From NCBI GenBank assembly GCA_905235045.1, contig CAJOJO010000014.1, positions 1 through 33,304 of the forward strand: a stretch of 33,304 nt of DNA, read 5' to 3'. Below are positions 1 through 33,304 of the stretch, one piece after another. Every line of letters begins with the position of its first letter. The stretch's first letter is position 1. Origin of the DNA: an uncultured Bacilli bacterium (GTDB lineage Bacteria; Bacillota_I; Bacilli_A; RF39; UBA660). A program made the position numbers and the translations under genes. The notes under the pieces were generated by a model. It did no database searches and was not told where the DNA came from. It saw nothing but the letters and a program-made list of their open reading frames with translations.

Positions 1-224
<224 letters not shown>

Positions 225-289
225 TAAATTATTGTATAGTGATTGATAACACATTACCTTGTTTTCAGAGAATAATTTCTCTACTTTAA

Positions 290-393
290 ATTTGTAACGA
301 TAGCAAAGAGGATACACCTGTTCCCATCCCGAACACAGAAGTTAAGCTCTTTCACGCCGACAATAGTGTAAGCGAAGATAGGTAGTTGCAAAT
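290..393 (+). rRNA. rrf: 5S ribosomal RNA
   Basis: The gene carries the conserved 5S core (CCCGAACACAGAAGTTAAGC at about 329-348). Its ends pair as helix I, ATTTGTAAC with GTTGCAAAT, which fixes the boundaries. At 104 nt it is about 12 nt shorter than a typical Bacillus 5S; the missing bases fall in the helix IV/V arm. Short 5S rRNAs are known from Mollicutes. It is the last gene of the rRNA operon. Confidence 0.95.
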
Positions 394-427
394 TTTTTTT
401 TGTCTAAAATTATAATAATTAATAAAT

Positions 428-453
428 ATACTTGTCTAAGTATGTTTTTTTTT
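428..453 (+). terminator. rho-independent terminator of the rRNA operon
   Basis: A 6-bp stem ATACTT/AAGTAT with loop GTCT is followed by GT and a run of nine T. The stem overlaps the -35 element proposed for tsaE, so the rRNA operon ends exactly where the next operon begins. Confidence 0.75.
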
Positions 454-461
454 GATATAAT
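432..461 (+). promoter_or_regulatory. Promoter of the tsaE operon
   Basis: TTGTCT (432-437) and TATAAT (456-461) are separated by 18 bp. The predicted transcript would begin about at the AGGTGAT Shine-Dalgarno site, so the leader is only about 10 nt. Confidence 0.6.
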
Positions 462-477
462 TTAGTTAGGTGATATT

Positions 478-927
478 ATGGATTATAGAGTAACGACAAA
501 TGATGAATTTGAAACAATTGAGTTAGCGCAGAATTTTGAATCAGAGAAATTTCCAAATATGATTATATGTTTAGATGGGGAACTAGGAAGTGGTAAAACA
601 GTATTTACTAAGGGAATTGCTAATGCTTTAGGTATTACTGAAACTATTACATCTCCAACATTTACAATAATTAAGGAATATGAGGGAGAATTACCTTTAT
701 ATCACATGGATGTTTATAAATTAGATGGCAATACTGAAGGTGTAGGTATTGAAGAATACTTCACTAAAGGTGGTGTTGTAGTTATTGAATGGGCTAATAC
801 AATTAAAGATATATTACCAGAAGAAAGATTAGATATTAAATTTAAAGTAATTGATGAAAATAAACGTGTTTTAGTTTTAACACCCCATGGTAAAAAATAT
901 GAAGAGTTATGTGAGGCGGTTTTATGA
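478..927 (+). CDS. tsaE: tRNA N6-threonylcarbamoyladenosine ATPase TsaE
   Basis: TsaE is the ATPase partner of TsaD and TsaB in the cytoplasmic complex that makes t6A37 on ANN-decoding tRNAs. The 149-aa product has a Walker A motif GELGSGKT at residues 34-41, and the family signatures SPTFTI and HMDVYKL follow. Length matches the family (about 150 aa). It is the first gene of a tight operon with tsaB, rimI and tsaD; its stop overlaps the tsaB start by 4 nt (ATGA). The start has an AGGTGAT ribosome binding site. Confidence 0.96.
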   Translation: MDYRVTTNDEFETIELAQNFESEKFPNMIICLDGELGSGKTVFTKGIANALGITETITSPTFTIIKEYEGELPLYHMDVYKLDGNTEGVGIEEYFTKGGVVVIEWANTIKDILPEERLDIKFKVIDENKRVLVLTPHGKKYEELCEAVL

Positions 928-1568
928 TAACTCTTTTTTTAGATACATCAACCATTAGATTAATTGTCGGTATTTATAAAGATAATATGCCTATTTTTAT
1001 AGTAAATGAAGAAAGTATGAATGATTTGTCAAGTAGGCTATTACCAACAATTAAAGAATGCTTAGAAAAGATAAATTTAAGTGTTGATGATATAAATCGT
1101 ATAATAGTTGTAAATGGACCAGGATCATTTACAGGAGTTAGAGTAGGGGTAACAGTTGCTAAAACTTTAGCTTGGTCTAAAAATATTCCAATTATTCCTG
1201 TTTCTGAATTAGAATTATTAGCGACTACTAAAGTAGATACTACTTATATTGTTCCTTTTATTGATGCTAGAAGAGATGCTTTTTATGCTGGAATGTATGA
1301 TAAAAAACATAAAAATATAATTGAAGATACTTATATAACTCGTGAATCTTTATTAAATAAAATTAAAAGACGTACTTCTTTAAAGAATGTTACTTTTGTA
1401 AGTTATAATAAAGTAGATGAAATAGAAAGTATTTTGCCTAAATTAAATATTGAATACATTGTAAAAAAATATGCAAGAAAGAAAAGCTTTAATCCCCATT
1501 TAGTTAATCCTAATTACTTAAAAAGGGTAGAAGCTGAGGAAAAACTTGATGATAAAAGAAACAAATGA
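924..1568 (+). CDS. tsaB: t6A complex scaffold TsaB
   Basis: TsaB is an inactive ASKHA-fold homologue of TsaD and serves as the dimerisation scaffold of the t6A synthase. The 214-aa product opens with FLDTS and carries the signature VNGPGSFTGVRVG near residues 64-76, both diagnostic. The usual second half is present, ending in NPHLVNPNYLKR. It overlaps tsaE by 4 nt and the following rimI by about 20 nt, indicating translational coupling. Confidence 0.95.
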   Translation: MITLFLDTSTIRLIVGIYKDNMPIFIVNEESMNDLSSRLLPTIKECLEKINLSVDDINRIIVVNGPGSFTGVRVGVTVAKTLAWSKNIPIIPVSELELLATTKVDTTYIVPFIDARRDAFYAGMYDKKHKNIIEDTYITRESLLNKIKRRTSLKNVTFVSYNKVDEIESILPKLNIEYIVKKYARKKSFNPHLVNPNYLKRVEAEEKLDDKRNK

Positions 1569-1914
1569 TAAGGAACTTATTGATAGTTTTTTGGCTTACT
1601 TTGATACTAAAATGATTGATAATCCTTTCCGTAAGTATTTAGTATATGATGATTATGCAATTTTAGTATATAGTTTAATCTATGATCGATTAGAAATAGA
1701 TTATATATATGTTAAAGAAGAATATAGAAAGCAAGGAATTGCTAGTAAATTATTAGAATATTTATTTAAAAAATATGGTTTTAGTTGTTCTTTGGAAGTA
1801 AGAGTAGATAATAAAGAAGCAATAAATTTATATAAAAAATTTAACTTTGAAATTGCTACAATTCGTAAAAATTATTATAAAGATATTGATGGATACCTAA
1901 TGATTAGGAAGTGA
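1549..1914 (+). CDS. rimI: Ribosomal-protein-alanine N-acetyltransferase (RimI-like GNAT)
   Basis: This small GNAT acetyltransferase sits in the standard position between tsaB and tsaD. It contains the acetyl-CoA binding motif YRKQGIASKLLEYL and the downstream LEVRVDNKEAINLYKKFNF typical of RimI. The product of about 121 aa is shorter than the usual 150 aa because the N-terminal part is reduced. ATG at 1549 is chosen over the overlapping TTG at 1546 because TGAGGA lies at a proper distance. RimI acetylates S18 in model bacteria; the substrate here is not shown by sequence. Confidence 0.88.
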   Translation: MIKETNDKELIDSFLAYFDTKMIDNPFRKYLVYDDYAILVYSLIYDRLEIDYIYVKEEYRKQGIASKLLEYLFKKYGFSCSLEVRVDNKEAINLYKKFNFEIATIRKNYYKDIDGYLMIRK

Positions 1915-1919
1915 TTAAA

Positions 1920-2924
1920 GTGAGAGACACATATATATTTGCGGTTGAATCAAGTTGTGATGAAACAAGTGCGGCAATTATTAAAAATGGCTGTGAAGAA
2001 ATTGCTACGGTGGTTTTAACGCAAATTGATATACATGCCTTATATGGTGGAGTAGTACCAGAGATTGCTAGTCGTAAACATATTGAAAATATTACTATTG
2101 TTTTTGAAGAGACATTAAAAAAAGCTGGTTTAACAGTAGATGATATAGATGCGATAGCAGTTACTTATGGACCTGGTTTAATTGGATCATTACTTGTTGG
2201 TTTAGAAGCCGCTAAAACATTAGCTTTTGCTTATAATAAACCATTGGTACCAGTTCATCATATAGCTGGTCATATATACGCTAATAACTTAGAAAAATCA
2301 ATGCAATTTCCTTTAATTGCTTTAGTTGTTAGTGGTGGTCATACTGAACTTATTTATATGAAAGAAGATTATTCATTTGAGCGTATTGGTGGTACTTTAG
2401 ATGATGCTGTAGGAGAAGCTTATGATAAAGTTGCTAGGGTAATGAATTTAAATTATCCCGGTGGTCCTTTAGTTGATGAGTATGCTCATAAAGGTAAGGA
2501 CACTTATGATTTACCAATTCCTTTAAATGATAATACTTATAATTTTAGTTTTAGTGGCATTAAATCAGCTGTTATAAATGTTGTTCATAATGAAAAACAA
2601 AAAGGAAAAGAAATTAATACCTATGATTTAGCTACTTCTTTTCAAGAAAGAGTTATGGGCATAATTGTTAAAAAAACAATGAGAGCTTTAAAAGAATATA
2701 ACACAGAAAATTTAGTAGTAGCTGGTGGAGTATCAGCCAACAAAAGATTACGGGAATTATTAACTGAAGAATGTATTAAAAATCATATTAATTTATCATT
2801 ACCTAGATTAGCTTATTGTACTGATAATGCTGCTATGATTGGCGCAGCAGGATATTATGCTTATAAGTTAGGTAGAATCGCTGATTTAGACTTAAATGCA
2901 AAAGCAAATACAGAATTAAAGTAG
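1920..2924 (+). CDS. tsaD: tRNA N6-threonylcarbamoyltransferase TsaD
   Basis: TsaD transfers threonylcarbamoyl from TC-AMP to A37 of tRNA. The protein of about 334 aa shows ESSCDETS at the N-terminus, the iron-binding HIAGH motif near residues 114-118, VSGGHTEL, and PGGPLVDEYA. Two GTG codons are possible (1911 and 1920). The second is preferred because AGGAAG lies about 8 nt before it, whereas it touches the first. The gene starts 5 nt after the rimI stop. Confidence 0.96.
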   Translation: MRDTYIFAVESSCDETSAAIIKNGCEEIATVVLTQIDIHALYGGVVPEIASRKHIENITIVFEETLKKAGLTVDDIDAIAVTYGPGLIGSLLVGLEAAKTLAFAYNKPLVPVHHIAGHIYANNLEKSMQFPLIALVVSGGHTELIYMKEDYSFERIGGTLDDAVGEAYDKVARVMNLNYPGGPLVDEYAHKGKDTYDLPIPLNDNTYNFSFSGIKSAVINVVHNEKQKGKEINTYDLATSFQERVMGIIVKKTMRALKEYNTENLVVAGGVSANKRLRELLTEECIKNHINLSLPRLAYCTDNAAMIGAAGYYAYKLGRIADLDLNAKANTELK

Positions 2925-2932
2925 GAGGATTT

Positions 2933-3601
2933 ATGAAAAAATTTAAATCTTGGTGGTTATGGGTAACACTTGTATTGGCTATTATTATTACTGTAATTCT
3001 TATATTGTGTAATAGTAAAGAAGATGGTATTGATACCAAAAAAATGTTAGGTACATATTCAAATGGAGAAGCACGTATTACCTTAAAAGAAAATGGAAAA
3101 TGTAGTGTTGAAGTATATGATTATGGTGAAAGCATAACTTGTAAATGGGAATCAATGGGTTATTTTGATGGTAAAGATATAGGACAAGATAATTCGAAAT
3201 ACCCATGGGCTAAAATATATATGAATGATGGTACTGAAGTTGAATTAGATGCATTATTTATGTTAAATTATACTGAATTTATGGATCCAAAAAACTTAGT
3301 AAAATGGGAAAAACAAGGAGAAAATGCTGGTGAAGCAAATAGTGGTAAATTAAATTCAGCAATTTCTAAGACATATGAACCAACTTATGATACTTCTTAT
3401 TCTAGTGAACCTGATATACCTATTGATAACGGAAAAACATTAGAAGACGCTAAAATGGAAGCACAGATGTTTGTTGATGCTTATAAACAAGAGGTTACAA
3501 ATAGGGGATATGACTATTATGAAATGCTACACCAAATGGGTTATGCTGATGAAAGTGAATTTTTCCAAGCAATGGTTGAAAAATATATGAATGAAAATTA
3601 A
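2933..3601 (+). CDS. Membrane-anchored protein of unknown function
   Basis: No family is recognised. The 222-aa product has a short basic N-terminus, one hydrophobic segment (residues about 8-26, rich in W, V, L, I) and a long extracytoplasmic part. The first half (GTYSNGEARITLKENGKC and on) alternates beta-like strands, as in lipocalin-like or DUF-type secreted domains. The C-terminal part is acidic and helical. The cysteine after the hydrophobic segment (LILC) is not a good lipobox, so a simple membrane anchor is more likely. It has a strong AGGAGG site 8 nt downstream of tsaD and is probably co-transcribed with it. Confidence 0.8.
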   Translation: MKKFKSWWLWVTLVLAIIITVILILCNSKEDGIDTKKMLGTYSNGEARITLKENGKCSVEVYDYGESITCKWESMGYFDGKDIGQDNSKYPWAKIYMNDGTEVELDALFMLNYTEFMDPKNLVKWEKQGENAGEANSGKLNSAISKTYEPTYDTSYSSEPDIPIDNGKTLEDAKMEAQMFVDAYKQEVTNRGYDYYEMLHQMGYADESEFFQAMVEKYMNEN

Positions 3602-3603
3602 AA

Positions 3604-3629
3604 CTAGTTCTTATGAACTAGCTTTTTTT
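3604..3629 (+). terminator. Terminator shared by the tsaD operon and the convergent ABC operon
   Basis: A 7-bp stem CTAGTTC/GAACTAG with loop TTAT is followed by C and seven T. It contains the stop codon of the convergent minus-strand permease, so it lies exactly between two converging operons. The minus-strand side has only a short T run and would be weaker. Confidence 0.8.
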
Positions 3630-4392
3630 CAATAAATAAAACAATATAATACATAATAGCTGATATAATACATAAAAGAATTATACCGGTTATAACTAAA
3701 TTTAAATTAAATACTTGGGAGCCATACATTATTAAATACCCAATTCCTTTTTTACAGCATAGAAACTCTCCCATAATCACACCAATTAATGACATACTAA
3801 TATTTATTTTTAATGAACTTATAATATTATTCATAGAACTTGGAATAACTAATTTAGTAAATATTTGTTTATTATTAGCTTTAAATGATTTCATTAGTAA
3901 AATTTTATCTAATTCAGTTTCATTAAAACTAGTTGTAACATTTATAATCGTTATAATTGTTGAAATAAGTAAACTCATTATTATAATTGATTTAATACCC
4001 GCACCAAACCATATTATAATAATAGGTCCTAAAGCAACTTTAGGTAAACTATTTAAAATAGTTAAATAAGGATCTATTACTTTTCTAATCGTTTTATTCC
4101 ACCATAATATACTAGCTATTAGTATTCCAATAATTGTTCCTAAACTAAAACTAATAATAGTTTCATATATAGTTGTAAAAATATGAACATATAAATCTTG
4201 TTTATGAAGTTCTATAATCGTTTTTAAGACTAATTTAGGACTAGAAGTAATAAATGTATTAATTAACTTTAAATCAGCTAAAAGCTGCCATATTATAATA
4301 AATAAAACTAATATAGATACTTGTAATAATCTAATAGTAAAATTATTCCTTTTTATTTTTTTTAAATAATTTAAGTGTTCCTGACTATACAT
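3604..4392 (-). CDS. ABC transporter permease (SsuC/TauC/ThiX-type)
   Basis: This is the membrane-spanning subunit of an importer. The 262-aa product has about six hydrophobic segments and a BPD_transp_1-type coupling region around SFKANNKQIFTKLVIPSS, the equivalent of the EAA loop that contacts the ATPase. The segment NSLPKVALGPIIIIWFG is typical of SsuC/TauC/ThiX permeases. It overlaps the ATPase gene by 8 nt and is last in its operon. The substrate cannot be told from the permease alone. Confidence 0.9.
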   Translation of the reverse strand: MYSQEHLNYLKKIKRNNFTIRLLQVSILVLFIIIWQLLADLKLINTFITSSPKLVLKTIIELHKQDLYVHIFTTIYETIISFSLGTIIGILIASILWWNKTIRKVIDPYLTILNSLPKVALGPIIIIWFGAGIKSIIIMSLLISTIITIINVTTSFNETELDKILLMKSFKANNKQIFTKLVIPSSMNNIISSLKINISMSLIGVIMGEFLCCKKGIGYLIMYGSQVFNLNLVITGIILLCIISAIMYYIVLFIEKKLVHKN

Positions 4393-5122
4393 TATGATCT
4401 ATATCCTTCCATATTAAATTATAATAATAACTAAATTTAGAATCTTTTCTATTATTAGTAGGTAAATCTTTATTATTTAACTTAACATCATATATTTTTT
4501 TTATTTTTCCTGGTCTTTTTGACATAACAATAATTTTATCAGACATCGAAATAGCTTCGGCTAAGTCATGCGTTACCATAATAGCCGTTTTATTTTCTTT
4601 TTTTAAAATTTTATAAATATCATCAGATACTGCTAATCTTGTTTGGTAGTCTAAAGCACTAAAAGGCTCATCTAAAAGCAAAATATCAGGCTTAGTTGCG
4701 AGTGTTCTAATTAGAGCTACTCTTTGTCTCATACCACCTGATAAATTACTTGGATAACTATTTTTAAAATCTTCTAAGCCGTAATTTTTAATTAAACTAA
4801 GAACATAATCTTTATTTTGAAAATCCTTTTTTATTTCTAAACCAAGTAAACAATTATCTAAAATTGTTCTAAAAGGAAATAAACAGTCATTTTGAAGCAT
4901 ATATCCTATTTTAGAATTATTTAAGTAATTTATTTCTCCGTCATAATCTATTAAACCAGCTAAAATAGATAAAATAGTGCTTTTTCCACATCCGCTAGGA
5001 CCAACTATGGAAACAAAACTTCCTTGTTCTACATCATAAGAAAAATTATCAATAGCTAGAATTTCTTCATTTTTTGTATGATATTTTTTTCTTATGTTTT
5101 TAATTTCTAGTATTTTAGTCAT
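4385..5122 (-). CDS. ABC transporter ATP-binding protein (SsuB/TauB/ThiZ-type)
   Basis: This cytoplasmic ATPase energises the importer. The 245-aa product contains Walker A GPSGCGKST (residues 41-49), the ABC signature LSGGMRQRVAL, Walker B ILLLDEPFSALD and the switch histidine in VTHDLAEA. Length and motif order match nitrate/sulfonate/taurine-class ATPases. It overlaps both neighbours by 8 nt, which argues for translational coupling of a complete three-gene importer. Confidence 0.93.
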   Translation of the reverse strand: MTKILEIKNIRKKYHTKNEEILAIDNFSYDVEQGSFVSIVGPSGCGKSTILSILAGLIDYDGEINYLNNSKIGYMLQNDCLFPFRTILDNCLLGLEIKKDFQNKDYVLSLIKNYGLEDFKNSYPSNLSGGMRQRVALIRTLATKPDILLLDEPFSALDYQTRLAVSDDIYKILKKENKTAIMVTHDLAEAISMSDKIIVMSKRPGKIKKIYDVKLNNKDLPTNNRKDSKFSYYYNLIWKDIDHNV

Positions 5123-6095
5123 TTTTAACTAATTTGTCATATGGTGCCTTTTTACTTAATTCACCAGCATTTTTAACGATATCTTGAATATGGTTAAAAT
5201 TTTCTTCAGTTATTTCTGTATTTTCAAACCAAGCATCAATATCAAGATAATTTTGTACTAAAGTTTCTAAATCATTAATAGAAGTATCTGGAAAATAAGA
5301 AACTAAATTAGTAGCAATTTCTTTCGCATCATGATTATGAACATATTCTAGACTTTTATTAATTGCTTTTCTAAAATTATCTACTATTTCTTTATTTTCT
5401 TCAATATAGCTTTTTTTAGCATTATAACTTGTATATGGTACGATTCCTCCTAGTTCACCAACTGAAGCTACAATATAGCCATATCCTTGATTTACTAAAG
5501 TAGTAGCAGTTGGTTCAAATAAGGCAACGAAATCACCATCACCACCAATAAAAGCTCCGCTTGTAGCAGCAAAATCATAACTAGTATCAAAATTCATTTC
5601 CGTGGTACTAATACCAGCCTTATTAATTGCATAAGCTAAAGTCATAGCTGGCATACCACCTTTACGTCCAGCTATTATATGTTTTCCTTTTAAATTTTCC
5701 ACTTTAAAATTATCAATTTTTTCTCTTGATACTAAAAAACTACCATCTTTTTTAGTTAAACCAGCAAAATTAATTAAATAGTCACTTTCGCCATTATTAT
5801 AAACATAAATAGTTGCTTCACTACCACAAAAACCAATTTCAACATCACCTGATAAAACTGCTGATGTAACTTTATCAGCTCCAGGCGTTAAGATAAATTC
5901 AACATCTAATCCTTCATCTTTAAAATATCCTAAAGTATCAGCTAAATATTGTGGTGCATAAAAAATAGAATGAGTAACTTCAGCAACTCTTATTTTCTTT
6001 AAATCACTTTTATCGTTTGATTTTAAGAAAACTGTTAAAATGATAATTCCAATTATTAGAATTAAACAAATTGTTATATAGATAAATTTTTTCAA
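5115..6095 (-). CDS. ABC transporter substrate-binding protein, NMT1/SsuA-like
   Basis: This is the extracytoplasmic binding component, anchored by an N-terminal hydrophobic segment with no lipobox cysteine. It belongs to the NMT1/THI5/SsuA fold: the pattern from VTHSIFYAPQYLADTLGYFK to LKGKHIIAGRKGGMPAM is typical. TTG at 6095 is preferred as start because AAGGAG (6103-6108) lies 7 nt upstream. The ATG codons at 6101 and 6116 sit against or before that site. The substrate could be an aliphatic sulfonate, a pyrimidine precursor of thiamine, or similar; no TPP or FMN riboswitch is visible upstream, so none is assigned. Confidence 0.88.
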   Translation of the reverse strand: MKKFIYITICLILIIGIIILTVFLKSNDKSDLKKIRVAEVTHSIFYAPQYLADTLGYFKDEGLDVEFILTPGADKVTSAVLSGDVEIGFCGSEATIYVYNNGESDYLINFAGLTKKDGSFLVSREKIDNFKVENLKGKHIIAGRKGGMPAMTLAYAINKAGISTTEMNFDTSYDFAATSGAFIGGDGDFVALFEPTATTLVNQGYGYIVASVGELGGIVPYTSYNAKKSYIEENKEIVDNFRKAINKSLEYVHNHDAKEIATNLVSYFPDTSINDLETLVQNYLDIDAWFENTEITEENFNHIQDIVKNAGELSKKAPYDKLVKND

Positions 6096-6179
6096 AAACA
6101 TTCTCCTTTCTTTCATATTATTATATTCAAGTGAACTAGATAGGTACGTTTAAAAAAACTATATTTTTACATATTTTTA

Positions 6180-6209
6180 TTGACATTTAAAATTATGATA
6201 TGTTATAAT
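6180..6209 (+). promoter_or_regulatory. Promoter of tRNA-Ala
   Basis: A full consensus TTGACA (6180-6185) is separated by 18 bp from TATAAT (6204-6209), which also has the extended TG motif at 6201-6202. It is one of the strongest promoters in the window, as expected for a stable RNA gene. Confidence 0.85.
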
Positions 6210-6224
6210 TATTTCGTTCGATAT

Positions 6225-6301
6225 GGGGAATTAGCTCAGCTGGCTAGAGCGCCACGTTTGCACCGTGGAGGTCAAGGGTTCGAATCCCTTATTCTCCACC
6301 A
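6225..6301 (+). tRNA. tRNA-Ala (anticodon TGC)
   Basis: A complete cloverleaf is present. The acceptor stem GGGGAAT pairs with ATTCTCC, and the anticodon stem CCACG/CGTGG encloses loop TTTGCAC (anticodon TGC). The T loop is in GGGTTCGAATCCC, and the CCA end is encoded. The total is 77 nt including CCA. Confidence 0.97.
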
Positions 6302-6310
6302 TATAGAAAT

Positions 6311-6342
6311 AAAACCTTGAAAAAGGTTTTTTATTTTTTTTT
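6311..6342 (+). terminator. Terminator after tRNA-Ala
   Basis: An 8-bp stem AAAACCTT/AAGGTTTT with loop GAAA is followed by a T-rich tail. The same 20-base hairpin sequence, with one change, recurs after the next small gene at 6558-6577. Confidence 0.85.
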
Positions 6343-6379
6343 AAGTATGTTATAATATACAGTCAATGGGGAAAATATT

Positions 6380-6568
6380 ATGATTGTTTATCGATGCTTA
6401 ACTAGTGAAGAAATAATTGGGATGATAAATAATAAAAAAGTAGATTATCTTGTTAGATATGGAGAAAATACTTTTAATTATGAAAAAGATTGTGAATATA
6501 AACATTTCTTTGTTTTTGTGCAACATACAAAAAAGTATGTTAAATTAAAAGAAAAGCAAAACCTTTAA
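6380..6568 (+). CDS. Small protein of unknown function (62 aa)
   Basis: A short gene with its own extended -10 box (TGTTATAAT ending at 6356) and a GGGGAA site before ATG. The product is charged and aromatic with no membrane segment; it begins MIVYRCLTSEEIIGMINNKK and ends in a lysine-rich tail. No family is recognised. Its stop codon lies in the loop of the following terminator hairpin. Two nearly identical terminators flank the gene, so it is an isolated one-gene unit. It might be a shortened version of a longer protein family, but the sequence alone cannot show that. Confidence 0.65.
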   Translation: MIVYRCLTSEEIIGMINNKKVDYLVRYGENTFNYEKDCEYKHFFVFVQHTKKYVKLKEKQNL

Positions 6569-6588
6569 AAAGGTTTTGTTATTATTTA
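6557..6588 (+). terminator. Terminator after the 62-aa gene
   Basis: A 9-bp stem CAAAACCTT/AAGGTTTTG with loop TAAA is followed by a T-rich but interrupted tail. It is a near copy of the tRNA-Ala terminator. Confidence 0.7.
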
Positions 6589-6623
6589 AAATATGATATA
6601 CTTATATATAAGGAGATGTAAAT

Positions 6624-7208
6624 ATGAATGAATTATTAAAAAGTACATATCGTATTTCAATTATTGAATCTGTTTTCTTTATTGCAATAGGAGCATTACT
6701 TTTCTTAAATCCAGGTGGATTTGTGGAAATAGTTTCATATTTAATAGGAACTTTTGCTTTAACATATGGAATTATTAATATTTTTAAATATGTTAGAAAT
6801 AGAGAAATCTCATTAGCAAAATTTTTCTTAGTACTAGGAATTATTTTAACAGCAGCAGGTCTATTCTTAATAATTAATCCAACATTTATTGGCGCTATTA
6901 TACCTAGTGTGATTGGTGTATGCTTAATTATGAATGGAATTGAAAAATTAATGTATTTAAAATATGTACAAGAAAAAAATAGTGAAGCATATATAATATC
7001 ATTAGTATCAGGTATTGTTGTATTAATAGTAGGTATCTATTTACTATTTAATCCATTAGCTAGTACTTTAATTGTAACCCAAATTATTGGTGTAATAATT
7101 ATTGTTTATTCTGTTATGGATTTAATTGAAAAAATGCGATTCAAAGGATTTGTTAAAGGCGTTAAAAAGCAAATTGATAAAAACATTAAAATAGTAGATG
7201 AAAAATAG
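6624..7208 (+). CDS. DUF308/HdeD-like membrane protein
   Basis: The 194-aa integral membrane protein has about six hydrophobic segments arranged as three repeated two-helix units. Each unit contains a FLNP, IINP or LFNP turn, the hallmark of the HdeD/DUF308 family. The C-terminus is short and basic (KGVKKQIDKNIK). HdeD is an acid-resistance membrane protein in E. coli, but most bacterial relatives have no known role. It has a GGAG site before ATG and its own terminator, so it is probably monocistronic. Confidence 0.85.
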   Translation: MNELLKSTYRISIIESVFFIAIGALLFLNPGGFVEIVSYLIGTFALTYGIINIFKYVRNREISLAKFFLVLGIILTAAGLFLIINPTFIGAIIPSVIGVCLIMNGIEKLMYLKYVQEKNSEAYIISLVSGIVVLIVGIYLLFNPLASTLIVTQIIGVIIIVYSVMDLIEKMRFKGFVKGVKKQIDKNIKIVDEK

Positions 7209-7228
7209 CTTGACAGCTATTTTTTTTT
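7203..7228 (+). terminator. Terminator after the DUF308 gene
   Basis: An 8-bp stem AAATAGCT/AGCTATTT with loop TGAC, followed by a T run, overlaps the stop codon. Confidence 0.85.
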
Positions 7229-7264
7229 AAGATATAATACTTTTCGTGTTTTAGGAGGTATAGT

Positions 7265-7768
7265 ATGATTGATGAAGAAGTTCGTGATTTACTAAGATTA
7301 TCATATGATAATAACAAAAAATTACTTGATCTTGATGAAAAAATTCGTGATAATAAAATAACAATGGATGATATATCAACTTTACTAAATATGCGTGATG
7401 CGAAAAAAGTGTGGACAATGACAACTATTAATATGGTTGTTACATCCGCTTTATTTACGGGAATTGCTAAAATAGCTTTTGATCTACCAAATAAAGATTT
7501 ACGTTTTATACTTTTATCATTAGGAATCGGTAGTGTTATTTTAGGTTATTTAAAGTGTAAAGAAGAATTAAAAGAACAAGAAAGAATTCGTGATGTTGTT
7601 TATTTAAACCCTAAAGTTGGTTTTGAAGAAGAATATAATAATGAACAATTTAAAATATTAAAAAAAGAACAAAAAGTATTAAAAGAAGTACGTAATTCTA
7701 TCGTTGAGCGTGAACAAGAGATAAATGAGTATTTATCTGATTATCCAAAGAAATTAATAAAAAAATAG
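7265..7768 (+). CDS. Unknown protein with two TM segments and coiled coils
   Basis: No family is recognised. The 167-aa product has a charged, probably helical N-terminal half (LDEKIRDNKITMDDISTLL). A central hairpin of two hydrophobic segments follows (about residues 50-69 and 80-99), and the tail is a long charged coiled coil rich in K and E. The layout resembles small membrane-anchored coiled-coil proteins. A TATAAT at 7233-7238 and a strong AGGAGG site (7254-7259) precede the start. Confidence 0.75.
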   Translation: MIDEEVRDLLRLSYDNNKKLLDLDEKIRDNKITMDDISTLLNMRDAKKVWTMTTINMVVTSALFTGIAKIAFDLPNKDLRFILLSLGIGSVILGYLKCKEELKEQERIRDVVYLNPKVGFEEEYNNEQFKILKKEQKVLKEVRNSIVEREQEINEYLSDYPKKLIKK

Positions 7769-7784
7769 TTAATTTCTTTTTTTT
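7747..7784 (+). terminator. Terminator after the 167-aa gene
   Basis: An 11-bp AT-rich stem, AAAGAAATTAA (7747-7757) with TTAATTTCTTT (7769-7779), spans the stop codon and runs into a T tract. Confidence 0.65.
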
Positions 7785-7811
7785 GTGGTAAAATAATAAT
7801 AGGTGATTGAA

Positions 7812-8066
7812 ATGAATGATTTTAAATTTACAAAAGCACTATTAAAACAAACATCGGCTAATACGCCATCAAATTTACATAGTATGACAGATATGGCAAG
7901 AATTGAGCGAATTCATGATAATATGGCTGGTATTAATCCAATTACTAAAGAATTAATGAATAAACAACCAATTAGTAATAATCCTACGCCTAAAATAGAA
8001 CAACAAGAAAATCAATTACGTGATCAAATAAATGCTTTAAACCAAATAAAAAGAACTAACGATTAG
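7812..8066 (+). CDS. Small soluble protein of unknown function (84 aa)
   Basis: A short polar protein rich in N, Q and K with no membrane segment; no family is recognised. The start is ATG at 7812, because AGGTGA (7801-7806) is the ribosome binding site and covers the alternative GTG at 7803. An extended -10 TGGTAAAAT ends at 7794, so the leader is very short. Its 3' end overlaps the convergent metallophosphoesterase gene by 11 nt. The two stop codons lie in a small palindrome, CTAAC/GTTAG, which may end both transcripts. Confidence 0.7.
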   Translation: MNDFKFTKALLKQTSANTPSNLHSMTDMARIERIHDNMAGINPITKELMNKQPISNNPTPKIEQQENQLRDQINALNQIKRTND

Positions 8067-8925
8067 TTAGTCTATATAAGTTAACTGAAGGACGATTAAA
8101 TAATCTAAAATTAACTTCAGATACTCCAATACCGCTTGAAATGTATAAGTCGGTATTTTTTATTTTGTAATGTTCATCATAATATTTTTGGGCATAATTT
8201 GGTTTTATTAAGGCTCCAACAAATGGTAATCTAACTTGACCATTATGACTGTGTCCGGCTAAAACTAGATTAAATTTACTATAATCAATATCATCAATAA
8301 AATCAGGTTCATGCATAATTAAAATACTAAGTACTGGTTTATTATCAGTATTTTTTAGATATTCAAAAGTATCATTTAATTTTTCCTTAATAGTTTTTTT
8401 ACCATATATATTTGTACTTACTCCGGCAAGTAATATATTATTAGTGGTGTTAGTATATATTAGTTCATATTTATCATTAAGATTGGTAAATCCACCATTT
8501 TCTAAAATAATATCGTAGTTTTTAAATCCATAATCATGATTACCAGTAATCGCATATTTACCAATATTTGCTTCTAATCCATTTAAGAAAGCATTGATAA
8601 TTTTTAAATCTTCTTTACTTAATTTAGTATCCTTATCAATTAAGTCACCAGTAAAAACAATAATATCAGGTTTCATTAAATTAACTTCTTTTTTAATATG
8701 ATCTAATTCTTTTTTATGAATCGTTCTTCCATAATGAATATCGGTTAAATGAATAATTTTTAACCCATAAAAATCATCAGTTAGTTTTTTATAAGTTAAA
8801 CGATATTCTTTGATATTAAGACCAGTTGTTCCAATATATCTACTATATAGAAGTGTACCAGTAATTATTAAAATGAAAAAGATAAGAAAAATAATAAATC
8901 TTTTTAAAGTAAAAACTTTCTTCAT
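8056..8925 (-). CDS. Membrane-anchored metallophosphoesterase
   Basis: A calcineurin-like phosphoesterase, 289 aa, anchored by an N-terminal hydrophobic segment (about residues 9-28). The two-metal site motifs appear in order: HLTDIHYG, TGDLID, TGNHDYG, MHEPD and AGHSHNGQ. The arrangement is that of YkuE-type enzymes; YkuE itself is a phosphatase at the cell surface, but the substrate here is unknown. The start has a GGTGAT site, and an extended -10 TGTTAAAAT lies just upstream (8941-8949 on the minus strand). Confidence 0.93.
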   Translation of the reverse strand: MKKVFTLKRFIIFLIFFILIITGTLLYSRYIGTTGLNIKEYRLTYKKLTDDFYGLKIIHLTDIHYGRTIHKKELDHIKKEVNLMKPDIIVFTGDLIDKDTKLSKEDLKIINAFLNGLEANIGKYAITGNHDYGFKNYDIILENGGFTNLNDKYELIYTNTTNNILLAGVSTNIYGKKTIKEKLNDTFEYLKNTDNKPVLSILIMHEPDFIDDIDYSKFNLVLAGHSHNGQVRLPFVGALIKPNYAQKYYDEHYKIKNTDLYISSGIGVSEVNFRLFNRPSVNLYRLTNR

Positions 8926-8952
8926 TTTATCACCATTATTATTTTAACATAC

Positions 8953-8978
8953 ATAAAAAAAAAAGACTATATGTCTTT
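8953..8978 (-). terminator. Terminator of the CPBP protease gene
   Basis: Read on the minus strand, stem AAAGAC/GTCTTT with loop ATATA overlaps the stop codon and is followed by a T run. It separates the protease gene from the metallophosphoesterase promoter. Confidence 0.75.
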
Positions 8979-9666
8979 ATAAAAATAGTGTTAGAAATTG
9001 TAGAGAAAGTAAAACTCCGTTATGCATAAAGTGTAGTCCCATTGATGTAAAAATATTATCAGTTTTGTAGTATATATAAGCAAAAGCAATTCCTAAACTA
9101 GAATAAGGAATTAAGTACAATAAATCACTTACACCCGTAATATAACCACTTATATGAGCAAAGCCAAATAATAATCCCGATACAATAACATACAAGTATT
9201 TGTTGGTCAATATTTTTCTAACACATCCCCTAAATACTGTTTCTTCAACAATAGGCGCAAATATAATACCAGAAAAATAAATATAGAAAGGACTAATTTT
9301 AAAAGTATCTCTAATTAATGTTTCGTTAGTGGATATATCTTTGTTTAATAAAAGAACAATTGTTAAATTACTAATCATCATTATCGCAAAAGCAATTAAA
9401 TAATATTTAAAATATTTACTATAATATTTTTTGTGATTTTTTTTCATATCAGCTAAATCTTTTTTAAATAAGTTATAATATAGTAAAAGCATTATCGCAA
9501 TCATCAAAATTTCATAGGCTACTAAGTAAGTTACTTTAATAAAAGTAGGAAGTGAATTAGGATCTACGTGCACTAAGGCAAAAGGTAATCCTTCAATACT
9601 ATATAGTAAAAAGTATAAAAATATTCCTAATAAGCCATATAAAGCATTTCTAAAATAGTTTTTCAT
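8977..9666 (-). CDS. CPBP-family intramembrane metalloprotease
   Basis: The 229-aa polytopic protein carries the CPBP (CAAX protease/Abi) motifs. These are EETVFRG, the glutamate pair and arginine of motif 1; GFAHISG, the motif 2 histidine; and HFMHNG near the C-terminus, motif 3. About six to seven membrane segments are visible. Members cleave prenylated or membrane substrates, or act in bacteriocin immunity; the role here is unknown. A TGATATAAT extended -10 and an AGGTGATT site precede the start, divergent from the rimP operon. Confidence 0.9.
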   Translation of the reverse strand: MKNYFRNALYGLLGIFLYFLLYSIEGLPFALVHVDPNSLPTFIKVTYLVAYEILMIAIMLLLYYNLFKKDLADMKKNHKKYYSKYFKYYLIAFAIMMISNLTIVLLLNKDISTNETLIRDTFKISPFYIYFSGIIFAPIVEETVFRGCVRKILTNKYLYVIVSGLLFGFAHISGYITGVSDLLYLIPYSSLGIAFAYIYYKTDNIFTSMGLHFMHNGVLLSLQFLTLFL

Positions 9667-9731
9667 TTTTAATCACCTAATTAATTATATCATAAAAGTA
9701 TAAAAAAAGTATTTTCTTTTTATTTTTATTG

Positions 9732-9740
9732 TGTTATAAT
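9732..9740 (+). promoter_or_regulatory. Extended -10 promoter of the rimP-nusA-infB operon
   Basis: TGTTATAAT lies 55 bp upstream of rimP with no clear -35 box. It is the only good promoter-like site between the divergent protease gene and rimP. Confidence 0.6.
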
Positions 9741-9752
9741 ATGTCTAGTTCA

Positions 9753-9775
9753 AAAGAGTGGTGGCCCCACTCTTT
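9753..9775 (+). promoter_or_regulatory. rimP leader hairpin
   Basis: A perfect 9-bp stem AAAGAGTGG/CCACTCTTT with loop TGGCC lies between the promoter and the rimP Shine-Dalgarno site. No T run follows, so it is not a simple terminator. From memory, a similar AAGAGTGG...CCACTCTT hairpin precedes rimP in many Firmicutes, which suggests a conserved leader element; this should be checked by alignment. Confidence 0.6.
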
Positions 9776-9795
9776 AAAATATGTTTGGAGGCATT

Positions 9796-10044
9796 ATGGA
9801 AGAAAAAATTAAAGATTTAATTATTAGCGTTATCGAAGAAAATAATTATATTCTTGATTCTGTAGAATATGTTAAAGAAGGAAGTAATATGTTCTTAAGA
9901 ATTATTATTGATAAACAAGGAATTATTAATATTGATGATTGTGTTAAAGTTACCAATTTAATTAATCCAATATTAGATCAAGAAGATCCAATTGATGAAA
10001 ACTATATATTAGAAGTTTGTTCAAAAGAGAAAGGAAGCAAATAA
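9796..10044 (+). CDS. rimP: Ribosome maturation factor RimP, N-terminal domain only
   Basis: RimP helps 30S subunit maturation. This product has only 82 aa instead of about 150. It contains the N-terminal alpha/beta domain (LDSVEYVKEGSNMFLRIIID, then the DDCVKVTNLINPILD and ENYILEV signatures). It then stops after a short basic tail, without the C-terminal SH3-like domain. There is no room for a frameshifted remainder, since nusA begins 2 nt later. The start is ATG 9796 with a GGAGG site 7 nt upstream; an in-frame ATG at 9781 lies before that site. It is the first gene of the nusA-infB operon. Confidence 0.88.
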   Translation: MEEKIKDLIISVIEENNYILDSVEYVKEGSNMFLRIIIDKQGIINIDDCVKVTNLINPILDQEDPIDENYILEVCSKEKGSK

Positions 10045-10045
10045 A

Positions 10046-11206
10046 ATGGAAAGTAAAAAATTTAAACAAGCAGTTGATTTATTAGTTAGTGAAAAAGGAA
10101 TAAGTGAAGATACTATTTATGAAGCTATGGAATTAGCTTTAACATCAGCTTATAAAAAGAATTATAATTCTTTAGCTAATGTACGTGTTGAAATAGATCG
10201 TACCACTGGGGATATTCATGTATATTCGTTTAAAACAGTAGTTGATAGAGAAGAAGAAAACAAATATAAAAAATTCTCTGATATTGATTTTTCAACAATT
10301 AATGAAGATGATCCAGATGATGATGGTGGTGAAATATTACCATTTGTTTATGATGAACGTATTCACCTTACTTTAGAAGAAGCAAGAAAAATAGTACCTG
10401 ATATTAAATTAGGCGAAACAATTGAAGAAGAAGTAACACCAGCTGATTTTGGAAGAGTTGCTGCTGCAACTGCTAAACAAGTAGTTATTCAAAAAATAAG
10501 AGAAGCTGAAAAAAATGTTATTATCGATGAATTTAACGATAAACAAGATGAAATGATTACTGGTATAGTAGCAATGGAAGACCAAAGAAATTACTATGTA
10601 GATCTTGGTAAAACACAAGGAATTTTACCTAAATCAGAATGTATTCCAGGTGAAGAAATTAAAATGGGAAGCAGTTTAAAAACCTATATTACTAAAGTTG
10701 ATAGTAACACTAAAGGCCCAGTTATATTATTATCAAGAAATCATTATAATTTTGTCAAAAGATTATTTGAATTAGAAATCCCAGAAGTAAATGATGGAAC
10801 AATAATGGTTTATAGTGTTGCAAGAGATGCTGGTAATAGAACAAAAATTGCGGTTTACTCAGAAGTAAGTAATGTTGATCCAGTAGGTTCTTGTATTGGG
10901 GAGAAAGGAACTCGTATAAACCGCATTATTAAAGAACTTAATGGTGAAAAAATTGATGTTATTCCATATGATAAAGATGCATCTAAATTTATCACGAATG
11001 CATTAAGCCCAGCTAAGAATTTACAAGTATTTATTACTGATGAAATGAAGAAAGAAGCTTTAGTATTAGTTGATAATGATAATTTATCATTAGCGATTGG
11101 TAAAAAAGGTTCTAATGTTAAACTAGCATCTCGTTTAACAAAATTTAAAATTGATGTTAAAACACTAGAACAAGCTAAAGAAGAGGGAATAAGTATCCTA
11201 GAATAG
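10046..11206 (+). CDS. nusA: Transcription termination/antitermination protein NusA
   Basis: NusA binds RNA polymerase and nascent RNA. The 386-aa product has the N-terminal RNAP-binding domain (residues about 1-130, including VDREEENKYKKFSDIDF), an S1 domain, and KH1 with GSCIGEKGTRINRIIKELNG. KH2 follows with LAIGKKGSNVKLASRLT. It ends after KH2, as in other Firmicutes that lack the acidic C-terminal repeats. It lies directly after rimP, with an AAGGAAG site. Confidence 0.96.
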   Translation: MESKKFKQAVDLLVSEKGISEDTIYEAMELALTSAYKKNYNSLANVRVEIDRTTGDIHVYSFKTVVDREEENKYKKFSDIDFSTINEDDPDDDGGEILPFVYDERIHLTLEEARKIVPDIKLGETIEEEVTPADFGRVAAATAKQVVIQKIREAEKNVIIDEFNDKQDEMITGIVAMEDQRNYYVDLGKTQGILPKSECIPGEEIKMGSSLKTYITKVDSNTKGPVILLSRNHYNFVKRLFELEIPEVNDGTIMVYSVARDAGNRTKIAVYSEVSNVDPVGSCIGEKGTRINRIIKELNGEKIDVIPYDKDASKFITNALSPAKNLQVFITDEMKKEALVLVDNDNLSLAIGKKGSNVKLASRLTKFKIDVKTLEQAKEEGISILE

Positions 11207-11217
11207 GAGGTAATTAA

Positions 11218-11469
11218 ATGAAAAAAATACCATTACGTACGTGTATTGTAAGTAAAGAAAAATTACCTAAGCAAGAATTAATAAGAGTTGTAAGAACGCC
11301 AAATAATGAAGTAATCGTTGATTTAAGTGGTAAAGCTAATGGAAGAGGAGCTTATTTAAAAAAAGACCTTGAAGTAATCGAAAAGGCTAAAAAAACTGGT
11401 GTTTTAAATAGACACTTAGAGGTAAATGTTCCTGATACCATTTATGAGGAATTAAAAAAAAATATATAA
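11218..11469 (+). CDS. ylxR: YlxR/RnpM family RNA-binding protein
   Basis: The 83-aa product shows the YlxR fold signatures PLRTCIVSKEKLPKQELIRV, DLSGKANGRGAYLKKD and a lysine-rich C-terminus. YlxR (RnpM) has been reported to bind RNase P RNA and modulate its activity in Bacillus. It sits between nusA and infB as usual. The common second cysteine of the RxCxxC segment is replaced (RTCIVS), so any zinc or disulfide role is lost here. Confidence 0.93.
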   Translation: MKKIPLRTCIVSKEKLPKQELIRVVRTPNNEVIVDLSGKANGRGAYLKKDLEVIEKAKKTGVLNRHLEVNVPDTIYEELKKNI

Positions 11470-11487
11470 TTATTTAGGGGGTAAATA

Positions 11488-12024
11488 ATGAGTGGAAAAA
11501 GAAGTTCGCATTTAACTTGGGATGAATATTTTATGGGAGTGGCTATGCTTTCATCAGCACGAAGTAAAGACCCTTCAACCCAAACAGGTGCTTGTATTAT
11601 AAATGATGATAAAAAAATTATTTCGGTTGGTTATAATGGAGCAACAAGTGGAATGAATGACGATGAATTTCCTTGGGATAGTTTAGGAGAAAAAACTAAT
11701 GATTTATTAACTACTAAAAATCCTTGGGTTGTTCATGCCGAACTTAATGCAATTTTAAATAGCCCAGCACCTTTAAAAGATACTACTTTGTATGTTACAT
11801 TTTTTCCTTGTAATGAATGCGCTAAAGCAATTGTTCAAGCCGGAATTAAAAAAGTAATATATTTAAGAATGTATAGTGATCCTTTAATAACAACAATAAG
11901 TAAAAAAATATTTGATGCTGCGAATGTTGAATATCGAGCATTTAATGAGGAAAAAGATTTTACTAAAGGTGAAGTTCAAGGATCAAGTCAAGCAATGCAA
12001 AAAATTTTAAAATACTTTTCGTAA
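11488..12024 (+). CDS. Deoxycytidylate (dCMP) deaminase, ComEB-like
   Basis: This zinc-dependent deaminase converts dCMP to dUMP for dTMP synthesis. The 178-aa product has the catalytic HAELNAIL (H83, E85) and PCNECAKAI (C108, C111) zinc motifs. It also has the early KDPSTQTGACI and GYNGATSGM segments typical of dCMP deaminases. It lies between ylxR and infB, the place where ylxQ (an L7Ae-type protein gene) usually stands. A GGGGG-rich site precedes the start; co-transcription with the nusA operon is likely. Confidence 0.93.
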   Translation: MSGKRSSHLTWDEYFMGVAMLSSARSKDPSTQTGACIINDDKKIISVGYNGATSGMNDDEFPWDSLGEKTNDLLTTKNPWVVHAELNAILNSPAPLKDTTLYVTFFPCNECAKAIVQAGIKKVIYLRMYSDPLITTISKKIFDAANVEYRAFNEEKDFTKGEVQGSSQAMQKILKYFS

Positions 12025-12055
12025 ATATAATATATATTAGAAAGGGTGATTAATT

Positions 12056-14131
12056 ATGATGACAGTAGAAGAATATGCCTTAGATGTTAATAAAAGTGTA
12101 TTTGATATTCTAAAAAAATGTGAAGAATTAGGCATTAATGCAACTGATAATGAATACATGTTAAGTGAAGATAATATTGTTGAACTTGATAATGTAATTG
12201 ATCAAATATCTGATGAAGAAGAATTAGAAGAGTTAGACGAATTAGCTGAAACATACGAAGAAGCTAAAGAAGTTGAAAAAAAGCCTGTTGTTAGATTACA
12301 ACCTAAACAAAACAAAAAAGACTTAGCTAATAAGAAAAAAGAAATGTATAAAAACAAGGAAAAATTAAAAGCTAACACAATCAGTGATAATATTGTTTTT
12401 TATAAAGAAGGAATGACTGTTGGTGATTTAGCTAAGAAATTAGATGTACCTGGTGCTGAATTAGTTAAAAAACTATTCCAATTAGGTATCTTAGGAACAG
12501 TTAACAATAATATTAATTATGAAAATGCTGAACTATTAGTATTAGATTATGGCAAAGAATTAAAAAGAGAAGAAACTCAGGATGTATCTAACTTTGAAAC
12601 TTACGAAGTAATGGACGATGTTAAAGATTTAGTTGAACGCCCAGCTGTTGTAACAATTATGGGACATGTTGACCATGGTAAAACAACTTTATTAGATACT
12701 ATTCGTAAGTCTAATGTTGCTGAAGGTGAAGCTGGTGGAATTACGCAAGCTATTAGTGCTTATCAAATTAATTATAACGGTAAACCAATTACATTTATTG
12801 ATACTCCAGGTCATGCAGCATTTACGGAAATGCGTGCTCGTGGTGCTAGTATAACTGATATTGTTATTATCATTGTTGCTGCTGATGATGGTGTTATGCC
12901 TCAAACAAGGGAAGCTATTGATCATGCTAAAGCAGCAGGTGTACCAGTAATGGTAGCTATCAATAAAATTGATAAACCAGGTGCTAATGTAGATAAAGTT
13001 ATGACAGAATTAGTGGATTGTGGCCTAACTCCTGATAGTTGGGGTGGAGATACTATATTTAACCAAATATCAGCTAAACAAGGAATTGGTATCAATGAAT
13101 TATTAGATAATATATTATTAGTTGCTGGTATGAATGAATATAAAGCAAATCCTTCAAGATACGCAATGGGAACCGTAATTGAAGCTCGTCTAGATAAACA
13201 AGTAGGACCAATAGTAACCGTTTTAGTACAAAATGGTACGTTAAGATTAGGTGATCCAATCGTTGTTGGTACTACTTATGGTAAAGTAAGAACTTTAGTA
13301 AATGATAAAGGCGAAGAAATAATGGAAGCTATTCCATCATTACCTGTTGAAATTACTGGTTTAAATGAAACACCAGAAGCGGGAGATAAATTCATGGCTT
13401 TTGAATCTGAAAAACAAGCTCGTAGTATTGGTGAACAAAGAAAAGCCGAAAAGAAATTAAATGAAAACACTAAATCAGAAGTAGTTACATTAGATGATTT
13501 ATTTAACCGCATAGGCGAAGGCTTAAAAGAAATAAATGTTATTATTAAAGCTGATGTTCATGGATCAGTGGAAGCGGTAAAAAGTTCTTTAGAAAAAATT
13601 GAAGTTGAAGATGTTCGAGTTAAGGTAATTAGAAGTAGTGTTGGGGCAATAACTGAAAGTGATATCGTTTTAGCAAAAGCATCTAATGCAATTATTATTG
13701 GCTTTAATATAAGACCAAATAATGCTATTAAAGATTATGCTAAAGAACAAGGTGTCGAAATAAGATTATATGATATTATTTATAAAGTAGTTGAAGAAAT
13801 GGAAGCCGCTATGAAAGGTATGTTAGATCCAATCTTCGAAGAAAAAATAATTGGTACTGCTGAAGTTAGACAATTATTTAAATTCTCAAAAGTTGGAACA
13901 ATAGCTGGTTCTTATATTACTGATGGAATAATTAAAAATAATGCTAAAGTAAGAGTAATTCGCGATAGTGTTGTTTTATATGATGGTAATATCAATTCAG
14001 TACAACGCGAAAAAGATACTGTTAAAGAAGTAAAAAAAGGCTTAGAATGTGGTATTACAATTGAGAACTTTAATGATATTAAAGTTGGTGACATTTTTGA
14101 AGCTTACGAAATGGTAGAAATAGAAAGATAA
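12056..14131 (+). CDS. infB: Translation initiation factor IF-2
   Basis: IF-2 is the GTPase that places fMet-tRNA and joins the subunits. The 691-aa product has two IF2_N modules (residues about 2-50 and 117-165), separated by a charged linker. The G domain carries GHVDHGKT (203-210), DTPGH (249-253) and NKID (303-306). Domains II, III and the fMet-tRNA-binding C-terminal domain follow. It is near the shorter end for the family because the linker is small. Two adjacent ATG codons follow an AAAGGGTGAT site, so the true start may be 12059. Confidence 0.97.
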
Positions 14132-14145
14132 TTTCTACCTTTTTA
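14113..14145 (+). terminator. Terminator after infB
   Basis: A 9-bp stem GGTAGAAAT/ATTTCTACC overlaps the infB stop codon and is followed by five T. It separates rbfA from the operon, and a new -10 follows. Confidence 0.75.
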
Positions 14146-14177
14146 TATAGAATTAGTTATCGGATATTTTTAATTTA

Positions 14178-14186
14178 TGTTATAAT
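14178..14186 (+). promoter_or_regulatory. Extended -10 promoter of the rbfA-deoC-tyrS operon
   Basis: TGTTATAAT ends 16 nt before the rbfA ATG. Transcription would begin close to the ribosome binding site, giving a leader of about 10 nt. Confidence 0.6.
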
Positions 14187-14202
14187 ATTGGTGGTGAAGA
14201 AT

Positions 14203-14544
14203 ATGAGTGTAAAAATAGATAGATTAAATCATAATATTATAAAAGAAGTAAGCTATATTTTGATGCAAGAAGTAAAAGATGAAAACATTAAATTTGTGAC
14301 AATTACTGATTGCAAAACAACTAATGATTTAAGTTACGCAAAAATATATTTTACGGTTTTAGATGATACAAAAAAAGATATTACTTTAAAAGCTTTGGAT
14401 AATGCAAAAGGGTTTATTCGTAAAGAATTAGCTGAACGTATCGAAGTTAGGCATACACCAGAATTAGAATTTGTTTATGATGAATCAATTGATTATGGAA
14501 AAAGAATTGAAGAAAAATTGAAAGAATTGAATGATAAAAAATAA
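14203..14544 (+). CDS. rbfA: Ribosome-binding factor A
   Basis: RbfA binds helix 44/45 of 16S rRNA during late 30S maturation. The product of about 113 aa has the KH-like fold and signatures of the family: DRLNHNIIKEVSYILMQEV, FVTITDCKTTNDLSYAKIYF and the C-terminal RHTPELEFVYDESIDYG. ATG at 14203 is chosen because GGTGGTGAAG lies just before it; alternative GTG and TTG codons upstream fall inside the promoter and binding site. It is followed closely by deoC. Confidence 0.95.
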   Translation: MSVKIDRLNHNIIKEVSYILMQEVKDENIKFVTITDCKTTNDLSYAKIYFTVLDDTKKDITLKALDNAKGFIRKELAERIEVRHTPELEFVYDESIDYGKRIEEKLKELNDKK

Positions 14545-14553
14545 GGAGGATTT

Positions 14554-15201
14554 ATGGAAATTGGAAGTTATATAGATCATACTAATTTAAGTGCAACCGC
14601 AACTTTAAAAGATATTAAAAAGTTATGTGAAGAAGCTCGTGAATATCATTTTGCCTCTGTTTGTGTGAATCCTATTTATGTTGAAACCGCAAAAAAGCTA
14701 TTAAAAGATAGTACTGTTAATGTATGTACTGTTATTGGTTTTCCATTGGGCGCTAATACTATTAGTACAAAAGAATATGAAGCTATTGAAGCTGTTAATA
14801 ATGGTGCTGATGAAATAGATATGGTTATTAATTTAGGTGCTTTAAAAAATAAAGATTATGAATATATCAAACAAGAAATAACTGATATTAGAGATGCGAT
14901 TGATGGAAAAATTTTAAAAGTTATTATTGAGACTTGTTATTTAAATGAATCAGAAATAAAAAAAATGACCGAAATTTGTAATGAAACATTTGTTAATTTT
15001 ATTAAAACTTCAACTGGTTTTGGAACAAGAGGAGCTAGTATAGAAGATATTAATATAATTAATAAATATAAAAATGAAATTTTAGAAATAAAAGCTAGTG
15101 GTGGTATTAAAAGCACTGAAGAAGCCTTAAAATTTATTGATTTAGGAGTAACAAGAATTGGTACAAGTCATGGTGTTGATATAATTAAGGAGGAAGATTA
15201 A
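14554..15201 (+). CDS. deoC: Deoxyribose-phosphate aldolase
   Basis: DeoC cleaves 2-deoxyribose-5-phosphate to glyceraldehyde-3-phosphate and acetaldehyde. The 215-aa TIM-barrel protein begins GSYIDHTNL and contains EIDMVINLGALK and KVIIETCYL. FIKTSTGF holds the Schiff-base lysine, and IKASGGIKS follows. A GGAGG site lies 7 nt before the ATG. Its last base is the first base of the tyrS start codon. The dCMP deaminase two operons upstream is the only other deoxynucleotide gene nearby. Confidence 0.96.
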   Translation: MEIGSYIDHTNLSATATLKDIKKLCEEAREYHFASVCVNPIYVETAKKLLKDSTVNVCTVIGFPLGANTISTKEYEAIEAVNNGADEIDMVINLGALKNKDYEYIKQEITDIRDAIDGKILKVIIETCYLNESEIKKMTEICNETFVNFIKTSTGFGTRGASIEDINIINKYKNEILEIKASGGIKSTEEALKFIDLGVTRIGTSHGVDIIKEED

Positions 15202-16427
15202 TGAACTGCTTTGAAGATTTAAAATGGAGAGGACTTATTAAAGACATATCAAGTCCAGAATTAGAAAATAAATTAAACAATGAAAAACTAACCTTTTATA
15301 TAGGAACTGATCCAACAGCTGATTCGATGCATATAGGACATTTTTCTAGTTTTTTAATTGCGACAAGACTTGCAAAATATGGCCATAAACCAATTCTTTT
15401 AGTTGGTGGTGCTACTGGACTTATTGGTGATCCTAAACCATCTAATGAAAGACAAATGATAACGAAAGAACAAGTAGAAAAAAATGTTCAAGGACTAGAA
15501 CGTCAAGCAAAAGAAATATTTGGTTTTGAAGTAGTAAATAATTATGATTGGATTAAAAATATTAGTACAATTGATTTTTTAAGAGATTATGGAAAATATA
15601 TAAATGTTAATTATATGCTAGACAAAGATATAATTCAAAGAAGATTAGAAAGCGGAATAACTTTTTGTGAATTTGCTTATACAATATTACAAGGATTAGA
15701 TTTTGTTCATTTATATGAAGATAAAAATGTAACTCTTCAAGTGGCTGGTTCTGATCAATGGGGTAATATTACTACTGGAATTGAATTAGCTAGAAAAAAA
15801 TTAGATAAAGAATTATACGGAATGACAATGCCACTAGTATTAGATTCAAATGGAGTAAAATTTGGTAAAACTGAAGGTAATGCCTTATGGCTTGATAAAA
15901 ATAAAACCTCAAGTTATGAGTTATATCAATATCTAATAAACTCTGATGATAATTGTGTGATTGATTATCTAAAAAAATTAACTTTTTTAACTAAAGAAGA
16001 AATAGAAAATATTGCTTTAGAACATCAAAAACAACCAGAAAATAGACTTGCTCAAAAAGCTCTTGCTAAGGAAGTGATCACTTTCTTACATGGTGAAGAA
16101 GAATATGAAAAAGCTCTTCAAATAAGTGAAGCTTTATTTAGTGGTAATATAAAAAATCTTGATTCTAAAGATATTGAAATAGGTTTAAAAGATGTTCCAA
16201 ATTTTGAAATAAAAGAAGAATTACCTTTAATCGATTTACTTGTAAATAACAATATAGCTTCTTCAAGAAGAGAAGCCAGAGAATTTATTAGTGCTGGTTC
16301 AATTATGATAAATGGTGATAAATATACTGATGAAAATGAGATAATTGGTAAATCTAAAGCACTAGATAGTAAATTACTAGTTATTAGAAGAGGAAAGAAA
16401 AAATACTATATTGGAAAATACATATAG
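15201..16427 (+). CDS. tyrS: Tyrosyl-tRNA synthetase
   Basis: This class I aminoacyl-tRNA synthetase has 408 aa. The HIGH motif is seen as MHIGHF (residues 43-48) and the KMSKS-equivalent as KFGKT (near residue 230). Tyrosine-specific YIGTDPTADSMHIGH and AGSDQWGNITTGIEL are present. An S4 RNA-binding domain lies at the C-terminus (SSRREAREFISAGSIMINGD). No T-box leader is visible, because the gene overlaps deoC by one base and shares its transcript. Confidence 0.97.
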   Translation: MNCFEDLKWRGLIKDISSPELENKLNNEKLTFYIGTDPTADSMHIGHFSSFLIATRLAKYGHKPILLVGGATGLIGDPKPSNERQMITKEQVEKNVQGLERQAKEIFGFEVVNNYDWIKNISTIDFLRDYGKYINVNYMLDKDIIQRRLESGITFCEFAYTILQGLDFVHLYEDKNVTLQVAGSDQWGNITTGIELARKKLDKELYGMTMPLVLDSNGVKFGKTEGNALWLDKNKTSSYELYQYLINSDDNCVIDYLKKLTFLTKEEIENIALEHQKQPENRLAQKALAKEVITFLHGEEEYEKALQISEALFSGNIKNLDSKDIEIGLKDVPNFEIKEELPLIDLLVNNNIASSRREAREFISAGSIMINGDKYTDENEIIGKSKALDSKLLVIRRGKKKYYIGKYI

Positions 16428-16440
16428 TATTTTTTTTTTA
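16402..16440 (+). terminator. Terminator of the rbfA-deoC-tyrS operon
   Basis: A 9-bp stem, AATACTATA (16402-16410) with TATAGTATT (16423-16431), covers the tyrS stop codon and is followed by a long T run. Confidence 0.8.
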
Positions 16441-16469
16441 ATTGTGTTATAATCATAGTAGGTGATAAT

Positions 16470-16874
16470 ATGAAAAAGGTATTTTATGGTTTTTTAGCTA
16501 TCGTTTTAGCATTCTCTTTAGCTACAGGATGTAGTTGTGAGAAAAAAGAAAAGGAAGATAATAATCAATCTATTATTAATGATAATTCTAATTTAGAAAT
16601 TAATGATACAAAAGTAAATGAATTAGATATTATTGATTTTGTTGTTTTTTATGAAGATGAAATAAGTGATATTTCTTTTACTATTGCTAATAATACAGAA
16701 GAAACTGTAACTTATAATGAAATTGAATGTAATATGTATAATAAGAATAAGGAATTACTTCATTCATTTACTGATGAAGTAGGACCATTAGAAGCAATGG
16801 ATGAAAAAGAAATAACTTATCGTGTTAACCTAGATTTAACAAAAGTAGCTGAAGTAGAATATGTTTTAAGATAA
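16470..16874 (+). CDS. Putative lipoprotein with an FxLYD-like domain
   Basis: The 134-aa product has a lipoprotein signal peptide: basic MKK, hydrophobic core, and ATGC lipobox with the modified cysteine at residue 21. An N- and E-rich linker follows, then a beta-rich domain with ISFTIANNTEETVTYNEIEC, the alternating pattern seen in FxLYD or DUF4352-type domains. Such proteins are often cell-surface and of unknown function. It has its own -10 (TGTTATAAT) and a strong terminator, so it is monocistronic. Confidence 0.8.
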   Translation: MKKVFYGFLAIVLAFSLATGCSCEKKEKEDNNQSIINDNSNLEINDTKVNELDIIDFVVFYEDEISDISFTIANNTEETVTYNEIECNMYNKNKELLHSFTDEVGPLEAMDEKEITYRVNLDLTKVAEVEYVLR

Positions 16875-16892
16875 AACATATTCTTTTATTTT
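16857..16892 (+). terminator. Strong terminator after the lipoprotein gene
   Basis: A perfect 12-bp stem GAATATGTTTTA/TAAAACATATTC with a 3-base loop is followed by TTTTATTTT. It overlaps the stop codon. Confidence 0.88.
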
Positions 16893-16983
16893 ACAAATAT
16901 TTGTGTCAAGTGTAGTAAATATTCCGTATAAATACTATATTTTTTGTATAAAATATTTTATAATTATTATAAGGTGGTATAGT

Positions 16984-19113
16984 ATGAAAGAAAATATTTT
17001 AGGATTATTTAAAGATAATAATAAAGCTTTAACAACAATTGAAATAAATGATGCCTTAGGTTTAACTACTGTGGAAGAATTACGTGAATTAGAAGAAACT
17101 CTAATCGAGATGGAAAATAATTTAGAATTACGCCATACTAATAAGGGTAAATATGTTAAACATGATGATGAGTTAGAAAGAGTTGGTATCGTTTTATCGG
17201 CAAAAGGTGATTATGCTTTTGTAAAAATAACTGATGATAAAACACCTTTAAAAGATGTCTTTATTCATGCTAGTAATTTAAATGGCGCTATTCATGGAGA
17301 TACTGTAGTTGTAAGAGTAAATAAAATAGAAGATAGACCAGATGGTGTTGTTGAGAGAATTTTAAAAAGAGATTTAATGAATTTAGTTGGTGAGGTATCC
17401 GAAATTAATAATCGTTTAGTAGTAATACCTGATGATCCCAAAATAAAACTAACTATTTATATTGATAAAGAAAAAAGCATGAATGCTATGCCAGGACATA
17501 AAGTTTTAGTTCGTTTATTAAATAAACAAGAAGATGGATATAATAGTGAAGTACTAACAATAATTGGTCATAAAAATGATCCAGGTGTTGATATTTTATC
17601 AATTGTTTATAAATATGGTATTGAAGTTGATTTTAACGATCAAGTTAAAGAAGAATTAAATAGTATACCAGATAGTGTTAGTGAAGAAGAAATCGTTGGT
17701 CGTACTGATTTACGTGATGAAGTAATATTCACTATTGATGGTGATGATACTAAAGATATTGATGATGCTATTAGTATTGAAAAACTAGAGAATGGTAATT
17801 ATAAATTAGGAGTTCATATCGCTGATGTATCTTATTATGTTAAAGAAAAAACGGCTTTATATGAAACCGCTATGGATAGAGGAACAAGTGTTTATTTAGC
17901 TGACCGAGTAATTCCTATGCTACCACATAAATTATCAAATGGAATTTGTTCTTTAAATCCCAATGTTGACCGTCTTGCTATATCATGCATTATGGAAATT
18001 GATAGTAATGGTAAATTAGTAAGTCATGATATATTTGAGAGTGTTATTAAATCAAGAATCCAAATGACTTATAAAAAAGTAAATAAAATATTAGAAGAAG
18101 ATATTGTTCCTGAAGGTTATGAACCATTTGTTGATAAATTAAAATTAATGCAAGAACTTGCTGATATTTTGCGAAAAATGAAAATTAAAAGAGGATATAT
18201 TGATTTTGATATTGATGAGTCAAAAATTATCGTTGATGATACTGGTAAAGCAATTGATGTAACATTACGTAATCGTGGTACCGGAGAAAAATTAATTGAA
18301 GATTTTATGATAATGGCTAATGAAACAGTTGCAGAACATATTGCGGCTTATGAATTTTTACCATTTATTTATCGTATTCATGGTGAACCAAGTGAAGAAA
18401 AAATCACTCAATTTATTAATTATGTTAGTGCATGTGGTTATAAATTAACTGGTAAATTTAAAGATATTAAGCCATCAGATATGCAAAATATTTTAAGCCA
18501 ACTAAAAGACGCTAAAGAGTTTTCAATATTTTCTAATTTATTATTAAGATGTATGCAAAAAGCCGTATATGATACTAATAATATAGGCCACTTTGGTTTA
18601 GGAAGTAGGTGTTATACTCACTTTACTTCACCAATTAGACGTTTTCCTGATACAACAGTTCATAGATTATTACGTAAATATTTATTTAATGGAAAAATGG
18701 ATAATGATACTATAAGATATGAAGAACTAAATTTACCATATATTGCTGAACATTCTTCAAAGAAAGAAAGAGATTCGGTTGATTGTGAACGAGAAGTTGA
18801 CGATATGAAGAAAGCTGAATATATGTCTGATCATATTGGGGAAGTATTTAGCGGTATGGTTAGTTCTATTACTAATCGTGGTATGTATGTTTCTTTACCT
18901 AATTTAATTGAGGGTTTAATTAAATTAGAAGATTTAACGGAAGATAATTATACTTTTGATGAATCTACTATTAGTTTAATTGGCAAAAAGAATAAACGAG
19001 GATATCATTTAGGAGATGAATTAGAAGTAATTGTTAAAGATGCTCGTAAAGAAGTTGGCGAAATTGATTTTGTTATTAATAATGAAGCAAATAAAATATA
19101 TTTAAAGAGATGA
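16984..19113 (+). CDS. rnr: Ribonuclease R
   Basis: RNase R is a 3'-5' exoribonuclease that degrades structured RNA and works with tmRNA on stalled messages. The 709-aa product has a short N-terminal helix-turn-helix, cold-shock domains and an RNB catalytic domain. The metal-binding acidic cluster appears as FTIDGDDTKDIDDAIS, and HFTSPIRRFPD is also present. A C-terminal S1 domain ends the protein. ATG 16984 follows an AAGGTGG site. It lies 4 nt before smpB and just upstream of ssrA, the classic rnr-smpB-ssrA cluster. Confidence 0.97.
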   Translation: MKENILGLFKDNNKALTTIEINDALGLTTVEELRELEETLIEMENNLELRHTNKGKYVKHDDELERVGIVLSAKGDYAFVKITDDKTPLKDVFIHASNLNGAIHGDTVVVRVNKIEDRPDGVVERILKRDLMNLVGEVSEINNRLVVIPDDPKIKLTIYIDKEKSMNAMPGHKVLVRLLNKQEDGYNSEVLTIIGHKNDPGVDILSIVYKYGIEVDFNDQVKEELNSIPDSVSEEEIVGRTDLRDEVIFTIDGDDTKDIDDAISIEKLENGNYKLGVHIADVSYYVKEKTALYETAMDRGTSVYLADRVIPMLPHKLSNGICSLNPNVDRLAISCIMEIDSNGKLVSHDIFESVIKSRIQMTYKKVNKILEEDIVPEGYEPFVDKLKLMQELADILRKMKIKRGYIDFDIDESKIIVDDTGKAIDVTLRNRGTGEKLIEDFMIMANETVAEHIAAYEFLPFIYRIHGEPSEEKITQFINYVSACGYKLTGKFKDIKPSDMQNILSQLKDAKEFSIFSNLLLRCMQKAVYDTNNIGHFGLGSRCYTHFTSPIRRFPDTTVHRLLRKYLFNGKMDNDTIRYEELNLPYIAEHSSKKERDSVDCEREVDDMKKAEYMSDHIGEVFSGMVSSITNRGMYVSLPNLIEGLIKLEDLTEDNYTFDESTISLIGKKNKRGYHLGDELEVIVKDARKEVGEIDFVINNEANKIYLKR

Positions 19114-19117
19114 TAAT

Positions 19118-19564
19118 ATGATAGAAATAAATAACCGAAAAGCAAAATATGATTATGAAATATTAGAAACATATGAAGCTGGTATAGAACTTACTGGTAC
19201 AGAAATTAAATCAATTAGATTAGGTAAAGCTAATCTAAAAGATAGTTATGCAATTATTAAAAATAATGAAATATTTTTACTTAATATGCATATAAGTGAG
19301 TATAAAGAGGGTAATATTTTTAATCATAATGAAACAAGAACAAGAAAATTATTAATGCATAAAAAAGAAATTTTAAAACTAAGAGATAGTATTGAACGTG
19401 AAGGTAATACTTTAGTACCTATAAAGTTGTATTTTAAAGGAAATTATGCTAAAATACTAATTGGCCTTGCAAAAGGTAAGAAAAATTATGATAAAAGAGA
19501 ATCTATTAAAGAAAGAGATACTTTAAGGGAGTTAAAAAAAGACTTCAAAAACTTACATAGGTAA
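19118..19564 (+). CDS. smpB: SsrA-binding protein SmpB
   Basis: SmpB binds the tRNA-like domain of tmRNA and is required for trans-translation. The 148-aa protein shows NRKAKYDYEILETYEAGIEL, TGTEIKSIR and KGKKNYDKRE followed by a basic tail, all typical. It directly precedes ssrA, with only 8 nt between stop codon and tmRNA 5' end. Confidence 0.97.
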   Translation: MIEINNRKAKYDYEILETYEAGIELTGTEIKSIRLGKANLKDSYAIIKNNEIFLLNMHISEYKEGNIFNHNETRTRKLLMHKKEILKLRDSIEREGNTLVPIKLYFKGNYAKILIGLAKGKKNYDKRESIKERDTLRELKKDFKNLHR

Positions 19565-19568
19565 GTTT
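19549..19568 (+). other. Hairpin at the smpB/ssrA boundary
   Basis: A perfect 8-bp stem AAACTTAC/GTAAGTTT with loop ATAG covers the smpB stop codon and ends 5 nt before the tmRNA 5' end. With no T run it is more likely a processing or stabilising hairpin than a terminator, so ssrA may be cut from the rnr-smpB transcript. Confidence 0.5.
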
Positions 19569-19572
19569 ACCT

Positions 19573-19947
19573 GGGGCTGTCCAGGTTTCGACAGGTATAT
19601 TTCGTTATAGATGGCAAGGAGTAGGAATACTATAAATTCAAAAGCAAATAAATGCTAAAAATGTTAAAAATGTATTAGCTTCAGTATTCAAAAGTAATGC
19701 TGTAGCATTTGCCTAATCATAGGATAATACAACTTTCTTTAATTCTTTTCCTGTGAGAGTTTTAGAAGGTTCATACTAGCAGGATATATTACTATGACTC
19801 CTTTAAGTAGTAATGAATATTTAAAGGATTACTAATTAAGTTGTTGTTGGTTACTTATTAATTAGGACATCTATTAATCAACTAACCTTGTAGAAATTTA
19901 TAATAGAGTATATTTGGACAGGAGTTCGATTCTCCTCAGCTCCACCA
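19573..19947 (+). ncRNA. ssrA: Transfer-messenger RNA (tmRNA)
   Basis: The 375-nt gene has the tRNA-Ala-like ends GGGGCTG and CAGCTCC with encoded CCA, and the T-arm GGAGTTCGATTCTCC. The tag frame is most likely 19654-19713, starting at GCT and followed by TAA. It encodes 20 residues, AKNVKNVLASVFKSNAVAFA. An ending in AFA rather than LAA is like that of Mollicutes tags. The gene lies after smpB and marks the left edge of the accessory island; its 3' end is a common integration site. Confidence 0.95.
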
Positions 19948-19958
19948 TAAGAAAAAAT

Positions 19959-19993
19959 CGTCGCACTAAATATAGTGTGACGTTTATTTTTAT
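19959..19993 (+). terminator. Terminator of ssrA
   Basis: An 8-bp stem CGTCGCAC/GTGTGACG (one G-T pair) with loop TAAATATA is followed by a T-rich tail. Confidence 0.8.
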
Positions 19994-20010
19994 AAATAAG
20001 CAAGCAACGT

Positions 20011-20029
20011 GGAATTGCTCCCACCATAA
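20011..20029 (+). repeat. Partial copy of the ssrA 3' end
   Basis: GCTCCCACCATAA repeats the end of ssrA plus its flank (GCTCCACCATAA at 19939-19950) with one extra C, 78 bp downstream. Such a copy is what an integration event at the tmRNA 3' end would leave (attR-like). No integrase gene is present nearby, so it would be a scar. Confidence 0.45.
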
Positions 20030-20045
20030 ACATACTGAAAAAAAA

Positions 20046-20663
20046 TTATAGTTTTTCACAAAGTATCACAATTTTTTTGTTGCTTAAAGATCCTTCTGTT
20101 CCTTTTTTATATGCAGAATATATAATATTAAAGTTATGCTTTTTTAATATGTTTGTGATTTCTTCTAGATTATAGTAATTTACAAACATTGATAAATTTT
20201 TATTAAGGGGTTCTTTAACCACTTTTTCTCCATCACCATCTTGTAATATAACTAGCATTTTTCCATTTTCTTTTAGCAAATTATAATATTTAGTAAGAAC
20301 TATTTCTACTTCCATTTTTGTAAGGTGAAATAACGAATATAGCAAACTGATTCCGTCAAATTGTTTATCTATATTAATCTCTCGCATATCCATTTTTTTA
20401 AATGTAATATGTTCATATTTTTGTTTTGCAATTTTTAACATCTTATCTGATAAATCAATGCCTATAACATTAAAACCATGTTCATTCATGTAATTAGTCA
20501 AATTCCCAAGACCACATCCTATATCTAATATTTCTTTACCATTTAAAGATTCAAGAAATTTGTCAATATAAGGTGCATCACTATAATCAGTTCCAAACTC
20601 ATTGTCATACTCACTTGCAATTAAATTATACGTATCAATAGCTAATTTATTTTTGTCATCCAT
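20046..20663 (-). CDS. Class I SAM-dependent methyltransferase
   Basis: The small-molecule-type methyltransferase has about 205 aa. Motif I is ILDIGCGLGNL, followed by motif II VIGIDLSDKMLKIAK and a later region LLYSLFHLTK. N-terminal DTYNLIASEYDNEF resembles UbiE/Methyltransf_25 enzymes. ATG 20663 is chosen because GGAG lies 7 nt upstream; a longer frame to 20708 would overlap the broken regulator gene. It is probably the second gene of a two-gene operon with that regulator. The substrate is unknown. Confidence 0.88.
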   Translation of the reverse strand: MDDKNKLAIDTYNLIASEYDNEFGTDYSDAPYIDKFLESLNGKEILDIGCGLGNLTNYMNEHGFNVIGIDLSDKMLKIAKQKYEHITFKKMDMREINIDKQFDGISLLYSLFHLTKMEVEIVLTKYYNLLKENGKMLVILQDGDGEKVVKEPLNKNLSMFVNYYNLEEITNILKKHNFNIIYSAYKKGTEGSLSNKKIVILCEKL

Positions 20664-20692
20664 AATATATCTCCATTCTTTTGTTATTTTTC

Positions 20693-22031
20693 CTATTTTA
20701 CTATCCATTCACCTTTTTTAGTAGCACCAGTTCTTTCAATATAATTATTGTCTATTAAGTACTTAATGTGATTTCTAATTGTCCTAGATGTTATTCCAAG
20801 TAAATTTGCCATTTCATCTTGAGTAATATTAGGTCGATCTAAAATTAAATAAAATTAAACTAATTATTCCTTTTTGAATATTATTTAATTCAGAATTAAA
20901 ATTATTTATTTCTTTTTTGTTATTAATTATATTGTCATACTCATATTCATTTTGATTATATTTAATACTTACTCTTATAAAATGTGGAAAGAAGTGATAA
21001 ATACTTTTATCATATTTTTTTAGAATTCTTCTTATACCAGTACCTAAATGTTCAACAAGTTCTAAATCTCTAAATACTCTCATTAATTCAGGGTTTTTAG
21101 GTGCCGAATAACCTTGTAAAAATTCTTCTTCAGTAAATTCACTTTGTATGCCACCAAATGATGATACTTCTAATCGATCATTAAAAAACTCAAATTTAGG
21201 TGGATACTCAGTAGTCCAATCGTTGTGAACTATAGCATTGATAACAACTTCTCTGACAGCAGTATAATCATACATTGGTTGTTCTAATCTTTCAGGATAT
21301 GAAATTTTAGCATAAATTTTATTTTCAGTTCTAAATTTTTCTAAAACCCTATATGTTGCTTTAACCAATGAACAATCTCCAAATTCATAATTTTCCATTA
21401 ATTCATCAACATCGTTTCCTGCATATTTTGCTACTTTAATTGAAACCCTATTATTATCAGCAAGAAGATATGCTACATAATTATATTTTCCATCCTTAGT
21501 ATAAAATTCTAGTTGTTTTTCAAAGTTATCACCAATATCAAAACCTTTTTCAGCATAGTATATTTTTAAATCAGTAAAAGTTAAATCTTGTCTTGGAGAA
21601 ATAATGTTTTTTAAAGAGTTTCTTGTTCTTTCTCTAAACATCTTATTTATTAAATGCTCATCCATCCTTTCATTAGAACTACCAACTCTAATAAAACAAC
21701 TATCAGGTGTCATTCCCATACCTTTAATATGATATGGTGTATCATAACCTTTGGCAATTGTTATTTTTAAGTATTTCTTATTATCTTTTTCCAATACTTC
21801 TAAATCAAATAAACCTAAAACAGATGGTTCAATACTTGATATTATCTTATCTTTAACTTTTCTTTGCAATAAATCCATATTATTTCTTAATCCAACTACA
21901 TTACCATTATCATCTATACCAATATAAATATTTCCACCATCTTTGTTTAAAAAAGCTATAACTGATTCTTCTAAATCATCAACTAATTTAACTTTAAATT
22001 CTGTTCTTGAATCTTCAATTATTCCTATCAT
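20693..22031 (-). pseudogene. AlbA_2/HATPase-type transcriptional regulator, frameshifted
   Basis: This is a gene of the RecG-C-terminal-like/AlbA_2 family. The N-terminal AlbA_2 module has ESVIAFLNKDGGNIYIGID, and a central ATPase-like part has VREVVINAIVHNDW. The frame ends at a premature stop (20829-20831) after a 10-bp tandem duplication at 20840-20859. Removing one copy restores the frame through ITQDEMANLLGITSRTIRNH and IERTGATKKGEW, a complete winged-helix C-terminus ending at 20693, about 442 aa in all. As read, the gene makes a 400-aa protein lacking the DNA-binding tail. Three operator-like repeats precede its promoter. Confidence 0.85.
20840..20859 (+). repeat. 10-bp tandem duplication causing a frameshift
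   Basis: TAAAATTAAA occurs twice in a row. With a single copy the regulator reads continuously into its C-terminal helix-turn-helix (SLILDRPNITQDEM). Confidence 0.85.
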
Positions 22032-22058
22032 TTTACACCTCCAATTGTATCTAAAACC

Positions 22059-22067
22059 ATTATAACA
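22059..22067 (-). promoter_or_regulatory. Extended -10 promoter of the regulator-methyltransferase operon
   Basis: On the minus strand TGTTATAAT is found 28 bp upstream of the start, with a GGAGGTG ribosome binding site between. No -35 is visible because tandem repeats fill that space. Confidence 0.65.
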
Positions 22068-22069
22068 TA

Positions 22070-22105
22070 TTTCCTAAGAAATTTCCTAAGAAATTTCCTA
22101 AGAAA
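22070..22105 (-). promoter_or_regulatory. Three tandem 12-bp operator-like repeats
   Basis: TTTCCTAAGAAA (plus strand) is repeated three times without gaps at 22070-22081, 22082-22093 and 22094-22105. Each unit is a near-palindrome. The array covers the -35 position of the regulator promoter, so it looks like a binding site for an autoregulator or activator. The 12-bp period is close to one helical turn. Confidence 0.7.
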
Positions 22106-22196
22106 TGTTAGAACTCACGTCAACAAAATGTCGCTATTGTTTCGCCATAATCATTTTCGAAGATATCTATTGTTATGGCACCAATGATGAATTATT
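22106..22196 (+). other. Intergenic stretch with a GCACCA element (module E2)
   Basis: The gap between the regulator and the MATE gene holds no recognisable gene. GCACCA (22178-22183) lies 13 nt before the TTCGAACTA hairpin that ends the module. No convincing promoter on the plus strand was found, unlike some of the other modules. Confidence 0.4.
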
Positions 22197-22220
22197 CGAA
22201 CTACAAGATAGTTCGTTTTT
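22197..22220 (+). terminator. Terminator of module E2
   Basis: Stem CGAACTA/TAGTTCG with loop CAAGA is followed by five T. Confidence 0.75.
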
Positions 22221-22298
22221 AATTACCTAATTTGTAGAAAAGATTATATTTAAACATCTAATTTTTTTAATAATTAAATATGAATGTACAGAGATTTT

Positions 22299-22307
22299 TG
22301 ATATAAT
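22299..22307 (+). promoter_or_regulatory. Extended -10 promoter of the MATE gene
   Basis: TGATATAAT lies 44 bp upstream of the start; no clear -35. Confidence 0.55.
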
Positions 22308-22351
22308 AAATGTATAACAATATTTAAATTATTAACAAGAAGGTGGTTTTA

Positions 22352-23617
22352 ATGAAGAAAGATATGAAAAAGCGAGTAATAAAGTCATTATTATTTGTAC
22401 TACCTTATATCATAGTTGAGTTTACTAATACATTTTTAATATTAATTGATAAATCTATTTCAAATTCAATTGGACAGACAGCACTTGTTGTTTTTTCATC
22501 ATTTATAACACTAAATTGGGCAATAAATACTTTACAAGCTTGTATAAGTTCCTCACACAGTATAGTATTGGTTAGAAATAAAAGTAATAATAAAGACATT
22601 AATACTTCTGGTTTGTTTTTGGAACTAATTTTTAGTTTGATTACAGGGTTATTACTTTTCTTTTTTGCAAGAAATATAACATATGTTTATCAATTAGATA
22701 ATGAAGCAAGAAATATATTAACAATAATTTTAAGGTTAAAAGCAATTCAACTTCCGCTTGTGGCAGTTGGGTATATAGCAAAAAACGATTTAAAAGTTAA
22801 AGAAAAAACAAATTTAATATTTACAATTGTTCTTATATCTTCAATAATTAATATATTTGGTGACATTATTAGTGTTAAGATGGGATATAATGAAATAGGA
22901 ATTTATATAGCAACTATTATTTCAACACTTGTTAATACTATATTGTTATTTATTGCATCTAAATTTAAAATTGGAAAAATAAGAAAGAACTATGTAAAAG
23001 AAATATTAAAATATGGAAAAGATCTTGCATTTAATAAAATTATACAAAGAGTTGTAAATATAACATATACTAGTATTGCCAGTTCTTATGGCACAGTAAT
23101 TTATACTATACATTGTGCTTGTATAACTGTTTCAGATACATTAAGTGAGGTTATTGCGGGTTATTATAATGGATTACTTATAGATTATTCAAATGATATA
23201 GAAAAAGAAAATAAAAATTTATTAAATAAAGTTGATTTCATTGAGATATATGGTACATTGATAGCAATTGTCTTTTTGATATTTATGATGTATCCATCTT
23301 GGTGGTTTTTAGCAAAAACAGTTCCTTGGGAAGATTGTAATCCATATATATGGTTTTATAGTATTGAATTTGTTATGGAGGTAGCATCAAGTAATTATAG
23401 AGCATATCTATCTGCAAATAAAGATACAAAAGCAATTAGAAATATGGCTTTGATTGGAGGAATATGTGTTAGAATCCCATTAGCATTTTTATTTAAAAAA
23501 CTTGGATTTGGTTTGTTGGGGCTTTCACTTTTATGTGGAATAGATAGAATTGTTAGATTAATTTACTTAAGAATATATATTAAGGTTAAATCTAAAAAAG
23601 GATTATTATATACATAA
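22352..23617 (+). CDS. MATE-family efflux transporter
   Basis: The 421-aa integral membrane protein has about twelve hydrophobic segments in the two six-helix halves of a MATE/MOP flippase-superfamily transporter. The N-terminus (SLLFVLPYIIVEFTNTFLIL) and the middle segment KEILKYGKDLAFNKIIQRV fit this superfamily. MATE proteins export drugs or metabolites using sodium or protons; the cargo here is unknown. ATG 22352 follows AAGGTGG; a GTG at 22343 lies inside that site. It stands alone between two GCACCA modules in the island. Confidence 0.82.
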   Translation: MKKDMKKRVIKSLLFVLPYIIVEFTNTFLILIDKSISNSIGQTALVVFSSFITLNWAINTLQACISSSHSIVLVRNKSNNKDINTSGLFLELIFSLITGLLLFFFARNITYVYQLDNEARNILTIILRLKAIQLPLVAVGYIAKNDLKVKEKTNLIFTIVLISSIINIFGDIISVKMGYNEIGIYIATIISTLVNTILLFIASKFKIGKIRKNYVKEILKYGKDLAFNKIIQRVVNITYTSIASSYGTVIYTIHCACITVSDTLSEVIAGYYNGLLIDYSNDIEKENKNLLNKVDFIEIYGTLIAIVFLIFMMYPSWWFLAKTVPWEDCNPYIWFYSIEFVMEVASSNYRAYLSANKDTKAIRNMALIGGICVRIPLAFLFKKLGFGLLGLSLLCGIDRIVRLIYLRIYIKVKSKKGLLYT

Positions 23618-23646
23618 AAAGTATTTTAATTAATATAAAATTGATG

Positions 23647-23799
23647 TATAATTATAGTAATGATTGATATAAATCAATCGTCTTTAGCGAGTGAGTTGTA
23701 AACCACTTCGTCGTTCGCACCATTGGGAAATCCGCTCGAACTTTTTATAAGCATCGAGAATAAATAGACAATCAATTCTAAATTAGGATTGATTTTTTT
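23647..23799 (+). ncRNA. Candidate small RNA/tRNA-3'-end-like module E3
   Basis: A TATAAT at 23647-23652 is followed by about 140 nt ending in a terminator (AATCAAT/ATTGATT plus seven T, 23770-23799). It begins with a GATTGAT/ATCAATC hairpin, then has a stem-loop around AGTTGTAAAC (GTG/CAC core). GCACCA follows at 23717-23722, and CGAAC lies 13 nt after it. Bases 23661-23723 nearly match module E6 at 29060-29119. No good reading frame is seen. It may be a small RNA, a decayed tRNA-like gene or an integration scar. Confidence 0.5.
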
Positions 23800-23840
23800 C
23801 TTGTTTAGAAAAAAGTCTTTCAAAGAAAGGATTGATTAAA

Positions 23841-24149
23841 ATGGTAAATATTATCAAGCTAGAAGCGATTAATTTAAGAGTTAAGACTTTAAACGATGCT
23901 ATTAAGGAAAAAGATAATGAAATATCATTTTTGAAATCTAAAATAAAAAATATACAAAATACTCTTGAATATTGGAAAGATAAATTTGAAAAACTAATAT
24001 CTTTCTTACACGATAAACTTCATAGTTGGTATGATAAAGATGATAAATATATTGATGTTGTTAATGATATGTATGAAGATAACGTTTTAGATGATGATGA
24101 CATTGAAGAATTAGATTTAAGTAAAGAAAATGATGATTATGAAAGATAA
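23841..24149 (+). CDS. C-terminal remnant of a MobV-type relaxase (102 aa)
   Basis: The product is a coiled coil (LNDAIKEKDNEISFLKSKIK) followed by YWKDKFEKLISFLHDKL and an acidic tail ending DDYER. This layout resembles the C-terminal end of MobV/Pre plasmid-mobilisation proteins, but the catalytic relaxase domain is missing. It has a usable start (ATG 23841, AAAGGA site), so it may still be translated. A shorter relative of the same tail lies at 27554-27631. The assignment rests on remembered family patterns, and an independent small coiled-coil protein is the alternative. Confidence 0.55.
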   Translation: MVNIIKLEAINLRVKTLNDAIKEKDNEISFLKSKIKNIQNTLEYWKDKFEKLISFLHDKLHSWYDKDDKYIDVVNDMYEDNVLDDDDIEELDLSKENDDYER

Positions 24150-24192
24150 TTAAGAAAAAAATGTAGTTTTTTGTTTCAATAATATAAAAGTA

Positions 24193-24201
24193 TGTTATAA
24201 T
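24193..24201 (+). promoter_or_regulatory. Extended -10 promoter of the radical SAM operon
   Basis: TGTTATAAT lies about 57 bp upstream of the first radical SAM ATG, giving a leader of about 50 nt. Confidence 0.6.
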
Positions 24202-24258
24202 AATACAAATAAACACGAGAAAGTTTTGGATAGGTTCCTGAAACGAGTTGAAGTAAAA

Positions 24259-25155
24259 ATGAAAAAAGATGAAATAATTTTAAAACCATGTTTAAATAAT
24301 ATATGTGGAAAAAGTTATAATTTATTAAATATTAAATTATTAAATGGCTGTAATGGTAAATGTACATTTTGCATAGCTGCTGGAACTCCATATAGAAAAT
24401 CAGCTGATGCAAAAAAATTCATTGATACCGCTAATTCAATGGAAAAATTTTTAAAAGTAGATGTTTTAGGTGGAGAACCAACATTATATCCAAATTTAGT
24501 TGAAGTATTAAAAGGAATTAGACCATATAAAAAAGAGATTAATATTATAAGTAATGGGTCTAATTTAGAAGCAATTAAAGAGAGTTTACCATATTTAGAT
24601 ACAATAACATTAAGTATTCATTCTTTTGATTATAATAAAAATTCAACTGGAGTAGTTATTGATGAAAAGGCCTTGAAAAATATAAATAAAAGTAAAGGTA
24701 ATGTTGAAACTATCGCAGCCGTAGTTGTCACAAAAGAAACAGTATCTAATTTAAAGGAAATAAAAGAATATGCAAAAAAGGCTAAAAAACTTGGCTTTTC
24801 TGCAATTAAATTAATGGAATTAGTTACATCAAACGAAAATATTGATTTTATTGATTTACAAGATTTGTTAGTACAATTTAAAATTCATCAAAAAAATGCT
24901 ACATTGAAAGGATGCTTCTTTGAATTACCAGAATTATCAAAATATTTAAAAATTAAAACTTATATAAAATTATGTTGCCCATACAATAATATTTTTAAAG
25001 CACGAAATTTTGGAATACCAAAAATTGAATATCAACATGATTATATGAATGTTATTCAACCAGATTGTTCAGTAACTGATAGTTGGATATATGATTCATT
25101 TGATAATAAAGTTTTGAATGGAGATGATTTAAATGTCAATTACCTTAAGAAGTAA
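24259..25155 (+). CDS. Radical SAM protein A
   Basis: Radical SAM enzymes use a [4Fe-4S] cluster to cleave S-adenosylmethionine. The 298-aa product has the cluster motif CNGKCTFC (C31, C35, C38), the SAM-binding LGGEPTLYP segment and a barrel like that of MoaA-type enzymes. The C-terminal region has scattered cysteines (GCFF, LCCP, PDCS) that could bind an auxiliary cluster but do not form a clear SPASM motif. The start is uncertain: ATG 24259 has only a weak GAAG site, and an in-frame TTG at 24226 is possible. It overlaps the paralogous gene B by 23 nt. Confidence 0.88.
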   Translation: MKKDEIILKPCLNNICGKSYNLLNIKLLNGCNGKCTFCIAAGTPYRKSADAKKFIDTANSMEKFLKVDVLGGEPTLYPNLVEVLKGIRPYKKEINIISNGSNLEAIKESLPYLDTITLSIHSFDYNKNSTGVVIDEKALKNINKSKGNVETIAAVVVTKETVSNLKEIKEYAKKAKKLGFSAIKLMELVTSNENIDFIDLQDLLVQFKIHQKNATLKGCFFELPELSKYLKIKTYIKLCCPYNNIFKARNFGIPKIEYQHDYMNVIQPDCSVTDSWIYDSFDNKVLNGDDLNVNYLKK

Positions 25156-26005
25156 AGAAAATTATTGTATGGGAAGAATGGGACCAAGATTATGTATTCA
25201 AACAACTACTGCATGTAATGGTAAATGTTTCTTCTGTGTAGGTAGATATAACATACCTTGTAAAGTAAATGTTGATGAAATTATTAAAAGTGCTATTTCA
25301 TTGGATAAGTATCCAGATGTACTTTTATTGGGCGGTGAATCTACACTTTTTCCTAAAGATTTAATAAAAATAATTAATAGTATTGCTCCATATAAAAGAA
25401 AAATTACTGTTAATACTAATGGTTATAATTTAGAATGTTTAACACCAGTTATAAAAAAATTAGACAAATTAATTGTTTCTGTTATGGGCAGCGAAGAAAT
25501 TAATGATAATATTGTTGGAGTCAAACCACAACTATATAAAATAAAAGAGTTTCACAAAGAAAATCCTAAACTTAAATTAAGAGTTAATTGTGTCGTAAAT
25601 AAAAGAGGTATTGATTCATTTGAAAAACTAGAAAAATTTGTTTTAGAAATGAAAGAAATAGGATTTACTTCAATAAAATTTTCAGAAATGTCAACAGATG
25701 ATCCTAATGATCCAAATTTTATTGATTTGCAAAAAATGTTATTACCATATTGTGATGACATTCATCAAAAAGATACTCTACAATATGGATGCTACTTAGA
25801 ACCCAAATCGTTAGAGAAAAAGTTTGGTATAAAAGTAATTTTAAATCTTACTTGTAACTTAAAAACACCAATTAAACAACCACAATATCAGTCACTAACT
25901 TATGAACCTATGTGTTTTGATAGCATTTATATTTCACCAGATGGTAGTATTCATAAAAGATTTGTATCAGAGCTTGATTTGGCTAATGAACGTGGAGCAT
26001 GTTAA
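25133..26005 (+). CDS. Radical SAM protein B (paralogue of A)
   Basis: The 290-aa radical SAM protein has cluster motif CNGKCFFC (C28, C32, C35) and the matching LGGESTLFP segment. It aligns with protein A over nearly its whole length: compare ISNGSNLE with VNTNGYNLE, and DFIDLQ with NFIDLQ. So the pair arose by duplication. It keeps a proper C-terminal segment, MCFDSIYISPDGSIHKRF, which in many radical SAM enzymes borders a SPASM-like region; A is different there. GGAG precedes the ATG inside gene A, so the two are translationally coupled and may act as a heterodimer. Confidence 0.88.
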   Translation: MSITLRSKENYCMGRMGPRLCIQTTTACNGKCFFCVGRYNIPCKVNVDEIIKSAISLDKYPDVLLLGGESTLFPKDLIKIINSIAPYKRKITVNTNGYNLECLTPVIKKLDKLIVSVMGSEEINDNIVGVKPQLYKIKEFHKENPKLKLRVNCVVNKRGIDSFEKLEKFVLEMKEIGFTSIKFSEMSTDDPNDPNFIDLQKMLLPYCDDIHQKDTLQYGCYLEPKSLEKKFGIKVILNLTCNLKTPIKQPQYQSLTYEPMCFDSIYISPDGSIHKRFVSELDLANERGAC

Positions 26006-26064
26006 ATTTTATAATTTTCTTTGTATGCTTCTATATAATTTTTTATCAAAATTATTAAAACTCA

Positions 26065-26073
26065 TGGTATAAT
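26065..26073 (+). promoter_or_regulatory. Extended -10 promoter of module E4
   Basis: TGGTATAAT lies 60 bp downstream of the radical SAM B stop and about 60 bp before the E4 hairpin, with no gene between. Confidence 0.5.
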
Positions 26074-26079
26074 GATTAT

Positions 26080-26162
26080 AGAATTTAATTATTTATTTGT
26101 TGTGATGTTAACTATCGCACCAGATTGATACCAAACTCGAACTTTTATTAGTTCGAGTTTTA
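26080..26162 (+). ncRNA. Candidate short transcript, module E4
   Basis: Between a -10 box and a terminator there is room for an RNA of about 80 nt. It contains GCACCA (26117-26122) and ends with the 11-bp hairpin AAACTCGAACT/AGTTCGAGTTT (26133-26160), followed by a weak T run. No reading frame is visible. It shares the GCACCA-hairpin plan of the other island modules. Confidence 0.4.
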
Positions 26163-26177
26163 AAATACTTAAAATTA

Positions 26178-26186
26178 TGTTATAAT
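26178..26186 (+). promoter_or_regulatory. Extended -10 promoter of the HD gene
   Basis: TGTTATAAT lies 89 bp before the start. The leader that follows is long for this genome and holds two hairpins. Confidence 0.6.
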
Positions 26187-26200
26187 AACTATCAACTTTT

Positions 26201-26253
26201 AAATTGAATTATGTCAATTTAGAAACACACTTGCATAATGACATAGTCATTAT
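26201..26253 (+). promoter_or_regulatory. Two-hairpin leader of the HD gene
   Basis: Hairpin 1 is AAATTGA/TCAATTT (26201-26220). Hairpin 2 is the perfect 8-bp stem ATAATGAC/GTCATTAT (26235-26253), which ends 8 nt before the TGAGGTGA ribosome binding region. As RNA they could affect translation; as DNA, hairpin 2 is a palindromic operator candidate. Confidence 0.45.
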
Positions 26254-26275
26254 AGATATATGAGGTGAAAATAAT

Positions 26276-27403
26276 ATGTTGGTAGAACAATATGGAACTA
26301 TGACAAAAGAAGATGCTGATCCAAGATTAGAGCGTTATATTCAAACAAAAACAATGCAAAGGCTTAAAGGAAAAGGTGTATTTTGTGGAATGGATTATGT
26401 AAATATTCAGAAATTAAAACCTATAGAATTTTATTCTAGATTGGAACATTCAAAAAATGTTGCATATTCTGCTTCATCTCTATACAAAGATGAAAGAAAT
26501 AAGTTTTTAAAAATTGCATTGGCAGGTTTATTTCATGACGTTGGTACAAAATGTTTTGCTCATGCTAATTCTTTTAAAACAGGCGATATATTAAAACAAG
26601 AAAGTGATGAATTAGATGTAAAAAGCATTTTATTACAAGATGAAGAATTAATTACATATCTTCATGAAGATGGAATAAATTTAGAAGATGTAATTGATTA
26701 TTCAAAATATCCAATACTTGATAAACCAATTCCTGCACTTTGTATGGATAGATTAGATGGTGGTATATTAGGAACTTGTTTGTTTTGGGCACATACTCAT
26801 TCTTTTGAAGAAATAAAAGAGTTATGGGCAATGGTAGGATATTTAGAAAATACTAATGGTATGTGTGTCGATTTATTAAGTGAAAGATGTAGAAACTTTG
26901 TTGGAGAAATGGTTCTATCAGAAAGTTCACATACCGCATGGTTCGAAGATTTTTTTAAAGCAATAAATATTTATAGTAGTTTACTACTCTCAAAAGAAAG
27001 TAGATATATGATGGAAGTTTTGGGACTTACACTAAATTACTATGAAGATAAAGGTGTTATTAATGAACAATCTATGTTTTATTTAAGTGAACAAGAAATT
27101 ATTGAACAAATATTAAATAGCAATTATAAAGATGTATGGGAAGATATTACATCATTTGATACAGTTAGTTATGCTAAAAGTATGGATGAAGGATTAGCAT
27201 TTATTTCTCAACCTAAAATAAGACAATGTAATCCTTTAATTATTGATTCTCATTTAAATTTATGTGAAATAGATGGTATAGCTGGTGACTTTTATAGAGA
27301 GTTAAATCCTATTGGAGAAGATATAAATCTTACTTGTATGCCAATAACAGGTAATTTAAGTAAATATACTGTAAAAACATTATCAAAATATAAAAAAAGA
27401 TAA
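26276..27403 (+). CDS. HD-domain phosphohydrolase (SAMHD1/YwfO-like)
   Basis: The 375-aa product carries the metal-binding HD set in order: RLEHSKNVAY (H58), LFHDVG (H87, D88), a further histidine in FAHANSF (H96) and MDRLDG (D158). This order, and the DRLD motif, match the YwfO/SAMHD1/dGTPase branch of HD phosphohydrolases, which often hydrolyse dNTPs. The C-terminal half is unassigned. It follows the dual radical SAM genes but has its own promoter and leader. A nucleotide-depletion defence role or a nucleotide-processing step in a pathway are both possible. Confidence 0.82.
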   Translation: MLVEQYGTMTKEDADPRLERYIQTKTMQRLKGKGVFCGMDYVNIQKLKPIEFYSRLEHSKNVAYSASSLYKDERNKFLKIALAGLFHDVGTKCFAHANSFKTGDILKQESDELDVKSILLQDEELITYLHEDGINLEDVIDYSKYPILDKPIPALCMDRLDGGILGTCLFWAHTHSFEEIKELWAMVGYLENTNGMCVDLLSERCRNFVGEMVLSESSHTAWFEDFFKAINIYSSLLLSKESRYMMEVLGLTLNYYEDKGVINEQSMFYLSEQEIIEQILNSNYKDVWEDITSFDTVSYAKSMDEGLAFISQPKIRQCNPLIIDSHLNLCEIDGIAGDFYRELNPIGEDINLTCMPITGNLSKYTVKTLSKYKKR

Positions 27404-27436
27404 TTTTTTAAAAGTTGTTGTACTTCTTCCTTCAGG

Positions 27437-27508
27437 GCACCAGTGACGAATCTGTTCGAACTATTCGAACTTAAATATAGATATCAATCAGAAATGATTG
27501 ATTTTTTT
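27437..27508 (+). repeat. Module E5: copy of the tRNA-Thr 3' flank plus terminator
   Basis: GCACCA is followed after 11 nt by GTTCGAACTATTCGAAC, exactly the spacing and sequence found downstream of tRNA-Thr (32784-32817). The upstream bases AGTTG...TTCAGG look like a worn tRNA T-arm and acceptor end. It ends with a terminator, TCAATCA/TGATTGA with loop GAAA and seven T (27484-27508). It looks like a direct repeat left by integration or duplication at a tRNA gene. Confidence 0.6.
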
Positions 27509-27553
27509 GCTGTATCAGAAAATCATAGAGAGGGTGGAAGTTTTTATTTATAA

Positions 27554-27631
27554 AAGGAATTTATAGACGAAAAAGAATATACTAGTGCTATTAATAAGAA
27601 AGAAAAAAACAAGGATGATTATGAGAGATAA
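27554..27631 (+). pseudogene. MobV relaxase C-terminal tail remnant
   Basis: The frame reads FIDEKEYTSAINKKEKNK and ends DDYER before a stop, with no start codon. It ends in the same residues as the 102-aa protein at 23841-24149 and resembles the end of MobV proteins. It sits just downstream of module E5, as the other remnant sits downstream of module E3. Confidence 0.5.
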
Positions 27632-27648
27632 TAAGATTATATATTTTT

Positions 27649-27735
27649 ATGAATTATGATATAATATTTATAACTTATTTAGTAGAAGATAAAAATACTG
27701 ATAAATTATTTACCTATTTTATCAATAAATTATAA
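27649..27735 (+). other. Short reading frame (28 aa) before the MFS gene, doubtful
   Basis: An ATG frame (MNYDIIFITYLVEDKNTDKL...) overlaps the extended -10 TGATATAAT of the MFS gene (27657-27665) and has no ribosome binding site. It could be a decayed gene fragment; translation is unlikely. The rest of 27632-27779 holds nothing else recognised. Confidence 0.25.
27657..27665 (+). promoter_or_regulatory. Extended -10 promoter of the MFS gene
   Basis: TGATATAAT, about 115 bp upstream of the start; no clear -35. Confidence 0.45.
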
Positions 27736-27779
27736 GAAAGCATTTGAAAAAATAATTAATAGTAAAGAAGGTGTATTAT

Positions 27780-29003
27780 ATGGATAACTCAAAAGATAAA
27801 CGTATTAAACTTAGCAATAAAATTTATCCAATTTTTTATGGACTTTCATCAGACTTGATTTTTTTCATTGCGATTAATACATTATTTTTAACAAATGTTA
27901 AGGGATTAACTTCTTCTGAAATTAATTTTATGACAACAATTGGTGTTTTAGTAGCACTAGTATTTTATTTGTTATCACATAAGATTATAAATAAAATAGG
28001 AAATTTATATTCAATAAGGTTAGGAACTTTATTATTATTAATATCTGCATTACTTTTTACTTTTTCCACTAATTTAATATTCTTTGTTTTGGCAGAAATT
28101 TTTTATGAAGTAGGTTTTGTTTTTAAGTGTGTTGATCAGGTGGTTTTAAATAATAATTTAATATACCAAAATAAAGAAAATGATTTTATAAAAATAAAGA
28201 CTAAAGCAACAACAATATATTCAATTACAACTATGATTGCTACTTTAATTGCAGGATTTTTATTTAATATTAGTCCATATTTACCAATGTTTATATGTAT
28301 ATTAATATGTTTTAATAATTTTATAATGTCACATTATATATATGAGGTTAATTTTGATAATAAAGAATTAGAATTAAAGAAAAAGCATAAATTTAATTTT
28401 AATAAAATTATGATTATAACTATACTTGTTTATGGCTTAATATATGGGACTCTTGTCGTTTGTCAAACAAATGATAAACTATTTATACAATATGAATTAC
28501 AAGATTTCTTAAAAAGTAATAGCGTAACTTTAGTAATGTCAATTATTTTATTTTTATCTCGAGTATCAAGACTAATATTAAATTTAATATTTGGAAAAAT
28601 ATATGATAAATTTAAAAACAAAACGTTATATATAATTTATTTTGGATTATTAATTTCAGTTTTATTATTTGTTATTGGAAAAATATTTTTTACATCTATG
28701 TATAGTTCTATTATAATGGCTGTTGGTTTTATTCTTTTATTAGCATTAAGAGATCCAACAGAAAATTTATTAAGTGATATCCTTCTTAAAAATACTAATA
28801 AAGAAGATAAAGAAAAGGCAATATTGTATTTTCAATTTACAAGAAGGTTAGTTGTGTTTATACTAAGTTTACTTGCAACTATGATTCTTGTTAGATATGA
28901 ATTAATCCATTTATACCTAGTATTTTTGATTTTTATACTATTATATATATTCATGGTTTTAAAATTATTATCGTTGCTAAATAATCAAAATAAAATAGAT
29001 TAA
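27780..29003 (+). CDS. MFS-type transporter
   Basis: The 407-aa integral membrane protein has about twelve hydrophobic segments and a central basic loop near KKKHKFNFNK. The first half contains a loop 2-3 region SHKIINKIGNLYSIRLG and the second half FGKIYDKFKNKTLY, both versions of the MFS loop motif (GxxxDRxGRR-like). The substrate is unknown. ATG 27780 follows GAAGGTG. It lies between module E5 and module E6 as a one-gene unit. Confidence 0.82.
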   Translation: MDNSKDKRIKLSNKIYPIFYGLSSDLIFFIAINTLFLTNVKGLTSSEINFMTTIGVLVALVFYLLSHKIINKIGNLYSIRLGTLLLLISALLFTFSTNLIFFVLAEIFYEVGFVFKCVDQVVLNNNLIYQNKENDFIKIKTKATTIYSITTMIATLIAGFLFNISPYLPMFICILICFNNFIMSHYIYEVNFDNKELELKKKHKFNFNKIMIITILVYGLIYGTLVVCQTNDKLFIQYELQDFLKSNSVTLVMSIILFLSRVSRLILNLIFGKIYDKFKNKTLYIIYFGLLISVLLFVIGKIFFTSMYSSIIMAVGFILLLALRDPTENLLSDILLKNTNKEDKEKAILYFQFTRRLVVFILSLLATMILVRYELIHLYLVFLIFILLYIFMVLKLLSLLNNQNKID

Positions 29004-29043
29004 GAGTAGTGATAAAGTTATTGCTACTTTTTCTATTCTTTGG

Positions 29044-29190
29044 TAAAATGAATATAGTGATTGATATAAATGGTCGTCTTTTGCGGGTGAGTTGTAAACC
29101 ACTTCGTCGTTCGCACCATTAAAGAATATGGTTGAACTTTGGTTCAATTTACTAATAAACATCAATTCTAGAAATAGAATTGATTTTTTG
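29044..29190 (+). ncRNA. Candidate small RNA/tRNA-3'-end-like module E6
   Basis: TGGTAAAAT (29041-29049) serves as an extended -10. The body of about 135 nt nearly repeats module E3 up to GCACCA (29113-29118). A TTGAAC/GTTCAA hairpin (29132-29147) follows, then a strong terminator with 10-bp stem ATCAATTCTA/TAGAATTGAT and loop GAAA (29161-29189). The loop stem around AGTTGTAAAC is kept despite one base change (GCGAGTG to GCGGGTG) that still allows a G-U pair. The rest of the gap (29191-29270) holds only a CTAACAA/TTGTTAG hairpin. Confidence 0.5.
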
Positions 29191-29267
29191 TTAAAATATC
29201 TAACAAAATTACGTTGTTAGCTGGTTAATAATAAATTTTAAATTATATAGACTTTATATATAATATA

Positions 29268-29276
29268 TGCTATAAT
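29268..29276 (+). promoter_or_regulatory. Extended -10 promoter of the 225-aa gene
   Basis: TGCTATAAT lies 23 bp before the start, giving a very short leader that begins near the AAGGAAGTG site. Confidence 0.55.
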
Positions 29277-29299
29277 ACTCAGCTAAGGAAGTGAATATT

Positions 29300-29977
29300 A
29301 TGTTATACGAAAAAGATGGTTGTAAATTTATAGATGTTAATATTGAATTTATTGAGGAGTATCTTTCAAATAATTCAAGTATTTTATTAAAACCATATAT
29401 AAATGGAAAAATAAGTTATATAAAATATGATAATGATGGTCATCCAAAATATGGTTTTATAAAATCTAAAGAAATTGTACCTTTTGAACACGATTTTTGT
29501 ATAGATATTGAAAAGAATAATTATGATCCAATTTTTATGGAAATGTTTACACGTGGTAAAACACCTGTTGAATCAGATAATTGTTTTTTATTTGGTAAGT
29601 TTAGCAATATAACTGATAAAGAAAATATAGCAAAGATATTTTTTTCTGGTGAAAGAGTTTTATCATTTTTGCCTGAATTTGTTGATGAATTTTATTATTA
29701 TTGTGGATTGCAAATAAAAAAAGAAAATAATAAATATTTTTCTTCATTAATTAAGAAGTATTTTACTTATGAAATAGATGATTACCATGATATTACTTAT
29801 TTAACAGGAGATGGTAATGATTTAAAAAGTAGTTTAGATTCTTTAGAACAACAAATCAATATATATAGTTCTGATAAAATAATAAACCTATTAGCTAAAA
29901 AGTATAATGAAACTGATTTGAGATTTAACTTTGAAGAGCAAAAAAAGATATTATCTTTAACAAGAAAACATAGATAA
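29300..29977 (+). CDS. Unknown protein (225 aa)
   Basis: No family is recognised. The product is soluble, acidic and rich in aromatic residues (FVDEFYYYCGL). Its N-terminal part (LLKPYINGKISYIKYDNDG) suggests a small beta domain, and its C-terminus is helical and basic. No membrane segment or metal motif is seen. ATG 29300 is used with AAGGAAG upstream; a GTG at 29291 falls in the same site. It is a single-gene unit between module E6 and a 7-bp long-range hairpin at 29986-30028. Confidence 0.7.
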   Translation: MLYEKDGCKFIDVNIEFIEEYLSNNSSILLKPYINGKISYIKYDNDGHPKYGFIKSKEIVPFEHDFCIDIEKNNYDPIFMEMFTRGKTPVESDNCFLFGKFSNITDKENIAKIFFSGERVLSFLPEFVDEFYYYCGLQIKKENNKYFSSLIKKYFTYEIDDYHDITYLTGDGNDLKSSLDSLEQQINIYSSDKIINLLAKKYNETDLRFNFEEQKKILSLTRKHR

Positions 29978-29985
29978 TTTCGACA

Positions 29986-30028
29986 CCAGCACTATACTAA
30001 AACAAACCATTTGAATCAGTCGTGTTGG
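29986..30028 (+). other. Long-loop hairpin between genes
   Basis: CCAGCAC (29986-29992) can pair with GTGTTGG (30022-30028) across a loop of about 29 nt. The left arm contains ACACCA, similar to the GCACCA of the other modules, but there is no TTCGAAC and no T run. Confidence 0.3.
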
Positions 30029-30068
30029 CTATTAAAAAAAGAATATGATGAATGTAAGCATATTTTAG

Positions 30069-30077
30069 TGATATAAT
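30069..30077 (+). promoter_or_regulatory. Extended -10 promoter of the guanine deaminase gene
   Basis: TGATATAAT ends 15 bp before the ATG; a GGTGG site lies between, so the leader is very short. Confidence 0.6.
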
Positions 30078-30092
30078 ATAAATGGTGGTTAT

Positions 30093-30554
30093 ATGAATGA
30101 ATATATGAAATTAGCTAATGAACTAGCTAGAGAAAACTTAGAAACAAATAATGGTGGTCCATTCGGAGCTTGTATTGTAAAAGATGGAAAAATTATTGGA
30201 AAAGGTAATAATCATGTTTTAGGTAACAATGATCCAACTGCGCATGCCGAAATAATGGCAATTCGAAATGCTTGTCAAAATCTTAAAACCTACGATTTAA
30301 CAGGATGTGAACTTTATACTTCATGCTATCCTTGTCCAATGTGTTTATCGGCAATTATTTGGGCTAATATAAAAAAAGTTTATTATGGAAATACAAAAGA
30401 AGATGCTGCTAATATTGGATTTAGGGACGAATTAATTTATGAATTTATTAAAAATCCTAATAATAAAGTATTAGATTTAGAAAACATTGATCATAATAAA
30501 ACAATTGAAGTATTCAAGGAATTTAATAGTAAAGATGATAAAAAAATATATTAA
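30093..30554 (+). CDS. guaD: Guanine deaminase (GuaD-like nucleoside deaminase)
   Basis: The CDA-fold zinc enzyme of 153 aa has HAEIMAI (H51, E53) and SCYPCPMC (C81, C84), the N-terminal GGPFGACIVKDG, and a C-terminal GFRDELIYEF. Length and the last two segments match Bacillus GuaD, which deaminates guanine to xanthine, better than TadA, which edits tRNA. A second cytidine/guanine-type deaminase in the window is the dCMP deaminase at 11488. It is within the island, but with its own promoter. Confidence 0.87.
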   Translation: MNEYMKLANELARENLETNNGGPFGACIVKDGKIIGKGNNHVLGNNDPTAHAEIMAIRNACQNLKTYDLTGCELYTSCYPCPMCLSAIIWANIKKVYYGNTKEDAANIGFRDELIYEFIKNPNNKVLDLENIDHNKTIEVFKEFNSKDDKKIY

Positions 30555-30567
30555 TAATTAATTTATA

Positions 30568-30576
30568 TGTTATAAT
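30568..30576 (+). promoter_or_regulatory. Extended -10 promoter of the 337-aa gene
   Basis: TGTTATAAT lies 23 bp before the start, followed by a CAGGAGG site. Confidence 0.6.
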
Positions 30577-30599
30577 ATGTAGTGCAGGAGGTAATTGGT

Positions 30600-31613
30600 A
30601 TGGAAAGTGAAATAAGGGTTGAGGTATTAAAGGCATTAGCAAATATAATCGATAACTTTCATAATTTTAATAGTGCTGTTATCGAATTATTTAATAGTGA
30701 ATATCCTAAAAATTTAACGGCACCACTTGATTTAGGGTGTGATATTAGTGAATATATCGAAGGTAAAAGAATAGTTGGACATAAAAAATTGAAAGAATTT
30801 TGTGAATTATATAAAACTACTATTGAAGAAATAAGTAAGTATACATGGATTGGGGACTTTATGTATAGTTATGATTTTAATAGAAAGACAAAAAAGTTAG
30901 AATTAAATGATAATTTAGAATATTTTTATCAATATTTATATGCTAATAAAAAAGACATTGATAAAATAAATGTTTTATTAGATAAAATTGATTCGTTAAA
31001 TATTAGTAGATTGATATTAGACCCTAATTTGGATTTAGATATTTTAGATGGAAATGTATTCTCAATAGAGACAATATTTAATGATAATTATAATTTTACT
31101 TATTTTGATAATATAGAAATAATTCCAAATTATGAAAAAGGTATTGTTAAATATAAATCAAAAAAATCAAATTATGCATTACAAATAAATTCTGGTGTTT
31201 GGGATAAAAAAGTGCTAGTAGTTGATTCTTTAACTTTTGATCCAAATGTATTACCACTTACTAGTGATAAAAATGAGTTGTCCACTTTAATTCTTGAAAT
31301 GCAAAATAAAAATCTTGATGCTTGTGAAAACGTTAGAAATGCGGTTGATTTAAGTGTTGGTGTTGATGACTTAGTTGAACAATATAATAAAATTAAAAAA
31401 GTTGTTAACAATATTACTGATTATAGTGATCGCGAAAAAGTTTATAAATCACTTGTAAATTTAAATGAGTGTATTAAATTACTTTCTAAAACAAGTGAAA
31501 ACTATAACCAAAGAGTAGCTGAAAGTAATCCAAAAATTACTGAAAAAACTTTAGAAAAAGAGAAAAAACAATATTTAAAAAGAAGATATTGGAGTAATTT
31601 TGATTTAGATTAA
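30600..31613 (+). CDS. Unknown protein (337 aa)
   Basis: No family is recognised. The soluble, acidic protein starts with a helical part (EVLKALANIIDNFHNFNSAV) and has a central beta-rich part around YNFTYFDNIEIIP. It ends in a long helical, coiled-coil-like region (VEQYNKIKKVVNNITDY) with a basic tail KKQYLKRRYWSNF. No catalytic motif is evident. ATG 30600 has an AGGAGG site. It has its own promoter and terminator. Confidence 0.7.
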   Translation: MESEIRVEVLKALANIIDNFHNFNSAVIELFNSEYPKNLTAPLDLGCDISEYIEGKRIVGHKKLKEFCELYKTTIEEISKYTWIGDFMYSYDFNRKTKKLELNDNLEYFYQYLYANKKDIDKINVLLDKIDSLNISRLILDPNLDLDILDGNVFSIETIFNDNYNFTYFDNIEIIPNYEKGIVKYKSKKSNYALQINSGVWDKKVLVVDSLTFDPNVLPLTSDKNELSTLILEMQNKNLDACENVRNAVDLSVGVDDLVEQYNKIKKVVNNITDYSDREKVYKSLVNLNECIKLLSKTSENYNQRVAESNPKITEKTLEKEKKQYLKRRYWSNFDLD

Positions 31614-31633
31614 AAGCAATATTGCTTTTTTTC
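31612..31633 (+). terminator. Terminator after the 337-aa gene
   Basis: AAAAGCAAT/ATTGCTTTT is a perfect palindrome that overlaps the stop codon and runs into a T tract. Confidence 0.75.
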
Positions 31634-31683
31634 TTGTAAAGTTACATTAAATATGTTATTATATAGCGCAATGAGGTGATAAT

Positions 31684-32292
31684 GTGAATTCATGTATAAT
31701 AAATAAGTATGCAGAAATTATTGAAACAAGAAGAAAAATAGAAAATGAAATTAATGAATTAGAACAAGATGAAAAAATTAAAAGATATTTATCTTTAAAA
31801 GAAGAAAATAAACACTTATCAGATGAGCAATCATATTTGTATAGAAGAGTAAAAATGAATGAATATCAAAAATGTAATCATATTTGGGTAAATTCAAAGA
31901 TTATTTACAATGATATGATGAATAACGCAATTACAAGATGCGGATGTATTAAATGTGGATTAGATCAAAGTGTTACTGATCGTCAAAGAGGATGGCTTAC
32001 TTTTGATGAACAAGTTATGTATGACTTTTTAACTCAAAATCCAACAAATATTAATATTGGTACTGATACTGATATTAATTGCGATTTATCACTAGCTAAG
32101 GCTATTTATAAAAGAATAGATGAAAAAAAACATAATGCTAGTGCAATAGACAAAATTAAGTATTTAGAATATGCGTTATATAAAATAAGAGATAGTAAAG
32201 TAACAGACGAAAGAAAAAATAACAGAATAAAAAGGTTAGGACTAAAAAAGTGTTTTCGTAGATGGGATAGTTCTGATGTTTGGAGTAGTTAA
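31684..32292 (+). CDS. Unknown protein with a Cys/His cluster (202 aa)
   Basis: The N-terminal third is a coiled coil (ETRRKIENEINELEQDEK). A CNHIW segment and CGCIKCG follow, about 25 residues apart, which could form a small zinc-binding site. The C-terminal part is helical and basic. No family is recognised. The start is GTG 31684: GAGGTGAT lies just upstream, and the nearby ATG at 31682 is out of frame and followed at once by a stop. Confidence 0.7.
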   Translation: MNSCIINKYAEIIETRRKIENEINELEQDEKIKRYLSLKEENKHLSDEQSYLYRRVKMNEYQKCNHIWVNSKIIYNDMMNNAITRCGCIKCGLDQSVTDRQRGWLTFDEQVMYDFLTQNPTNINIGTDTDINCDLSLAKAIYKRIDEKKHNASAIDKIKYLEYALYKIRDSKVTDERKNNRIKRLGLKKCFRRWDSSDVWSS

Positions 32293-32310
32293 AATTTAAC
32301 TACTTTTTTC
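32285..32310 (+). terminator. Terminator after the 202-aa gene
   Basis: A stem AGTAGTTAAA/TTTAACTACT with a tight loop overlaps the stop codon and is followed by TTTTTT. Confidence 0.75.
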
Positions 32311-32322
32311 ATATGCTTTAGT

Positions 32323-32691
32323 ATGGAAGAACGTTTAAAAGAAATAAAAATAGAAAATGAAATATGGGTCATTTACATTGGAATTATTATCTTAAGTTGG
32401 ATAGCTAATAGTAAAGAAAAAAAATATATTTTATATACTGATTTAGAAAGTAAAAAAGAATATCAAGAATTACTTATTCTTATTTTTAGTATTTTATTAT
32501 TAGTATATTATTATTTCTTTAATGATAGTTACAAAAGTTTAAAATCATTAAATCAATATGATAGTCAAAAAAAGAAAACATTAACATATGCTTCTTTTAT
32601 TGGTTCACTATTAATTTTAATAAGTGGCGTTATTTTTTTAGGAATTGCTTTAACAGATGATAATATTGATACAGAGATTGCTTTTAATTAG
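32323..32691 (+). CDS. Unknown membrane protein (122 aa, three TM segments)
   Basis: The small integral membrane protein has hydrophobic segments at about residues 14-27, 48-65 and 88-109, with basic loops between (SKEKKY, DSQKKKT). It starts 13 nt after a terminator, with no recognisable ribosome binding site, so it may be leaderless or poorly translated. No characterised family is recognised. The tRNA-Thr promoter starts inside its last codons. Confidence 0.7.
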   Translation: MEERLKEIKIENEIWVIYIGIIILSWIANSKEKKYILYTDLESKKEYQELLILIFSILLLVYYYFFNDSYKSLKSLNQYDSQKKKTLTYASFIGSLLILISGVIFLGIALTDDNIDTEIAFN

Positions 32692-32706
32692 AAGTATTGA
32701 TATAAT
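32678..32706 (+). promoter_or_regulatory. Promoter of tRNA-Thr
   Basis: TTGCTT (32678-32683) and TATAAT (32701-32706) are separated by 17 bp, ten bases before the tRNA. Confidence 0.75.
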
Positions 32707-32715
32707 AGTTTTGTT

Positions 32716-32789
32716 GCCACCTTAGTTAAGTGGTATAACAAAGCCATGGTAAGGCTTAGTTGCAAGTTCGATTCTTGCAGGTGGCACCA
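32716..32789 (+). tRNA. tRNA-Thr (anticodon GGT)
   Basis: A complete cloverleaf is present. The acceptor stem GCCACCT pairs with AGGTGGC. The D arm is GTTA/TAAC, and the anticodon stem AAGCC/GGCTT encloses loop ATGGTAA (anticodon GGT). The T arm is GCAAG/CTTGC with loop TTCGATT, and CCA is encoded (74 nt). It marks the right edge of the accessory island. Its downstream flank is repeated at module E5. Confidence 0.95.
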
Positions 32790-32800
32790 CTTAAGAATCT

Positions 32801-32856
32801 GTTCGAACTATTCGAACTTTAAATATATTTTTAGTCTGAAATATGACTAATTTTTT
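32801..32856 (+). terminator. Downstream hairpins of tRNA-Thr (module E7)
   Basis: GTTCGA/TCGAAC with loop ACTAT (32801-32817) is followed by a second hairpin TTAGTC/GACTAA and six T (32831-32856). The first hairpin and its 11-nt spacing from GCACCA are identical to module E5. Confidence 0.75.
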
Positions 32857-32875
32857 AGTAATAAATTTTTATTTG

Positions 32876-32884
32876 TGATATAAT
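32876..32884 (+). promoter_or_regulatory. Extended -10 promoter of the 80-aa gene and thiI
   Basis: TGATATAAT lies 23 bp before the start, followed by AAGGAG. Confidence 0.6.
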
Positions 32885-32907
32885 ATTAACAAATAAGGAG
32901 ACTGTAT

Positions 32908-33150
32908 ATGAATAAAAATATATTAGAAGAAGATTATCCTAATCTTGTTATAACTGAAGATACTATTGAAGGCATTAAAAATCATCCTGAATTCTATATG
33001 AACGTTCCTGTAAAAGTTCAAATGGGTAAAATTTATACAAATGAAGAATTTCAAAAGCGTTCAGATGAAATATTATCAAAAGAATTACCAGGTAGTAAAA
33101 AAAATCATGTATTAAAAAGAGTATTTATGCCTAGAAGAAATAAATGGTGA
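32908..33150 (+). CDS. Small unknown protein upstream of thiI (80 aa)
   Basis: The soluble product is basic at the C-terminus (VLKRVFMPRRNKW). No family is recognised. Segment VKVQMGKIYTNEEFQKRSDE looks well structured. A strong AAGGAG site precedes the ATG. It ends 4 nt before thiI and is probably co-transcribed with it, so a link with tRNA thiolation is possible by context only. Confidence 0.75.
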   Translation: MNKNILEEDYPNLVITEDTIEGIKNHPEFYMNVPVKVQMGKIYTNEEFQKRSDEILSKELPGSKKNHVLKRVFMPRRNKW

Positions 33151-33154
33151 TTTT

Positions 33155-33304
33155 ATGGATAAATTAATTATGATTAAATATGGTGAATTAACAACAAAAA
33201 AAGCCAATCGTAATTTATTTGTTAATTTATTATATAAAAATATTACTAAAAAATTAGAAAACTATAATATTAATATTACTAAAGATAGAGTTCGTATGTA
33301 CATT
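33155..33304 (+). CDS. thiI: tRNA 4-thiouridine synthase ThiI (partial, 5' end)
   Basis: The first 50 codons of the gene are in the window. The product begins MDKLIMIKYGELTTKKANRN, which matches the N-terminal ferredoxin-like domain of ThiI (compare the common IRYGELxLKGxNR). ThiI makes s4U8 in tRNA and, in some species, thiazole for thiamine. The reading frame is open to the window end. Confidence 0.85.
   Translation, partial: MDKLIMIKYGELTTKKANRNLFVNLLYKNITKKLENYNINITKDRVRMYI

Follow-up and report, generated by a model that had tools for sequence, protein, structure and literature searches.

Between the accessory genes of the window, the whole stretch of 33,304 nucleotides analysed here, short modules with the sequence GCACCA recur at gene junctions, and the question is what these modules are and by which process they came to punctuate the island. 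The six copies at 22178, 23717, 26117, 27437, 29113 and 32784, as listed in the first-pass annotation, are all exact, and the spacer from GCACCA to the following repeat is 11-13 nt in the modules with the sole exception of 22178 (10 nt). When the 884-kb genome of the same organism was scanned for GCACCA-N7-16-YTYGAACT, five matches were obtained, all in the island modules and on one strand, and the reversed control pattern gave none in this whole genome; the module at 29113 carries GGTTGAACT and is therefore missed by the strict pattern. Clustering within the genome together with the reversed-pattern controls ruled out a chance origin. A terminator had also been noted as usually lying close behind the modules. 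This held for 22197, which together with a match 3' of the tmRNA gene (19959) was found by a strict terminator scan, and the module at 26117 folds very well (z -7.8 against shuffles), but it did not hold for the remaining ones. The modules were also considered as an RNA element, and this was rejected since no Rfam match was found at them and, leaving aside the genuine tRNA-Thr, 26117 alone gave a clearly better fold than shuffled sequences. Acceptor-stem-like mini-tRNAs were noticed by eye in the left arms at 22178 and 23717; as a feature of the modules they are not general, and the idea was discarded.

It is very probable, on comparative evidence, that the modules are the attachment-site junctions of a tandem array of mobile elements which was built behind the tmRNA gene by large serine recombinases (LSRs). 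The window would contain about five cassettes, a tmRNA-anchored accretion of non-autonomous units (Table 1). The anchor, overlooked previously, is the tmRNA 3' end at 19942-19947, which is followed by a right arm belonging to a different class, TAAGAAAAAATCGTCGCAC. The first reading of the locus had offered two guesses, and from these the cassette array made by serial integrations, now placed at the tmRNA 3' end, and the junctions that mimic a tRNA end were both retained. The scattering of tRNA 3' ends was abandoned in favour of left-arm/core/right-arm junctions: only the module at 32784 is a true tRNA (tRNA-Thr) 3' end, and the others are not tRNA fragments, because only the core is common and their left flanks lack a T-loop 18 nt upstream.

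Table 1. Features of the tmRNA-anchored array in the window (positions in nucleotides of the window)
Feature	Position	Strand	Basis
tmRNA gene, target and anchor of the array, with the first junction at its 3' CCA	19573-19947	+	ARAGORN/Rfam
Right arm R0 of the tmRNA-proximal element, TAAGAAAAAATCGTCGCAC.., doubling as terminator (19959-19982)	19948-20022	+	
Element 0 cargo: methyltransferase (20046-20708), Schlafen/AlbA-ATPase protein (20829-22031)	20046-22031	-	Pfam
Left arm L0 and core GCACCA (22178)	22145-22183	+	sequence
Right arm R1, ATGATGAATTATTCGAACT.., with terminator hairpin (22197-22215)	22184-22220	+	83-92% identical arms in G122
Element 1 cargo: MATE-like transporter	22343-23617	+	Pfam/NCBIfam
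Left arm L1, GAGTTGTAAACCACTTCGTCGTTC, and core GCACCA (23717)	23690-23722	+	GTT 22 nt from CC
Right arm R2 and leader	23723-23831	+	94-97% identical to the right arm of LSR elements L046 and L196
105-aa fusion ORF joining the start of the 90-aa partner gene (first codons) to the Mob_Pre relaxase C-terminus	23832-24149	+	
Element 2 cargo: two radical SAM proteins (24226-25155, 25133-26005)	24226-26005	+	Pfam
Left arm L2 and core GCACCA (26117)	26086-26122	+	
Right arm R3, GATTGATACCAAACTCGAACTTTTATTAGTTCGAGTTTT, also a strong hairpin	26123-26165	+	fold z -7.8
Element 3 cargo: HD-domain protein, weak	26276-27403	+	Pfam HD E=3e-4, just below cut-off
Left arm L3, AGTTGTTGTACTTCTTCCTTCAGG, and core GCACCA (27437)	27410-27442	+	
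Right arm R4 and leader	27443-27537	+	85-88% identical to right arms of LSR elements L151 and L220
Relaxase gene 3'-end remnant, second internal-deletion scar	27543-27642	+	85% identical to L151:3293-3194
Element 4 cargo: MFS transporter	27771-29003	+	Pfam
Left arm L4 and core GCACCA (29113)	29086-29118	+	85% identical to L1, 67-nt direct repeat
Right arm R5, TTAAAGAATATGGTTGAACTTTGGTTCAA	29119-29195	+	94% identity with the arm that adjoins the G122 tmRNA
Genes past R5: 228-aa ORF, deaminase, 343-, 202- and 122-aa ORFs	29291-32691	+	
tRNA-Thr(ggt), its CCA followed by a right arm of class A (32790-32830)	32716-32830	+	ARAGORN; arm match

Arms of these classes recur in related genomes, from which 80 named loci (L-numbers) were retrieved by LSR sequence alone. 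In relatives, right arms stand directly behind genuine Thr, Leu, Arg, Gly, Trp, Phe and Cys tRNA genes and tmRNA. The R0 class follows the tmRNA in L240 and precedes a diverged LSR in L234, the L1 class is also found in the relative G122 and in L151, the R3 class stands behind tRNA-Thr, tRNA-Leu and tmRNA in relatives, and L3 is repeated in L038, L045, L050 and others; L2 looks like a truncated form of the L046 arm, and the L0 class had no match among the other loci compared. No closing left arm was located behind R5 in the window, and none 3' of the tRNA-Thr, including the continuation contig C36; the class-A arm of this tRNA is probably a remnant or a partial element. Sites of this kind are present in 84 of the 145 family genomes, where the control pattern gave almost none, and within the class in 14 of 31 genomes of the own family compared with 5 of 216 elsewhere. 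The left and right arm within one element covary (r=0.43, p=1e-4), and more strongly than the arms across a junction, which covary weakly (r=0.17, p=0.004).

The recombinase at these sites is of another type than the tyrosine recombinase that had been suggested at first. For 56 of 68 LSRs of one subfamily (only members with at least 1300 bp upstream were counted), a tRNA or tmRNA 3' end on the same strand is found no more than 1300 bp upstream, compared with 3 of 261 control ORFs (p=2e-47) and none of 25 other LSRs of the same genomes. These proteins are large serine recombinases (serine integrases): they contain the Resolvase N-domain, the Recombinase domain and the zinc ribbon (PF00239, PF07508, PF13408), the catalytic Ser of the RVST motif and Cys 285/288/310/313 are invariant in 21 sequences, and they match the structures of the TP901-1, SPbeta YokA and A118/LI integrases. 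Among the best hits in phages and plasmids no relative exceeded about 34% identity over half of the protein. The own genome has one such LSR (L135), which adjoins the tRNA-Trp gene. LSR elements were not significantly in excess at the tRNA-proximal position (11/21 vs 2/11, p=0.066).

In complete relatives the order is right arm, 90-aa gene, LSR, Mob_Pre relaxase, cargo and left arm, with the 90-aa gene and the LSR about 500-650 bp beyond the tRNA-linked right arm; Mob_Pre (PF01076) was detected besides the LSR in all five complete relatives tested, and by gene content (integrase and relaxase) these family members would be integrative mobilizable elements. The 90-aa protein could not be assigned as a known directionality factor, as it belongs to no Pfam, NCBIfam or PHROG family, and its confident model (pLDDT 90.5) had no fold match. 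The window cassettes have neither integrase nor relaxase but relaxase tails only, and are thus cis-mobilizable derivatives rather than integrative mobilizable elements. An earlier label of a mob tail in element 2 was borne out by a Mob_Pre match and by the alignment to L196, in which 23717-23865 and 23862-24202 correspond to two places 3.6 kb apart. The 105-aa fusion ORF is the scar of a lost LSR and relaxase N-terminal part, and the remnant in element 4 corresponds to the end of the L151 Mob_Pre gene; elements 2 and 4 are internal-deletion derivatives which kept right arm, Mob_Pre tail, cargo and left arm.

In the proposed mechanism the LSR would recombine the CCA end of tRNA or tmRNA genes with a circle in which left arm, CC(A) and right arm are joined, the crossover presumably lying in CC. 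After insertion the tRNA gene would remain intact and carry the right arm of the element, often as its new terminator, the displaced DNA would come after the left arm, and a later element could enter the same CCA, leaving left-core-right junctions. The window cassettes lost the LSR and kept arms and cargo, so they would depend on an LSR acting in trans from elsewhere, e.g. the one at tRNA-Trp in the own genome.

The tmRNA locus of relatives has the gene-content variation by which the first-pass annotation proposed to judge the modules: the sites cluster in one variable region, and within the same genus they are absent in G145 and replaced by other cassettes in G122. The order rnr-smpB-tmRNA is kept in G122, G145 and G006. 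G122 and G145 share 92% identity as far as the final tmRNA base, and synteny returns after about 0.3 kb in G145, whose tmRNA has no arm and an unrelated terminator, and after 9.7 kb in G122, where three cassettes are closed by a left arm and a terminator. Occupied and unoccupied tmRNA genes thus occur in one genus. This pair fixes the boundary at the tmRNA end and not the far base: a before/after pair exact on both flanks was not found, the native flank of G122 differing from that of G145, and with G081 or tRNA-Trp no exact empty site was obtained because the flanks are unconserved or carry other arms.

The same comparison bears on the strongest alternative, namely that the island is LSR-made but the window cassettes arrived together as a single composite unit rather than one at a time. 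Accreted elements of other IMEs/CIMEs (mobilizable elements) are known to be transferred as composites (PMC5704250), and successive right arms do correlate weakly. However, arms of several classes alternate in the window, which has single arm types in common with G122 and no cargo genes, and we regard a block transfer as unlikely.

Far less probable is that the right arms are native tRNA terminators and the copies away from tRNA genes decayed tRNA genes, with no mobile element involved, even if several arms are hairpins with T-tails and all tRNA-linked ones begin directly after CCA. LSR identity is correlated with right-arm identity (r=0.74, p=1e-4) and not with sharing the same tRNA isotype (r=0.05, p=0.11). 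Moreover the arms run into element-specific DNA with 94-97% identity between genera that agree in about 70-75% of their smpB-tmRNA DNA, the copies away from tRNA genes have recurrent left arms without T-loop, and the G145 tmRNA uses its own, unrelated terminator.

Still less credit is due to a classic tyrosine-integrase tRNA island of the tDNA-fragment type (tycheposon-like), in which serial integrations left tRNA 3' fragments. The location at tRNA and tmRNA 3' ends, the partial end repeats and the accessory genes would suit it, but the repeated core is only CCA/CACCA and no duplicated T-arm fragment was found, the ORFs of the annotated arrays contain no tyrosine recombinase motif, and the two PF00589 matches of the own genome lie on other contigs, with LSRs at the sites instead. 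Least probable is an integron-like system, in which the tRNA end is a fixed attI, the arms are of attC type and one integrase collects cassettes for expression: the cassettes of one to three genes, each followed by a site, the anchoring at one end and the common direction of all four window cassettes are reminiscent of it, but there is no IntI with attC/attI and LSRs occupy the sites, cassette genes elsewhere run in both directions (e.g. L035 171 aa, L051 168 aa), complete elements bring their own LSR and relaxase, and the GTTRRRY/RYYYAAC pair by which attC sites are characterised was not seen by eye in the arms.

The proposed LSR-driven array works like staphylococcal SCC or the Dehalococcoides ssrA islands, yet it is a distinct variant. 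SCC/SCCmec (CcrA/CcrB/CcrC) likewise consists of LSR cassettes with tandem accretion at a regenerated target end and with recombinase-less elements, but its target is the end of a protein gene (rlmH/orfX 3' end), whereas here it is that of tRNA and tmRNA genes, and the LSRs reach 131.6 bits against the CcrB model, far from its cut-off of 900, and do not classify as CcrA/B/C. The Dehalococcoides islands (DsiB/DsiA) share an LSR-type recombinase, tandem arrangement behind tmRNA, many islands without integration module, and cargo arrays (PMC3146451). They are described with a 20-bp direct repeat, insertion inferred in the T-loop, tmRNA as the only target and a six-gene module with CcrB-like DsiB and small DsiA (PMC3146451); no tmRNA repeat of 20 bp from the T-loop onward was found here. 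In the present elements the shared core is CCA, the targets comprise many tRNA isotypes, and a single LSR is accompanied by the 90-aa partner and a Mob_Pre relaxase. Firmicutes serine-integrase IMEs/CIMEs (Tn4451/TnpX type) also combine LSR and relaxase with very short core repeats, accretion and decay to cis-mobilizable elements, although in their review tRNA ends are listed only for tyrosine integrases and the reported site-specific serine IMEs disrupt protein genes (PMC5704250). Islander-class tDNA islands lie at tRNA and tmRNA 3' ends without disrupting the gene, as here, but with tyrosine recombinases and a duplicated tDNA fragment (PMC4383910).

How one enzyme family could use so many targets is suggested by the arms. 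The distance to CC is 18 nt for the GTT of the tRNA T-arm, 17-18 nt for the AAC of the right arm, which thus has the T-arm spacing, and 22-23 nt for the GTT of the left arm; the left-minus-right difference is 5 bp in most, not all, scorable pairs. The attP/attB offset of the LI integrase is also 5 bp (PMC3783163). By motif spacing alone, this suggests that the right arm mirrors the tRNA T-arm and that the left arm stands 5 bp farther out, as in attB and attP half-sites, although right arms resemble intrinsic terminators and their spacing could partly reflect terminator function. Right arm and tRNA T-arm would then be B-type half-sites and the left arm P-type, so that every insertion would rebuild a full target beside the tRNA. 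Tentatively, and with slightly less than even confidence, we go further and propose that the LSRs read a geometry common to all tRNAs (the T-loop motif 18 nt from the encoded CC), so that any tRNA or tmRNA gene would be a target, and that the right arm is an inverted copy of the tRNA half-site. Insertion would make the tRNA end a complete symmetric attB; arrays could go on growing there, and substrates and products of the reaction would contain the same two site types.

It should be emphasized that tRNA genes have been reported not to be targets of serine integrases (PMC4383910); contrary to that description, the whole LSR subfamily appears to target at least nine tRNA isotypes and tmRNA. The arm together with CCA can serve as a marker showing where elements end when metagenome assemblies are fragmented. 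Should the T-arm/CCA reading be correct, it would explain how one enzyme family uses any tRNA, and the LSRs would have a target existing in nearly every bacterial genome; the shared geometry, if true, would mean a cassette system that is driven by a recombinase, anchored at tRNAs and integron-like in its behaviour. In this family of uncultured gut bacteria LSRs appear to insert small cassettes serially behind the CCA of almost any tRNA or tmRNA gene, which under the same T-arm/CCA reading would be a simple rule for the entry of accessory genes into small gut-bacterial genomes.

All six GCACCA modules with which the first-pass annotation had punctuated the island were found where it had placed them. 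The pattern GCACCA-N7-16-YTYGAACT gave five matches in the window's own genome (884 kb, 78% complete), every one in this island and on a single strand, and the reversed control pattern gave none there; the sixth module (29113) reads GGTTGAACT and was therefore missed by the strict pattern. In the same family 84 of 145 genomes contained the pattern, the reversed control being almost empty, and in a class-wide sample it occurred in 14 of 31 own-family genomes versus 5 of 216 from other families.

The block rnr-smpB-tmRNA is common to the window's genome and two others of the genus, G122 and G145, the latter two being 92% identical as far as the final tmRNA base. The conserved gene at which synteny restarts lies about 0.3 kb past the tmRNA in G145, where a plain terminator without an arm follows, and 9.7 kb past it in G122, where there are three cassettes, the last ending in a left arm, CTCCACCA and a hairpin resembling a terminator. 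The window shares arms with G122 and no cargo genes.

To the right of the core, 11-13 nt precede TTCGAAC or CTCGAAC; in relatives this right arm lies directly 3' of true tRNA/tmRNA genes of many isotypes, and also 3' of recurrent non-tRNA left arms, in the repeated layout tRNA-CCA-right arm-cargo-left arm-GCACCA-right arm-cargo-left arm. Complete elements carry a 90-aa gene and a large serine recombinase (LSR, 550-680 aa) 500-650 bp 3' of the tRNA, then a Mob_Pre relaxase gene. One such element lies at tRNA-Trp on another contig of the own genome (locus L135); the window contains no LSR element. The product of the 90-aa gene, which lies between tRNA and LSR (L135:4539-4826 and relatives, alignment A3), is a candidate directionality or accessory factor, conserved in 64 of 68 subfamily LSR elements; it has no family in Pfam, NCBIfam or PHROG, and no fold match although the model was confident.

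With LSR sequence as the sole query, loci were retrieved from 84,980 genomes (sources: gut Bacilli and Clostridia MAGs, Candidatus Onthousia, Pelethosoma, Faecimonas) and pooled with other loci; the count took in the 68 subfamily LSRs preceded by 1300 bp or more of sequence. A same-strand tRNA/tmRNA end was located within 1300 bp upstream in 56 of them, compared with 3 of 261 other large ORFs of the same loci (p=2e-47) and, over a shorter upstream stretch, 0 of 25 other LSRs of the same genomes; six of the 12 exceptions sit 3' of a CCA with a right arm. LSRs that are more alike also have more similar right arms (Mantel r=0.74, p=1e-4), but LSR identity does not predict tRNA isotype (r=0.05, p=0.11). 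The site proper to the enzyme is thus most probably the right arm, and little depends on which tRNA it adjoins. Targeting of tRNA ends may reach beyond this subfamily: in L265 (G145) a different LSR (591 aa) and a 95-aa ORF stand behind tRNA-Gly (14502-14576, reverse-complement numbering), where the arm, TTTGAAATCATAGTACGTCAGAGATGACGTAC, is unrelated.

Within an element, the right and left arms vary together (r=0.43, p=1e-4, 32 elements), and clearly more so than arms meeting at one junction (r=0.17, p=0.004). Because the left arm of L160, an element in tRNA-Gly (target GCTCCA), reads GCACCA, exchange would occur no earlier than the two final C residues of the tRNA, as far as a few cases indicate; contrary cases are L192 and L197, where a CTCCA target goes with CTCCA in the left arm. 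Some left arms finish in GCTCCA instead of GCACCA (left ends of L212, L192, L197). The base before CCA in left arms looks as if it recorded the previously occupied tRNA type.

Of 225 tRNA cases, 223 have the T-loop GTT at 18 nt from CC; for the right-arm AAC, its mirror image, the distance is mostly 17 or 18 nt, and for the left-arm GTT 22 or 23 nt, exactly 5 beyond its partner in most scorable pairs. In LI integrase the attB zinc-ribbon motif is 5 bp closer to the crossover than in attP (PMC3783163). Since the arm spacings differ by the same 5, we infer that the tRNA T-arm and right arm would both be half-sites of B type, the left arm being of P type. In this model, built on spacing, insertion would bring two B-type halves together at the tRNA, so that the next element would again find a complete target.

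The tmRNA is where the array starts. Attached to its 3' end is a right arm that belongs to a different class, TAAGAAAAAATCGTCGCAC, and recurs in L240 and upstream of the L234 LSR; four two-armed elements follow this arm. The first 149 bp of element 2 match the right arm and 90-aa gene start of complete elements (94-97%) and the next 340 bp their relaxase gene end (87-90%), the intervening 3.6 kb, LSR included, being absent; element 2 is an internal-deletion derivative, and element 4 has the same scar type. Such LSR-less cassettes are cis-mobilizable elements as defined in PMC5704250. The radical SAM genes of element 2 are a possible defence or peptide-modification pair. The relative of the 122-aa ORF on a tmRNA-side contig suggests that 29291-32691 may be partly mobile too. 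The window end at 33304 is an assembly break and no biological end, since its final 99 bases begin another contig, on which thiI runs on.

Features of the window and their matches
Position	Feature	Observation
19573-19947	tmRNA	
20829-22031	Schlafen/AlbA-ATPase gene	paralogue G000:C39:2971-4044 (own genome), DNA 69% identical; relative in genome G006
22178, 23717, 26117, 27437	GCACCA modules	
	Element 1	MATE
	Element 2	fusion ORF, two radical SAM genes
24226-26005	radical SAM pair	weak prokaryotic viperin matches, 67 and 45 bits (PADLOC), far under NCBIfam cut-off
	Element 3	HD protein
	Element 4	MFS
27437-27537, 27543-27642	element 4 scar	versus locus L151
29113	GCACCA module	right arm behind, but no left arm found further on
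32323-32691	122-aa ORF upstream of tRNA-Thr	72.5% DNA identity to ORF L048:7143-7498, G110 tmRNA-side contig
32784	GCACCA, tRNA-Thr end	lone right arm
33206-33304	window end	identical to start of contig G000:C36

SCC cassettes behave similarly, as do the Dehalococcoides ssrA islands (PMC3146451). Here, though, the recombinase is not Ccr by curated cut-off, many tRNAs serve as targets, and the core is different. No paper on this LSR element family was found in the open-access literature. The GCACCA array is real and, judging from the sequences, mobile.
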